From positions 5,062,501-5,126,500 of the forward strand of contig NZ_CP072913.1 in NCBI RefSeq assembly GCF_017968885.1: 64,000 bases of DNA. The letters run 5' to 3'. The translations under genes and the position numbers were made by a program. A model generated the notes under the pieces. That model ran no database searches. It was not told the DNA's origin and worked only from the letters and a program-made list of their open reading frames with translations. Of this stretch, positions 1 through 64,000 are shown one piece after another (the first letter of the stretch is position 1; the number at the start of each line of letters is the position of its first letter). Source of the stretch: Pseudomonas sp. Tri1 (lineage in GTDB: Bacteria; Pseudomonadota; Gammaproteobacteria; Pseudomonadales; Pseudomonadaceae).

Positions 1-176
1 GATATAACAGTTATAACCGTTCGCTGAAGATGTTTTAAAAACAGTCCTTTACAGCGGGAATATGACACTACACTTCAAGTCAAGCGGCATGAACCGCTTA
101 CGGCGGGGCCTGAACCGATCCACAGCTGCCAAGCCCACACCTTTCAGGCCCGCCCCTCTCACGCTTCGAGGGTTTT

Positions 177-659
177 ATGGGTATCGCTGCCAGCGAACTG
201 TGTCGATATGTGATCCGCCCGACGCTCCTTTACCTGGAGTGTCACAGCACAACGGCGGAATCCTTGCTGCTGGGCATTGCCGCCAGCCAGTCGGCTTTGG
301 GTTCGGCCCTGCATGACCGTCGCGGCCATGGCCTTTATCGAATTCCCGAGCCCCGCCACCAGGCGCTTTGGGACCACTACCTGGCGCTGGATCCGGAACG
401 GGCCAGCCTGGTGCGCGGCCTGGCCAGCCAGCACGCCTTTCTCAGCGGGCCGCACCTGGAGTTGACCGTCAACCTGCGCTACGCCACGGCCATTGCCTGG
501 CTGCTGGTGGAAGAACAAAACACCCCGCTTCCCGAAGCCGACGATCTGCTGGGCATGGCCCGGATCTGGCGTCAGACGTTTCACCCTCAAGGGCGCTTGC
601 GCGATTTTACCTACGCCTGGCAAAACTGTGTTTCACCGTTGAATCAGGTCGCTTGCTGA
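177..659 (+). CDS. Conserved hypothetical protein, 160 aa
   Basis: A soluble 160-residue protein with no signal peptide or membrane segment. A GAGGG ribosome-binding site lies six bases before the ATG. It is rich in Leu, Ala, His and Arg, and I recognise no catalytic motif. It sits upstream of the FadL-type porin in the same orientation. From memory, a hypothetical gene occupies the same position beside the porin/glutathione peroxidase/MFS/MarR block in P. aeruginosa (PA1289 next to PA1288-PA1285), so it is probably core rather than acquired. No function is assigned. Confidence 0.75.
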   Translation: MGIAASELCRYVIRPTLLYLECHSTTAESLLLGIAASQSALGSALHDRRGHGLYRIPEPRHQALWDHYLALDPERASLVRGLASQHAFLSGPHLELTVNLRYATAIAWLLVEEQNTPLPEADDLLGMARIWRQTFHPQGRLRDFTYAWQNCVSPLNQVAC

Positions 660-755
660 CAGGAAATTTGGAAACTTCCTACAACGGCCGCGAATTTGGT
701 CAGATTGTCCTACAAAACCGCTCTAAATCGAGCAAATCAGGCTATAGCGCTTGAA

Positions 756-776
756 CGAAAATGTTGGTAGTTTTCG
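756..776. promoter_or_regulatory. Inverted repeat upstream of fadL-type gene
   Basis: CGAAAA and TTTTCG are separated by nine bases, 28 bp before the porin start. The spacing and symmetry suit a dimeric repressor site. Fatty-acid-responsive control of FadL genes is known, but this is not a site I can name, so the role is inferred. Confidence 0.3.
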
Positions 777-803
777 CCTCGGTGATCATCAGGAGTTCTA
801 ACA

Positions 804-2078
804 ATGAAAAAAATCATGCTCAAAACCACCCTTGGACTTGCCGTGACCTTGGCATCCAGCCAACTTTTCGCCAGTGGCTTTGCCTTGAACGAACAAAGCA
901 TCAGTGGCATGGGCACTGGTTTCGCGGGTCGCTCTTCCGCTGCCGACGACGCAAGCACTGTATTTGGCAACCCTGCCGGTATGTCGCGCCTCAAGCGCCA
1001 GCAAGTGACCGGTGGCTTCGCCGCCATTGACGCCTCCACCGACATCAACGATGCCAGCGGCTCCCAGTCCGGTACCAACAAGGGCGACATGGTCCCGCTC
1101 ACCGGTGTGCCGATGGGCTATTACGTCAAGCCTATCGATGATCAATGGGCTTTCGGCCTGGGTGTCTACGCACCGTTCGGCCTGATCACCGACTACGAAA
1201 ACAGCTTCCAGGGCCGTAACTTCGGCAGCAAGAGCGTAGTGAAAGTCGTGACCTTCCAGCCAACCGTCAGCTACGCCTTCAATGACAAGGTGTCGATTGG
1301 TTTCGGGCCGACTATCAACCGGATTTCCGGGTCGTTGGAATCGGCGCTGACCACTCCGTTTTCGCCTAACGACGGCAATGTGCAGATCAAGGGCGACGAC
1401 ATTGGCTACGGCTATAACATCGGTCTTTTGGTCCAGGCGACCGACACCACTCGAGTTGGTCTGACCTATCACTCCAAGGTCAAGTACAAGCTTGAAGGCC
1501 ACACCGAAGTGGACGCAGGTGCTGGTACGCCCGGGTTCTTGCTGAGCGACGGACGATACGACGCTTCTCTGGACATCACGACGCCTGAGTCGGTGGACTT
1601 TTCGGTCACCCAGCAAATCAATGATGCCTGGACCGTCTACGCCGGCAGCACCTGGACCCGCTGGAGCCGCCTGAAAGACATCACCGTGAACAACGACGTA
1701 ACAGGCGGCGGCGCCCTGAACCCGACCCTTTTCGGCACCATCACCGAAGAACAGAACTGGCACGACACCTGGGCCTACGCCATCGGTACCTCCTACCAGT
1801 TGAACAAGCAATGGGTACTGCGTACCGGCCTGTCCTTCGACCAGTCGCCTACCAACAACACCGACCGCTCGCCTCGCATCCCAACCGGCGACCGGACCAT
1901 CTTCAGCCTGGGTGCCGGCTGGAGCCCGACCGAAGACCTGACCATCGACGTGGCTTATTCCTACCTCAAGGAAGAGAAAGTCAGCGTCAACCGCAGCAAC
2001 GCTCTGGGCCAGACCTACAGCGCCGAATACGAAAACAGCGCCAACGGTTTCGGTGTCGGTGCGACCTACCGCTTCTGA
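804..2078 (+). CDS. FadL/OmpP1-family outer-membrane transporter
   Basis: A 424-residue outer-membrane beta-barrel of the FadL/TodX family, which carries long-chain fatty acids or other hydrophobic molecules across the outer membrane. A typical signal peptide covers about residues 1-23 (basic start, hydrophobic core, ending LFA). The mature N-terminus has the family hallmark GFALNEQSISGMGTGFAG, followed by the NPAG motif near residue 54. The protein ends YRF, with the C-terminal aromatic residue needed for barrel assembly. AGGAG precedes the ATG. A strong hairpin terminator follows, shared with the convergent glutathione peroxidase gene. The substrate cannot be read from the sequence. Confidence 0.92.
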   Translation: MKKIMLKTTLGLAVTLASSQLFASGFALNEQSISGMGTGFAGRSSAADDASTVFGNPAGMSRLKRQQVTGGFAAIDASTDINDASGSQSGTNKGDMVPLTGVPMGYYVKPIDDQWAFGLGVYAPFGLITDYENSFQGRNFGSKSVVKVVTFQPTVSYAFNDKVSIGFGPTINRISGSLESALTTPFSPNDGNVQIKGDDIGYGYNIGLLVQATDTTRVGLTYHSKVKYKLEGHTEVDAGAGTPGFLLSDGRYDASLDITTPESVDFSVTQQINDAWTVYAGSTWTRWSRLKDITVNNDVTGGGALNPTLFGTITEEQNWHDTWAYAIGTSYQLNKQWVLRTGLSFDQSPTNNTDRSPRIPTGDRTIFSLGAGWSPTEDLTIDVAYSYLKEEKVSVNRSNALGQTYSAEYENSANGFGVGATYRF

Positions 2079-2116
2079 TGACTCACGGCGGGCCTGAGCC
2101 CCTCGCCCGCTGAAAC

Positions 2117-2157
2117 GAAAAAAGCCCCGCACTCTGCAAAGAGCCGGGGCTTTTTCG
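2117..2157. terminator. Bidirectional Rho-independent terminator
   Basis: AAAAAGCCCCG pairs perfectly with CGGGGCTTTTT across a loop of about 12 bases. Runs of A and T on either side let it work in both directions, between the convergent porin and glutathione peroxidase genes. Confidence 0.9.
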
Positions 2158-2167
2158 TGGCTGGCGG

Positions 2168-2719
2168 TCAGGGCTTGGACGCGATCGCCACCTCCACGGC
2201 CTTGATGAATTCAGGATCGTCAGGCTTGATCCGACTGGAAAAACTGGCGATCACCTTGCCCTGGCGATCCACCACGTACTTGTAGAAATTCCATTTCGGC
2301 GCGCCGGATTGTTCCGCCAGGTGCTTGAACAACGGAATGGCGTCAGCACCGCGCACCGGTTGCGGCTCGGTCATGGTGAAGGTCACGCCGTAATTGACGT
2401 AGCAGACCTTGGCTGTTTCCGCGCCGTCCTTGGCTTCCTGCTTGAAATCGTTGGACGGCACGCCCAGCACTTGCAGGCCTTGGTCCTTGTAGCGCTGGTT
2501 AAGCGCTTCGAGGCCTTTGAATTGTGGGGCGAAGCCACAGAAGCTGGCGGTGTTGACCACCACCAACGGCTTGCCGGCGAAGCGCTGACACAGGTCGACG
2601 GTCTCCTTGGCCCGCAGCTTGGGCAACGAGCCCTCCAGCAATGGTGGGCAATCGGCCGCCCATACGTGCCCGGTCACAGCCAGCAACAGAGCGGGAACAG
2701 CAAGCCAGCGCATCAGCAT
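2168..2719 (-). CDS. Exported glutathione peroxidase family protein
   Basis: A 183-residue thioredoxin-fold peroxidase. Residues 1-21 form a signal peptide ending VWAA, so it should act in the periplasm. The catalytic Cys61 lies in NTASFCGF. The Gln of the classical triad is probably Gln94 in the divergent stretch [13 protein letters not shown], and Trp143 is in PKWNFYKY. It reduces hydroperoxides with thiol reductants, and bacterial Cys forms usually prefer thioredoxin to glutathione. Length is normal for the family. It shares a terminator with the convergent porin gene. From memory, the same pair occurs in P. aeruginosa (PA1287-PA1288). Confidence 0.9.
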
Positions 2720-2786
2720 GTCGCAATCTCCTTGAAAGCACCTCAGACCACGACGTTACTCCGCAGCGCCTGACCCCGTCCACCGC

Positions 2787-2906
2787 TCAACAGTTGCCCA
2801 TGCCCAATTGCATCAAGGCCAACCCGCCCTGATGCCAGCCCCACCAGGCGAACGCCAGCAACAGGCCAGCGCCGGCAGCGATCAACCACGGGCCGACGCG
2901 ACTCAT
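2787..2906 (-). CDS. Small single-pass membrane protein, 39 aa
   Basis: A 39-residue ORF whose ATG overlaps the stop codon of the MFS gene (ATGA, positions 2903-2906), so it is probably translated by coupling. The product starts MSRVGPWLIAAGAGLLLAFAWWGW and ends GMGNC, with one hydrophobic helix at about residues 6-24. It is too short for most gene callers. The overlap and the clean transmembrane profile are the main evidence. It may be an accessory subunit of the transporter encoded just upstream, which is an inference. Confidence 0.6.
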   Translation of the reverse strand: MSRVGPWLIAAGAGLLLAFAWWGWHQGGLALMQLGMGNC

Positions 2907-4111
2907 GCGACACCGGCCTGGGCCTGCAGGCGCGCCACCGGACGTTCACGCACCGGCCAATTCAATGCCGCCGCCAGCAGACTGAGCAGGATCGACACCT
3001 GCCAGATCAAGTCATAACTGCCGGTGCGGTCGTACACCACCCCGCCCAGCCAACCACCGAGGAACGAACCCAACTGGTGGAACAGGAACACGATCCCACC
3101 CAGCATCGAGAGATTTCGTACGCCGAACAAGGTCGCTACCGTGCCGTTGGTCAACGGCACCGTCGACAACCACAAGACGCCCATCGCCATCCCGAACGCA
3201 TAGGCCGTGGTGGTCGTCACCGGCAGCCACAGGAACAAGCCGATCACCACCGCCCGCACCAGGTACAACCCGGTCAGCAGCCGCGGCTTGGACATGCGCC
3301 CGCCCAGCCAGCCAGCGGTGTAGGTGCCAAAGATGTTGAACAACCCGACCAGGGCCAGCACAGTCGTGCCGACGCTGGCCGGCAGGTGTTGGTCCACCAG
3401 ATAGGCCGGCAAATGCACGCCGATGAACACCACTTGGAAACCGCAGACAAAAAAACCAATCGCCAGCAGCCAGAACCCGGAATGGCTGCACGCCTCGCGC
3501 AACGCCTCGGACAAGGTTTGCTCATGCCCCATCAGCGGCGCCGGCACGTCCTTGAGCATGCTCACCAACGGCACGATCAATGCCACCAACAACCCCAACG
3601 CCAACAGGGCGGCAGACCAACCGAGCCAACCAATCAACCCCAGGGTGCCCGGCAACATGGCGAACTGGCCAAAGGAGCCGGCGGCACTGGCGATGCCCAT
3701 GCCCATGCTGCGTTTTTCCGGCGGCACGGCGCGTCCGACCACGCCGAGGATCACCGAGAACGAGGTGCCGGACAGGCCGATACCAATCAACAGACCCGCG
3801 CTCAACGACAGCGACCAAGGCGAGTCGGCCATGCCCATGAACAGCAGGCCGACGGCATAGAGAACGCCACCGATCAGCACCACTTTCGCCGCACCGAAGC
3901 GGTCGGCCAGCGCGCCGGTGAAGGGCTGCGCCAAGCCCCAGATCAGGTTCTGCAAGGCAATGGCGAAGGCAAACACCTCGCGCCCCCAGCCGAACTCGGC
4001 GCTCATGGGTGCCAGGAACAGCCCGAAGCCATGCCGCACCCCCAGGGATAACGCCAGAATCAGCGCGCTACCCACCAGGACCCAACCACAGGTACGCCAC
4101 ATCGATGTCAT
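2903..4111 (-). CDS. MFS transporter
   Basis: A 402-residue major facilitator protein with about 12 hydrophobic helices and the loop 2-3 motif GALADRFGAAKV. It probably exports or imports a small organic molecule; nothing indicates the substrate. I place the start at 4111 because GGAG lies seven bases upstream, rather than at the longer in-frame start that would run through the operator. A perfect palindrome (4127-4142) sits just upstream, and the MarR-type gene precedes it on the same strand, so the two probably form a self-regulated resistance or uptake unit. The 39-aa gene overlaps its 3' end. Confidence 0.9.
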   Translation of the reverse strand: MTSMWRTCGWVLVGSALILALSLGVRHGFGLFLAPMSAEFGWGREVFAFAIALQNLIWGLAQPFTGALADRFGAAKVVLIGGVLYAVGLLFMGMADSPWSLSLSAGLLIGIGLSGTSFSVILGVVGRAVPPEKRSMGMGIASAAGSFGQFAMLPGTLGLIGWLGWSAALLALGLLVALIVPLVSMLKDVPAPLMGHEQTLSEALREACSHSGFWLLAIGFFVCGFQVVFIGVHLPAYLVDQHLPASVGTTVLALVGLFNIFGTYTAGWLGGRMSKPRLLTGLYLVRAVVIGLFLWLPVTTTTAYAFGMAMGVLWLSTVPLTNGTVATLFGVRNLSMLGGIVFLFHQLGSFLGGWLGGVVYDRTGSYDLIWQVSILLSLLAAALNWPVRERPVARLQAQAGVA

Positions 4112-4126
4112 TGTTATTCTCCGCTC

Positions 4127-4142
4127 GCGGGTATATACCCGC
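4127..4142. promoter_or_regulatory. Palindromic operator of the MarR-MFS unit
   Basis: GCGGGTATATACCCGC is a perfect 16-bp palindrome, 15 bp before the MFS start codon. The same core with one mismatch recurs at 4573-4586 in front of marR. Two matched sites in front of both genes are the expected layout for MarR-family binding. Confidence 0.75.
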
Positions 4143-4163
4143 TTGTTATCGAACGAACCGGCG

Positions 4164-4568
4164 TCACGCCAGTTCATCCAGCAAGGCCAACAGCGCTGTG
4201 CGCTTCTCGGCGCCCAGCTTATCGATCAATCGTTGTTGCGCCGCTTCCCAAGCCGGCAACGCCGCCGCCAGCCGGGCACGCCCGGCCTCGGTGAGTTCGA
4301 CGATGCGGTTGCGCAAGTCTTCACCTTCGGCCAACGCCACCAATCCCTCGCCTTCCAACACCCGCAAGTTACGCCCCAGGGTGCTGCGGTCCAGGCCCAT
4401 GGCCTCGGCCAGGGAGGAAATGCTCGGCTGGTCGAGGCGCGCCAGGTTGCTCAGCAAAGAATACTGGGCAACGTTGATCCCGAAGCCATCGAGGGCGCCG
4501 TCGTAATACCTGCTGACGCCACGTGCGGCACGACGCAGGTTGATGCACAAACATTGAGAAGGAAGCAT
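4164..4568 (-). CDS. MarR-family transcriptional regulator
   Basis: A 134-residue winged-helix repressor. The DNA-binding segment reads ISSLAEAMGLDRSTLGRNLR, then the wing (GLVALAEGEDLRNR). An N-terminal CLCINLRRAAR helix is typical of the redox- or ligand-responsive DUF24/MarR type, and Cys residues near position 6-8 could sense oxidation (inference). The next gene on the same strand is the MFS transporter. No Shine-Dalgarno sequence is visible, and the apparent promoter would start transcription at or next to the ATG. The operator overlaps the -10 box, so autorepression is likely. Confidence 0.88.
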   Translation of the reverse strand: MLPSQCLCINLRRAARGVSRYYDGALDGFGINVAQYSLLSNLARLDQPSISSLAEAMGLDRSTLGRNLRVLEGEGLVALAEGEDLRNRIVELTEAGRARLAAALPAWEAAQQRLIDKLGAEKRTALLALLDELA

Positions 4569-4603
4569 GGTGCGTGTATATACCCGTGATTAAGGGAATG
4601 CAA
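4568..4603 (-). promoter_or_regulatory. Predicted leaderless marR promoter with operator
   Basis: On the minus strand, TTGCAT (4603-4598) and TATACA (4580-4575) are separated by exactly 17 bp. Six bases then precede the ATG, so transcription should start on or next to the start codon. The palindromic operator half-sites (4573-4586) cover the -10 box. Confidence 0.6.
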
Positions 4604-4907
4604 ATTTTAATGGAGAAACACAGAACCTGTGGCGAGGGGACAAATCACCTCGCCACGATGGTGCCCCCCTGGAAAAATCTATAAGTATCAATAGATTCGA
4701 TTTAACACCCCTCATCACCATTCATCACACAGCGTCTAGCACCTGTCATGTCTGACAGGTTTCAGCTGACTTGAATCGGGCTATAACGAACCCGTGCCTC
4801 CAGCCCTGCCTCAGGGCCCGAAGACGGGCCGTGCGAATCACGCCATCGAGCAGTAGGAAAATTTCGCCGCCCCCACGCCATCAATGATGATGAATGGGAG
4901 ATTTTTC
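4604..4907. other. Intergenic region with a GTGGCGAGG hairpin
   Basis: There is no gene between marR and the luxR-type gene. GTGGCGAGG and CCTCGCCAC (4629-4656) form a 9-bp hairpin of the kind scattered through Pseudomonas intergenic DNA. The remaining ~250 bp before the luxR-type start is more AT-rich and probably holds its promoter. It also marks the left boundary of the accessory island. Confidence 0.45.
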
Positions 4908-5183
4908 ATGTACCACGCTACCGTTGTTCCTGGGCATTCGTCGCCCTACCAGACACGCCTTCACTCCACGGAGAACAAACAGCCTCCAGCCGTCCGACTG
5001 ACCAACCGGGAAAAGGAGTTTCTGCAGTGGAGCGAGGCTGGCAAATCTTCTTGGGAAATTGCCGTTATCGTCGATTGCAGCGAAGCCAACGTCAATTATC
5101 ACTTCAATAATATCCGGCGGAAATTCGGGGTCAGTTCGCGTCATCTAGCGGGGAAGATTGCCCGTGAGCTGGGGTTGATCTGA
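4908..5183 (+). CDS. Stand-alone LuxR-type HTH regulator, 91 aa
   Basis: The protein is little more than a GerE/LuxR DNA-binding domain (about residues 29-91). It carries [36 protein letters not shown] and [15 protein letters not shown], which match quorum-sensing-type LuxR C-termini closely. No autoinducer-binding or receiver domain is present. I chose the ATG at 4908 because GGGAG lies seven bases upstream; three earlier in-frame ATGs lack a site. Its place at the island edge makes it a candidate regulator of the RHS/P47-like genes, which is an inference from position only. Confidence 0.85.
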
Positions 5184-5260
5184 GCGTTCCGATGGCATCC
5201 TCTGCAGCGGTCAGGACGGAATCGGACCTTGCAGAGGCCCCGATATTTTTTGTCTCAATC

Positions 5261-5408
5261 CCTAGGCGCTGTACGAAAAGCCTTGATATTCGTTCATGCT
5301 GCGTTGAAAACAGCCTCGGAATGCTCATGTACTCCAGTACACTGCGCTTCCTCGGCTGTTTTCGCCTTGCCTGACCTTCGTCTCAAGACTTTTCGTACAG
5401 AGCCTAGG
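5261..5408. mobile_element. 148-bp MITE with inverted ends
   Basis: The ends CCTAGGCGCTGTACGAAAAG (5261-5280) and its near-complement (5389-5408) match at 19 of 20 positions. Both ends carry CTAG, which could be a target duplication. A nested repeat, GAAAACAGCC (5306-5315) with GGCTGTTTTC (5354-5363), makes the whole element foldable. No ORF encodes a transposase, so it would be mobilised by an IS elsewhere. The rest of the gap up to 5525 shows nothing else. Confidence 0.7.
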
Positions 5409-5525
5409 AGAATATCAACGCGCTATCCAGCCCCTCTCCCACACTCGTGACGATTCCCCCGTTTTGTTGGCCTGGATCGAAAATCTAGGTTGTAAGGGTG
5501 AAAGCCACATTTTCTCGTCAGCCAG

Positions 5526-7184
5526 TCAGCTATAGATTTCGATAACGATTGAAGCTGGCTCGGAAGCGTTCCCCGAAGTATCCAACGCACAAACATCAAA
5601 TGTGTACGAACCTGGAAGCAGATCGACAGCGGTGTAATGGGTAAGTGGAGTAGTATCAAAATATTCACAGTTGTTATATATGACATAACCGAACACGCCA
5701 ATATCGTCAACCGACTCTTCCCAAGCCAGCGTAACTGAACTACCCGCCGAAGCAGTCTTACGCAAATTGCCTGGGACACTGGGTGGCGTCGTGTCTGTCG
5801 GCACATGGACAAGAGCAATTGGCTCGGATAATTGTCCGTAATAGTTGAACGTTTGCAGGCTTATGGAGTACTCAGTATCAGGAATCAAATTATTTAATCT
5901 ATACTCTTCAAGAAAAGCAGTATTTCTATAAGTTTCATTGATATTTACTCTAGTACCCGTCACGACCTCCCCCTCCCCCAGTGTCCACTGTAATAGAGCC
6001 GAAGTAGAAGTCAGGGGAGTTATGCGTACATCAGTTGGCGCAAGGGGCGCGAGTGTTGGCGTCTCGCCTGTGGTTTTGAACACCGTTACAGGGCCTGGCA
6101 CTGAAAGGTTCCCATCGGCGTCCAGAGCGCATACAAAAACCCAATAATAGGCGCCGCTGATTAAACCCAAGATTTTTTGGCTAGCATTCGTACTCCGGAG
6201 AACATAAGGAATACCATTCACGAAGACTCTATAGCCCGTCACCCCCACATTATCGCTTGACGGTGGCCATTGCAGATCCACTGAATGATCAGCGATGTTA
6301 GTCGCAACAGGCTGCCCAGGTCGCGTAGGAGGCTCAACGTCATACAGCACTGTTTCAAAAATAGTGACCTCCGACAGCTGCTCATCAAATTTGGCATAGA
6401 CCTCAAATCTGAAGGAGTGCGGAGGCGGCCCCGGGGATAGCTCGGCAAGCCTGAAACTTAAGCCTAGGGGCCCCGCTGAAAAGCGCCTTCCATTTATCGT
6501 AACCTCATGAGCCGGCCATATACCGAACATGGGATCCCACGAAAGCCTGCACAGTCCGGCATGATGCTTCAGCTTTAAATTTGACGGTGGTCTCAATAGT
6601 GTTCTGAAAGCCTCCTCGACAGGCTCGGATGAACCTACTGTATTGACCGCCACAACAGTAACTCGGTATTTGGCACCGCTTCGCAAATGCTCAAGGTTGA
6701 ACGAAGGCCGATCGACTTGCCCCACTATGAAACCATTGAGGTAAACCCTGTAGCGAGGGCTTCCGGCATTGCTGCTTGACGCAGCCCATTTAAGGTTCGC
6801 CGACCAAAACGACAGATTGCTCACCTCCAAAGATCCCGGCTGGCTGGGAGGCATACGCCTTACGCTCAAGACGTGAACACTGGGCTCCGATACCTTGTTC
6901 CCGGCTGCAATTGCCTTGATGGAAACGACGTAGGGGGCATCTGGCACCAGACCTGTTATTTCACAAGGTGGCTTTGCCACTGTTTTTGCAGGGAAACCTT
7001 CCACCACTACCTCATAACCAATGGCATCCGGGCATAACGGGCATGCGGAATAGGGTTCCTCCCAACTCAGCATGACACTGGATAATGTCTTCTGCGTATG
7101 CCTCACATGACCTGGAGCACACATTCGTACCGGAATGGCGACGACAGTGCTGACGGAATTATCCATAGTAGACGAACGGCTCAT
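5526..7184 (-). CDS. Fibronectin type III repeat protein
   Basis: A 552-residue protein made of about six FN3-like beta-sandwich repeats (roughly residues 20-108, 112-195, 198-285, 288-372, 380-467 and 470-552). Repeats show the alternating LxW...YRVYxNG...GxYxVxVxAxDxxGNxS pattern, for example VDLQWPPSSDNVGVTGYRVF. There is no signal peptide or membrane segment, and its codons are more AT-rich than the core genes. The start lies six bases after the stop of the upstream RHS1 fragment and in the same frame, so one UGA separates the two. It may bind sugars or protein surfaces, but no enzymatic motif is seen. Confidence 0.85.
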   Translation of the reverse strand: MSRSSTMDNSVSTVVAIPVRMCAPGHVRHTQKTLSSVMLSWEEPYSACPLCPDAIGYEVVVEGFPAKTVAKPPCEITGLVPDAPYVVSIKAIAAGNKVSEPSVHVLSVRRMPPSQPGSLEVSNLSFWSANLKWAASSSNAGSPRYRVYLNGFIVGQVDRPSFNLEHLRSGAKYRVTVVAVNTVGSSEPVEEAFRTLLRPPSNLKLKHHAGLCRLSWDPMFGIWPAHEVTINGRRFSAGPLGLSFRLAELSPGPPPHSFRFEVYAKFDEQLSEVTIFETVLYDVEPPTRPGQPVATNIADHSVDLQWPPSSDNVGVTGYRVFVNGIPYVLRSTNASQKILGLISGAYYWVFVCALDADGNLSVPGPVTVFKTTGETPTLAPLAPTDVRITPLTSTSALLQWTLGEGEVVTGTRVNINETYRNTAFLEEYRLNNLIPDTEYSISLQTFNYYGQLSEPIALVHVPTDTTPPSVPGNLRKTASAGSSVTLAWEESVDDIGVFGYVIYNNCEYFDTTPLTHYTAVDLLPGSYTFDVCALDTSGNASEPASIVIEIYS

Positions 7185-7190
7185 GGCTTC

Positions 7191-10100
7191 TCACCCAACT
7201 GAACTGACCTGGGTCAAGCGGCCCAAGGCATCGTAGTCCAAAAGGCGCCCCTCTTCGTCCAGGGTCATGTGACCGTCAGCGTCATATTCAAGCAATACTT
7301 CGGCAGGGTATCCGGCGACGCCCGCATTGGTCACTTTGCGCAGTTGTGTGCGATCCGTTGCGTCGTAGGTATAGATGGCAACGTTAGTGCCTTCAGGAGA
7401 TGTGGTGCTCACACGAGTCAGGTTATCTATCGCATCGAATCTGAATAACTGACTGATAATGGTCTTACCGTAAGGATCCACTGGCGGCTCGCTGCCCTCA
7501 CAGGTGTAGAGCACCAGCCGCCCGCGCGGATCGTATTCGTAAGTTTCCCTGCGCAACAACGTTTCCCCTTGGTACAGGGTTCGCTCGGTCAGTGCATCAA
7601 CTGCGTTATAGACCTGAGTCAGTTGCTGTTCGATACCGTCAAGATCAAAGTCACGCTGTATTTCACGACCCATTCCGTCGTAAAGCAGGCCAATGGTCAC
7701 GCGCTGCCCACTGGTGCTGTCCTGAGTACTGATGGAACTGAGCTGCCCGAGGCCATCATACGTAAAATCCGAGGACAGAATATCTGGACCAGATCGCTCC
7801 AAGCAGGTTCGCTCCAGACGGTTCGCCTTGTCGTAGGTGTATGACTGAGTTTGCTCAAGTACATCGGTATAGCTCAATAAAAGACCTAGCCGACTGTGCT
7901 TATAGTGCATTTCATAGTTATTTCCCTCCTGCACTCGCGTCTCGCTTTTCATTTCACCGGTCGTGAAATACTCACGCGAGAGTTCCAGCCCCCTTCCTTG
8001 CAACTGAGAAGTCGAGCGTTTTTACGGTCACGTACATATTCAGCCGTGATATCACCTGGTAAACGTCGTTGACTGGGTTCCTCACCTAACTGAGGTTGGT
8101 ACACATAGGTAATCAGTTGATTGCTAGCGGTAGTCAAGGTCGCCGGTTGAGTTTGTCCAGGGTTGTAGGTGAAACATTGCTTTCGCCCCCCCGTAATCGA
8201 TTCGACCATGCGTCCCAATCCATCGAAAACCTGTTGGCCCAATTCAATACCGTCAACACTTATTTCTGTCGGCAGGTCTTCCGAACTGTGCGATGCATAG
8301 CTGCGTCGAACCGTAGCACCACCGGGAAGGACGGTAGTGACCATACGGTCAAAAGCATCGTAGCTGTATTCGGTGGTTGCATCGCGTGCATCGGTTTCGC
8401 TGATCGTCCTCCCGAGCCCGTCATAGCCGTATCGATGCCGACTGATCAATGTTCCGTCAGTTTCGAAGCGTTCAACATGGTCAGGCTTCTCCAGCAAATT
8501 CAGGTAGGTCAATGTTTTACCGCTGACCTTCGCATCAACACCCGTTCCTTCCCGCCAGCCGGTCTGGATAGGGCCCTTCCATTGTGCCGAACCCATCGGG
8601 TTCGTTTCTTCGTAGACCTTGATACCGTCCGGCCCGGTGACGCTGCGCTGCATCCCCCATCCGTCGTATTCATAGCTGGAGGTCAAGGCCACCTGTTGCG
8701 CGTCCCGCCAGTCGTATTGAGTTTCCTCAATCAAGTTTCCCAACGTGTCATAACTTGCCGAGTAAGTCTGACGGTACTCTTCGGCACGCAAAGGATCGTC
8801 GGCATCCTGACGTTCTTCATACACCGGGCGATTGAGTCCATCGACACGCGTTAGGGTCTTCACGCCCTTGACGTCGGTCACTAATTGCTCGGCCCGCTGT
8901 CCATCCAGCGCAGTCAAAAGGTATGAATAATGACGTGTAGCCTCGAAATCCGGCTCGTCCGGGGCGACAGTTTCAGTCACTACGCGAGTCAGAGCGTCGT
9001 ACGTGTAGCGAATTCTCACTTCATTGTCGTCGCGCGTCAGCAGCGGTTGACCGTGAAGCAGGGAGTCTTCACTGACCGTCGTTTTGCGGACTTCGAAACC
9101 GGGCTTGTCATCGTAGCCGATGAAGGTTTCGGTGGTCTCCAAAACGGTTTCCCCAGCCAGTACGCTCGGCAGTTTGTCGTATTCGTACAGGATCCTGCTG
9201 GTGGTGCCGTTGAGGGTGGTTTCCTGGCTGGCCACTCGGCCGTGCAAAAACACGTTGCCCGGTAATTCGTGGTAACTGCGCAAAGTCTGTTGCAAGGTTG
9301 TTTCGTCATTGCCTTCAACTTGCAACAGGGTTTCGCATTCAACCGCCAGCCAGTCGTCTACTTCACTGCCGGTCAGCGGCTTGTGTGCCGTGTAGCGCAG
9401 GCGGGTGCGCAGCGTCGGCGCGCCGGGCTCGCCCTCGGGCGAAGGGATCACCGTGGTGTCTTTCAGGTTGCGTTGGAAACGGTCCGGCGGGCAGCCGTCC
9501 TCGCCATTCTTGGCGTAGTAGGTGTAGACGGTCTTGATGCCGCTGGGCTCGACCTGTTCGGTCTGGTTGCCATGCTCATCGTAAGCGCTGCGGGTGATTT
9601 CGGCGCGGTATTGGGTCGCGTCGTTGTCCAATTCCCAACTGGTGGTGACCTCCTTGGGAAACTGGAACTGCGGGACTTGGCGCTCGAAAGCCACATCCTC
9701 GGCGTAATACTGAGTCTTGACGCGCTTGATGCAGTGTTCCTGCGTGGTTTTTTCTTCCGTCAGCAGGTGAAAGCGGTTGTAGCGGCGTTCGACCTGGCGC
9801 ACCACCTGCCCGCCGACCATCAGGCTGGCGGTGCTGCCGTATTCATAGCTGGCATCGAGTTTGTACAGCGGGTCCATCCCGTCTTCCCAACTGACGGTTT
9901 CACCGGCGCCGAGAAAGTTACGGCCGGTGTAGCTGAAGACCATGTCGATCATCGTTTCATCGGCGTTCGATTGGCCGAAATCCGGGTAATTGCGATGGCG
10001 GGTGACCCGAGGCAGGTTGGCCCGCACGACGCCGCCCGGATAGGGATGGCCGGTGTCGGCGTACTCAATGGTTTCACAACCACCCACCGGGGTCTTGACC

Positions 10101-10837
10101 TCGTGTAGGCACAAAATGTTGCGGATCGGTCCGTTGCCATAGCCAAAACGCCAGGAACCCTTGTCAGGGGTGGGCAACACAATTTCCGTGACCCAACCGC
10201 TGGCGTTGAGCTTCATTTCATAGCGCGCCAGCGCCGCGCTGCCAGGGCCTTCGGGGCGCACGAGAATTTCCACCCACTCATCGCCGGCATGACGGTTAAT
10301 GCGCAGCAGCTCGCCTTGGGCGTCGTTGATGCTTTGCAGGCATTGTCCGCCCCGGAACGATGTATAGGCCAGCGTGAGGCTGTGACCGGCCGGCGACTTG
10401 AGGCTCACGGGCAAGGCGACCCGGGTAAGAACGCCGCCGACCTGGAGTTCCTCGACCATTCCGGACTTGTGCACGACGCGATAGCGGTCGTTGTCCAGCT
10501 TCTCGAAGTGGAAGCTGTCGAGTTTCTTTTCCTTGATGTCGGGGGTGGGACCGCTGCCGGTCACCTTGAAAGTCTCCCCGGTACTCAAGGCCAGGATGCT
10601 GTCTCTGGGCGTGAACTGAGTCAGGTTCAGGTTCCAGCCGACCCCGAAGCCGGAGTCCAGGATGTTGATCGGACTGAAGGTCAGGTTCAGCGGGAACGCC
10701 GGGCCGTTGAGCCAGTTGCTCTGGACTTCGGGCAAGTCGATGGAAACGGTGTATTGCCCGGTGCGGGGGTCGACGCCGCTTTGTAGATAACTCATGAAAC
10801 CGAATGCCTGGGAGTGCACGACACTGGAAGTAGTCAT
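7191..10837 (-). pseudogene. RHS1: frameshifted, C-terminally incomplete RHS/YD-repeat protein
   Basis: Two overlapping frames (10837-7949, 962 residues; 8003-7191, 270 residues) together make one RHS protein of about 1200 residues. The shift lies between about 7975 and 8003. Both frames align with the intact RHS2 at 18820, and residues ~18-570 are almost identical to it. YD repeats such as YTYDALTR and YSYDAFDRM fill the middle. The protein stops at LGRLTQVSSVG, just before the conserved RHS core end and the variable tip, so no toxin region is present. AGGAAG precedes the ATG. The shift could be a sequencing error, but the missing core end cannot be explained that way. Confidence 0.85.
9128..10785 (-). 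repeat. 1658-bp inverted repeat, left arm
   Basis: This segment of RHS1 is the reverse complement of 18872-20529 with no length difference. I saw only a few substitutions by eye (a silent GAC/GAT codon, Val/Ile, Glu/Lys). Identity ends sharply at both borders: the flanking coding sequence is related but clearly diverged. That pattern points to recent gene conversion or inversion. Confidence 0.9.
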
Positions 10838-10975
10838 GTTTTGTCTTCCTCGTAAATAAGGCTATCGACGTTTCTAGATACCCGAAAGAAAGCATCGGAA
10901 TATCCGGATCACACGGTAACTACATCGAACAGTCAATCCAGAACAAACAATCCGAAAACATAACACTACGCCTTG

Positions 10976-13873
10976 TCATCTTCGGCTCAGCACCAACTTA
11001 TTACGGCTATCCTCTTCGGATGGCGAGTCAAAACCAATTGCCAGGGAGTGGCGATTTCCTTCTTCATCGAGCAACACAATATGGATACCGGGATCCAGAT
11101 GCTGACGGTACAGCTTTCGCTTGTCGCCATTTGCCAGCCCGTCATACCAATACGTCATGTCGTCCGTTCGATGCATGCTGATAATCAACTCACCCTGCGC
11201 TGGTCCTCCACCGTCAAATGAAGTCTTGAGATTTTTTTGACGGATTCTCATCAACCCCCACAAATAGGGATCAAAGGACAACCCCTCAGGACTTGGACTG
11301 TCGGCATTTTCAAAATTAGCCGAATTGAAGGCATAGCCGGTATAGCTAAAGAATGTCTCGTCGACCAACTCACTTTCCCACCGCACAGTCGAAATATTGT
11401 TTTCGATGTACAAAGTGCTAAAGAGAACGGGATCGATACCCCGCCGCAAATAACTCAAATACCAGTAATCAATGGATTGACGATAATAGCTGAAATAATC
11501 CCACTCAGGATTCGTTTGGCTGGGCGGTGCATCGTGCCCATCTGCATCCTTCCATTTACGCACACGATTGAACTCATAATGGGACAGTGGAGGGGTCGTC
11601 GGCCGGATACCCTGCACTTCCACCTCATGATTTTCAGTTCTCTCATCGTTGGAGTTCTGAGTACCATAAGGCGAATCAAATTGCGCATAGAAGGTCCTGC
11701 TACCTTCTTGCGCAAGACATATATAAAGCTCGCGATAACGTACACCATTATTTTTTGGCATCGGCGGCGGCAATGGATAAGTTCGCGCCGCAGTGGGCGA
11801 AAAAAACCTGAAGCGGTTTCTAGTTTTGCTGGCAGCCCAAGGTGTATGACTGCCGTATTCAATGCCTTCCTGGCCCACAGCTATGAATGGAATTGGAACA
11901 TTCGTAATTTTATCGACCAACCTGAGCGTAGCCAGTTCAGCATCGCTCACGGGGATGTATTGCTGCGTTCCACCTACGGTGACTGATTTCGTTGCGATGG
12001 TAACGATAATGGGAATTTGCTGAAAACCATTACTGAAACAACTGTCCAAGCCATTATTGACGGCGATGGTAAACTCACTAAGTTCCAGCCAACGCGGCTC
12101 TGGTTGTACTTGTTCGGAAAGCTGGATAATGCTGAACCCGCTTGCCCTGGCTTGACCATTCACCAGATAAGAACATCTCACCACACTGATTCGGGACGTG
12201 GGCTGGGCGGGAGGTGTGTAGACCCCATTTTCATCCACGTCTCCCTCACCGATAACGCCCCATCGAACGTCATCTTCAGGCTCCAAATCGGCGTACAACC
12301 GAATCGGATCGCTTGCGGTTATCGCCGCAACATAGGGTGGGTCGACCGGCAGCGTGTGCGCCGCTTTCATCAACACGACTGTTGCTTCAATCGTCTCGTT
12401 GAACTGCGGATCGGTTACCCTGATTCTCTGCAAGGCTAACGGTTCGATCAGGCTGGCAGGTGGTGTATAGATCGCATGATAATTATCAACGACCTCAAGC
12501 GTGCCCTCCTCCGGTGAAAGCGTCGGCCATCGCAAGCTCCCACTGCCCAAGGTCGTCACGGTAATCTCGACGGGCGTGGAGTTACTCCCAACACCACGCA
12601 CGCACACCCTTGGCGAAATGTTCATGGTTTCGAAAACACCGAGCACCAAGGCCGAACTCTTCTGGAGCTTCCCGCCTTTCATGTACTGTGCCGTCACCAC
12701 GACTGGCTGTTGTTCTCTACCCATTCGTATTGGATCTGGCGCGGTATAGACCCCGCCCGTAGCGGTAATCGTACCCACCGAAAACGGGCTAAAAGGGTTG
12801 CTGACACTCCACTGAGCGCTAATGCTCGACCCGTTGCTCTTACGTGCAACAAATGTCTGAGGCAGGCCACCACTCTTCAAGCTGATGAACGCTGGTTCGA
12901 CGCTCACTGTTTCGGACGTTGGCTCAATATTACCCAACACCAATAAATCATGAGGCGTATGTCGTCCGTTATTACTTTCGATGAAAAAGTTGTCGCTTGG
13001 AAAAAGCAGATTCTTCAACACATCAAGCTGTACATCGTCGAGCAGCTCGATCCATTCGCTGTTCAGCACCAGTGCAGCCGAATAAAGACTCCGCCCGCCT
13101 GCCTTGTCGTCCGGAATCAGATAGGGGAAGTCACTGCCCTCAATCGGAAGCCCGTCCCCGTTTTCATCATGGATTTTCAGGCGAATGAATAGCACCACCG
13201 CACCATCCTCCGGATTATCGGAGGCGGGGGCTTTCTGCGTCCGAATGTAGAATCCGGTCGGGCTCAAAGGGTTATAGCCACTGAAGTCAAACAACCCCAG
13301 CTCAAAAACCCGTTGATCCTGCGGTAATACCGCCAAGCGGCTTTGGATTAACGCCGCTACGGGCTTGTCGACCCCGGGCATTCCCCCGAGATTACACGTC
13401 ATCGACAGATCGCTCGCCACATCCAGTGTCACCCGTCCCCGCTTATCCACTTCACCTTCAATCTGGTTCAGGCTCAGCTTCATCTGAATGTGGTAGCCCA
13501 TCGCTTCGGTAATATTGAAACTGGACAGCAAGCGGACCGCGCCCCCGCCGACCGGATGACTCCTGGCGGTATAACTGCCGCCTACGATGTTCATGGTTAA
13601 CGTCACCCTGGACTGATTCAGCGAAGCCGACTCGAATGACAACACCGGCTTACCCAGTAATAGCCCGTCCAATGTCATGGACTCCGTTCGATCATCCAGA
13701 TAGGCCACACCACTGATTGGCGGAATGAAGCGTCCTTCGTGCAACCAGGTTAAATATTGCGTTTCCAACAAGCGGTTGAGTTGTTCCCGACCAAAAGCGA
13801 CGATCGCTCCCCAACCGTAAGTGATCGAGCGTCCGCGCATTTTATTCAACAGACTTTCCAGTGAATTCGACAT
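10976..13873 (-). CDS. P47-like (TULIP-type) protein B with Ig-like repeats
   Basis: A 965-residue protein without a signal peptide. Residues ~1-320 resemble paralogue A next door: YGWGAIVAFG near the start, LTMNIVGGSY, FYIRTQ, GAVVLFIRL, YLIPDD and VLKNLLFPSDN. I recall a similar pattern from the P47/OrfX proteins of botulinum neurotoxin clusters, which have TULIP folds; this is unconfirmed. About 190 residues present in A (its ~280-465) are missing here. Residues ~320-630 hold three or so bacterial Ig-like domains with GxYTPP/GVYTAP motifs. The last ~330 residues are unrecognised. The start at 13873 has GGAG seven bases upstream. RHS1 follows after 138 bp. Confidence 0.7.
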   Translation of the reverse strand: MSNSLESLLNKMRGRSITYGWGAIVAFGREQLNRLLETQYLTWLHEGRFIPPISGVAYLDDRTESMTLDGLLLGKPVLSFESASLNQSRVTLTMNIVGGSYTARSHPVGGGAVRLLSSFNITEAMGYHIQMKLSLNQIEGEVDKRGRVTLDVASDLSMTCNLGGMPGVDKPVAALIQSRLAVLPQDQRVFELGLFDFSGYNPLSPTGFYIRTQKAPASDNPEDGAVVLFIRLKIHDENGDGLPIEGSDFPYLIPDDKAGGRSLYSAALVLNSEWIELLDDVQLDVLKNLLFPSDNFFIESNNGRHTPHDLLVLGNIEPTSETVSVEPAFISLKSGGLPQTFVARKSNGSSISAQWSVSNPFSPFSVGTITATGGVYTAPDPIRMGREQQPVVVTAQYMKGGKLQKSSALVLGVFETMNISPRVCVRGVGSNSTPVEITVTTLGSGSLRWPTLSPEEGTLEVVDNYHAIYTPPASLIEPLALQRIRVTDPQFNETIEATVVLMKAAHTLPVDPPYVAAITASDPIRLYADLEPEDDVRWGVIGEGDVDENGVYTPPAQPTSRISVVRCSYLVNGQARASGFSIIQLSEQVQPEPRWLELSEFTIAVNNGLDSCFSNGFQQIPIIVTIATKSVTVGGTQQYIPVSDAELATLRLVDKITNVPIPFIAVGQEGIEYGSHTPWAASKTRNRFRFFSPTAARTYPLPPPMPKNNGVRYRELYICLAQEGSRTFYAQFDSPYGTQNSNDERTENHEVEVQGIRPTTPPLSHYEFNRVRKWKDADGHDAPPSQTNPEWDYFSYYRQSIDYWYLSYLRRGIDPVLFSTLYIENNISTVRWESELVDETFFSYTGYAFNSANFENADSPSPEGLSFDPYLWGLMRIRQKNLKTSFDGGGPAQGELIISMHRTDDMTYWYDGLANGDKRKLYRQHLDPGIHIVLLDEEGNRHSLAIGFDSPSEEDSRNKLVLSRR

Positions 13874-13909
13874 GATCATTCTCCAGCCATTAGCGTGAGT
13901 GCCAGGAAC

Positions 13910-16306
13910 TTACTGGTCATCGGCACAGAACATCTGGATCGTTTCGGGCACACTGAACAGCGGCAACGGCAGGACAATGTAGCCATCATCCGAAGCTCCA
14001 CCCGGCCTCGCGGGAGGCGCCAGGACGGTAACGACCACAAACTTGTCCGGTCCTGCTGGATTCAAGGTCAGCAAACCGGTAACGGCATCGATTTGCGCAG
14101 AGCCACCGCCCAGCAACACCTGCCATGTCTCGCCCCAGTCACCGGGGTTGATGGGACCGTCCTCGCCCATGATCGACAACTGGAGCTGGTTTTCCGGCAA
14201 AACGGCGGCTTCGTTGATTGCCACTTCAAGCAGCGCTGTTCGATGCAACACCAGCACGCTGGTTTTCTCGCTCACGCTGGTCCGGGGGTTGGTCACCACA
14301 ATCGTGTCGACGGTAGGCGGCGATTTGGCGATCGGCGGCCCCGGCACATAGCTGTGGTCCTTGCCGTCGGCGGGATTGGGTCTTACCACCGCACCGGAGT
14401 CCGGATCCTCCATGGACCAAATCAGCGCCCCGCCGTCCGCGGCACCGGCCGATACGTCGTGGGCCAGGGAGTCCCCGGCCGTCGCGATCATGATCAGCGG
14501 GTTGATGGCCATGCTCCGGCTCGTGATACTCACCAGCGCCGAGCTGATGTGGGTGCCGTCGGTGGCAGTGATCACCACCCGGATGGAACTGCGGGGCATC
14601 TCGGCGGCGGTGGGCGGGGTGTATAGGCCCGCGTTGGTGATGCGGCCCTTGGGAACGGTTTCGCCGAGGATATTGCGCACGGACCACGTTAGGTTGTCGC
14701 GACGCGGTTCGGTATGGAACTGCCGCGCGACCGTGTGGGGGATGATCGGCTCAAGGTCGGTGATGCTGAAGGCGGTTTGTGTGGGGCCGACCTGGCCGAA
14801 CAGCGCCCAATCAGTTGGCGTGTGAACGCTTTGAAGGCTGATCGAATTCTCGCCACGGAATAGTAGACTATTAAGCGTAAATACATTGAGAACGGGTAAT
14901 GTTGAGATAAATCTCTCATAGGCTGCATCAATGGTCGACACTATTTTATTTTTAAAAATGCCAAGGAGCACCTCATGCGACTCAGCGGTTTTAAAAAAAC
15001 TCTCCAACTCAGGCGAGGGATTTACTGTGTAGTGATCTACAAGCTGCTTTTCTCGCTTTCTAAAAACCAGATTCCCGCCCTCAATCAAAAGCTCAAAGCC
15101 TAGGGATGTCTGGTAACCAAAATGAACTTGCCCCGGCACATTGAGCATCGACTCCATATACCGGCGAAGAGTGACTGATTGCGACTTAAAGCCAACCACG
15201 GCCAAGCCACAATACTGTATAGCAGACCCGGTCCACATAACATAGCCGGGTGTCACGAAGGAGAAATACGTCGAAATATCTCCCCTATCAGCAAAAAAAT
15301 CCAGCTCAAGATACGGAATTTCCATATCGCACAAAGAGTTACTCTCCACGCCCCAAGGTTCTTTAATCCCTCCCTTAGTTCCCCGAATCCCATAAAAAAT
15401 CTCATCCTGCATGATATCTCTGTATGCAAACTCCGGCATTTGGTTAACTTTTTTCAGCCCCTCACCCATCACCTGTTCTTTGACCATGTCGCACCCGAGC
15501 AATACCGTAACAGTATGTCCCTCTGGCAACAGATACTTCAGGTCGGCATTGTCGATAGGAGCAGTACCGTTGGCTTCTCCTTCCATCGCGACAAATAACA
15601 GTACCGCGCCTTCACCTTCGTCTTCATTAGCCAATAGCCTCGTACCCGAACCCTGTTTGTTATGGGTACGGATAATGAACTTCGAAGGCTTTAGAAACTG
15701 ATTCGGTTCAAATCGCAAATCGTTCAGCACGAAAATTTTCTGCTCTGGCGGCAACCCTCTGAAATGCGTCTTGAAGCGTTCTCCTGCGACTCGCTGCAGA
15801 TGCTCGGACGGCATGTCGATCAACCGATAATTGCTGCCTTCCGAAATATCGAGTTCCACCCGCCCAGCCGAACTCACCGAACCAGTGCTCGCCATCAGAT
15901 CAATGTCAAACTTAAGCCCTGGCCCATCCAATACATCTTTCTCGGATATTCTGGTGAGCGACCATTGTTGGGCGCCCTCAAATTTAGTGAATGACAGATG
16001 AGTGCCACCGACCTCTTTCATCGTTAACTTTGCTGAAGAACTCTGCAAATTTGAACCCACAAATGAAAGCCGCGGTGCGTCCATCTGGTAGTTATGCAAA
16101 AAATCCTTATGCGTCGGCGTCGTATTGTCCCGTATCTCCTCGGTGATCGGCTGCATATAATCACCGGTTCCGAAGCGGGTAATGTACTCCTGCATCAAGA
16201 CCTTATTGGTCTCACTGCGCCCATAGGCCAGAACCGCCCCCCAGCCTAATGTACGGGGTTTTACCTCAAGCCAGTCCAACAGTGCGTCTACAGAATTGAT
16301 TTCCAT
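13910..16306 (-). CDS. P47-like (TULIP-type) protein A with Ig-like tail
   Basis: A 798-residue protein without a signal peptide. Motifs include LGWGAVLAYGR (20-30), LTMKEVGG (94-101), LKFDIDL (131-137), FIIRT (210-214), GAVLLFVAMEG (233-243), YLLPEG (258-263) and LNVFTLNSLLF (473-483), followed by a tract similar to the TPHDLLVLG of paralogue B. The layout resembles P47/OrfX proteins, a TULIP-fold family possibly binding lipids or other proteins; this is an inference. Residues ~520-798 carry Ig-like modules (GRITNAGLYTPP). The middle third is visibly more AT-rich than both ends, so the gene is mosaic. GAGAGGG precedes the ATG, and gaps to its neighbours are 36 and 45 bp. Confidence 0.7.
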   Translation of the reverse strand: MEINSVDALLDWLEVKPRTLGWGAVLAYGRSETNKVLMQEYITRFGTGDYMQPITEEIRDNTTPTHKDFLHNYQMDAPRLSFVGSNLQSSSAKLTMKEVGGTHLSFTKFEGAQQWSLTRISEKDVLDGPGLKFDIDLMASTGSVSSAGRVELDISEGSNYRLIDMPSEHLQRVAGERFKTHFRGLPPEQKIFVLNDLRFEPNQFLKPSKFIIRTHNKQGSGTRLLANEDEGEGAVLLFVAMEGEANGTAPIDNADLKYLLPEGHTVTVLLGCDMVKEQVMGEGLKKVNQMPEFAYRDIMQDEIFYGIRGTKGGIKEPWGVESNSLCDMEIPYLELDFFADRGDISTYFSFVTPGYVMWTGSAIQYCGLAVVGFKSQSVTLRRYMESMLNVPGQVHFGYQTSLGFELLIEGGNLVFRKREKQLVDHYTVNPSPELESFFKTAESHEVLLGIFKNKIVSTIDAAYERFISTLPVLNVFTLNSLLFRGENSISLQSVHTPTDWALFGQVGPTQTAFSITDLEPIIPHTVARQFHTEPRRDNLTWSVRNILGETVPKGRITNAGLYTPPTAAEMPRSSIRVVITATDGTHISSALVSITSRSMAINPLIMIATAGDSLAHDVSAGAADGGALIWSMEDPDSGAVVRPNPADGKDHSYVPGPPIAKSPPTVDTIVVTNPRTSVSEKTSVLVLHRTALLEVAINEAAVLPENQLQLSIMGEDGPINPGDWGETWQVLLGGGSAQIDAVTGLLTLNPAGPDKFVVVTVLAPPARPGGASDDGYIVLPLPLFSVPETIQMFCADDQ

Positions 16307-16351
16307 GACAAAACCCTCTCACTGAACAGGATCGGCGACTGAGATTCTGAT

Positions 16352-18118
16352 TTAGCGAACCAGCGTCACCGTGGTATTTCTAAAGGGCGTGAATGTTTCA
16401 CCACCGTCGAAACTGACACGTGCAGTTAGTGAAAAACTTTCACCGTTTTGGAGTTTTTCCAGAAAATCTCTTTTAGGCAGTTTCGCCTCTACCCTTTTGT
16501 TTCGGAATTCGGCCTCTGTGACCGGCTGGGCATTACGAACCGGATAGGATAGTTGGGCTGCGCTGGCTTCCATCGTCAATAATTGCCCTTCTGCCATGAA
16601 TGGCCATGCATCGAACCCCGAAGACTCAATGACCAGGTCTGCACCGCTGAATGGCACGTTGGACAACAACATCTGGTTGCCCGTGATGTGTATGGAGGTC
16701 GTAAACGGATAGCGGGTTTCCGGTAAGGGCGTGATCAACAGGTTGAAATGAACAGAGTCCTCGTCCTCCACCTTGTAGAACACCGGAAAATAGCGGCCTT
16801 GGGCGACCGTCGCCATGTTGGCCGCGATAGCGGTGGCGGGAATATGAAAACGCCTGCCCGAAACAGGCACTGTCGTCGTATAGCGCCCACCGTTTGGATG
16901 CCCCTGCCAATGCACTTCCACTGAGCCGGAGCCGACCTCTGCTGTTTCAGGGATCCTGACATATGCGCCACTGGTACTTGCTTGCAATGTCCCCTGGTTC
17001 TCTGCACCAGGGGTGGCGTCCTCGATAATCGGCGGGGGCAGGTATAACGGCTTGCTAATGTCCAGAAGCAAGGGTTCGGCCGCAAGGGCAGCACCCGCCC
17101 GGGCGTACTGATAAACCACTTTCACCTGGCTATTGCTGTTGGCTGTCAGCCATTGCGGCTCGACATGAAATTCAATGAGTGCGCTGTCCAGGATCGAACG
17201 ATCGACCCGCAGTGCCTTGGTGACACTCTTGATCTTTTCGCTGCCCGTCCAGTACAGCAGTACCCAGTCGTTTTCCTGGATATCTGGATAAACCGGCTCC
17301 ACCTGCAAGGTCAGGCCACTGGGATAATGTCCGGGATTGATCGGGCCCCCGGTGTAGCCCTTGACCGTAATAGTAGGCAACAAGGCAGAGGCGGGTTCGA
17401 CAATATCGATTCTCTGCGGCTCGGACTCACTGACCTGTGCAGATTGACCGGCGTATTGAACGCGGTAGCTGATATCGGCATGTTCACCCGCAATGCCAAC
17501 AATCTCGATATACGGCACGGTGAATGTCAGAGGCTGGCCCAGATGTTCGGCCCTGATTTCCTTGGATTCGCGATACACGGGTTCTGGTAGGCCCTGGAAA
17601 AAGCCTTGCCAACTGAAAATGACCTCATCGGCGATGCTCATGGCCTGGTAGGGTGGTACCACGGCGGTAGCCCCTGCCGAAAGGACGTTTCTGGGATCCA
17701 CCGAGCGCTCGTGAGATTCCTTTATTTGCACAACAGGCAGCTTGCGTTTCCCTACGTAGCACAATATTCGAAGCGATTCCGGCCCTGGGTCATCAGGGTC
17801 ACCAGGTGAGGCCACGGCATAGGAATAAAACACCAGCCCCTGATCCAGTTGCCTGAGCAGATCATGGGGAATGTTCACTGGCATTCCCCGCTCGGGGGTA
17901 TAGCCGCCACTTTCTGTCACATCCACTCGAGAATCGCTGAAGTCGGCCACTTCACCTTGTGCGCCATACCCTAGCCAGTGCGGCCAAAGCACATCGCCGA
18001 TAGTCATACCGGGAAACTTGATATAGGTGAGCAATGGAGCATTGCTCAATTGCTCCAGGTCGATCCAATCACCGGGCTGTAAAGCCGGGATCTCTGGACG
18101 CGGGTTCAAGTCGGCCAT
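16352..18118 (-). CDS. Ig-like repeat protein (first gene of the P47/RHS1 operon)
   Basis: A 588-residue, Pro- and Val-rich beta protein with no signal peptide. The repeats read like bacterial Ig-like sandwiches, with recurring DxVxLxWxG (NDWVLLYWTGSE) and a terminal VSFDGGETFTPF. The same ending, VSFDGGNTW, closes the protein at 23988, so the two are relatives. I use the start at 18118 (MADLNPRPEIP); an upstream in-frame start would add 26 atypical residues. It is the promoter-proximal gene of the minus-strand set. I do not recognise a specific function; a structural or binding role is possible. Confidence 0.7.
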   Translation of the reverse strand: MADLNPRPEIPALQPGDWIDLEQLSNAPLLTYIKFPGMTIGDVLWPHWLGYGAQGEVADFSDSRVDVTESGGYTPERGMPVNIPHDLLRQLDQGLVFYSYAVASPGDPDDPGPESLRILCYVGKRKLPVVQIKESHERSVDPRNVLSAGATAVVPPYQAMSIADEVIFSWQGFFQGLPEPVYRESKEIRAEHLGQPLTFTVPYIEIVGIAGEHADISYRVQYAGQSAQVSESEPQRIDIVEPASALLPTITVKGYTGGPINPGHYPSGLTLQVEPVYPDIQENDWVLLYWTGSEKIKSVTKALRVDRSILDSALIEFHVEPQWLTANSNSQVKVVYQYARAGAALAAEPLLLDISKPLYLPPPIIEDATPGAENQGTLQASTSGAYVRIPETAEVGSGSVEVHWQGHPNGGRYTTTVPVSGRRFHIPATAIAANMATVAQGRYFPVFYKVEDEDSVHFNLLITPLPETRYPFTTSIHITGNQMLLSNVPFSGADLVIESSGFDAWPFMAEGQLLTMEASAAQLSYPVRNAQPVTEAEFRNKRVEAKLPKRDFLEKLQNGESFSLTARVSFDGGETFTPFRNTTVTLVR

Positions 18119-18293
18119 GGAAAAATGCCTTGGAAATTCGAGTGCAATAGAACATCGGAAATCACACTGTAGATTTCGATGAAAGGCGTTGTCCACTAAC
18201 AGAACTGCTAGGTTTCAGGCAACTTTTCAAGTGGTAACGTTGAATCCTGATGCTGTCGTCTCATCCACAACCACTCGCATGGGCCATGTCACT

Positions 18294-18779
18294 ATGAAGT
18301 ACATCAAAGCCTTCGTTTTCGGCTTATTGCTGAGCAACTATCTTGTCTATTCTAGCTCTGCCTTTTCTGCGACAGGCACCATAATACTTAGAGATAAGGA
18401 AAATGCTATTTGCTCTTTTGACCTGCCAGAACCAGGCCAGACCAAAACGTACAGTTTTACCATCGAGCCTTATCCTTGCGAACGCTGGGATAACAGAGCC
18501 CGCACAATCCAATTAGCAGAAGTGCCTTCAGCCACTATCATTTTGCTGAGTGATTTCGGGGGCTGCCTGACGAGTGGATATACCTGGTTGAAGCTCAAGA
18601 CAACAAAGAAACAAACCTCCACATCAATTCAGCCCATTGAATACCTCACAACCTACAGAAAAAATCAGATAATTGAACCAGGATTGCAAATGGTTGACTT
18701 GGAAGTCACAGAAGAATTCAGAGACAAGCTTTCTTGCATCCAGATAACAACCTCGGCAGCACCACCTTCTTCGCCTTAA
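18294..18779 (+). CDS. Small exported protein with four cysteines
   Basis: A 161-residue protein with a signal peptide (about 1-25, MKYIKAFVFGLLLSNYLVY...). The mature part has four Cys (in ICSF, PCER, GGCL and SCIQ), enough for two disulfides, and alternating beta-type hydrophobics. I chose the ATG at 18294 because it begins the signal peptide. It lies 40 bp upstream of RHS2 on the same strand and is probably cotranscribed. It might be a partner or protective protein for RHS2, but there is no direct support and no family is recognised. Its base composition is AT-rich against the genome. Confidence 0.65.
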   Translation: MKYIKAFVFGLLLSNYLVYSSSAFSATGTIILRDKENAICSFDLPEPGQTKTYSFTIEPYPCERWDNRARTIQLAEVPSATIILLSDFGGCLTSGYTWLKLKTTKKQTSTSIQPIEYLTTYRKNQIIEPGLQMVDLEVTEEFRDKLSCIQITTSAAPPSSP

Positions 18780-18819
18780 CCTCATTCAAATTCTGATCTC
18801 TAACAATGAGAAACGGGCC

Positions 18820-21800
18820 ATGACCATTTCAAAAACCGTGCACTCCCAGGCATTCGGATTCCTGAGCTACGTACAAAGCGGCGTCGACCCCCGCACCGGG
18901 CAATACACCGTTTCCATCGATTTGCCCGAAGTCCAGAGCAACTGGCTCAACGGCCCGGCGTTCCCGCTGAACCTGACCTTCAGTCCGATCAACATCCTGG
19001 ACTCCGGCTTCGGGGTCGGCTGGAACCTGAACCTGACTCAGTTCACGCCCAGAGACAGCATCCTGGCCTTGAGTACCGGGGAGACTTTCAAGGTGACCGG
19101 CAGCGGTCCCACCCCCGACATCAAGGAAAAGAAACTCGACAGCTTCCACTTCGAGAAGCTGGACAACGACCGCTATCGCGTCGTGCACAAGTCCGGAATG
19201 GTCGAGGAACTCCAGGTCGGCGGCGTTCTTACCCGGGTCGCCTTGCCCGTGAGCCTCAAGTCGCCGGCCGGTCACAGCCTCACGCTGGCCTATACATCGT
19301 TCCGGGGCGGACAATGCCTGCAAAGCATCAACGACGCCCAAGGCGAGCTGCTGCGCATTAACCGTCATGCCGGCGATGAGTGGGTGGAAATTCTCGTGCG
19401 CCCCGAAGGCCCTGGCAGCGCGGCGCTGGCGCGCTATGAAATGAAGCTCAACGCCAGCGGTTGGGTCACGGAAATTGTGTTGCCCACCCCTGACAAGGGT
19501 TCCTGGCGTTTTGGCTATGGCAACGGACCGATCCGCAACATTTTGTGCCTACACGAGGTCAAGACCCCGGTGGGTGGTTGTGAAACCATTGAGTACGCCG
19601 ACACCGGCCATCCCTATCCGGGCGGCGTCGTGCGGGCCAACCTGCCTCGGGTCACCCGCCATCGCAATTACCCGGATTTCGGCCAATCGAACGCCGATGA
19701 AACGATGATCGACATGGTCTTCAGCTACACCGGCCGTAACTTTCTCGGCGCCGGTGAAACCGTCAGTTGGGAAGACGGGATGGACCCGCTGTACAAACTC
19801 GATGCCAGCTATGAATACGGCAGCACCGCCAGCCTGATGGTCGGCGGGCAGGTGGTGCGCCAGGTCGAACGCCGCTACAACCGCTTTCACCTGCTGACGG
19901 AAGAAAAAACCACGCAGGAACACTGCATCAAGCGCGTCAAGACTCAGTATTACGCCGAGGATGTGGCTTTCGAGCGCCAAGTCCCGCAGTTCCAGTTTCC
20001 CAAGGAGGTCATCACCAGTTGGGAATTGGACAACGACGCGACCCAATACCGCGCCGAAATCACCCGCAGCGCTTACGATGAGCATGGCAACCAGACCGAA
20101 CAGGTCGAGCCCAGCGGCATCAAGACCGTCTACACCTACTACGCCAAGAATGGCGAGGACGGCTGCCCGCCGGACCGTTTCCAACGCAACCTGAAAGACA
20201 CCACGGTGATCCCTTCGCCCGAGGGCAAGCCCGGCGCGCCGACGCTGCGCACCCGCCTGCGCTACACGGCACACAAGCCGCTGACCGGCAGTGAAGTAGA
20301 CGACTGGCTGGCGGTTGAATGCGAAACCCTGTTGCAAGTTGAAGGCAATGACGAAACAACCTTGCAACAGACTTTGCGCAGTTACCACGAATTACCGGGC
20401 AACGTGTTTTTGCACGGCCGAGTGGCCAGCCAGGAAACCACCCTCAACGGCACCACCAGCAGGATCCTGTACGAATACGACAAACTGCCGAGCGTACTGG
20501 CTGGGGAAACCGTTTTGGAGACCACCGAACTCTTTACGGGTTTTGATGGCATTGAAAAAGCGACGTCCCAGCAAAACTCGCTGATCACCGGTGAAATGGT
20601 GCTATCCAGCGACGTCGATGGGGTGCAACTGCTTCGCCAGTTCGATGCCCTGGGTCGGGTGATCAAAGAAATCGTCTCGCCATCGTCACCCGACGTTAAA
20701 GCCGAACGCCTCTTCAGTTATACATTGACCGGCGTCGACGGCCAAAAAGCGTCGCATAGCGTGACTGACGTCAGCGGCGTCACCACCCTCACGCGCTTCG
20801 ATGGCCTGGGACGAACGATTTATCAAGAACGGATCGAGAATGCGAAAGCGCCACGCCAGATCTATGCGGCCAGCTACGACAAGTTGGACAACCTGATCGA
20901 AGAGGTCCGCTATGACTGGCTGGAAGATAAGCCCATGCCTTTGCGCCAGGGCTTCGAATACGATGCCTGGGGTGTTGCCCACCGCGTGACCATGGCCGAT
21001 GGCGTTGTGAGTCGCTACCTATGGTCGCCTTTCGGCCTCAGCGGCCCCATTGAGTACCAATGGCTGGAAACGCCGGAAACCGAAACGACAACGATCATCA
21101 GCGGCCTGACCAGCAGCCAGTACAACGACTTCGGCAAGTTGGACCGCTTCGAGCGATTGGACGCGCAGCCCTTGGTCGATCTGTGCCGCCAACAGCCCGA
21201 ACGCCCGGTAGAGGAGCACTTGCGCCACCTGCTTGGGATGACGGGGCTGCCTATCGTAGGCGCGGTCGAATACACCTACGACGGCAAGAGCAACTGCGTA
21301 AAACAAATCGAACTGTATGACGAGCAGGAGCGCGAGACGCTCTTTGCCTATGACGCGTGGGGTCGAATGGAAGCCACCACCATGCCCGACCACACCGTCA
21401 TTGGCCGGACGTTCGCCGAGCACAGCTTCGGCGAACAGACCACCCGCTTGAGCGTGAAACCCAGCGCCAAGCCCCTCGTCACTGTCGGCCAACAGGCATT
21501 CGACAGCCTCCAGCGCATGACCGAGCGGCGCGTCGGTTCGACGGCCAATCCGCGAATCGAGGCCTTCAAATACACCGGGGGCCAGATGCAGCCCAGCCAA
21601 CGAATCAGCCCGGCCAATGAAGTCTTCGAGTATGAATACAAACCCGAACTGACCCTGCAACCTGTAGCGGTCACCAGTGCCAGGGATGAATCAGCGACTT
21701 ATGCCTATGACCTCAAGACCGGAGCGATCACCCGCGCGCAAAACAACCAAGGCCAGCGGGAATATCGCTATACCGATACCGGTGCGCTGGAGTACGAGAG

Positions 21801-23805
21801 CTGGACCGACATCGACGGCACACGGATAGAGACCACTTACCTGACCTCTCTCCTGGGGCGGCAGATTCGGCGAAGTCACACTGACGGCCTGGAAACCGTT
21901 TATACCTATGACGATTTCGGGCGTGCCGAGACCGTAGTTCAGGGTGCGCTCAATGCCGACTTCGATTACGACCCACTGGGCCAGTTGTGTCGCACGACGA
22001 CTCGCAGCCCGACCTCGACACTAACCGCCGATATCAAGCATGACCTGCAAGGCCGAGAGGTCGAGCGGACTTTGACTGTCAATAATCAGCCCCCACGGGT
22101 CATTACCCAAACCTGGCAAGGCGACAATCAACTCAAGAACCGCCAAGTGCTCCTGGACGGCACCTGTGTGCTCGATGAAGCGTTCATATACGACTCACGC
22201 AACCGACTCGTCCATCACACGTGCACGGGCAGCCTCCTGCCCAAGGATGCTTATGGCAACCCCATCGTCAGCCAGTTATTCAGGTTCGATGAGCTGGATA
22301 ACATCCTGCGAGTGACGACCCAATTCGAGGGTGGTCTTAGCGATATCGCAGTATTTACCTACGACCCCGATGATCCTTTCCAACTGAATCGGATCACCCA
22401 TACCTATACCGCCGGTGGCTATCCCGAGCTCCTCGAGTTCGAGTACGACGCCAATGGGCGCATGCTCAACGACGAACACAATCGACGCCTGGTCTACGAC
22501 GATCATGGTCGCCTGGTGGCTGTAAAGGATTCGCAAGGGCAAGCCCTGGTGAGCTATCGCTATGATGGGCATGATCATTTGGTTGGGGTCCGCCAGGGTG
22601 ATGGACACGAAACCCTGCGGTTCTATCAGGGCTACAACCTCAGCCACACGTTGCACAATGGAACCGGCACCCAGTACCTGTTTCATGGCGAGCGGCCATT
22701 GGGTCAACAGCAAATCAATGACCATGACGAAGCCATCTTGCTGTTGACCGACGCCAGCCCCCATGTCATCGGCCAGTGTGTGCAATCGGATGTGCGCACT
22801 GTCGCGTACAGCGCCTACGGCATTCGCAGCAGTGATGATGCTTTGCACAGCTTGCTGGCGTTCAACAGTGAGTTGTGTGAGAACGACGATAACTGGTATC
22901 TGCTGGGTCGCGGCTACCGCGTGTATAACCCCAACCTGATGCGTTTTCACAGTCCGGATTCGTTCAGTCCGTTCGGCTCGGGCGGGATCAACCCCTATGC
23001 GTATTGCCTGGGGAATCCGATTACATTCCGAGACCCTAGCGGGCATCGGCCCGCCTACGGTGCCTATGGTGGTCGTCCGGAAGATCCGGGGTATATCGAC
23101 CCCATCGAACAGCCCAAGCAATCTATATGGGGGAAAATAGCGACTTACGCTTTTGCAGCGATTGCGCTGGTTGGCGCTATTTTTTCAGCCGTCGTGACTG
23201 GAGGGGCGACGGCAGCACTGGTCGGTTTAGCAATAGTAACCATTGGTGTTGGATTAACCATATATGGAACTGAAGCAGGCAACGAAGCGATAACTACCGT
23301 AGGCTTGGTGTTAACCGCCCTGGGTGGACTCGTGAGTGGTGGTGCATATTTAGGCGGAAAATTTGGTGGCAAAAGCGCTCCTGCCGTCTCCAGCTCACCA
23401 AGGTCTAGTATTTCGAGCAGTAACAGTGGTTCCGCAAGTAGACGCCCTAGCGTCAGCCCTAGAAACAGTACTGCTGGCACTCCGGGAGAAGATCCATTGC
23501 CAGCCCAACAAAACAGCAGCAGAACAAATGAAGCGCTCTATTTTTACCAGTCCGAGAACACGGTTGAACGTTCAAATCATACTAGCGTGCGAATTCCACG
23601 TCCTGACTATGATGATCCCCTCCCTACGAGTAACTATGCCTCCACCAGGTCAGGGGCAAATACCCCACCGCCGCCCAGACTTAAATCGGCACGAGAACTG
23701 TCTGACGAACAGATAGGAACCCTAAATACACGACAGAAAGAACAGCTAGGAAAAGTCACAGTTTTAACCGGAGGTTTTTATAGAAAACCAGGCTGGATTG
23801 TTTAA
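18820..23805 (+). CDS. RHS2: intact RHS/YD-repeat protein with variable C-terminal tip
   Basis: A 1661-residue RHS protein. Residues 1-~570 form a non-repeat N-terminal section (HSQAFGF...GVDPRTGQYTVSIDLPE), shared almost identically with RHS1. YD repeats follow to ~1330. The core end reads YNPNLMRFHSPDSFSPFGSGGINPYAYCLGNP and closes with DPSGHRP at 1405-1411. The ~250-residue tip begins with about three hydrophobic segments (~1433-1512), then a Ser/Pro-rich linker and a short charged end. No known toxin motif is seen. RHS shells typically enclose and release the tip. No signal peptide or PAAR/VgrG partner is present, and no immunity ORF follows. Confidence 0.92.
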   Translation: MTISKTVHSQAFGFLSYVQSGVDPRTGQYTVSIDLPEVQSNWLNGPAFPLNLTFSPINILDSGFGVGWNLNLTQFTPRDSILALSTGETFKVTGSGPTPDIKEKKLDSFHFEKLDNDRYRVVHKSGMVEELQVGGVLTRVALPVSLKSPAGHSLTLAYTSFRGGQCLQSINDAQGELLRINRHAGDEWVEILVRPEGPGSAALARYEMKLNASGWVTEIVLPTPDKGSWRFGYGNGPIRNILCLHEVKTPVGGCETIEYADTGHPYPGGVVRANLPRVTRHRNYPDFGQSNADETMIDMVFSYTGRNFLGAGETVSWEDGMDPLYKLDASYEYGSTASLMVGGQVVRQVERRYNRFHLLTEEKTTQEHCIKRVKTQYYAEDVAFERQVPQFQFPKEVITSWELDNDATQYRAEITRSAYDEHGNQTEQVEPSGIKTVYTYYAKNGEDGCPPDRFQRNLKDTTVIPSPEGKPGAPTLRTRLRYTAHKPLTGSEVDDWLAVECETLLQVEGNDETTLQQTLRSYHELPGNVFLHGRVASQETTLNGTTSRILYEYDKLPSVLAGETVLETTELFTGFDGIEKATSQQNSLITGEMVLSSDVDGVQLLRQFDALGRVIKEIVSPSSPDVKAERLFSYTLTGVDGQKASHSVTDVSGVTTLTRFDGLGRTIYQERIENAKAPRQIYAASYDKLDNLIEEVRYDWLEDKPMPLRQGFEYDAWGVAHRVTMADGVVSRYLWSPFGLSGPIEYQWLETPETETTTIISGLTSSQYNDFGKLDRFERLDAQPLVDLCRQQPERPVEEHLRHLLGMTGLPIVGAVEYTYDGKSNCVKQIELYDEQERETLFAYDAWGRMEATTMPDHTVIGRTFAEHSFGEQTTRLSVKPSAKPLVTVGQQAFDSLQRMTERRVGSTANPRIEAFKYTGGQMQPSQRISPANEVFEYEYKPELTLQPVAVTSARDESATYAYDLKTGAITRAQNNQGQREYRYTDTGALEYESWTDIDGTRIETTYLTSLLGRQIRRSHTDGLETVYTYDDFGRAETVVQGALNADFDYDPLGQLCRTTTRSPTSTLTADIKHDLQGREVERTLTVNNQPPRVITQTWQGDNQLKNRQVLLDGTCVLDEAFIYDSRNRLVHHTCTGSLLPKDAYGNPIVSQLFRFDELDNILRVTTQFEGGLSDIAVFTYDPDDPFQLNRITHTYTAGGYPELLEFEYDANGRMLNDEHNRRLVYDDHGRLVAVKDSQGQALVSYRYDGHDHLVGVRQGDGHETLRFYQGYNLSHTLHNGTGTQYLFHGERPLGQQQINDHDEAILLLTDASPHVIGQCVQSDVRTVAYSAYGIRSSDDALHSLLAFNSELCENDDNWYLLGRGYRVYNPNLMRFHSPDSFSPFGSGGINPYAYCLGNPITFRDPSGHRPAYGAYGGRPEDPGYIDPIEQPKQSIWGKIATYAFAAIALVGAIFSAVVTGGATAALVGLAIVTIGVGLTIYGTEAGNEAITTVGLVLTALGGLVSGGAYLGGKFGGKSAPAVSSSPRSSISSSNSGSASRRPSVSPRNSTAGTPGEDPLPAQQNSSRTNEALYFYQSENTVERSNHTSVRIPRPDYDDPLPTSNYASTRSGANTPPPPRLKSARELSDEQIGTLNTRQKEQLGKVTVLTGGFYRKPGWIV
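18872..20529 (+). repeat. 1658-bp inverted repeat, right arm
   Basis: The right arm, inside RHS2, matches 9128-10785 in inverted orientation. The arms flank an 8.1-kb core (10786-18871) holding the P47-like, Ig-like and exported-protein genes. The ends fall at GTACAAAGCGG and at ACCACCGAA, after which the two RHS genes diverge. Confidence 0.9.
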
Positions 23806-23826
23806 AACAACCTCAATCTTAATAAT

Positions 23827-23860
23827 CAGGTATGCAATCCAATTTTAGGTTGCATACCTG
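23827..23860. terminator. Hairpin downstream of RHS2
   Basis: CAGGTATGCAA and TTGCATACCTG pair perfectly around a 12-base loop, 22 bp after the RHS2 stop. No T-run follows on either strand, so it may stabilise RNA or pause polymerase rather than act as a classical terminator. Confidence 0.4.
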
Positions 23861-23987
23861 CTTCCCCTTAGTTAGTAAACAAACATAACAGCACTCCCGT
23901 GGCACCGCAGCCTCCACCCTGCTTTTCATAAAAAAGTAACCAAATGAAAAGCCAGACGATTTTAATTGACCCTTCGCTAGATAAAAT

Positions 23988-25490
23988 TCAGTTAACCAAA
24001 GTCAATTGCAACAACGGAAAATTAGGCGCAGCCAACGGCGGCCACGTGTTCCCACCATCAAAACTCACATAGACTTTGCCCGTTAAGGGCGCATTGCGTC
24101 GCAGCGTATTCAAAAACGTCTTGAGTACCCTGACCTCGGTGCCAAAACCAATGCCGGCATAGGTTTCCTGCTCAGTCACCGCACGCTTTCTCACTGCTTC
24201 GAATGACGAATCCTGCCCTGACGAATTGACTCCCGTCATCGTGATCAGGACCCAATGGTCCGTCGTCATGAGCGGCCATTTATTCAGCGTCAGCCGAGCG
24301 CCCTCTGCAGGTACTGCGGTGTAACTCAAATTACCGCCGGAAAGCCCTTCACATTGGACGGTTTCCAGTCGCTGGCTCGGAAGGGTTTGCACCAGCAGCC
24401 TGCGTTGGACAGAAGGATGTTCCTGCCCCTTGGCATCAATCACCCCATAAGACACCGGCAATACCCGGCCAATGTGAGCTGCCAGGTACCTCATCTCCAC
24501 TTGATAACGACGCGAACCAGAACTGACCGGCTGTTCGATCCGCGTAGCGCCCAAGGTGCCAGGTTCCCCCCATTGCACCCATACCTTTTCATCCGGGTAG
24601 ATAACGGCGATTTCCGGCACTTGCACAAAAACAACGCCATTAATGGGCGTCAACGGATCCAACGTCTGTTGCTCTCCTGTCCCGAGCGCGCCCTCCACGG
24701 AGGGCCACGGCAAATCACGAGGGATCGGCGTCGCATCGACACTCAACTCAACCGGTTCAGACCGCAAACTCTGATTACCCGCACGGTCCTGCGCCTGATA
24801 CCACACATACCGCCAGCCGTCGCCCCTGCTCCGGATCAAATCACCCGGGATCGTGACGACCACCGGATCGGCATAGTTGCGGTCATCCAGTTCGATCACA
24901 CCTCCCTGGTCCTGGGTGCCGGGCGTCGCGCCCCAGTACCAGGTGATGCGGTCCCAAGGTCGGGGGGCCACGTAGGCCGGGAGCGCAGCCCTGAGTTCGT
25001 CGCTGTTCAGTTCAAGGTAGTGGGCAGTGAGTTTGTTGGGCGGGAGGACTTCGGCAGGGAGCACCAACGAACTGTTGGTGGCGAGTATGGGAGCAGTTTT
25101 ATCGACGGTGACGGTGAACGGAAATGACCGCGCCTCTACGCCCACAAAGTTGGTCATGATGAAGCTGAGTTTATGCTCGCCAGAGGGCAACTTGTCGGCG
25201 CTGATCTCGATAAAGTAATCGTCCGGGTCCATGGGCAAGGGCCACTCGCGAAATCCGATGACATCACGCTCGTCATCATCCAGGAACACATCGACCCGTT
25301 CGATCCAGTTCCCAACCGGCGGGCTTTCATGCCAGGGCTTGAACTCGACTCTCAAGGGGTTGGCCGGATCGCTCCAGGCCGTCCGGTGCAGCAGGTTGGG
25401 CTCGCCGCCGGGAACATCGGGCAGTGGTTCGGGCCGTGTCCAGGGGGCGGTCATGGTCGGGTCGAGCAGATTGGACTTGGTCGATGACAT
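23988..25490 (-). CDS. Ig-like repeat protein
   Basis: A 500-residue protein lacking a signal peptide. Residues ~35-130 look like an Ig/Big-type module ending FPFTVTVDKTAP. Further modules carry WRYVWYQAQDRAGNQS and DEKVWVQWGEPG. It ends VYVSFDGGNTW...LQLTLVN, matching the C-terminus of the Ig-like protein at 16352. It is convergent with RHS2, and the autotransporter gene lies upstream on the same strand. GGAG stands 10 bases before the ATG. No function is recognised. Confidence 0.7.
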   Translation of the reverse strand: MSSTKSNLLDPTMTAPWTRPEPLPDVPGGEPNLLHRTAWSDPANPLRVEFKPWHESPPVGNWIERVDVFLDDDERDVIGFREWPLPMDPDDYFIEISADKLPSGEHKLSFIMTNFVGVEARSFPFTVTVDKTAPILATNSSLVLPAEVLPPNKLTAHYLELNSDELRAALPAYVAPRPWDRITWYWGATPGTQDQGGVIELDDRNYADPVVVTIPGDLIRSRGDGWRYVWYQAQDRAGNQSLRSEPVELSVDATPIPRDLPWPSVEGALGTGEQQTLDPLTPINGVVFVQVPEIAVIYPDEKVWVQWGEPGTLGATRIEQPVSSGSRRYQVEMRYLAAHIGRVLPVSYGVIDAKGQEHPSVQRRLLVQTLPSQRLETVQCEGLSGGNLSYTAVPAEGARLTLNKWPLMTTDHWVLITMTGVNSSGQDSSFEAVRKRAVTEQETYAGIGFGTEVRVLKTFLNTLRRNAPLTGKVYVSFDGGNTWPPLAAPNFPLLQLTLVN

Positions 25491-25619
25491 TGTTCATGTT
25501 CTCCATCGATGAATATCAACCCTCGGCCATGGCCGCTGGGCAAAATCCTGATGAACACTCGAATGCCGCAAAGGGCACATGCCGGAATCGAATCCGGCAT
25601 GCCTGCCCGCCCAGCCGCC

Positions 25620-27821
25620 CTACCAGAGGTAGCGCAGGCCAACGTTGGCACCCCACGGTTGTTCGATCTTGTTGCCATTGCTGTAGTCGAAATCGGCGTG
25701 GATCGAGACCTTGTCGGTCACGCTCATGGCCACACCGGCCCCCAACTCGGCACGGGAACCCGACAGGTCGTTGTTGAACCGATTGTCGTTGACCTGCACT
25801 TCGTTGTTGTTGGCAAACTCATGCACGTAGGCGGCACGAATGTAGGGCTGCACCACCTTGTCGTCCCAGTTGAAATTGCGCCCGGCAGTCGCCCCCGCCT
25901 TGGCCAGCAGCGAGTGCGTGCGGCTGCCTTCGGCGGAGAGGCCGTTGTCCAGGTCGTAGTCCTTGCCCTGGATAATCACCCCGGACAACTGGGTGAACGG
26001 CTCGACGAAGTAATCGTCCGCCAGCTTGATATGGCGACCGAACTCCAGGGACGTACCGATCCCATGGCTGTCGTAGTTACCCTTGGTTTTGCGACCGTCG
26101 CTCAGTTGCACGTCGGACTCGTTCTGGAAGCGGTTGAACTTGAGCACGCCGTCGAAGTAATAGCCGCTCTGCTCATCCAGCCAAGTGGTGTAGGCGCCCA
26201 GGTAGTAGCTGTCGATCGTGGCGCTGGTGCCCCGGCTCATGTCCAGGTCGGATTTGCTGTAGCCACCCAGCACGCCCACCAACCACTGGCCATCGCCGGT
26301 TGGCAGCGGCGCATCCGCACCGAACGACAGGCCCTGCTGGACCTGCTTGTAATCAACGCCGGCGCTGGCGCTGATATTGAATTTGTTACCGTAGGCGCGA
26401 ATCCAGCCGCCGGCCTTGCCGGGGTCCATGCGCACTTCACCCATGCGACTGCGCAGGGCGCTGAGTTCACCCAGCCAGACCGTCGGCGCGGCATTGAACA
26501 GCGCTATGACCGAGCGCGTGCCGGGGCTGACGGTGCGCGTGGCGGTATTGAGGTACCAGTCGTTGCTGCCCTGTTTGATCAGGTCATACGAATAGGCCCC
26601 CAGGTCCACTTCGCCACCGGCCAGGGTGAAGGTCGCGTCGCCGCTGCCGATATGGACCACCGGAATGGCCCCCGCCCCCACGGGCTCTGAACCACTGGCG
26701 TCCATGGCGATGGTGTGATTGCCGGTGGCTGTGCCGGTTACGGTCAGGGTGTCGACCTGGCCGGTCTTGAAGTCGGTGTGCATGTAGAACATGCCGCCAG
26801 TACCGGACAACGTGCCGACGTTCAATTTGAAGAATTCGCCTGGGTTGCCGAACTGGATGGCGCCGCCATTCATGGTCAGGTTCTCGACCTCGCCGTCACC
26901 GACCATGACCCAGCGCGCGTTGCTGTTGACGCCCAGGTCCCGGACATTCTCCAGACGCCCTGTCAGGGTGGCAGCGTTTTCCAGGAGCACATTGGCGGTG
27001 CTGGTGCTGTCCGCGACGATATCGCCGACCAGGTGGCTGCCACTGACCTGCAGGTTGCCTTCGGCGCCACGGCGAATGTCCATCAGGATGCCGTTGCTGG
27101 CCGACAACGTGGAGCCGTTGACCACCGAAATGTTGGCGGTGGTCGGCCCCAAGCCCAGCGTATCGACCACGATCGCCGAGCCGTTGAGGCCCTCGACATG
27201 GGTACCATCCAAGGTCAGCGTGGCGGGGCCACCCACGGTATCACCGCCTATTTCCAGCCCGTTCCCGTTGCCGATAATCTGGCTGTCGACGGCCGTTACA
27301 GTGCCCCCGAACAGTCGCATGCCCGCCGCAGTGGCGCCGGTGCCCACGACGGTCGAGCGCAGCAATGTCAGCTCGCTCAAACCGTTGACCGAAACACCGG
27401 TCGTTCCCCCCATGATGGTACTGTCACTCACCGTCGCGCTGGAACCTGTCGTCGCCGCAGCATCGCGGCTGACCACCAGGCCCACCCGGTCGCTGACGAT
27501 GAGGCTGTTGCCAGCGATATCCGCCCGGCCGGCATTCAAGTGAACGCCGTTGGCGCCCGTTGCCTGCACCTGGGTGTCGTTGAGGTTCAAGGTGGAATTA
27601 TTGACGGTGATGTCATGGGTGGTGGCGCCGTCGGCGTTCAATGTCGACTCACCGTTCAACACGTAATTATCGGAGGCAGTGGAGCTGTCGATGGACACGA
27701 TCTCGCCAGGGTTAAGGACCCTCGCATACCCCGCCTCGGCAATCAGCAACAACGGCGGGATGGACAGCAGCTTCAAAGCTCGGAATAACGGATGCAGCGT
27801 GAAAGATTTAACCGAAGACAT
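25620..27821 (-). CDS. Autotransporter (type Va), pertactin-like
   Basis: A 733-residue autotransporter. A signal peptide covers about 1-33. The passenger (~34-440) is built of short repeats of the beta-helix type, such as LTLDGTHVEGLNGSAIVV and VSDSTIMGGTTGVSVNG, with a pertactin-like closing segment around DATFTLAGGEVDLGAYSYDL. An autotransporter beta-barrel (~460-733) follows and ends LRYLW with the terminal aromatic. There is no serine protease triad and no RGD motif, so an adhesin or surface-protein role is likelier than an enzyme. AGGG lies about eight bases before the ATG. It sits within the island between two Ig-like genes. Confidence 0.9.
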   Translation of the reverse strand: MSSVKSFTLHPLFRALKLLSIPPLLLIAEAGYARVLNPGEIVSIDSSTASDNYVLNGESTLNADGATTHDITVNNSTLNLNDTQVQATGANGVHLNAGRADIAGNSLIVSDRVGLVVSRDAAATTGSSATVSDSTIMGGTTGVSVNGLSELTLLRSTVVGTGATAAGMRLFGGTVTAVDSQIIGNGNGLEIGGDTVGGPATLTLDGTHVEGLNGSAIVVDTLGLGPTTANISVVNGSTLSASNGILMDIRRGAEGNLQVSGSHLVGDIVADSTSTANVLLENAATLTGRLENVRDLGVNSNARWVMVGDGEVENLTMNGGAIQFGNPGEFFKLNVGTLSGTGGMFYMHTDFKTGQVDTLTVTGTATGNHTIAMDASGSEPVGAGAIPVVHIGSGDATFTLAGGEVDLGAYSYDLIKQGSNDWYLNTATRTVSPGTRSVIALFNAAPTVWLGELSALRSRMGEVRMDPGKAGGWIRAYGNKFNISASAGVDYKQVQQGLSFGADAPLPTGDGQWLVGVLGGYSKSDLDMSRGTSATIDSYYLGAYTTWLDEQSGYYFDGVLKFNRFQNESDVQLSDGRKTKGNYDSHGIGTSLEFGRHIKLADDYFVEPFTQLSGVIIQGKDYDLDNGLSAEGSRTHSLLAKAGATAGRNFNWDDKVVQPYIRAAYVHEFANNNEVQVNDNRFNNDLSGSRAELGAGVAMSVTDKVSIHADFDYSNGNKIEQPWGANVGLRYLW

Positions 27822-27992
27822 ACAGCCACCCTGTGACGATGAGATACAGAAGGTCGCGCAGGCTACAGAGCGCTGTCAGAACGGTATGTAGGATTTTTCT
27901 GAATTCACCTGCATAACCGACCAAGCCAACCGCAGGAAAAAAGAGGTTTTCCCTCCCTTTTCCGGGGCGGTATGGCTCGGATGAGTGCGCCC

Positions 27993-29957
27993 TCAAGGGT
28001 TCGGTGGCGGTGGTACGTCACAGGTGCCCTCGCCTTGCGACATCGCCACTTGCGTGTTGGTCGGCGTTTCCAGGAAAGGTTTTCCCGTGATCTTGTAGCT
28101 CACTTCACCTTTGCCTATCTGGGAAGAACTCAGCCAGGTTGGCAGAACATGAGTGGCATAGGGCTCGATGAGCCAGACGATCCCGTTATCGGCCTGCGCC
28201 TGGGTGATGTCGGTGAACGTGTGTGTTGTACCCGCAGAGGGCACCAACACCGGGGCATCATGGTTCGTGTAGGCCTTCCACTCCACTTCGACATCGTCGC
28301 CTGCCTGCAGGTACGCACTCGGCGGGATCAAGTACTCGATGCCAAAGGTCGTCATCCCTGCATTCCAACGCAAGGAATTACAAGTCACGATGCCATTAGG
28401 ATTGGTGTTCAGGGCAATGGCCTCCGGCAGATAGCGAACCAGGAAATCGATCTTGACCGGGGTACGGATTTTCGGCTCCTGCGGGTTTACGTGGGTCGCG
28501 CTGGTCAACACGTACCACACCGGCATCGCCGAGTCCGGGCCCTCGTCGCGGATGACGTCCCAATCCAGCGGTATTTCGATGATGTCCCCCGCAGTATCGT
28601 TGGAGGTATCAATCACATAGGGGGACCCGTTGGGGGTGCCATTCCACATGACTTGATAAGTGTCACCGTCAACCAGGGGGGCAACCAGTTTGATCTTGCC
28701 CAGGATCGGCTGGTCTTCGTCACTGGCGACCAATTCGTTGTCGACATCCGATTCCCCCACGACCGTGATCGCTTCCAGCAGGTCGTTACCGGGCTCCGGA
28801 TCCGGGTTAATCGGCCCCGGACCGGAGAAATTGCATTGGACGGTCGCTACCGCCGAGCCAAAAGGCTCTACACCACGCAGTACGGTATAGGACAGCGGTG
28901 TGGCCACCACCCCCGTCGTCGTACTGCCGTATTCTGCCCAAAGCGTGGCCCAAGGGACGGGAATGTTGATCCCACCCGATGGGTTGCTACCCAACGGAGT
29001 GCCCGGTGTAATTTCTCTGGTGCCCCATTTGACGACAACTGTATCGGTCGACTTGCCCCTGGTGACGTGGGGTACATTGACGAGTACGTTGCCGTCGACC
29101 AAGTCCGAGCGAACCAGCTCCCCGCCCGTGGCATCCGCGGCAGTAGGTGCGTCGAGCGGCGGAATGGGCAAGGGGCCAAGCGCAACCGACATGAGCTCAT
29201 ACAAAGACAAGTTGTCGTTGCCAGCCTTGTCGATCAGCACGTAGCCACCGGAACAACGGCCATCGCCGGCGTCGATAAATTTTTGCTTGTCGATCCTGAT
29301 CGTAGTGCCGCCGGTAAAATTGGGCTGAAATACCAAGTCAATATCCGAAGGGTCGTCGGGCAACTCTCCCTTTATCCAGCCGTACCCGATCGTCACATCG
29401 TTTTGATCACCGGTCCAAGGAGGAATGGTCGCTTCCAGGTAATCGTTCGAGCCAAACGTTGCATCGGTGATCGGCGGCGTGATGGTGAATATCATTTTCC
29501 CCGGGGGGATCGCACCATTGGGCGGGACCTTGTCGATGTGGATGAGAACGCGCCCTGAATGGTCGAAGACACCCAGGAAGTTTTCGTGCTCATAGCGAAG
29601 GTCGAAAGGGCCTTCGTTCTCAGGGTCCAGCAAGAACGTGCTGGGAATATTGAATTCCAGCGGCACCCAGGCAGAGCCACCCACGACAGCGTGCTCCTGG
29701 AAGGTTGTCCATTCGTTGCTGTCTGCCCTCGCATACTGCAGCCGGAAGTATTCCGTCGCACCGGACGGTATTGTGTTGCCCCAGGTGGTGATGGTTGTTT
29801 TCAAACCGGTATCAAGGTCTGACCTGCGAATAAGCCCCACTGGTAATCCCGGTAACGCAGCAGGCACCACCACCGGGTCCTGAACCACGAACGGCGCTGG
29901 CCCGCCGGATACGCTTTCATCGGATGTAAGCTGCGCTTTCTTATCTGAACCAGCCAT
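27993..29957 (-). CDS. Ig-like repeat protein
   Basis: A 654-residue acidic, Pro/Thr/Asp-rich beta protein with several Ig-like modules (FDLRYEHENFLGVFDHSGRV; YVLIDKAGND; TDTVVVKWGTREI; YQVMWNGTPNG). It resembles the other Ig-like proteins of this island in style but diverges in sequence. I use the ATG at 29957, with GGAG nine bases before it, over a GTG seven codons upstream. No signal peptide is seen. It is the last island gene before the cob operon; its function is unknown. Confidence 0.7.
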   Translation of the reverse strand: MAGSDKKAQLTSDESVSGGPAPFVVQDPVVVPAALPGLPVGLIRRSDLDTGLKTTITTWGNTIPSGATEYFRLQYARADSNEWTTFQEHAVVGGSAWVPLEFNIPSTFLLDPENEGPFDLRYEHENFLGVFDHSGRVLIHIDKVPPNGAIPPGKMIFTITPPITDATFGSNDYLEATIPPWTGDQNDVTIGYGWIKGELPDDPSDIDLVFQPNFTGGTTIRIDKQKFIDAGDGRCSGGYVLIDKAGNDNLSLYELMSVALGPLPIPPLDAPTAADATGGELVRSDLVDGNVLVNVPHVTRGKSTDTVVVKWGTREITPGTPLGSNPSGGINIPVPWATLWAEYGSTTTGVVATPLSYTVLRGVEPFGSAVATVQCNFSGPGPINPDPEPGNDLLEAITVVGESDVDNELVASDEDQPILGKIKLVAPLVDGDTYQVMWNGTPNGSPYVIDTSNDTAGDIIEIPLDWDVIRDEGPDSAMPVWYVLTSATHVNPQEPKIRTPVKIDFLVRYLPEAIALNTNPNGIVTCNSLRWNAGMTTFGIEYLIPPSAYLQAGDDVEVEWKAYTNHDAPVLVPSAGTTHTFTDITQAQADNGIVWLIEPYATHVLPTWLSSSQIGKGEVSYKITGKPFLETPTNTQVAMSQGEGTCDVPPPPNP

Positions 29958-30086
29958 GTTATCGCTCTCCGTATTCACACCTTGCTGCCATGGGTCCCCA
30001 TGACGCTTCAGTTCGAAAAGCAGACCGATTTCTACCGGGCACTGCCAGATGTCTCCCGTCGTTCTGCACGTGAGCGAAGTAAGCGC

Positions 30087-30884
30087 TTATTTCAAATTCG
30101 ACGAAACTGTCAGAGTTGACAGGTGGGGATTTGCACAGTGATCGGGGCCCTGATCAGACCAACACCCCCCCACCAGAACCGCCATTTCCAGCAACTCCAG
30201 CAACGCCCCAGCGGTATCCCCCGTGCAGCCGTCCAGCCTGCGCAACATCACCTGGCGCAAGCCCACGAACACCGCCGCGGCAACCAGCAGCGCAAAAAGG
30301 CCGGTCCAATCCGCCACCACCGCACAACCCAGCGCGCACACCAGCACCACCTGCCAACCGGCACGCCGGGGCAGATGGTCGGCCAGCGCCTGGCCCAACC
30401 CGCCGGTCCGCACGTAAGGTGTGGTCAGGAACAGGCCGAGCAACGCAGCACGCCCCAGCACCGGCACGATGATCAACATCGCGCCCTGCCCTTGCTCGAT
30501 CAACGCCAGCAACGCGGTGAACTTGAGCAACAGCACCAACACCAGCGTGATCACCGCGATAGGCCCGCTGCGTGGATCCTTCATGATCAACAGCGTGCGC
30601 TCGCGATCGCCGAAGCCGCCCAGCCAGGCATCCGCGCTGTCGGCCAGGCCATCCAGGTGCAGGCCGCCGCTGAGCAATACCCACGCCGTCAGCAACAGCG
30701 CGGCGTGGAGCAACGGCGGCGCGCCGAGCAGCAGGGCATTGAGCAGCCACAGCAAAACACCGAACAACAGCCCCACCAGTGGATAGAACAGCAGCGAACG
30801 ACCCAGTTGCTCAGGTTCAGGCATGTCTGGCAGGCGCACCGGCAGGCTGCTGAGAAATTGCAGGGCGATCCAGAATGGCAGCAT
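30087..30884 (-). CDS. cobS: Adenosylcobinamide-GDP ribazoletransferase (CobS/CobV)
   Basis: An integral inner-membrane enzyme that joins adenosylcobinamide-GDP to alpha-ribazole (or its phosphate), the last assembly step of cobalamin. Signature motifs are GGLHLDGLAD (73-82), MKDPRSGPIA (101-110) and LDGCTGDTAGA, among several hydrophobic helices. The protein has 265 residues. The last ~27 (GGCWSDQGPDH...) look like an added, non-membrane tail, since the family usually ends in the hydrophobic helix. The gene starts two bases after the phosphatase stop. It is the last gene of the operon and borders the island. Confidence 0.93.
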   Translation of the reverse strand: MLPFWIALQFLSSLPVRLPDMPEPEQLGRSLLFYPLVGLLFGVLLWLLNALLLGAPPLLHAALLLTAWVLLSGGLHLDGLADSADAWLGGFGDRERTLLIMKDPRSGPIAVITLVLVLLLKFTALLALIEQGQGAMLIIVPVLGRAALLGLFLTTPYVRTGGLGQALADHLPRRAGWQVVLVCALGCAVVADWTGLFALLVAAAVFVGLRQVMLRRLDGCTGDTAGALLELLEMAVLVGGCWSDQGPDHCANPHLSTLTVSSNLK

Positions 30885-30886
30885 CT

Positions 30887-31462
30887 TCAGCCAACCTCTG
30901 TCAGCACGGCGTCGGACGACACTTGCAGAGAAAACAGCGCGCCGTGGGCGACTTCGACATTGAGCAGTTGTTCCCGAGGCAGGCCTCGGGCCCGGGCCAG
31001 CAGCAAACGCATGACGCCGCCATGGCTGATCAGCAAAACCCGCTGGCCGGCATAGGCCGCGTGCAGGCGTTCGACCGCCGCCAGGACGCGGTTGGAAAAC
31101 GCCAATACCGGCTCGCCATCGGGTGGCGTAAAGCTGTAGGGGTCGGCCCAGAATCGACCCAAGGCATCGGCGTCGGTGTCCATCAACGCCGCTGCGCTAT
31201 GGCCTTCCCAGGCGCCGAAGTGCAGTTCTTGCAAGTCGTCGTCCAGGTGCAGCGGCAGGCCGAGTCGGGCGCCGAGCTGCTCAGCGAACCGCGCGCAACG
31301 CTGCAACGGTGAACTGACCAAGCGATCCCACGGCCCGCCCTGCTCCACCGCTGCGTGCATCTGCTCCCAGCCCTTGGCGGTCAAGGCGTCGTCGAGGCTG
31401 CCGCGCAGTCCGCCGCCCAGTTCGGTTTCGCCGTGACGCAGCAGGTCCAGGCGTAAGGTCAT
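30887..31462 (-). CDS. cobC: Alpha-ribazole phosphatase (histidine phosphatase family)
   Basis: A 191-residue phosphoglycerate-mutase-like phosphatase that removes the 5'-phosphate of alpha-ribazole phosphate in nucleotide-loop assembly. The catalytic RHG motif (Arg9-His10-Gly11), Arg55 in SSPLQR, Glu79 in LQELHFG and the second catalytic His147 in ISHGG are all present. The ATG overlaps the cobT stop (ATGA). The name clashes with the unrelated threonine-phosphate decarboxylase that Pseudomonas also calls cobC. Confidence 0.9.
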
Positions 31463-32514
31463 GCCGGGCGGTCCGCCACGGCCGCTTCGGCAAACGTCGC
31501 CATCTGCCCGTGAAGATCACACGCCAGGCGCAACAGCGGCACTGCCAACGCCGCACCACTGCCCTCACCCAGGCGCAGGCCGAGCTCCAGCAGCGGTTCG
31601 GCACCGAGGGTTTCCAGCACGTGGCGATGGCCCGGTTCGGCGCCGCGATGGGCGAACAGCAGCCACGGCTGGCACGCGGGATTGAGCCGTACGGCCACCA
31701 GGGCCGCGACGCTGCAGATGAAGCCATCCACCAGCACGGCGACGCCCTGCTGGGCGCAGGCCAGGTACGCACCGACCAAGGCTGCGATTTCAAAACCGCC
31801 GAGGTTGAACAGGGTCTGCAACGGGTCGTTGCCTTGGGCAGCGTGCAACGCCAGGGCCCGTTCGATCACCTGGGCCTTGTGGCTGACACCCGCGGCGTCC
31901 AACCCCGTGCCCGGCCCCACCAGATGCGCCACCGGGCATTCGAGCAAGGCGCAGGCCAAGGCGCTGGCGGCGGTGGTGTTGCCAATGCCCATCTCGCCGC
32001 CGATGAACAATTGCGTCCCGACCGCGACGGCACGCAGCACACTGTCGCGCCCGGCTCGCAAGGCCTGCTCGCCCTGGCTCACCGTCATGGCCGGGCCCTG
32101 GGCAAAATTCGCCGTGCCCGACCCGAGGTTCAGGTGCCGCACACCGGGCAGGTCCAGTGCAGGCGTGACGGTGCCCAGGTCAACCACTTCCAGGGAGGCG
32201 CCCAGTTGCCGCGCCAGGACGCTGATCGCCGCACCGCCACTGACGAAGTTGAGCAGCATCTGCCCGGTGACTTCCTGGGGATAGGCCGATACGCCTTCAG
32301 CCACCACGCCGTGGTCGCCGGCGAAAATCGCGATCCACAGCCGATCCAGGCTCGGCTTGAGCTGCCCTTGCAGGCCCGCCAGTTGCACCGCCACCGATTC
32401 CAGTCGGCCCAATGAACCGGCAGGTTTGGTCAGCTGTTGCTGACGGGCCGCGGCCTGCTCCAGAGCCTGGGTATCGAGGGGCTTGCATGGGTCCAGCCAC
32501 CAGCGGTGAGTCAT
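31459..32514 (-). CDS. cobT: Nicotinate-nucleotide:DMB phosphoribosyltransferase (CobT)
   Basis: A 351-residue enzyme that activates 5,6-dimethylbenzimidazole to alpha-ribazole phosphate using nicotinate mononucleotide. Family motifs are [10 protein letters not shown] near the N-terminus, [16 protein letters not shown] and the C-terminal [10 protein letters not shown], which holds the catalytic Glu. I use the ATG at 32514, which overlaps the cobU stop (ATGA). An upstream in-frame start would add 29 residues unlike the family. It works with BluB, which makes the DMB base. Confidence 0.95.
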
Positions 32515-33032
32515 AACGCAGTACCTTTGAGAGTCAGGGGCAGGCCGGCGACGGTCAGCACGACGCGCTGACAACGTTCGGCCAAGGCTTGATGCAGCCA
32601 ACCGGCTTCATCGACGTAACGGCGAGTCAACTCGCCCAGCGGCACGACACCCATTCCGGTCTCGTTGCTGACAAAAATGATTTCACCGGGCAGCGCGGCC
32701 AGGCAGTCCAGCAGCGCTTGGCGCTCGGTATTCAGTTGTTCGGGATCGTCGAGCATCAGCAGGTTGGTCAGCCAGAGGGTCAGGCAGTCCACCAACAGGC
32801 ATTGCCCGGGAGCGGCGTTTTCCCGCAGCACGCGGGCCAGGGCCAAGGGCTCTTCCACCAGCGCCCATTCGGCCGGACGGCGGGCGCGATGCTGGGCGAC
32901 CCGCTCGTTCATCTCACCGTCCAGGGGTTGGCTGGTGGCGATGTAGGTCACTGGCAATCGGCTGTCCGTGGCGAGTTTTTCCGCCAGGCGACTCTTGCCG
33001 GAGCGGGCGCCGCCGAGGATGAGTTGCAGCAT
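32511..33032 (-). CDS. cobU: Adenosylcobinamide kinase/guanylyltransferase (CobU/CobP)
   Basis: A 173-residue bifunctional enzyme that phosphorylates adenosylcobinamide and transfers GMP to it. The P-loop is GGARSGKS (7-14), and the guanylylated His is probably His48 in AQHRARRP. The C-terminal segment [12 protein letters not shown] is also typical. It is separated from cobQ by a 132-bp gap containing an inverted REP pair, the only sizeable gap in the operon. No SD-overlap coupling exists here, so it may rely on its own ribosome-binding site. Confidence 0.95.
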
Positions 33033-33070
33033 GTTGTTTACCTTTCAAATGACAGTGTTGCTGCAGGCCC

Positions 33071-33147
33071 CATCGCGAGCAAGCTCGCTCCCACAGGGGA
33101 CTTATGTACACCGCAGATCCAATGTGGGAGCGAGCTTGCTCGCGATG
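33071..33147. repeat. REP inverted pair inside the cob operon
   Basis: CATCGCGAGCAAGCTCGCTC (33071-33090) and its complement (33128-33147) form an inverted REP pair (REPIN-like) in the cobQ-cobU gap. It could cause transcript processing or partial attenuation in mid-operon. Confidence 0.9.
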
Positions 33148-33164
33148 GCGCCAGCCGAATCGAC

Positions 33165-34616
33165 CTAAATCCCACAGAGCTCACGCAACACCCCGGTATC
33201 CAAATGCCGCTCCACCAGATCCGCCAACCGCTCGATGTCCCGCTCGCGCAAGCCGTGGTAATCCACTGTTTGCACGTCCTGCAACCCGGCCCACCGCAAC
33301 AACGCGCTGCTGGCCTGGGGCGACTCGAACAGCCCATGCAGGTAGGTGCCGAACACCTGTCCGTCGAGGCTCTGGGCGCCGTCGCAACGGCCGTCCTCCA
33401 GATGCACCGCCGGGTGTTCAAGGGCCGGGCCGGTGGTCACGCCCGCGTGAATTTCGTAGCCGCTAACCTCAGCCTCTTCCAAGGCCAATCGCCCGCGCAC
33501 ATTGCGCAGTTGTTTCTCATGTTCCAGGGTCGTTTCGAAGGCCAGCAGGCCCAGCCCGGCACTGGAACCCGCCGCACCTTCGAGCCCCAGCGGATCGTGG
33601 ACCTGCTGGCCGAGCATCTGCAAACCGCCGCAGATGCCCAGCAACTTGCCGCCGTAGCGCAAGTGACGCTGGATCGCCGTGTCCCAACCGTTGGCGCGCA
33701 GGTAGGCCAGGTCGCTGCGCACGCTTTTCGAACCGGGCAGGATGATCAGGTCGGCCGGCGGGATGGTTTGGCCGGGGCCGATGAATTGCAGGTCGACCTG
33801 CGGGTGCAGGCGCAGCGGATCGAAATCGGTGTGGTTGCTGATGCGCGGCAAGACCGGCACCACCACTTTCAGCACTTGCTCGGCCTTGTCGATCTGACGT
33901 TGGTCGAGGCCGTCCTCGGCTTCCAGGTGCAGGTCCATCACGTAGGGCAATACGCCGATCACCGGTTTGCCGGTGCGCGCCTCCAGCCAGTCCAGGCCCG
34001 GTTGCAGCAAAGCGATGTCGCCACGAAAACGGTTGATGATGAAGCCCTTGACCCGCGCCTGTTCGCTGGGGGAAAGCAACTCCAGCGTGCCCACCAGATG
34101 GGCGAACACCCCGCCGCGATTGATATCGGCGATCAACAGCACCGGGCAGTCCACCGCCTCGGCAAAGCCCATGTTGGCGATGTCACCGGCGCGCAGGTTG
34201 ATCTCGGCCGGCGAGCCGGCGCCTTCCACCATTACCACCGGATACGCCGCGCTCAAGCGCGCGTGGGAGGCCAGCACCGCTTGCATGGCGACGGCTTTGT
34301 AATCGTGATAAGCCACGGCGTTCATGGTGGTGACGGCGCGACCATGGATGATCACCTGGGCGCCGGTGTCGCTGTTGGGCTTGAGCAGCACCGGGTTCAT
34401 GTCGGTGTGCGGTTCGAGCCCGGCGGCCTGGGCCTGCACGGCTTGGGCGCGACCGATTTCGCCGCCGTCGGCGGTCACGGCGCTGTTGAGGGCCATGTTC
34501 TGCGGCTTGAACGGCACCACGCTCACACCTTGGCGCCTGACCCAGCGGCACAGCGCCGTGACCAGAGTACTTTTGCCGGCATCGGAGGTGGTGCCCTGCA
34601 CCATCACAGTGGTCAT
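33165..34616 (-). CDS. cobQ: Cobyric acid synthase (CobQ/CbiP)
   Basis: A 483-residue amidotransferase that makes four carboxamides (b, d, e and g) on adenosyl-cobyrinic acid a,c-diamide using Gln and ATP. The N-terminal dethiobiotin-synthetase-like ATPase begins [12 protein letters not shown]. The C-terminal glutamine amidotransferase has the nucleophile Cys329 in GICGGLQ and His427 in TYLHGLF. The start overlaps the stop of the decarboxylase gene (ATGA). Confidence 0.96.
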
Positions 34617-35605
34617 TGAATCTCCTTGGCGTAGGCTTCGAGCGCCTGTTCCAGACGCAAGAACTCGGCGTCATCCGCCGGAAGCCCGAAGCGCAGGCTG
34701 CTGTTGTTGGCAAACAAGCGCAGGAGAATGCCGCGATGGGCCATGAAATCGTGAAGGCCCACGGCATGTTCGGTGACCAGCCATTGGAACAATCCGCAGC
34801 CGCCCTGGGGTTTGAAGCCGTGGCGTTCCAGAGTCAGCGCCAGGCGTTGGCTGGTGGCTTCGCAGCGTTGCCGCTGGCGCGCGTGGGCGGCGGTGTCCAG
34901 CAGGCACGCCTGGCCCAACACCCGGGTCGGCCCGCTGACGGCCCACGGCCCGACTTGTTCGGCGAGCAACTTGAGCAACCGCCGCTCGGCCAAGACAAAC
35001 CCCAGGCGGACCCCAGCCAAGCCAAAGAACTTGCCGAACGAACGCAGCACGATCAGCCCGACCTGATGGGTATGAGCGGCCAGGCTCAGCGGCGGCGTGA
35101 TGTCCATAAAGGCCTCGTCCACCACCAGCCAGCCACCGCGCTGGGCCAGGCGGGCGTGCCAGTCGAGCAAGCGCTCAGGGTCCAGACTCAGGCCGGTGGG
35201 GTTGTTCGGGTTGACCACCACCAGCACGTCGAGGCTGTCGAGGAAGAAATCCACTTCCGACTCCAGCACTTCGCGCACGATGTAGCCGCTGCGGCGCCAG
35301 GCTTCGGCGTGCTCGGCGTAGCACGGCGAGAGCACGCCGACCTTGCCGGCCCGACGCAGACGCGGCAACAGCTGGATGGCCATCTGCGAACCGGCCACCG
35401 GCAGCACATCCAACGCACCGTAGTAATCGCAGGCGGCCTGCTCCAAGCCGTCATCGGTTTCCGGCAGGCGCGCCCAGGCTCGCAGGGGAATCGCCGGGAC
35501 CTCGAATGGCCAAGGCGCCAGGCCGCTGGACAAGTCGAGCCAGTCGGCCTCGGCAATCCCGTATTGCCGGGCCGCGTTGCGCAGGCGTCCACCGTGCTCA
35601 AGCAT
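34613..35605 (-). CDS. cobC: Threonine-phosphate decarboxylase, aminotransferase fold
   Basis: A 330-residue PLP enzyme of fold type I. It makes (R)-1-amino-2-propanol phosphate, the linker between corrin ring and nucleotide loop. Motifs are NPNNPTG (132-138), DEAF (163-166) and the Schiff-base Lys192 in [10 protein letters not shown]. Its product is used by the cbiB product, whose gene overlaps it by eight bases. The equivalent gene is cobD in Salmonella and cobC in Pseudomonas. Confidence 0.93.
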
Positions 35606-36512
35606 AAAACTCAGCTCCCAGGCAGAGAATCAGCAACCACAACCATACCCCGCGCTGGACCAATTGCCAGCCGCGATCAATGGAATCGGCATTCGCCGGC
35701 ACGCCCTCGCCCTCGCCCAGCGGTGGACGTTGGTGCAGTTCGCCGTGATACACCGCCGCGCCGCCCAGCTCGACGCCCAATGCGCCAGCACCGGCGGCCA
35801 TCACCGGCCCGGCATTGGGGCTGTCCCAGGTCGGGCCCTGGCTGCGCCAGCATTTGAGCGCCAAGCGAGTTTGACCGAGCACGGCGTAGGTCAAAGCCAC
35901 CAGACGTGCGGGAATGTAGTTGAGCACGTCGTCGATTTTCGCCGCTGCCCAGCCGAAGCGCTCGAAGCGTTCGTTGCGATAGCCCCACATAGCGTCGAGG
36001 GTATTGCTCAGCCGGTAGAGCACCACGCCGGGCGCACCGGCCACGGCGAACCAGAACAGCGCGGCAAACACCGCGTCGCTGCCGTTTTCCAGCACCGACT
36101 CGGTGGCGGCGCGGGCCACAGCGGTTTCATCCAGTTCAGCGGTTTCGCGGCTGACCAGATAGCCAACACGCTTGCGCGCCTCGTCCAGATCGCCGCTGCG
36201 CAGCGCCCGGGCCACCGGCTCGACATGTTCACCGAGGCTGCGCAGGCCGAGGGCGCAATACAATGCGAGGATGTCCACCAGCCAGCCCACCATCGGTGCC
36301 CAGGACAGGGCTGTGACCAGCAAGGTCAACGGCACCACAGCGATGATCCACGCCGTCACTCCGTGGCTGCGCCAGCCACGGCCGCCGGAATTGAAGCGTT
36401 GTTCGATACGGTCGGCAAAGCCGCCGAATGCCACCAACGGATGCCAGCGCCGGGGCTCGCCCAGCAGCGCATCCAGCGCCACTGCGGCGGCACTGAGCAA
36501 CGCCACACTCAT
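35598..36512 (-). CDS. cbiB: Adenosylcobinamide-phosphate synthase (CbiB)
   Basis: A 304-residue membrane protein that attaches aminopropanol (phosphate) to cobyric acid. It has the family start [18 protein letters not shown] and the segment [15 protein letters not shown], with RELDE-type and [16 protein letters not shown] motifs, in four or more membrane helices. I use the ATG at 36512, which overlaps the bluB stop (ATGA). In P. aeruginosa the same gene is called cobD. Confidence 0.94.
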
Positions 36513-37159
36513 GGGCTCACTCCCCAATGGTTTTCATACAGCAGTTCATTCAGCGAACGCGGTTGCGCCCAGCCTTCCAGGGCAAGCATCGGCGCCGGGT
36601 AAAAAGCCTCGACCGGGCCCAGGCAGAGGATCGCCAGTGGCTTGGCGCCCGCCGGCAGGCCCAGCAGATCGGCCAGGGCCTGGGGTTCGAACAACGACAC
36701 CCAGCCCATCCCCAACCCTTCGGCGCGGGAAGCCAGCCAAAGGTTCTGGATCGCGCAGGACAGCGAAGCCAGGTCCATTTCCGGCAAGGTCCGCCGACCG
36801 AAGATGTGCCGCTCGCGATCCTCCATCAACGCCGCCACCAGCACCTCGGCGCAATCGTCGATGCCTTCGACCTTGAGCTTCATGAATTCATCGCTGCGCT
36901 CACCCAGGGCCTCGGCGGTGCGGATGCGTTCCTGTTCCACCTGTTCACGGATCTGCCCGCGCAAGGCGCGGTCGCTGATGCGGATGAACCGCCAGGGTTG
37001 CATCAGGCCGACGCTGGGGGCCTGGTGCGCGGCTTCCAGCAGACGACGCAGCAAGGCCGGTTCGACCGTACCGCCGGTGAAGTGGCGCATGTCACGGCGC
37101 TCGGCGATGGCGCGGTAGATCGCATCGCGTTCGGCCTGGGAAAAAGCGGTATCTGTCAT
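36509..37159 (-). CDS. bluB: 5,6-Dimethylbenzimidazole synthase (BluB)
   Basis: A 216-residue nitroreductase-fold enzyme that breaks down FMNH2 with oxygen to give the lower ligand DMB. Motifs are RRDMRHF near residue 22, [24 protein letters not shown] and [12 protein letters not shown]. Its presence shows that the strain makes DMB aerobically. The start overlaps the cobB stop by ATGA, and that part of cobB is REP-derived, so the bluB initiation region lies right beside a REP palindrome. Confidence 0.94.
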
Positions 37160-38556
37160 GGCCTCTTCGCGAGCAAGCTCGCTCCCACACTGGCTGGCGC
37201 TGCACTTGAGATCACTGGGTCCCCTGCGGGGGCGAGCTTGCTCGCGATAGCGGGCTCAAGTCCGGGCGCAAACAACGCGGCAATCGCCCTGGGATTGGAC
37301 GGAAAATAAAAATGCACATAAGAAGCCGTCATCCGCCCCTGCCGGAAAACCGCCTCCGCTCCTCGCCCGCCATTCGGGCTATGGCCACGGGCAATCGGTT
37401 CAAGCTCGGTGCTGGTCAAGGAATGATGATAGGTGTGCCCACGCAGGGAACCTTCCGGCAAATCCACCGCTTGCAGCGCCAGGGCCGCCAGACGCTTTTG
37501 CATCTGCGCATCACCGGCGAGCAAACCCAGCAGTTCAGCACGGGTGCCGTCGACGTCGGTCAATGAATCGAGCAGATACAACATGCCGCCACATTCGGCG
37601 AGTAACGGTTTGTCGGCAGCGTGATGAGCCCGGATCGCCGCCAGCATCGGCGTGTTCCGGGCCAACGCAACGTGGTGCAATTCCGGATAACCGCCGGGCA
37701 GATAGAGGCTGTCCGCCTCGGGCAGTTCGGTGTCATGGATCGGCGAAAAGAAGCTCAGTTGCGCACCCATGGCCCGCAGCAGATCAAGGCTGGCGCCATA
37801 GGTGAAGGCAAACGCTTCGTCCCGGGCCACGGCGATACGCACACCGTCGAGCCACGGCTGCGGGGTAATCAGCTCAGGCGCGGCGAACGCCACCGCCGGC
37901 GGCAGCGCCACTTCACAACTGCCGGCCAAGGCCTCGGCTGCCGCGTCGAGGCGCAGGTCGAGGTCATTCAATTCGCTGGCCTGGACCAACCCGAGGTGAC
38001 GGCTGGGTAATTCGATACCGGTTTCCCGGGACAGCGCGCCGTACCAACGCAGGCCTTCGGTGAGGCTGCCTTCGAGCAATTGCGCGTGGCGCAAGGTGCC
38101 GACGCGGTTGGCCAAGACCCCGGCGAACGGCAAGTCCGGCTGATAATGGGCCAGGCCCAAGGCCAGGGCGCCGAAGGTCTGGGCCATGGCCGTGCCATCG
38201 ATCACCGCCAGCACCGGCACGCCAAAATGCCGCGCCAGATCGGCGCTGGACGGCGTGCCGTCGAACAACCCCATCACCCCTTCGATCAGGATCAGGTCCG
38301 CCTCGGCGGCGGCTTCCCACAACAGCCGGCGGCTTTCCTGCTCGCCGACCATCCACATATCCAATTGATAGACCGGCGCGCCGCTGGCCCGCTCCAGGAT
38401 CATCGGGTCGAGGAAGTCCGGGCCGCACTTGAAGACGCGCACCTTACGCCCCTGGTTGCGATGCAAACGCGCCAGGGCCGCGGTGACGGTGGTCTTGCCC
38501 TGCCCCGAGGCCGGGGCGGCGATCAGCACCGCCGGGCAGTGGCGAGCATCACTCAC
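37156..38556 (-). CDS. cobB: Cobyrinic acid a,c-diamide synthase (CobB/CbiA) with REP-encoded tail
   Basis: A 466-residue amidotransferase acting on the a and c carboxylates. The N-terminal ATPase has APASGQGKTTV and the glutaminase domain has LLAECGGMLYLLD, containing the nucleophile Cys. The normal family C-terminus (HFYFPSNPRAIAALF) is followed by about 32 extra residues (AIASKLAPAGDPV...[10 protein letters not shown]) encoded by an inverted REP pair that has entered the 3' end. The new stop still overlaps bluB. The start overlaps the cobO stop. Confidence 0.94.
   Translation of the reverse strand: MSDARHCPAVLIAAPASGQGKTTVTAALARLHRNQGRKVRVFKCGPDFLDPMILERASGAPVYQLDMWMVGEQESRRLLWEAAAEADLILIEGVMGLFDGTPSSADLARHFGVPVLAVIDGTAMAQTFGALALGLAHYQPDLPFAGVLANRVGTLRHAQLLEGSLTEGLRWYGALSRETGIELPSRHLGLVQASELNDLDLRLDAAAEALAGSCEVALPPAVAFAAPELITPQPWLDGVRIAVARDEAFAFTYGASLDLLRAMGAQLSFFSPIHDTELPEADSLYLPGGYPELHHVALARNTPMLAAIRAHHAADKPLLAECGGMLYLLDSLTDVDGTRAELLGLLAGDAQMQKRLAALALQAVDLPEGSLRGHTYHHSLTSTELEPIARGHSPNGGRGAEAVFRQGRMTASYVHFYFPSNPRAIAALFAPGLEPAIASKLAPAGDPVISSAAPASVGASLLAKRP
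37166..37253. repeat. REP inverted pair within the 3' end of cobB
   Basis: TTCGCGAGCAAGCTCGCTCC (37166-37185) and GGGGCGAGCTTGCTCGCGAT form an inverted REP pair that is translated as the last ~30 residues of CobB. Most REPs in this window lie between genes, so a coding copy is exceptional. Confidence 0.88.
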
Positions 38557-39164
38557 AGTTCGACGCCTTTCTGCGCCTTGATGCCGGCCTGGAACGCGTG
38601 CTTGATCATGCCCATTTCGGTGACGGTGTCGGCCAGCTCGATCATCTCCGGCTTGGCACCACGCCCGGTCACCACCACATGCTGCATCGGTGGGCGGGCT
38701 TGCAGATCACTGAGGACTTGATCGAGGTCGAGGTAGCCGTGCTTGAGGGCGATATTCAATTCGTCGAGCACCACCAGGCCGATGGACGGATCGCTGAGCA
38801 ATTGCCGCGATACAGCCCAGGCGGCCTCGGCGGCGGCGATGTCGCGCTGGCGATCCTGGGTTTCCCAAGTGAAGCCTTCGCCCATGACGTGAAAGCGCAC
38901 CTGCTCCGGGAAGCGGCGGAAAAACAGCTCCTCACCGGTGCTGCTGCGGCCCTTGATGAACTGCACCACGCCGCATTGCATGCCGTGCCCCATGGACCGC
39001 GCCAGCATGCCAAACGCCGAGCTGCTCTTGCCCTTGCCGTTGCCGGTCAGCACCAGCAGCAGGCCGCATTCGTTCGGCGAGTTGGCGATGCGCTCGTCGA
39101 TCACGGCTTTCTTGCGCAGCATGCGCGCCAGGTGGCGTTCGTCGCGATCGGGGGTGTCGGTCAT
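38553..39164 (-). CDS. cobO: Cob(I)yrinic acid a,c-diamide adenosyltransferase (CobO/BtuR)
   Basis: A 203-residue ATP:corrinoid adenosyltransferase that attaches the 5'-deoxyadenosyl group to Co(I). The P-loop-like GNGKGKSS covers 41-48, followed by RSMGHGMQCGVVQFIKG and VVLDELNIALKHGYL. The start at 39164 has GGAG seven bases upstream; longer in-frame starts run into the riboswitch. It is the first gene of the operon, directly downstream of the cobalamin riboswitch. Confidence 0.95.
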   Translation of the reverse strand: MTDTPDRDERHLARMLRKKAVIDERIANSPNECGLLLVLTGNGKGKSSSAFGMLARSMGHGMQCGVVQFIKGRSSTGEELFFRRFPEQVRFHVMGEGFTWETQDRQRDIAAAEAAWAVSRQLLSDPSIGLVVLDELNIALKHGYLDLDQVLSDLQARPPMQHVVVTGRGAKPEMIELADTVTEMGMIKHAFQAGIKAQKGVEL

Positions 39165-39251
39165 GGAAGCTCTCCGTTGAGATTGGATAACGGCGGGCGG
39201 GCATAAAAAGGACGGCAGCGAGCCTGGCATCGCCCACCGTGATGCCGTTGG

Positions 39252-39440
39252 ATGGATCAGGCCGGTCTCCGGGCTCATGAGCGGCGCAATGCCGGGCTGT
39301 GCGCCTTCCCATGTCGGCGACACAGTGGCTTAGGCACAGCGTTGACTCATTTACCGTTGCGGGGGCAGCGCCGGGTTCGTGTGCACTCACCGGCTTCCCT
39401 GTTTCACTCTGTCGACCGTGGTCACAGAGCACCTGAAACA
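39252..39440 (-). promoter_or_regulatory. Cobalamin riboswitch
   Basis: In minus-strand order, the leader shows GGGAAGCCGGTGAGTGCAC, then CGCTGCCCCCGCAACGGTAA, then the B12 box AAGCCACTGTG (about 39319-39331). These are the conserved blocks of the AdoCbl riboswitch. About 90 bp separate it from the cobO ATG. B12 binding should repress the operon. A GC-rich stretch followed by CCTTTTT around 39205 could be its expression platform. Confidence 0.93.
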
Positions 39441-39604
39441 AGCGGCGAAGGTTAGAGGGTTGGGGGTGGAGCGTCAATTAAAGCCGCCTGTCGGGGCAAT
39501 CATTGGCGCCCATCAATAAAGTGACGCCAATCTTGTGTGATTCTGCGGCAAGTGATATCAAAGCGACACTACGACCCGATATCACAAAAACAAGAGGGCA
39601 AAGC

Positions 39605-40189
39605 ATGCAAGGGATGATCATCAGCAATCCAAAACTGGAATTCCTGCGCCCGGTGCTGGAACGTTGGTTTGACTGCATCGATCGCTACAACGCCGTGCGG
39701 GGCGATAACGACACGCCTTACTGGTTCGATGAAAAAGCCAACCTCGGCTTGCTGTCGGCTGCCGCCTGGATGGCGGAGATGGTCACGCTGCAAAACACCC
39801 CGACCCGCAAGCAGAATGAAGAAGGCGAACGCAACGTCAGCGCCGATTTGTTCATCGCCAGCACCGATGAGCGCGCCTTCATCCAGGCCACGCAACGCTG
39901 GCCCAAGGTCAACAACCTGAACCTGACCCAACCCCTGTCCGAGGCCGCCAGCGATGCCAAGCGCATCAGCTATTCCAGCGACCTGAAGCTGGGCTGCCTG
40001 TTCGTCGCGCCGCAAAAAGCCCAGCAGAGCGCCACGCCCGAAGAACTGCAGGACATGATCGACGACTTGCAGAAGGAAAACACCTGCGCCGTGGCCTGGT
40101 ACTTTCCCTATGCCTACCGCAAGTTGCGAAACGAGGCCGGTCAATACCATCCTGGCATCGCCATGCTGTTCAAACAGGCCCACGGTTGA
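39605..40189 (+). CDS. Hypothetical protein, 194 aa
   Basis: A soluble, Asn/Gln/Glu-rich protein with no signal peptide or membrane segment. The ATG at 39605 has GAGGG upstream; a longer in-frame start at 39503 lacks one. Tracts such as PYWFDEKANLGLLSAAAWMAEM and CAVAWYFPYAYRKL look like a folded alpha/beta protein, but I recognise no family. It stands alone between the cob operon leader (divergent) and the sugar-dehydrogenase homologue. Confidence 0.75.
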   Translation: MQGMIISNPKLEFLRPVLERWFDCIDRYNAVRGDNDTPYWFDEKANLGLLSAAAWMAEMVTLQNTPTRKQNEEGERNVSADLFIASTDERAFIQATQRWPKVNNLNLTQPLSEAASDAKRISYSSDLKLGCLFVAPQKAQQSATPEELQDMIDDLQKENTCAVAWYFPYAYRKLRNEAGQYHPGIAMLFKQAHG

Positions 40190-40218
40190 CTCAATCCACG
40201 CTAGAACCGCGGGAGAAA

Positions 40219-40311
40219 CTGTGGGAGCGCGCTTGCTTGCGATAGCGGCGGGCCAGTCAATAACAATGCATCTGACGGACCGCTATCGCGAGCAAGCTCG
40301 CCCCCACAGGT
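40219..40311. repeat. REP inverted pair
   Basis: CTGTGGGAGCGCGCTTGCTTGCGATAG-type (slightly degenerate) and CTATCGCGAGCAAGCTCGCC face each other about 35 bases apart, in the gap after the hypothetical gene. Confidence 0.85.
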
Positions 40312-40400
40312 CGCTTACCTGCTGACACGCGCCTGCAGTTGAACCATCGCATGCCTACGCTTCTCTATGAATAACTACATGCATTCATAGGGAAGCCAGC

Positions 40401-41711
40401 ATGCTCAAGCCACCGCACCTCCTGATCGTCGCCCTTGCCACAGGGCTCGTCGCTTGTGGCGAGTCGTCCACGCTGCAAGTCTCCGACGGCACCGGTCCGG
40501 CGCCGAAACTGCCCGAACCGAACAAGACCCTGGTCCCGACCGTCAACATCGCCGAAGCGGTCGGCTGGCCCGACGGCGCCAAGCCCACCCCGGCTCAGGG
40601 CCTGCAGGTGGGCGCATTTGCCGAGGGCCTGGATCATCCGCGCTGGCTCTACGTATTACCCAACGGCGATGTGCTGGTGGCCGAAACCAATGCCCCGCCC
40701 AAGCCCGACGATGCCAAGGGTATCCGTGGCTGGGTGATGAAAAAAGTCATGGGCCGCGCCGGTGCCGGCGTACCCAGCCCCAACCGCATCACGCTACTGC
40801 GCGACACCAATCACGACGGCGTCGCTGAAACCCGAACGGTGTTCCTGGAGAACCTCAACTCGCCGTTCGGCATGACCCTGGTGGGCAATGACCTGTACGT
40901 GGCCGACACCGACCGGCTGATCCGCTTCCCCTACAAGGACGGGGACACGCAAATCAAGGCGCAGCCCACCAAGGTCGTCGATTTGCCGGGCGGCACCATC
41001 AATCACCACTGGACCAAAAACGTCATCGCCAGCCGCGACGGCAGCAAGCTGTACGTCACCACCGGCTCCAACAGCAACGTCGCGGAAAATGGCATGGAAG
41101 CTGAAGAAGGCCGCGCCGCCATCTGGGAAGTGGACCGTGCCAGCGGCAATCACCGCATCTTCGCCACGGGCCTGCGCAACCCCAACGGCCTGGCCTGGGA
41201 ACCACGCAGTGGGGCGCTGTGGACAGCGGTGAACGAGCGGGATGAGATCGGCAGCGACCTGGTCCCGGACTACATAACCTCGGTCAAGGACGGCGCGTTC
41301 TATGGCTGGCCCTATAGCTATTACGGGCAACATGTCGATGCCCGCGTCGAACCGCAGAACCCGGCGCTGGTGGCCAAGGCCATCGCCCCGGACTACGCCG
41401 TCGGCCCCCATACCGCCTCACTGGGCTTGACCTTCGCCGAAGGCAGCGCCTTGCCCGCGCCGTTCACCGAAGGGGCTTTCATCGGGCAGCACGGGTCATG
41501 GAACCGCAAGCCCCACAGTGGTTATAAAGTGATTTTCGTACCGTTCAACGGCGGCAAGCCGGTGGGCCAACCCGTGGATGTACTGACTGGGTTCCTGAAC
41601 GCCGACGAAAAAGCCCAGGGCCGGCCGGTGGGCGTGGTGATCGATAAACAGGGCGGGTTGTTGGTGGCCGATGATGTGGGGAACAAGATCTGGCGGGTGT
41701 CGGCTAAGTAA
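40401..41711 (+). CDS. PQQ-type sorbosone/glucose dehydrogenase-like lipoprotein
   Basis: A 436-residue beta-propeller protein of the L-sorbosone/soluble glucose dehydrogenase family. A lipoprotein signal ends LVAC (Cys19), so it is probably anchored in the envelope. Propeller tracts include [71 protein letters not shown] and [16 protein letters not shown]. These match the blades and PQQ-site region of the family. The physiological sugar is unknown. It is a single gene. Confidence 0.9.
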
Positions 41712-41755
41712 CGCCTACACACCCTTGTGGCGCGGGGATCTGTGGGAGCAACAAC

Positions 41756-42292
41756 TCAGGGATTACGCGCCAGATGCTCCGGCTGCAACACCCGCTTGGC
41801 GCTCAGATAGGCTTTCTGCCAATAGGCCTTGGACAGGCTGTCGAGCTTGACTGTACCGCCAGTGGCCGGCGCGTGGACGAAACGGCCCTCGCCGACATAG
41901 ATGCCGGCGTGGCTGACCTGGGAGCCGCCGTTGGTGGCGAAGAAGATCAGGTCGCCGGTCTGCAACGCGTCCTTGCCGACATCGGGAGCGCGCATGCCGA
42001 TCATTTCTCGAGTGGAACGCGGCAGGGAAATGCCAGCAGCGTCGCGGTAGACATAGCCGATCAGGCCACTGCAATCGAAACCCGAGTCCGGTGTGTTGCC
42101 GCCCCAGCGATACGGCGTGCCCACCAGGCCCAGGGCGCGGAAGAGCACGTCTTCGGCGGCCGGGGAAAAGGCTTGCGAGGGAGCAAAGACCACCGGTGCC
42201 CGTACGGGGGCTGGCGGCGGCGGAGTGCGGCTAGCGCAGGCGCTGAGTAGCGCGGCGAAACACATGAGAGCGAGGCGGGCCGACGTCGACAT
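41756..42292 (-). CDS. NlpC/P60 peptidoglycan endopeptidase, lipoprotein
   Basis: A 178-residue lipoprotein (LLSAC, Cys19) with one NlpC/P60 domain. The catalytic Cys74 is in SGFDCSGLIGY, and His128 (SQVSHAGIY) and His140 (RFVHAP) complete the active site. It should cleave D-Glu-mDap stem-peptide links in the periplasm. I use the ATG at 42292, where the signal begins; a longer in-frame start adds a charged stretch. The neighbouring gene encodes a paralogue, from which it is separated by a terminator. Confidence 0.9.
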   Translation of the reverse strand: MSTSARLALMCFAALLSACASRTPPPPAPVRAPVVFAPSQAFSPAAEDVLFRALGLVGTPYRWGGNTPDSGFDCSGLIGYVYRDAAGISLPRSTREMIGMRAPDVGKDALQTGDLIFFATNGGSQVSHAGIYVGEGRFVHAPATGGTVKLDSLSKAYWQKAYLSAKRVLQPEHLARNP

Positions 42293-42337
42293 ATGCAGAA
42301 CAATCCTGATCTGGATGCGGCTTTTCTGCCGTGGGCA

Positions 42338-42374
42338 TGAAAACAAATCCGCCTGCGTAATACGCAGGCGGATT
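42338..42374 (-). terminator. Terminator after the second NlpC/P60 gene
   Basis: AATCCGCCTGCGTA and TACGCAGGCGGATT pair over 14 bp around a single A. On the minus strand TTTGTTTT follows. It ends the gene at 42458-43084 and insulates the paralogue downstream. Confidence 0.88.
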
Positions 42375-42457
42375 GCCATCAATCAATGATCAAGGATTCT
42401 AGCGACTATGCGGCAAACTTCAAGTAAGACTTTAAGTTTGCCTTACAAACCGTGTGC

Positions 42458-43084
42458 TTACTTGCGAGCAGTCATCACAGTCGGTGCCATGGCGAGGGCG
42501 CGCTTGGCTTCGATGAAAGTCTTGTTCCAGTAGCTGTCGCCCAGGCTGTCGATGCGCACGCCACCGCTGCGGCGGCTGCTGGAATGGATGAACTGGTTGT
42601 CACCCAGGTAGATCCCGGCATGGCTGACGCGACCACGACGACCGTTGGTGCTGAAGAACAGCAAATCACCGGGTTCCAGTTGATTGCGAGCCACCAGGGG
42701 GGCATTCACGTTGATCATTTCGCGAGTGGAGCGCGGCAGGTTCATGCCAGCCTCTTCGCGGAACAGGTAACCGATGAAACCACTGCAATCGAAGCCGGCT
42801 TCAGAGGTACCGCCAAAACGGTAGCGGGTACCGATCAATGACATGCCGCGTTCCAGGATGCTGTCGGCCAGCACTGGAAGCTGATACGGCTTGCTGCCGG
42901 CGAAGGCCGCCAGCTCTTTATCGGAGGCCATTTCTTCCTGGAACGCAACGGAGGAAGACTGGGCGGTAACGGAGTTCTTGACCTGTGGTTGTGGCGCTTG
43001 CTGGGACACTGGAGAGTGGGCAGCGCAACCGAACAACAGGGTAACGAGTGCGAGAGGCACGAGGGGTGCGAAGCGATTTAGCAT
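42458..43084 (-). CDS. NlpC/P60 peptidoglycan endopeptidase, lipoprotein
   Basis: A 208-residue lipoprotein (LFGC, Cys20) with a ~50-residue Gln/Ser/Pro-rich linker and a C-terminal NlpC/P60 domain. The catalytic Cys100 is in GFDCSGFIGY, with His155 in RVSHAGIY and His167 in FIHSSS. It is a paralogue of the preceding gene, with the same order of motifs but a longer N-terminal region. I start at the ATG at 43084; a GTG two codons upstream is possible. Confidence 0.9.
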   Translation of the reverse strand: MLNRFAPLVPLALVTLLFGCAAHSPVSQQAPQPQVKNSVTAQSSSVAFQEEMASDKELAAFAGSKPYQLPVLADSILERGMSLIGTRYRFGGTSEAGFDCSGFIGYLFREEAGMNLPRSTREMINVNAPLVARNQLEPGDLLFFSTNGRRGRVSHAGIYLGDNQFIHSSSRRSGGVRIDSLGDSYWNKTFIEAKRALAMAPTVMTARK

Positions 43085-43296
43085 GGGCACGACCGTGGCT
43101 GAAGTAGTAAAGATGGCGAGACTATGCCTTCTATCAACCTCATTTGCAAATTCAATCGATGCAAATGTGACTTCTCGGTTTTACGTTTACATCTAAGCGC
43201 TTAAGCCCGTTTTGACCGTCATGCAGCCTGCAGCCCAGCAGGGCCGCGGGTTTCGTCGCGCCAAAACAAGGCTATGAGCCACTATTTGCAACGGTT

Positions 43297-44001
43297 CTAC
43301 CAGCCCAGGGTTTCTTTCAAAAAAGGAATAGTCAGCTTGCGTTGAGCCTGGAGGGAGGCCTGGTCGAGACGTTCGAGCAATTCGAACAAGGCGCTCATGC
43401 TGCGGGTGCCACGGGTGAGAATGAAATGCCCGACTTCATCGGTCAGGTGCAGGCCACGCCGGGAAGCGCGCAGCTGCAAGGCGCGGAGTTTGTCTTCATC
43501 GGACAGCGGGCGCATCTGGAAAATCAGCGCCAGGGTGAGACGGGACTTGAGGTCCGCCAGTTTTACCGGCAGCTCGCGCGGCGAGGTCGAGGCGGCAATC
43601 AGCAGGCGCCGACCGCTGTCGCGTAACCGATTGAACAGATGAAACAGCGCCTCTTCCCAATCGGCCTTACCAGCCACCGCCTGGAGATCATCCAGGCAGA
43701 CCAGTTCGTACTGTTCCAGGTTGTCGAGGATTTCAACGCCGCGATCCAGCAACTCCGCCAACGGCAGATACACCGCCGGCTCGCCCAACTGCTCGAAGCG
43801 CAGGCAAGCCGCCTGCAACAAGTGCGTGCGCCCTACCCCATCCTTGCCCCACAGGTAAATCAGGCTCTCGGTCCAGCCGGCGTCGGCTTCGCAAAGCCGC
43901 TCGACATAGCCGAGTGCAGCGGCATTGGCGCCTGGGTAGTAGTTGATAAAGGTGGCGTCATCACGCAGACGCACACCTAGGGGCAGCTGAATCGGTTTCA
44001 T
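43297..44001 (-). CDS. hda: DnaA regulatory inactivator Hda
   Basis: A 234-residue AAA+ protein homologous to the ATPase domain of DnaA. It stimulates hydrolysis of DnaA-ATP when bound to the DNA-loaded beta clamp. The clamp-binding motif QLPLGVRL lies at residues 5-12. The Walker A is GKDGVGRTH (52-60) and Walker B is VCLDDLQAV. It has no DNA-binding domain IV, which separates it from DnaA. It starts 181 bases from the AI-2E-family permease gene, with the intervening DNA unassigned. Confidence 0.93.
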   Translation of the reverse strand: MKPIQLPLGVRLRDDATFINYYPGANAAALGYVERLCEADAGWTESLIYLWGKDGVGRTHLLQAACLRFEQLGEPAVYLPLAELLDRGVEILDNLEQYELVCLDDLQAVAGKADWEEALFHLFNRLRDSGRRLLIAASTSPRELPVKLADLKSRLTLALIFQMRPLSDEDKLRALQLRASRRGLHLTDEVGHFILTRGTRSMSALFELLERLDQASLQAQRKLTIPFLKETLGW

Positions 44002-44182
44002 GCGGACTGAACAGTTCCCAAGGAACCGTTAGTGGCCTCTGTGTGAAGTGCGCAAAGTTTATACCCGTGGCGCGGACCGCACAATGCGCCGGACCACGAG
44101 CAAAATCAAAGGTTTGCAACGCCAGGACAGCGACGCGACGGTTTCCCTGACGCCAGGACGGCCGTCACGCCCGCCATTCGCC

Positions 44183-45256
44183 CTACAGATCAGGGTCTTC
44201 GGCGCCACTATAGATGTCCGAATCCTTGTACAAATCGTGCATATGGCGCACCAGCACCATGATCACCGCCGCCACCGGCAGCGCCAGCAGGATCCCGGTG
44301 AAACCGAACAACTCGCCACCGGCCAGGATCGCGAAGATCACCGCCACCGGGTGCAGGCCGATGCGATCGCCCACCAGCAACGGCGTCAGCACCATGCCCT
44401 CCAGGGCCTGGCCGACCATGAACACCGCAATGATGCCGATCATCGGGTACAAGTCGCCGCCAAACTGGAACAACCCGGCGACCAACGCCGCGCCAATCCC
44501 GATCACAAACCCCATGTACGGCACGATGGCCGCCAGCCCGGCGATCATGCCGATCAGCAGGCCCAACTCCAGCCCCACCAGCATCAACCCGGCCGCGTAG
44601 ATGAAGCCCAGCGCCACCATCACCAGCAACTGCCCGCGCACGAACGCCCCGAGCACTTCGTGACATTCGCCGGTCAGGGTCATGATGCGTTCTTCACGGT
44701 GCCGTGGCAGCAGGCTGCGGATCTTGGCCATCATCAGGTCCCAATCCCGCAGCAGATAGAACGCCACCACCGGAATCAGCACAAGGTTCGCCAACCAACC
44801 GATCAAGGCCAGACCCGAGGCCGTGGCCTGGCTCAACACCACGCCAACGATGTCAGTGGTCTGCCCCATGTGCTCGCTGATGGCCGCCTTGACCTTGTCG
44901 AACTTCCAGAAACCGTCCGCCAACCCCAGCTTCGATTGCACCCACGGCACCGCGCTGTGCTGCAACCAGTCGAGCATCTGCGGCGCCAGTTCGTACAGAC
45001 GCACCAATTGTTTGGCGAGCATCGGTATCAGCACCAGCAACAGGGCGCTCACAATCAGCGTGAACAGCGCAAACACCGCCACCACGCCCCAGGTCCGCGA
45101 CAGGCCGAGTTTTTCCAGGCGATCCACCACCGGATCGAACAGGTAGGCCAACAGCAACGCAACCAGGAACGGCGTGAGGATCGGATGCAGCAAATAGATA
45201 AGCGCAATCAGCAGGGCGACCCCACCCAACCAGAACCAACGCCGCGTATCGCCCAT
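44183..45256 (-). CDS. AI-2E transporter (PerM) family permease
   Basis: A 357-residue inner-membrane protein with about seven helices. An N-terminal cluster (WFWLGGVALLIALIYLL...) is followed by a long amphipathic periplasmic or cytoplasmic segment (~70-145), then GYxxxLxLIGxxxGLxxxxPxxG-type helices (GLELGLLIGMIAGLAAIVPYMG). The family includes PerM and the AI-2 exporter TqsA, but most members have no defined substrate. It lies on the same strand upstream of hda, as I recall from other pseudomonads. Confidence 0.88.
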   Translation of the reverse strand: MGDTRRWFWLGGVALLIALIYLLHPILTPFLVALLLAYLFDPVVDRLEKLGLSRTWGVVAVFALFTLIVSALLLVLIPMLAKQLVRLYELAPQMLDWLQHSAVPWVQSKLGLADGFWKFDKVKAAISEHMGQTTDIVGVVLSQATASGLALIGWLANLVLIPVVAFYLLRDWDLMMAKIRSLLPRHREERIMTLTGECHEVLGAFVRGQLLVMVALGFIYAAGLMLVGLELGLLIGMIAGLAAIVPYMGFVIGIGAALVAGLFQFGGDLYPMIGIIAVFMVGQALEGMVLTPLLVGDRIGLHPVAVIFAILAGGELFGFTGILLALPVAAVIMVLVRHMHDLYKDSDIYSGAEDPDL

Positions 45257-45288
45257 GAACCACTCCTAGCTATATAAAGAAAGAAAAC

Positions 45289-46347
45289 CTACCAGCGAAA
45301 GCGCAAGCTGGCAGTCGGTGCAGGGGTTGGTGCCGCGACCGGCGCCGAACCATCGACGGCTGGCTGGGCCACAGGCTCCGGCGCGACGGCCTCACCGGGC
45401 GGAATTTCCTGCAATTTCGCCAGGGCCAGTTGCGCTTTCAACTGTTCGGCGCTGCCATTGACCCGATAGACGATCCGGTCACCGTCAACCCGCTGCAATT
45501 GCCCACCAAACGGTTCGAGCAAACGCCCAAGCGCCGCATAACGCTCAAGGTTCATGCCCTGCACTTCCAACAATTGTTCGGTGGCCACGCCCGGCTTGGC
45601 GACGAAACGCGGCGCCAGGCGCTGGCTCACCGCCAACATCACCGCATCGGCCAGGGCGGTAGGGTCGGCGCCCTGGGCTGTGCCCTGCTCGCGCTGATCC
45701 CCCAGCCACAGGCGCCAGGTCCCATGCCACTGGCCGCCCTCTTCCTTGGCGTGGACCGCCAGCAAGGCGTCCGCCGCGTAGCGCTCCGAGGCCTCACGCA
45801 GCGGAGCAGGATCGTTGCCCTCCAGGTTCGGCGCGGTGGCGACGATCTGTTCGCTCAGGTCAGCCAACGGCAGGCGCAGCGGCAGGCCTCGGTGCTGGGC
45901 GGCGCGGCGCAGCGGTGCGGCACTGGCCTGGGCGTCGCCCACCAGGCTGGAACCCTCGGTCGAGTCGTTCAACCACCAACCCAGGATCGACGGCCGGTTC
46001 GCGCCCCACAGCGACAATCCCGCCGTACGCAAGGCCCGGTCCGTGCTCACCGGATCGAAGTCGACCTTGAGGCTTTCCGGCGGCCCGGCATCGTAGCCAT
46101 ATTGAAGAATGATCTGTTGCGGGTCCTTGCGGACCGCCGCCAGGCCAGGATTCTGCGCGGCCTTGGCGTCGCCGGTCAGGCGCAGCCCCAAGGTGTCCAG
46201 GGCGCGCAGGGTCGCCTGGTTACGCTCCTCCGGGGTCTGGTTGCTGACCGGCTCGAGCACTTGATAAAGGCCATTGAGGGTTTCGGCATGGCTCGCCAGG
46301 CTGATCAGCGACAAGCAGCCCACAGACAAGAATTTGAACAAACGCAT
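45289..46347 (-). CDS. DUF2066 family exported protein
   Basis: A 352-residue protein with a signal peptide (MRLFKFLSVGCLSLISLASHA). The family is DUF2066, and the sequence includes LLRLxTxxxx-type repeats such as RYAALGRLLEPFGGQLQRVDGDRIVYRVNGSAEQL. The C-terminus is Pro/Ala-rich and ends LRFRW. Its function is unknown. I use the ATG at 46347 as the start of the signal; an upstream in-frame start adds 29 residues. It is divergent from purM. Confidence 0.8.
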   Translation of the reverse strand: MRLFKFLSVGCLSLISLASHAETLNGLYQVLEPVSNQTPEERNQATLRALDTLGLRLTGDAKAAQNPGLAAVRKDPQQIILQYGYDAGPPESLKVDFDPVSTDRALRTAGLSLWGANRPSILGWWLNDSTEGSSLVGDAQASAAPLRRAAQHRGLPLRLPLADLSEQIVATAPNLEGNDPAPLREASERYAADALLAVHAKEEGGQWHGTWRLWLGDQREQGTAQGADPTALADAVMLAVSQRLAPRFVAKPGVATEQLLEVQGMNLERYAALGRLLEPFGGQLQRVDGDRIVYRVNGSAEQLKAQLALAKLQEIPPGEAVAPEPVAQPAVDGSAPVAAPTPAPTASLRFRW

Positions 46348-46711
46348 GGAAGATTCCCGGACATAACGGCTGGAACAGGCCGTGTGAAGAAGATTGAGCA
46401 TGGCTGTGACCACAGCACCCGGCAAAACATTCACACGCCCGATGGAAGTTTCGCCCTGTCATCACCATAACCGGTTACCGCTACACCTTATACAGACGCG
46501 CTACACAGTACCAATATAAGAAATATCGGTTTTTTTCCGTGGATATGTCCCTGCCCGTCGGCGCGAGGATGGCCGCTGCCCCTCAAGCCTGATAAAATCG
46601 CGCGCCTTCGCAGACCGGCAATGGCTGGGCACCCGGAATAATTCGTACAACGGTTATTCAATGGCCCCGGCGTCGGTCGTTACCCAGAAATCCCCCCTAA
46701 AGGCCTGGATC
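46348..46711. other. Divergent promoter region between DUF2066 gene and purM
   Basis: A gap of 364 bp without a gene. It contains an AT-rich tract with TTTTTTT near 46530, two direct CGCTACAC copies and a -10-like GATAAAAT at 46591-46598, about 115 bp before purM. No PurR-type palindrome is obvious. Confidence 0.5.
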
Positions 46712-47770
46712 ATGAGCAAGCAACCCTCCCTGAGCTACAAGGACGCCGGTGTAGACATCGACGCCGGTGAAGCATTGGTCGAACGCATCAAGAGCGTCGC
46801 CAAGCGCACTGCGCGTCCGGAAGTCATGGGCGGCCTGGGCGGTTTCGGCGCCCTCTGCGAGATCCCGGCCGGCTACAAGCAACCGGTGCTGGTCTCGGGC
46901 ACCGACGGCGTCGGCACCAAGCTGCGCCTGGCACTGAACCTGAACAAGCACGACAGCATCGGCATCGACCTGGTGGCCATGTGCGTGAACGACCTGGTGG
47001 TCTGCGGTGCCGAGCCGCTGTTCTTCCTCGACTACTACGCCACCGGCAAACTCAATGTCGACACTGCCGCCCAGGTAGTGACCGGCATCGGCGCTGGCTG
47101 CGAATTGTCCGGCTGCTCCCTGGTCGGCGGCGAAACCGCTGAAATGCCGGGCATGTACGAAGGCGAAGACTACGACCTGGCCGGTTTCTGCGTCGGCGTC
47201 GTGGAGAAGGCCGAGATCATCGACGGCTCGAAAGTCGCCGCTGGCGACGCCCTGCTCGCCCTGCCGTCCTCCGGCCCGCACTCCAACGGCTACTCGCTGA
47301 TCCGCAAGATCATCGAAGTCTCGGGTGCCGACATCGAGAACACGCAGCTCGACGGCAAGCCGCTGGCCGACCTGCTGATGGCCCCGACCCGCATCTACGT
47401 CAAGCCGCTGCTCAAGCTGATCAAGGACACCGGTGCCGTCAAGGCCATGGCCCACATCACCGGTGGCGGCCTGCTGGACAACATCCCCCGCGTACTGCCA
47501 AAAGGCGCCCAGGCCGTGGTCGACGTGGCAAGCTGGACCCGCCCGGCGGTGTTCGACTGGCTGCAAGAGAAAGGCAACGTCGATGAAACCGAAATGCACC
47601 GCGTGCTGAACTGCGGCGTGGGCATGGTCATCTGCGTGGCCCAGGAGCACGTCGAAACGGCCCTGAACGTACTGCGTGAAGCCGGCGAGCAGCCTTGGGT
47701 CATCGGCCAGATCGCCACCGCCGCCGAAGGCGCTGCCCAGGTAGAGCTGAAAAACCTTAAGGCGCACTGA
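46712..47770 (+). CDS. purM: Phosphoribosylformylglycinamidine cyclo-ligase
   Basis: A 352-residue AIR synthetase: FGAM + ATP gives AIR in purine synthesis. Motifs are [12 protein letters not shown] at the N-terminus, [28 protein letters not shown] and [12 protein letters not shown] use the ATG at 46712, since upstream residues are not family-like. It overlaps purN by one base (TGATG) and is probably cotranscribed. Confidence 0.97.
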
Positions 47771-48420
47771 TGTCCGCAACCTGTGACGTGGTGGTGCTGC
47801 TGTCTGGCACCGGCAGCAACTTGCAGGCCTTGATCGACAGCACACGGATCGGTGACAGCCCGGTCCGTATCCGCGCGGTGATTTCCAACCGCGCCGATGC
47901 CTATGGCCTGCAACGCGCCAAGGACGCGGGGATCGACACCCGCGTCCTGGATCACAAGGCGTTCGAGGGCCGCGAAGCCTTCGACGCCGCACTGATCGAA
48001 CAGATCGACACCTTCAATCCGCACCTGGTGGTACTGGCCGGCTTCATGCGCATCCTCAGCGCCGGTTTCGTGCGTCACTACCAGGGCCGCCTGTTCAATA
48101 TCCACCCCTCGCTGTTGCCCAAATACAAAGGGTTACATACTCACCAGCGGGCGCTGGAGGCCGGAGACACGGAGCATGGCTGCTCGGTGCACTTTGTCAC
48201 CGAGGAACTCGATGGCGGACCACTGGTCGTACAGGCAGTAATACCGGTAGAGTTGCACGACACGCCACAAAGCCTGGCGCAACGGGTTCACGCCCGCGAG
48301 CACCAGATCTACCCGATGGCCGTGCGTTGGTTTGCCGAAGGACGGCTGACCCTCGACGATCGCGGTGCCTCACTGGACGGCCAGTTACTCGCCGCCAGCG
48401 GCCATTTGATTCGATACTAG
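47770..48420 (+). CDS. purN: Phosphoribosylglycinamide formyltransferase
   Basis: A 216-residue GAR transformylase using 10-formyl-tetrahydrofolate. The N-terminus has VVLLSGTGSNLQALID, and the catalytic triad region is NIHPSLLPKYKG plus HFVTEELDGGPLVVQ. The start overlaps the purM stop. DUF3108 follows eight bases downstream. Confidence 0.97.
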   Translation: MSATCDVVVLLSGTGSNLQALIDSTRIGDSPVRIRAVISNRADAYGLQRAKDAGIDTRVLDHKAFEGREAFDAALIEQIDTFNPHLVVLAGFMRILSAGFVRHYQGRLFNIHPSLLPKYKGLHTHQRALEAGDTEHGCSVHFVTEELDGGPLVVQAVIPVELHDTPQSLAQRVHAREHQIYPMAVRWFAEGRLTLDDRGASLDGQLLAASGHLIRY

Positions 48421-48428
48421 GAGATTTT

Positions 48429-49142
48429 ATGCGTCGCGCCCTGCTCTTCGCTTGCGCTCTGCTGGCCTTGCCCCTGGCACAGGCTGCAGAACTTCAACCG
48501 TTCTCCGCCAGCTACACCGCCGACTGGAAACAGTTGCCCATGAGCGGCACCGCCGAGCGCAACCTGACCAAGGAGGCCAACGGCACCTGGAAGCTGAGCT
48601 TCAAGGCTTCGATGATGATCGCCAGCCTGACCGAAGAAAGCACGCTGACCCTGGACAAGGACACCCTGCTGCCACAGTCCTACCACTTCGAACGCGGTGG
48701 CCTGGGCAAAGCCAAGAAGGCCGACCTGGACTTCGACTGGAACACCAAGATGGTCACCGGCACCGATCGCGGCGATGCGGTCAAACTGCCGCTCAACCGT
48801 GGCATGGTCGATAAATCCACTTATCAGTTGGCCCTGCAGCACGACGTGGCGGCCGGCAAGAAAAGCATGAGCTACCAGGTCGTCGATGACGGCGAAGTCG
48901 ATACCTATGACTTCCGCGTGCTGGGCTCGGAAAAGGTCGACACCAAGGCTGGCCAGATCGACGCGATCAAGGTCGAGCGCGTGCGCGACCCGACACAAAG
49001 CAAACGCATCACCGTGCTCTGGTTCGCCAAGGACTGGGACTACCTGCTGGTGCGCCTGCAACAGGTCGAGACCGATGGCAAGGAGTACAACATCATGCTC
49101 CTGGACGGCACGGTCAACGGCAAGGCTGTGAAAGGCAGCTGA
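48429..49142 (+). CDS. DUF3108 family exported protein
   Basis: A 237-residue protein with a signal peptide (about 1-19, ending AQAA) and a DUF3108 beta domain (QPFSASYTADWKQLPMSGTAERNL...VDDGEVDTYDFRVLG...ERVRDPTQSKRITVLWFAKDWDYLLVRL). It has no known function. AGGAG stands six bases before the ATG at 48429. It is the last gene of the purMN set and ends in a clear terminator. Confidence 0.88.
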   Translation: MRRALLFACALLALPLAQAAELQPFSASYTADWKQLPMSGTAERNLTKEANGTWKLSFKASMMIASLTEESTLTLDKDTLLPQSYHFERGGLGKAKKADLDFDWNTKMVTGTDRGDAVKLPLNRGMVDKSTYQLALQHDVAAGKKSMSYQVVDDGEVDTYDFRVLGSEKVDTKAGQIDAIKVERVRDPTQSKRITVLWFAKDWDYLLVRLQQVETDGKEYNIMLLDGTVNGKAVKGS

Positions 49143-49156
49143 ACCAAGTTGATAAC

Positions 49157-49187
49157 AAGAAGCCCCGCAGATGCGGGGCTTCTTTTT
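49157..49187 (+). terminator. Rho-independent terminator of the purMN set
   Basis: AAGAAGCCCCGC pairs with GCGGGGCTTCTT across a four-base loop, followed by TTTT. It ends the purM-purN-DUF3108 transcript. Confidence 0.92.
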
Positions 49188-49230
49188 GCCTGGGCTTCCT
49201 GATCACCCAAATGAACCTGCGGGCAATGAA

Positions 49231-49324
49231 CCTGTGGGAGCGAGCTTGCTCGCGATAGCGGTAGGCCAGCCAGCAGAGATGTTGACTGATACACCGCTAT
49301 CGCGAGCAAGCTCGCTCCCACAGG
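49231..49324. repeat. REP inverted pair
   Basis: CCTGTGGGAGCGAGCTTGCT and the facing CGCTATCGCGAGCAAGCTCG lie about 35 bases apart. Together with the terminator at 49157 they fill most of the 396-bp gap before the 64-aa gene. The rest up to 49538 is AT-rich and probably promoter. Confidence 0.92.
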
Positions 49325-49538
49325 TTTTTGCATTTACCGAAGAGTTACCTCCAACATGAAAATTTCTTCATGAACGCCCCCTGCGACCGAATGCCGCGCA
49401 CTACGTGGCCTGCAGGATTGCTGCGATTTTAATGAAAACTTCTTAACGCGCCGAAGCATTTACTTAGCAGGCTATCCAAATCTATAACAAAGTCCTGCAC
49501 ACGCCTTGCTGCAGATAACAGAGATTGGAGCTTGCAAG

Positions 49539-49733
49539 ATGACTGTGAAAGTAACTGAACGCGACGACGCCCACATGTCCCACGAAGGTATTGCCGCCGG
49601 TATCCGGATCTGGGATGTGCATCAACAGGATTTGCTGGTGGGGATGTTCCACTCCGAGACCGATGCCCATAGCTACAAGGCTGAGCTGGAACGCGAGGAA
49701 AGGCTGCGCTCGCGGGAGATGGCGGAATCGTAA
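49539..49733 (+). CDS. Small conserved protein, 64 aa
   Basis: An acidic, charged 64-residue protein (TERDDAHMSHEG...ELEREERLRSREMAES) with a GIRIWDVHQQDLLVGMF core and a helical charged tail. The ATG at 49539 has GGAG eight bases upstream; an earlier in-frame start has none. I do not know its function. It is flanked by REP pairs on both sides. Confidence 0.75.
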   Translation: MTVKVTERDDAHMSHEGIAAGIRIWDVHQQDLLVGMFHSETDAHSYKAELEREERLRSREMAES

Positions 49734-49750
49734 GAATTGGCGATGAAAAT

Positions 49751-49843
49751 CCTGTGGGAGCGAGCTTGCTCGCGATAGCGGTCTATCAGTGACAGAGATG
49801 TTGACTGATACGACGCTATCGCGAGCAAGCTCGCTCCCACAGG
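49751..49843. repeat. REP inverted pair
   Basis: CCTGTGGGAGCGAGCTTGCT and CGCTATCGCGAGCAAGCTCG face each other, almost a copy of the pair at 49231. It lies between the 64-aa gene and the DUF2058 gene. Confidence 0.92.
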
Positions 49844-49877
49844 TTTTGTGTTTCAGCTCAATGGCATTGCGCCCTGC

Positions 49878-50417
49878 TTACCACATCAAATCATCCGGAA
49901 TCTGATACGCCGCGTACGGATCATCCGCATCCACTTCTTCGGTCTGGGTGTTGAGCTGGACGATGCGCTTGGGATCGCGTTCCTGGATTTTCAGGGCCGC
50001 TTCGCGAGGGATCACTTCGTAGCCGCCGGCATGATGGACGATCGCCAGCGAGCCGCTGCTCAGCTTGTTGCGCATCAGGGTGTTGACCGAGAGGCGCTTG
50101 ACCTTCTTGTCGTCGACGAAGTTGTAATAGTCCTCGGTGGTCAGCTTCGGCAGGCGCGAAGCTTCGATCAATTGCTTGATCTGTGCGGCCCGGGCCTTCT
50201 GCTCGGCCTTTTCCTGCTGCTGGCGGTTGAGTTCCTGGTCGCGCTTGACCTTCTCGGCCATGGCCTCCTGGGCCGCGCGCTGCTGGGAGTCATCCAGCTC
50301 GATCTGGCCCTTGTGGGCCAGGCGCTGCTGCTTCTGTTTTTCTTTGCTGACCTGCTTGGCCTGCTTTTGGTTGACCAGCCCTGCTTTGAGCAACTGGTCG
50401 CGAAGGGAAAGGCTCAT
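49878..50417 (-). CDS. DUF2058 family protein (YaiL-like)
   Basis: A 179-residue protein. Residues ~15-85 are a Lys/Gln/Glu-rich helical region, probably coiled coil, that binds nucleic acid in related proteins. A C-terminal domain follows: LTTEDYYNFVDDKKVKRLSVN and SLAIVHHAGGYEVIPREAALKI. The family is annotated as nucleoprotein or polynucleotide-associated; I infer a nucleic-acid-related role only. The gene follows mazG on the same strand. Confidence 0.85.
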   Translation of the reverse strand: MSLSLRDQLLKAGLVNQKQAKQVSKEKQKQQRLAHKGQIELDDSQQRAAQEAMAEKVKRDQELNRQQQEKAEQKARAAQIKQLIEASRLPKLTTEDYYNFVDDKKVKRLSVNTLMRNKLSSGSLAIVHHAGGYEVIPREAALKIQERDPKRIVQLNTQTEEVDADDPYAAYQIPDDLMW

Positions 50418-50443
50418 GGTGCTTACTCACTTAGGCAACGGCC

Positions 50444-51277
50444 TCAGCCACAGCTGGGCAAATTCTTTTCCTGACGTTTGGCTTCGCCCCACAAGGCGTC
50501 CAACTCTTCGAGGGTGCAATCTTCCATGGGACGGTGGGTATCGCGCAATGCCTGTTCGATAAATCGGAAACGTCGTTCGAATTTCCCGTTGGCCCCACGC
50601 AGGGCCGTTTCCGGGTCAACTTTGAGGTGGCGAGCCAGGTTCACCACACTGAACAGCAGATCGCCGATCTCATCGCTGACGGCCTCCGGGTCATTGTCGG
50701 CCATGGCTTCGAGCACTTCGTCCAGTTCCTCGCGGACTTTGTCGAGCACCGGCAACGGGCCTGGCCAGTCGAAACCGACCTGACCGGCACGCTTCTGCAA
50801 CTTCGCCGAGCGGGATAAAGCCGGCAAGGCCGCCGGCACATCGTCGAGCAACGACAACTGCTCCGGCGCCGAGGCTTTCTCGGCCCGCTCATCGGCCTTG
50901 ATTTCTTCCCAGCGCTGCTTGACCTGTTCTTCGCTCAGGCGCGGGATATCCACAGGCGCGTACAGGTCACCGGTAGGAAATACATGGGGATGGCGGCGGA
51001 TCAGCTTGCGGGTGATGCTGTCGACCACACCAGCGAATTCGAAGCGGTTTTCTTCCCGGGCCAATTGGCTGTAATACACCACCTGGAACAACAGGTCGCC
51101 CAACTCGCCCTGCAAGTGATCGAAGTCGCCGCGCTCGATGGCATCGGCCACTTCGTAGGCTTCTTCCAGGGTATGGGGAACGATGGTCGCGTAGGTTTGC
51201 TTGATGTCCCATGGGCAGCCGTACTGCGGGTCACGCAGGCGGTTCATCAGGTGGAGCAGGTCTTCAAGGCTGTACAT
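50444..51277 (-). CDS. mazG: Nucleoside triphosphate pyrophosphohydrolase MazG
   Basis: A 277-residue protein with two MazG all-alpha NTP-PPase domains. The first has the metal-binding EEAYEVADAIE and GELGDLLFQVVYYS; the second has EELDEVLEAM and DEIGDLLFSVVNLARHL. It hydrolyses canonical and damaged NTPs and can lower ppGpp-linked toxicity in E. coli. The ATG at 51277 is preferred over a TTG one codon earlier. relA lies upstream on the same strand, with a REP-based terminator between them. Confidence 0.95.
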   Translation of the reverse strand: MYSLEDLLHLMNRLRDPQYGCPWDIKQTYATIVPHTLEEAYEVADAIERGDFDHLQGELGDLLFQVVYYSQLAREENRFEFAGVVDSITRKLIRRHPHVFPTGDLYAPVDIPRLSEEQVKQRWEEIKADERAEKASAPEQLSLLDDVPAALPALSRSAKLQKRAGQVGFDWPGPLPVLDKVREELDEVLEAMADNDPEAVSDEIGDLLFSVVNLARHLKVDPETALRGANGKFERRFRFIEQALRDTHRPMEDCTLEELDALWGEAKRQEKNLPSCG

Positions 51278-51290
51278 CAATCCATCCCAT

Positions 51291-51335
51291 CACAAAAAAA
51301 CCTGTGGGAGCGAGCTCGCTCCCACATTTTTGGAA
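51291..51335. terminator. REP palindrome acting as a terminator after relA
   Basis: TGTGGGAGCGAGCTCGCTCCCACA is a near-perfect REP palindrome with a collapsed loop. T-runs flank it on both strands (TTTTT on plus, TTTTTTT on minus), so it resembles a Rho-independent terminator for relA. Confidence 0.75.
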
Positions 51336-51340
51336 TGCGC

Positions 51341-53587
51341 TTAACCCGGTGTCCGATTGCGTCGGGTCTCGATGATGTTCGGCAACTGGGAAATCCGCCC
51401 CAGCAACCGCCCCAGCGCATCCAGCCCCGGAATCTCGATGGTCAGGGACATCAGCGCGGTGTTGTCTTCCTTGTTCGAACGGGTGTTGACCGCCAGCACG
51501 TTGATCCGCTCGTTCAGCAACACCTGGGACACGTCGCGCAGCAGGCCGGAGCGGTCGTAGGCACGAATGACGATATCCACCGGGTAGGTGAGCACCGGCA
51601 CCGGGCCCCAACTGACCTGGATGATCCGCTCCGGTTCGCGACCGGCCAGTTGCAGCACCGAGGCGCAGTCCTGGCGGTGAATGCTCACGCCACGGCCCTG
51701 GGTGATGTAGCCGACGATCGCATCCCCTGGCAACGGCTGGCAGCAGCCGGCCATCTGGGTCATCAGGTTGCCTACGCCCTGGATCTGGATGTCTCCACGC
51801 TTGCCTGGCTTGTAGCCGGTGGCCTTGCGTGGGATCAGTTCCAGTTGTTCGTTGCCGCGTTCCGGCTCCACCAGTTGCTGGGCCAGGTTGACCAGTTGCG
51901 CCAGACGCAGATCACCGGCACCGAGGGCGGCGAACATGTCTTCGGCGGTCTTCATGTTGGCCTTTTCGGCCAGCTTGTCGAAATCCACCTGCGGCAGGCC
52001 CAGGCGACTGAGTTCGCGCTCGATCAGGGTCTTGCCGGCGGCGACGTTCTGGTCACGCGCCTGCAACTTGAACCAGTGGACGATCTTCGCCCGCGCCCGG
52101 GACGTGGTGATGTAGCCCAGGTTCGGGTTCAGCCAGTCGCGGCTCGGCGTGCCGTGCTTGCTGGTGATGATCTCGACCTGTTCACCGGTCTGCAGGCTGT
52201 AGTTGAGCGGCACGATCCGCCCGTTGATCTTGGCGCCTCGGCAGTTGTGACCGATCTCGGTGTGGACCCGATAGGCGAAGTCCAGCGGCGTCGCGCCCTT
52301 GGGCAGGTCGATGGCGTGGCCGTCAGGGGTGAAGATGTAGACCCGGTCCGGCTCGATATCGACTCGCAGCTGTTCGGCCAGGCCGCCGATATCGCCCAGT
52401 TCTTCGTGCCACTCCAACACCTGGCGCAACCAGGAGATTTTCTCTTCGTAGTGGTTCGAGCCGGACTTGACGTCGGTGCCCTTGTATTTCCAGTGCGCGC
52501 AGACACCCAGCTCGGCCTCCTCGTGCATGGCGTGGGTACGGATCTGCACCTCCAGCACCTTGCCCTCGGGGCCGATCACTGCGGTGTGCAGCGAGCGATA
52601 GCCGTTTTCCTTGGGGTTGGCGATGTAATCGTCGAACTCCTTGGGAATGTGCCGCCACAAGGTGTGGACGATCCCCAGCGCGGTGTAGCAATCACGCATT
52701 TCCGGGACCAGCACGCGAACGGCGCGAACGTCGTAGATCTGGCTGAACTCCAGGCCTTTGCGCTGCATTTTGCGCCAGATCGAGTAGATGTGCTTGGCCC
52801 GGCCACTGATGTCGGCTTCCACGCCGGTGGCCTGCAACTCTTCGCGCAACTGGGTCATCACATCGGTGATGAAACGCTCGCGATCCAGGCGCCGCTCATG
52901 CAACAGCTTGGCGATCTGTTTGTACTGGTCGGGCTCCAGGTAGCGGAAGGACAGGTCCTCCAGCTCCCACTTGATATGGCCGATACCCAGACGATGGGCC
53001 AGGGGCGCGTAGATGTCGAACACCTCGCGGGCGACGCGGTTGCGCTTTTCGTCATCGGCGGCTTTCACCGCACGGATCGCGCAGGTTCGCTCGGCCAACT
53101 TGATGAGCGCGACGCGCACGTCGTCGACCATGGCCACCAGCATCTTGCGCAGGTTTTCCACCTGGCCCTGGGTGCCCAGGACCATGGACTGGCGCGGACT
53201 GAGGCTGGCACTGATGGCGGCCATGCGCAGCACGCCGTCGATCAGCTTGGCGACCACCGTGCCGAAGCGCTGGCTGACCACCGGAAGCTGGATCTGGCCT
53301 TCGCGCACGCCACGGTACAGCACCGCGGCCACCAGCGAATCCTGGTCGAGCTTGAGGTCGGCGAGAATCTCAGCGATCTCCAGGCCCGTCTGGAAACTCG
53401 AGGTGCCTTCGGACCACAGGTTCTTCGCCGCGTTGTGTTGCTGCTCGGCCTCACGAGCGAACTCGCAGGCGGCCTTCAAGGCTTCGCGATCCAGTGCCGT
53501 GTCGATACTGACCGCATGATCGAGCCAAGCCTCGAGATTGATACTGCCGTCAGTGTTGATCGGCTGGTGTGCTCTCACCTGTACCAT
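51341..53587 (-). CDS. relA: (p)ppGpp synthetase RelA
   Basis: A 748-residue stringent-response synthetase that makes pppGpp from GTP and ATP on ribosomes carrying uncharged tRNA. The N-terminal half holds a pseudo-hydrolase domain: SpoT's catalytic HD is replaced (LYRGVREGQ), so it should only synthesise. Next come the synthetase domain (GRAKHIYSIWRKMQRKG; YDVRAVRVLV), TGS (VYIFTPDGHAIDLPKGATPLDFAY) and a C-terminal ACT region. AGGTA lies before the ATG. Confidence 0.97.
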   Translation of the reverse strand: MVQVRAHQPINTDGSINLEAWLDHAVSIDTALDREALKAACEFAREAEQQHNAAKNLWSEGTSSFQTGLEIAEILADLKLDQDSLVAAVLYRGVREGQIQLPVVSQRFGTVVAKLIDGVLRMAAISASLSPRQSMVLGTQGQVENLRKMLVAMVDDVRVALIKLAERTCAIRAVKAADDEKRNRVAREVFDIYAPLAHRLGIGHIKWELEDLSFRYLEPDQYKQIAKLLHERRLDRERFITDVMTQLREELQATGVEADISGRAKHIYSIWRKMQRKGLEFSQIYDVRAVRVLVPEMRDCYTALGIVHTLWRHIPKEFDDYIANPKENGYRSLHTAVIGPEGKVLEVQIRTHAMHEEAELGVCAHWKYKGTDVKSGSNHYEEKISWLRQVLEWHEELGDIGGLAEQLRVDIEPDRVYIFTPDGHAIDLPKGATPLDFAYRVHTEIGHNCRGAKINGRIVPLNYSLQTGEQVEIITSKHGTPSRDWLNPNLGYITTSRARAKIVHWFKLQARDQNVAAGKTLIERELSRLGLPQVDFDKLAEKANMKTAEDMFAALGAGDLRLAQLVNLAQQLVEPERGNEQLELIPRKATGYKPGKRGDIQIQGVGNLMTQMAGCCQPLPGDAIVGYITQGRGVSIHRQDCASVLQLAGREPERIIQVSWGPVPVLTYPVDIVIRAYDRSGLLRDVSQVLLNERINVLAVNTRSNKEDNTALMSLTIEIPGLDALGRLLGRISQLPNIIETRRNRTPG

Positions 53588-53688
53588 CTTTACCTACCTT
53601 CCCTACGACGCAGATTCAATGCGTCAACATCGCTGCCCTTCGGTGTTCGTGTTTGCGCCCAGGACTGTGGCGGGTTTGCACGAACGGG

Positions 53689-55059
53689 TCAGTCGGACAA
53701 GCCATCCTGGCTCGCTTCAAATAACGCCATGGCCTCGACATGCGCCGTTTGAGGAAACATATCGAGAATCCCGGCACGTTTTAACCGGTAGCCCTGCTTG
53801 ATCAATTCGACCGTGTCCCGGGCCAAAGTTGCCGGGTTGCACGATACATACACCAACCGTCTGGCGCCCAGGGACGCCAGCTTGCGCACCACCTCGAAAG
53901 CACCGTCACGGGGTGGGTCCAAGAGTACCGCAGAAAAGCCTTCGCCGATCCATTGCGCACCTGCCAGTGGCAGGGATAAATCGGCCTGAAAAAAGGCGGT
54001 GTTATTCAAATTGTTGCTGAGGGCATTCGCCGCCGCACGGTCCACCATGGTTTGCACGCCTTCGACGGCCACCACCTGGCGCACGCTCCTGGCCAGCGGC
54101 AAGGCAAAGTTGCCCAGGCCACAGAACAGATCCAACACCCGCTCCTCGGCTTGCGGCGCGAGCCATTGCAGCGCCTGGGCAATCATCGCCTCGTTGACCT
54201 CGGCGTTCACCTGGATGAAATCCCCGGGCCGATAAGCCAGCTCCAGGCCCCAGGTTTCCAGGCGATAACCCAGGGTTTGCGCTGGATCGACCGGTTGCGG
54301 TTCGCCTTCGCCATGCAGCCACAACTGGGCCTCATGAAACGCACAGAAGTCCTTGAGGATCGTCAGGTCGGCCTCCGACAACGGCGCCATATGGCGCAGC
54401 AATACTGCGAGGGACGAACCGGCGAACAACTCCACATGTCCCAGCGCCTGGGGTTTGCTCAAGCGCCGGAGCATGTCCGGCAAGCGGCTCATGATCGGCT
54501 GCAAGGGCTGTACCAGCACCGGGCAGTCGCCGATGGCGACGATGTCCTGGCTGCCAACGGCACGGAAGCCCACTTCGAGTTTTTTCGCCTTCTGGTCCCA
54601 GCGCACCGCCACACGGGCGCGACGCCGGTAACCGAATTCCGCTCCGCTCAATGGCGCGGCCCATTCATCCGGCTCCACCGCGGCCACCCGCGACAATTGC
54701 TCGGCGAGCATGCGCTGTTTCAGGGCAAGTTGTTCGTCGTGGGGCAAATGCTGGACGCTGCAACCGCCGCAACGACCGGCATGGACGCAGGGTGCCGCTC
54801 GCCGCAGTTCACTGGACAGAAACACCCGCTCGGTGCGGGCCTCGACCACTTTGCCATGGGCGCCCAACACCCGTGCCTCGACCTCCTCACCGGCCAGGGC
54901 ACCGATGACAAACCAGGTGCGCCCGTCGACAAAGGCAATGCCCCGGCCATCATTGGCCAGGCGCTCGATGGTCAAGCGCTGCTTTTTACCGGTGGGCACT
55001 TGCGGGGCCCGGCTTCCGCCGCTGGGCTGGAAGCGCAGGCCTCTCTCTTGCTTGGCCAT
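53689..55059 (-). CDS. rlmD: 23S rRNA (uracil-1939-C5)-methyltransferase RlmD
   Basis: A 456-residue SAM-dependent enzyme that methylates U1939 of 23S rRNA. An N-terminal TRAM domain (~25-80) is followed by a 4Fe-4S cluster site (Cys91, Cys97, Cys100 and Cys179), the SAM motif [14 protein letters not shown] and the catalytic Cys in [11 protein letters not shown]. The ATG shares a base with the cysM stop (TGATG). Confidence 0.95.
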
Positions 55060-55961
55060 CAGTTAGGCGCGTCGAAAATGCCGGTCGACAGGTATCGGTC
55101 GCCACGGTCGCAGATGATCGCGACGATCACCGCATTCTCAACTTCCCTGGACAGACGCAACATGCCCGCCACGGCACCGCCCGAGGACACGCCACAGAAG
55201 ATACCTTCTTCGCGCGCCAGGCGACGGGTCACGTCCTCGGCTTCACTCTGGGCCATGTCGATGATGCGGTCCACGCGCTCGGCCTGGTAGATCTTCGGCA
55301 GATACTCCTCGGGCCAGCGACGGATGCCGGGGATCGCCGAGCCTTCCATCGGTTGCAGGCCGATGATCTGCACGTTCGGGTTCTGTTCTTTCAGGTAGCG
55401 CGAGGTGCCCATGATGGTACCGGTGGTGCCCATCGAGCTGACGAAATGAGTGATCGTGCCGTCGGTCTGGCGCCAGATCTCAGGGCCGGTGGTGGTGTAG
55501 TGGGCTTCGGGATTGTCGCCGTTGGCGAACTGATCCAGCACCTTGCCACGGCCTTCGGCCTGCATGCGCTCGGCCAAATCCCGGGCACCTTCCATACCCT
55601 CCTCCTGCGTCACCAGGATCAACTCGGCACCATAGGCCGTCATCGCCGCCTTGCGCTCGGCACTGGAGTTGTCGGGCATGATCAGGATCATCTTGTAGCC
55701 CTTGATCGCCGCCGCCATGGCCAGGGCTATGCCGGTGTTGCCGGAGGTCGCCTCGATCAGCGTATCGCCGGGCCGGATCTGCCCGCGCAATTCGCCACGG
55801 GTGATCATCGACAGCGCCGGCCGGTCCTTGACCGAACCCGCCGGGTTATTCCCTTCGAGCTTGAGCAAAAGCGTGTTGCTGGTCACGCCGGGCAGGCGCT
55901 GCAAACGGACCAGCGGGGTGTTGCCGACGCAATCGGCGATGGTTGGGTACTGCAGAGTCAT
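55059..55961 (-). CDS. cysM: Cysteine synthase B (CysM)
   Basis: A 300-residue PLP enzyme making cysteine from O-acetylserine and sulfide or thiosulfate. PLP Lys45 is in [21 protein letters not shown] and [13 protein letters not shown] bind substrate and PLP phosphate. I use the ATG at 55961; the residues before it in frame are basic and not family-like. It overlaps rlmD by one base. Confidence 0.95.
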
Positions 55962-56079
55962 GGCGTATTCGCAATCCGGACTGCGGGGGCGCCTATCATA
56001 CCGGCAAACCCCGCCAGGCCATATCACGCAAAGTGTGGTGGTTATGGCTTATAGGAATAAGCGAGCCAAGAGCCCACAT

Positions 56080-56232
56080 CTACCCTGCCTGACGCGCCAC
56101 CGCATTATGGCCGTTCTGGTATCAGGTCACGTCAAAGCCGCTGCTGCCCAGGTGCTCACGCGCATAAGCACCCAGCACGGGATCGTCTCCGGTGGACAGA
56201 ATGCGCGGGTGGCCGGCGGAAGTGGGATTCAT
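56080..56232 (-). pseudogene. Response-regulator remnant (REC N-terminus)
   Basis: On the minus strand the sequence from 56232 reads MNPTSAGHPRILSTGDDP, then VLGAYAREHLGSSGFDVT, a TGA at 56122-56124, then YQNGHNAVARQAG and a TAG. RIL..DDPxLxxYxxEHLxxxGFxVT is the usual start of a receiver domain, and the TGA could be a mutated TGG. Nothing further of a receiver or output domain is seen. From memory, P. aeruginosa has the pirR/pirS/pirA genes between gacS and cysM, so this may be what is left of a similar locus. The rest of the 469-bp gap shows no gene. Confidence 0.5.
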
Positions 56233-56430
56233 GGGCATCAGCAAAAAACTTTCAGTTGAGCGATTGTTCGAGATCGGCTCCACAGAGGCAACCACCGCGC
56301 TTGGTCATGGCAACGACATGGCGACATGAATTTTACGAAGATTGCCCGCCTGCAAATCGCTACACTGCGCAGGTACTGCGTGCCGGATGCTCGCAGAGCT
56401 CAATCAGACCGCTGGATGCAGGAGACAAGT

Positions 56431-59181
<2,751 letters not shown>

Positions 59182-59247
59182 TCCAGGGCAATGGCAGCTG
59201 GGGCAATGGCGGTTATGCTGGGTCCATTCCAATGCCAGGAGGCCGCC

Positions 59248-60237
59248 ATGCGCGTGATTCTTTTCAGCAGCCAGACCTACGACCGCGACAGTTTCAGCCA
59301 TACCCCGGCGCCCGCCGGCCTTCAACTGCAATTCCAACAGGCACGCCTGAGCCTGGACACCGTGGCCCTGGCCGAACGCCATGAAGTGGTGTGTGCCTTT
59401 ATCAACGATGACCTCAGCGCCCCGGTGCTGGAACGGCTGGCGAACGGCGGCACCCGGCTGATCGCCCTGCGGTCGGCCGGTTACAACCATGTCGATCTGC
59501 TCGCCGCCAAACGCCTGGGGTTGGACATTGTCCGGGTGCCGGCCTACTCGCCCCACGCCGTGGCCGAACACGCCGTAGCGTTGATCATGGCCCTCAATCG
59601 CTGCCTGCATCGCGCCTACAACCGCACTCGGGATGGCAACTTCAGTCTCCATGGGCTGACCGGTTTCGATCTGGTGGGCAAGACCGTCGGTGTGATCGGC
59701 ACCGGGCAGATCGGCGCGACATTCGCACGGATCATGGCCGGCTTCGGCTGCCAGTTGCTGGCCTATGACCCGTACCCCAACCCGCAGGTCGAAGCCTTGG
59801 GGGCGCGCTACTTGCCCCTGCCCGATCTGCTGGCGCAAGCGCAGATCATCAGCCTGCACTGCCCGCTCAATGAACAAAGCCGGCACCTGATCAACGCCGA
59901 CTCGCTGGCGACCATGCAGCGCGGCGCGATGTTGATCAACACCGGGCGTGGTGGCCTGGTGGACACGCCGGCCCTGATCGAAGCCTTGAAAAGCGGCCAG
60001 CTCGGCTATTTAGGGTTGGATGTCTATGAAGAAGAGGCCCAGTTGTTCTTCAAGGACCGTTCCGACCTGCCCCTGCAGGATGACGTGCTGGCACGGCTGC
60101 TGACCTTCCCCAACGTGATCGTCACTGCCCACCAGGCGTTCCTGACCCATGAAGCATTGGCGGCGATTGCCATGACCACCCTGGACAACATCGCTGCCTG
60201 GGCGAAAGGCACGCCACAAAACCTGGTAGATAGCTAA
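59248..60237 (+). CDS. ldhA: D-lactate dehydrogenase (fermentative)
   Basis: A 329-residue D-2-hydroxyacid dehydrogenase. NAD binding uses GxGxxG at Gly151-Thr-Gly153-Gln-Ile-Gly156. Catalytic Arg234 is in NTGRGG and His295 in TAHQAF. The LDH-specific signature DVYEEEAQLFFKDRS is present. It reduces pyruvate to D-lactate. AGGAGG precedes the ATG at 59248. It lies 66 bases after gacS, as I recall from P. aeruginosa. Confidence 0.95.
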   Translation: MRVILFSSQTYDRDSFSHTPAPAGLQLQFQQARLSLDTVALAERHEVVCAFINDDLSAPVLERLANGGTRLIALRSAGYNHVDLLAAKRLGLDIVRVPAYSPHAVAEHAVALIMALNRCLHRAYNRTRDGNFSLHGLTGFDLVGKTVGVIGTGQIGATFARIMAGFGCQLLAYDPYPNPQVEALGARYLPLPDLLAQAQIISLHCPLNEQSRHLINADSLATMQRGAMLINTGRGGLVDTPALIEALKSGQLGYLGLDVYEEEAQLFFKDRSDLPLQDDVLARLLTFPNVIVTAHQAFLTHEALAAIAMTTLDNIAAWAKGTPQNLVDS

Positions 60238-60256
60238 ACCTTGAGCCAGCACAAAC

Positions 60257-60350
60257 CCTGTGGGAGCGAGCTTGCTCGCGATAGCGGTGCATCAGCCAGC
60301 CTCGGTGTTGACTGACACACTGCCATCGCGAGCAAGCTCGCTCCCACAGG
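60257..60350. repeat. REP inverted pair
   Basis: CCTGTGGGAGCGAGCTTGCT and CATCGCGAGCAAGCTCGCTC face each other between ldhA and the following hypothetical gene. Confidence 0.92.
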
Positions 60351-60446
60351 GGATGGAGTTTCGTCGGCCTGATCTCCAGATGCCCGCCATCGAGACCATC
60401 CCAAGCCATGCCCCGTGCTAGCATATCGCGCCTATTTGGAGGACCC

Positions 60447-60881
60447 ATGGCCGAACACGATTTCCGCTACACCCTGATGAACCCACAGCACACCTTGACC
60501 GAGGTCCGCGCCCTGGCGCCAGGCCGTTACCAGGTCACCGGCAACGGCGGTTCGATCCAGGCCAACGATGTACTGCTCGTCACCCTCAAGGGCAGCAAGG
60601 ACTTGTCCATGCGCCTGACCGTGGACACCGTTCGCCATCTGCTCAAGCCCATGGGTCAATGGACCGCGATGACCACCGGTCCGGTGTTCGGCGAGCTGGC
60701 GATCCACACCTGGCAGGTCAATTGCGACAGTTGCGCCAAGGAACTGAGCTTCGAATTTGCCGTCGATGCCAAGCTCGGCGTCAAGGCCCAGAAACCGGCC
60801 GCCACCGCGCGGATCGCCGAGCTGGGCTGGACCACCGTCGGTGAAAAGCACCTGTGTCCGAAATGCCAGGAAGCCGCTTGA
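60447..60881 (+). CDS. Conserved hypothetical protein with CxxC pairs
   Basis: A 144-residue protein. Two CxxC pairs (Cys93/Cys96 in VNCDSCAK and Cys137/Cys140 in LCPKC) make a likely zinc-ribbon. No other known domain is seen. GGAGG precedes the ATG at 60447. It overlaps the following lipoprotein gene by one base (TGATG). The function is unknown. Confidence 0.78.
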   Translation: MAEHDFRYTLMNPQHTLTEVRALAPGRYQVTGNGGSIQANDVLLVTLKGSKDLSMRLTVDTVRHLLKPMGQWTAMTTGPVFGELAIHTWQVNCDSCAKELSFEFAVDAKLGVKAQKPAATARIAELGWTTVGEKHLCPKCQEAA

Positions 60882-61285
60882 TGAAACGCCTTGCCCTGGC
60901 CGCGCTGATAAGCGCCGGCCTGATGGGTTGTGCCGCCGAGCCGGTGCAACTGCAACACAACCGCAGCTACATCCTGGAATGGATCGGCGAACGGCCATTG
61001 ATGGACTACAGCCACCTGACCATCACCCTCGGGGATGACGGCCGGGCTTATGGCAACGGTGGCTGCAACCACTGGTTCGCGCCCTACACCCAGCAAGGCC
61101 ACCGTTTGAGCTTCGGCAAGATCGGCAGCACGCGCAAACTCTGCGCCCCAGCCCTGATGGAGCAAGAAACGCGCTTTTTGCAGGCGCTGGAAAAGGTCGA
61201 GCGCTGGGACATCTCGCCCATCGAGCAAATGCGCTTCTGGCCAGCCCAGGGCAAGCCGTTGCGGTGGTGGCCGGAAGAAGGCTGA
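60881..61285 (+). CDS. META/HslJ-like lipoprotein
   Basis: A 134-residue lipoprotein with LMGC at residues 14-17. The rest resembles a META domain (GNGGCNHWFAPYTQQGHRLSFGKIGSTRKLC), the fold of HslJ. Two Cys in the mature part (GGCN and KLCAP) could pair. Its function is not known. It starts on the stop of the CxxC protein gene. Confidence 0.82.
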   Translation: MKRLALAALISAGLMGCAAEPVQLQHNRSYILEWIGERPLMDYSHLTITLGDDGRAYGNGGCNHWFAPYTQQGHRLSFGKIGSTRKLCAPALMEQETRFLQALEKVERWDISPIEQMRFWPAQGKPLRWWPEEG

Positions 61286-61300
61286 ACACTGGCCCCACTT

Positions 61301-61331
61301 GATCGTTCCCCTGCTCTGCGTGGGAACGATC
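61301..61331. repeat. GATCGTTCCC hairpin between convergent genes
   Basis: GATCGTTCCC and GGGAACGATC pair perfectly over 10 bp with an 11-base loop. It may be a repeat or a terminator between the lipoprotein gene and the convergent thioredoxin-like gene; no clear T-run follows. Confidence 0.55.
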
Positions 61332-61343
61332 ACCGGCACGGGG

Positions 61344-61811
61344 CTATTTAAGCGCCTGCAACGCCTCAAGCTTGGCCATCACCCCCGCCGCCGTCTGCTC
61401 CCCCAGCAATTGCTCACGCACCTTGCCCTGGTTGTCGATGATGTAGGTCACCGGCAGTCCTTCGCTGCGCGGAAGGTCGAAGATTTCGGCCGGATCCCGG
61501 GCCAGCACGGTGAAACGAATACCCATCTTGTCGCTGGCGCTCTTGAGCTCCTCGCCCTGCACCTGGTCGAAGTTGACTCCGAACACGCCAACATTGCGGC
61601 CCTTGAGCTGTTCGGCCAAGGCATTGAATTCCGGGATTTCGGTACGACACGGCGCGCACCACTCGGCCCAGTAGTTGAGCACCACCCACTGTTTGTCCAG
61701 CCGCTGCGAGGCAATGGCCTGGCCGTTCTGGTCCACCCCGTAGTCGTTCCCGCAGCCGGCGAGCAACAAGATGCCGATGAATGTCAGTGCCGCCGTCAAT
61801 CGCCTTGCCAT
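61344..61811 (-). CDS. TlpA-type thioredoxin-like lipoprotein
   Basis: A 155-residue lipoprotein (LAGC, Cys20). The thioredoxin-fold active site is WCAPC (Cys52/Cys55), with cis-Pro in GLPVTYIID. It should be a membrane-anchored periplasmic reductase or disulfide protein. Which partner it reduces is unclear. It is divergent from arsC. Confidence 0.9.
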   Translation of the reverse strand: MARRLTAALTFIGILLLAGCGNDYGVDQNGQAIASQRLDKQWVVLNYWAEWCAPCRTEIPEFNALAEQLKGRNVGVFGVNFDQVQGEELKSASDKMGIRFTVLARDPAEIFDLPRSEGLPVTYIIDNQGKVREQLLGEQTAAGVMAKLEALQALK

Positions 61812-61925
61812 GTGCCAATCCTTGTCTGAATGTGAACGCTGCCGCGCCCCCTCGCCTCTCTAACGTGCTAGGGGCCTCGCGGCACAGTAGAATAGCCGCC
61901 ACCTTACGCAAGATGCGACCCGCTC

Positions 61926-63299
<1,374 letters not shown>

Positions 63300-63303
63300 T
63301 ACA

Positions 63304-63375
63304 CCGCTATCGCGAGCAAGCTCGCTCCCACATTTGAAATGCATTCCCCTGTGGGAGCGAGCTTGCTCGCGATGG
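63304..63375. repeat. REP inverted pair
   Basis: CGCTATCGCGAGCAAGCTCG and CCTGTGGGAGCGAGCTTGCT face each other with a short spacer, after the DUF2069 gene and before the convergent glycosylase gene. Confidence 0.92.
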
Positions 63376-63388
63376 CCGCGACGCGGTC

Positions 63389-64000
63389 TCAATGATTCAC
63401 GGTATAAGCCAGCATCATCGAAATCTGACTCATTGGCCGTCCCCCACTCTCTTCATGCCACTGGTTGAAGGCATTCTGCACCGTCGCCAGGTCCCGCTGG
63501 CTGGTGGGGACTTTGTCGATGATGTCCTGGGCATTGAGCGCCGCCACGACGTCATAACTGGGCGTGAAGGTGTCCTTGCCCATCATTCGCAGGAAGCGCG
63601 GTGCCGACAGGCCGCCCAACTGATGACCGTGTTTTTTCAGGTAGGTCCACAGGCCGACGATGTCGGTCACCGGCCAGTCGGCGATCAGCGCGCCAAAGCT
63701 GCCCTTTTCATGGGCCACATCCAATATCAGTTGCGCGTTGCGCGGCACGCTCTTGAGCTTGCCCAAGTGGCGGATGATCCGCGTATCCTGCATCAATCGC
63801 TCCAGATGCTCAGCGCCCATCAGCACGACTTTTTCCGGGTCGAACTTGAAGAACACTTCCTCGAACGCCGGCCACTTGGCGTCCACCAGGCTGTGCTTGA
63901 GCCCGGCGCGGAAGACTCGCAGCGCCATGGTCGAGAGGTAGCGGTCGTCGCTGATCTTGCGCAGTTGCGCCGGGGTCTTGGGAACCGGCAGACGGGCTTC
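63389..64000 (-). CDS. DNA-3-methyladenine glycosylase I family, partial
   Basis: The frame runs off the right edge: 204 in-window codons including the stop, beginning EARLPVPKTPAQLRKISDDR. The body has RYLSTMALRVFRAGLKHSLVDAKWPAFEE and DPEKVVLMGAEHLERLMQDTRIIRH, the Tag-type (HhH) glycosylase pattern. The usual family start is not in the window. It may repair alkylated adenine. An internal ATG at 63928 is not the true start, because family residues continue upstream of it. Confidence 0.85.
   Translation of the reverse strand, partial: EARLPVPKTPAQLRKISDDRYLSTMALRVFRAGLKHSLVDAKWPAFEEVFFKFDPEKVVLMGAEHLERLMQDTRIIRHLGKLKSVPRNAQLILDVAHEKGSFGALIADWPVTDIVGLWTYLKKHGHQLGGLSAPRFLRMMGKDTFTPSYDVVAALNAQDIIDKVPTSQRDLATVQNAFNQWHEESGGRPMSQISMMLAYTVNH

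Follow-up and report, generated by a model that had tools for sequence, protein, structure and literature searches.

Inversion between species of the core of a Pseudomonas RHS-P47 locus changes which of two RHS ends follows which partner genes

We analysed a window of 64,000 nt from Pseudomonas sp. Tri1 (contig NZ_CP072913.1, positions 5,062,501 to 5,126,500), in which two divergent RHS genes enclose a core segment (10838..18819, no strand assigned) made up of two divergent units. The long unit lies on the minus strand and is headed by an Ig-like gene (614 aa; 16352..18196; without Pfam match), followed by P47-like A (798 aa; 13910..16306) and P47-like B (967 aa; 10976..13879), the latter being the final core gene ahead of RHS1. 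The other unit is a small exported-protein ORF (161 aa; 18294..18779, plus strand) located 40 bp upstream of RHS2. P47-like A has the fold of the P47/OrfX family, followed by an Ig-type region. This assignment comes from fold comparison alone, i.e., neither Pfam nor a PDB profile search gave a P47 family match by sequence. P47-like B is 30% identical to P47-like A over A residues 4-258 (E 2.9e-22).

RHS1 (minus strand) changes frame near its end in this genome. Its first reading frame (962 aa; 7949..10837) covers the arm described below and the beginning of an R1-type tail, which continues in a second frame (270 aa; 7191..8003). A fibronectin type III protein follows (5526..7184, minus strand; Pfam fn3 E 1.5e-35). 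In the related genome G298, the R1 gene is a single longer ORF of 1218 aa, likewise followed by a fibronectin type III gene, and in P. citri G551 a 686-aa open frame starting near the arm end spans the place of the frame change. RHS2 (1661 aa; 18820..23805, plus strand) comprises the arm, an R2-type tail, an Rhs core domain and a divergent C-terminus. Pfam reports RHS repeats for RHS1; for RHS2 we find PF05593 repeats as well as TIGR03696 (69.2 bits, cut-off 32.5). The Rhs core domain was looked for in RHS1, including its second frame, and not found there. For a possible Tc toxin (TcB/TcC) identity, TcB-type domains were searched for in RHS2 and none was seen; Pfam gave RHS_repeat only and a PDB sequence search gave no match. 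The RHS2 C-terminus diverges more than the remainder of the protein, with 33% identity to G298 (mid part 74%, core 75%) and 35% to P. kilonensis G039 (mid part 80%, core 83%).

The 5' parts of both genes form the inverted arms, 9128..10785 (minus strand, RHS1) and 18872..20529 (plus strand, RHS2). As the preliminary description had stated, they are near-identical (1658 bp, 3 mismatches, 99.8% identity) and the RHS sequence outside them is diverged, being only about half alike. Extensions of lower identity lead up to the start codons at 10837 and 18820. Across genomes with alike arms, identity begins at the start codon and its outer end varies by genome, 1.5-2.6 kb further on. In some genomes it reaches 100% at the DNA level. 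G110 and G366 each have arms without a single DNA difference, synonymous sites included, which implies that recombination there is recent; in G110 the identity extends over about 2 kb, beyond the arm end used in our analysis. The first 54 arm bases, compared for signs that they move together with the core, show no clear sorting by side or tail in the nearest genomes (two P. citri rows, off by one base, were left out of this comparison).

Core orientation was compared among relatives, which were picked blind to orientation state, by matches to the arm or the P47-like genes of this window, such that the set leans to the relatives of this genome; a second genus sample drew the same genomes. In 56/57 relatives fetched as pairs, the core lies between two divergent RHS genes. 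Two of the 57 were excluded from the orientation counts, namely G045, in which P47-like genes but no arm were seen, and G370, whose mosaic arms both border the Ig-like gene with the P47-like genes lying outside. G157, G227 and G342, each retrieved as a single stretch, stand outside the counts. This gives 56 callable genomes, i.e., 55 related Pseudomonas genomes and this one, for eight of which, added later to a set of 48, the state was read from gene order. The P47-like operon leads to the R1 tail in 51/56 genomes (orientation 1) and to the R2 tail in 5/56 (flipped). The tail types of G200, G144, G362 and G396 are based on a score ratio, with both tails matching R2 best; for G200, direct comparison agrees with this assignment. 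In G290, one tail was first labelled R1 and is R2 by ratio. At least 4 orientation changes are needed on the tree of R2 tails.

Direct comparisons give the same picture. In G110 and G200, both single-contig genomes, flanks and tails are collinear, but the core enclosed by the arms runs in opposite directions. The same holds for G331 and G251, which are drafts with G331 on two contigs. Furthermore, the core of the draft genome of P. kilonensis G039 is inverted between the arms relative to this window, again with flanks and tails in collinear order. Over evolutionary time, between species, the core does invert, and this changes which of the two RHS ends follows which partner genes. The preliminary description had named one orientation shared by all relatives as evidence against a switch; both orientations were found. 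Genus-wide, inversion is not frequent, since 51/56 genomes share one orientation.

The position of the small exported ORF, which we detected in 27/57 relatives (E<=0.01), changes along with the core. In all flipped genomes where it was found (4/4) it adjoins the opposite RHS gene compared to this window: beside R1 in G039, G018 and G313, and in G331 beside an arm cut by a contig end, where R1 follows by elimination.

Given arms that exceed the read length, orientation might simply have been guessed during assembly. Such an artefact would fit the matches or contigs of P. citri G551, G039 and G331, which end within the arms, as well as the arms of G110, identical over nearly 2 kb. However, G110, G200 and G018 are single-contig genomes, differences of 2.5-10% make the two arms distinguishable in G200, G331 and G039 (for the drafts G039 and G331, arm identity was computed over 920 and 1063 aligned bases, respectively), and one contig of G331 holds the R2 tail, arm and P47-like B together. 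We thus consider an assembly artefact unlikely.

We also compared orientation with arm likeness. All five flipped genomes have arms of at least 89.8% identity, and flipped cores are found in 5/13 genomes with arms >=85% identical compared to 0/43 with arms below 85% (Fisher p=3.4e-4, uncorrected for kinship; 1.5e-3 when G018/G313 are counted once). For the eight added genomes, arm identity is that of the best blastn piece; G391, without such a piece, was entered as below 85%. The earlier 48-genome set gave 5/5 vs. 8/43 (Fisher p=7.5e-4, uncorrected for kinship), and a tree-aware pair test of arm identity against state had only 4 pairs and no power.

Gene conversion had been put forward as the alternative to inversion, and arms are indeed homogenised within a number of genomes. 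The two arms of a genome are sisters in 25/44 genomes (11 very close), while this holds for the tails in 3/36 only; 13 of the 97 genes entered had no usable tail and 4/97 no usable arm. The distance within these 25 sister arm pairs is below 0.2 changes per site in the 11 very close ones but above 1 in 6 others, such that sisterhood does not mean recent conversion in all of them. In the tree of tails, G110 and G370 have their R1 tails in one clade together with 34 R2 tails; direct comparison of the G110 tails supports their assigned types. Conversion without any inversion would account for the homogenised arms but not for cores that are turned round while flanks and tails stay collinear. As the whole story it is ruled out on the evolutionary scale and we regard it as extremely improbable.

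Conversion and inversion can be products of one recombination process, and we think it probable that homologous recombination between the arms does both, i.e., converts the arms and inverts the core. The locus would then be a cassette, widespread in Pseudomonas, of two RHS genes with shared, recombining 5' halves (about 1.5-2.6 kb where alike) and differing R1/R2 tails. Recombination without exchange of flanks would convert one arm to the other and keep both alike, while a crossover between the inverted 5' halves would invert the core (8 kb here), exchanging the RHS tail at the end of the long P47-like unit with the one behind the exported-protein gene. The acting machinery would presumably be RecA-type recombination.

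The layout of divergent genes with shared 5' parts also recalls tail-fibre or shufflon switches, in which a dedicated recombinase inverts DNA at specific sites. Against this, a scan of 19 proteins encoded within or next to the locus found no recombinase. Of the two recombinase families searched genome-wide, PF00239 is absent, and the three PF00589 genes are all distant (0.91, 1.22 and 6.46 Mb, with the window at 5.06-5.13 Mb and none within 1.3 Mb of the locus). Moreover, identity blocks stop at different points per genome, which indicates a homology-driven process with no fixed site; instead of short fixed recombination sites we find arms of 1.5-2.6 kb with variable outer ends. With no PF00239 or PF00589 gene nearby, recombinase-driven inversion was rejected, and we rate it as very unlikely.

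In this genome and its nearer relatives, a core gene precedes each RHS gene in both states. The gap between P47-like B and the RHS gene has a median of 82 bp (44 measured) and spans 75-115 bp in the four of these that are flipped; the long unit is presumably co-transcribed with the RHS gene downstream. In 12/44 genomes the gap is 557-660 bp, which could house an own gene or promoter. By consensus scan, 18100-18900 contains 3 promoter-like sites where 0.9 are expected, and 10750-11100 contains 0. The preliminary description had envisaged a switch of the expressed RHS end. The inversion it predicted occurs between species (5/56 genomes, two direct pairs), which supports this reading in part. Because each RHS gene has its upstream core gene, we prefer to speak of the operon to which each end is coupled instead of the end that is expressed. 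Inversion may slowly alternate the RHS tail that partners the P47-like proteins, although an adaptive role of such a switch seems to us somewhat doubtful. Slightly more tentative still is phase variation without a recombinase, where the core would flip in clonal populations, subpopulations would pair the P47-like proteins with either tail, and arm conversion would be the upkeep of the switch, lost in lineages with arms that diverged and became fixed in orientation 1.

The same recombination might equally act without any switch, a reading to which we give nearly even chances. Conversion would keep the RHS N-terminal halves alike since both tails need the same partners, and inversion would be a rare, tolerated by-product. 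This agrees with an upstream gene on both sides in both states, with 51/56 genomes in orientation 1 and with RHS ORFs that are mostly intact (7/95 measured in 49 relatives fall below 1150 aa, including one at a contig end). On the other hand, the arms of G110/G366, with their identical synonymous sites, speak for recent recombination, and 5/13 flipped genomes among those with arms >=85% exceed the expectation for a costly accident. While both RHS copies are mostly intact in relatives, RHS1 is broken in this genome, and its present coupling to the P47-like unit may therefore be idle.

A close parallel in layout is the sap (S-layer) locus of Campylobacter fetus, where divergent homologues with shared 5' parts surround an invertible segment holding partner genes, recombination takes place between the 5' parts, and one promoter serves one gene at a time. 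Both loci have long, near-identical inverted arms that are the 5' parts of two divergent genes, and a segment between them found in both orientations (here between species). Unlike at sap, both RHS genes here are preceded by a gene whichever way the core lies, and the proteins are RHS and P47-like instead of S-layer. Hin/Gin systems and shufflons, which invert DNA site-specifically, likewise combine a constant 5' part with alternative 3' parts, but here neither a recombinase nearby nor short fixed sites were found. For Enterobacteriaceae, the passages of PMC2935791 considered here describe Rhs C-terminal displacement, in which homologous recombination in the conserved part, requiring high identity, re-pairs variable C-termini. 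Such re-pairing through a conserved part is shared with our locus; there, according to the same passages, tips are displaced via circular intermediates, and the main text contains "inversion" or "inverted" 0 times. orfX-p47 clusters associate with RHS and other toxin genes in the part of PMC7020563 considered, and they resemble our locus in having P47-type proteins beside RHS-repeat and Ig-like-domain genes; within that part, we found no Pseudomonas cluster (the single mention of "pseudomonas" is in a reference) and no double inverted RHS arrangement. Our searches of open-licence papers brought up no description of this inversion in Pseudomonas RHS/P47 clusters.

A widespread Pseudomonas RHS-P47 cluster thereby gains a testable genetic behaviour, with a natural series in which arms range from identical and flippable to diverged and apparently frozen. 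A switch, if there is one, would show that bacteria can drive tail choice by general recombination alone, and the swapped pairings offer a handle on the role of P47-type proteins with RHS proteins. Some caution is due with assemblies, which may break at such arms or guess their way across them. Beyond the invertible part lies EXP2 (23988..25490, minus strand), a conserved neighbour that adjoins the cluster in many relatives.

The preliminary description had proposed near-identical inverted arms of 1658 bp in two RHS genes with diverged flanks, which an arm-to-arm comparison bears out: the arms (9128-10785 in RHS1, minus strand; 18872-20529 in RHS2, plus strand) align without gaps and with 3 mismatches, and beyond them RHS1 and RHS2 are roughly half alike. 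Homology extends at lower identity out to both start codons and ends there. A genome-wide search finds only these two arm copies. The core between them (10838-18819) holds four genes. On the minus strand, an Ig-like gene (16352-18196) is followed by P47-like A (13910-16306) and P47-like B (10976-13879), with RHS1 138 bp further; the plus strand carries a single gene, a small exported-protein ORF (18294-18779) 40 bp 5' of RHS2. The core thus comprises two units that point away from each other and lead into one RHS gene each. Its inversion swaps the RHS tails, i.e., the parts beyond the arms, between these units.

Among 398 sampled genomes of the genus, P47-like A has matches in 79 and the arm DNA in 82 (many being short pieces only), the window's own genome included in both counts. 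For 57 relatives, both cluster sides were fetched. Divergent RHS arms are found on both sides in 56 of them, and no arm was seen in the remaining one (G045). The arms flank the P47-like genes in 55 of these 56, mostly together with the Ig-like gene, and enclose the Ig-like gene alone in G370. The arms of G370 (stretches L095, L096) are mosaics that combine blocks of nearly 100% identity with others close to 50%; its two RHS ORFs are short and its P47-like genes lie outside the arms. The small exported-protein ORF was found in 27/57 relatives.

The RHS tails of the relatives are of two types: R1, resembling RHS1 of the window, and R2, resembling RHS2. We distinguish state 1, where P47-like B abuts R1 (as in the window), from state 2, where it abuts R2. 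That the core orientation might differ between relatives, as considered in the preliminary description, is indeed observed: 51 of 56 callable genomes (including the window's) are in state 1 and 5/56 in state 2, namely G039 (P. kilonensis), G331, G110, G313 and G018. On the tree of R2 tails, this needs at least 4 state changes. In the single-contig genomes G110 and G200, both tails and the flank genes (67-98% identical) are collinear, while the core genes run in opposite order. The same holds for the drafts G331 (spread over two contigs) and G251, where the reversed core includes the small exported-protein ORF. Within a single contig, P. kilonensis keeps its left flank and R1 tail where the window has them, and its core runs the other way. 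The small ORF, found in all flipped genomes except G110, adjoins R1 in G039, G018 and G313; in G331, the contig breaks off inside the adjoining arm, and its tail is assigned to R1 by elimination.

Arm identity is at least 89.8% in 5/5 flipped genomes, while among unflipped genomes it is at least 85% in 8/51 and below 85% in 43/51 (Fisher p=3.4e-4, kinship ignored; p=1.5e-3 if G018 and G313, which are sister genomes, are taken as one, other kinship ignored). A tree-aware pair test had too few pairs. This distribution is in line with similar arms allowing inversion through homologous recombination and diverged arms leaving the orientation locked. Arm likeness and inversion may have come in either order, since recombination itself homogenises the arms.

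Gene conversion between the arms, raised earlier as the simpler alternative to a switch, is also borne out. The arm-protein tree places both arms of a genome as sisters in 25/44 genomes (11 of these pairs at <0.2 changes per site, 6 at >1), versus 3/36 genomes for the tails in a tree of their own. One of these three is G366; its tails and those of G110 are drawn together in the tail tree because some identity runs past the arm end used in the trees. The R1 tail of G110 is placed among R2 tails. At the DNA level, arms are 99-100% identical over about 1.9-2.4 kb in several genomes (in nearly all bins for G110, G366, G018 and G313), between sequences of 33-60%. Such arm likeness stems from recombination and not from protein-level selection alone. 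In P. citri, the nearest relative found, arm matches on three contigs end at positions 273 and 1587, and contigs of at least 3 kb show no match to positions 273-1587 between them, which indirectly agrees with the pattern expected for identical arm copies collapsed in assembly.

A dedicated recombinase acting on fixed sites was also considered as agent. The whole-genome domain search gave no PF00239 recombinase and three PF00589 recombinases, located at 0.91, 1.22 and 6.46 Mb (window: 5.06-5.13 Mb). Arm identity begins at the start codon and its opposite end differs among genomes; such variable outer ends argue against fixed sites. We infer recombination of RecA type as the agent of inversion. 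The closest known case of such a mechanism is the sap locus of C. fetus. In Enterobacteriaceae, displacement of Rhs tips via homologous recombination is proposed (PMC2935791) and said to need very high identity, but inversion is not proposed there.

P47-like B is separated from the RHS start by a median of 82 bp in the 44 relatives measured and by 75-115 bp in those four flipped genomes for which the distance was measured, while 12/44 relatives (e.g., G371, G383, G192) show 557-660 bp. The short spacing seen in most genomes suggests that P47-like B and the RHS gene may be co-transcribed; consensus promoter scans at the locus were uninformative. Since in the window a gene precedes the second RHS gene as well, inversion may alter level or pairing rather than act as an on/off switch. 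In other bacteria, RHS-repeat toxin-like genes with P47-type genes next to them are known (PMC7020563), and by this analogy the cluster may well have a secreted toxin-like role.

RHS1 shows a reading-frame change at 7949-8003, a place that is open in G298 and P. citri; this may be true damage or a sequencing error. If real, the long P47-like unit is in its present orientation coupled to a damaged RHS1. RHS2, on the opposite side, is intact. A fibronectin type III gene (5526-7184) follows RHS1, as is common to G298, and many relatives match the Rhs core domain there. G298 (L065, L066) also carries two copies each of the small exported-protein ORF and of P47-like A; parts of the two P47-like A copies are 91-92% alike.

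An autotransporter with a pertactin-like part (25620-27821) is kept beside the cluster in many relatives, together with 23988-25490 and 27993-29978; the group lies on the R2 side in the window and on the R1 side in other genomes. Further away, an ordinary cobalamin riboswitch (39243-39451, minus strand) lies close to cobalamin genes, and a palindromic repeat of about 95 bp, which we take to be REP-like, occurs in four copies (40216-40310, 49222-49328, 49739-49847, 60253-60350).
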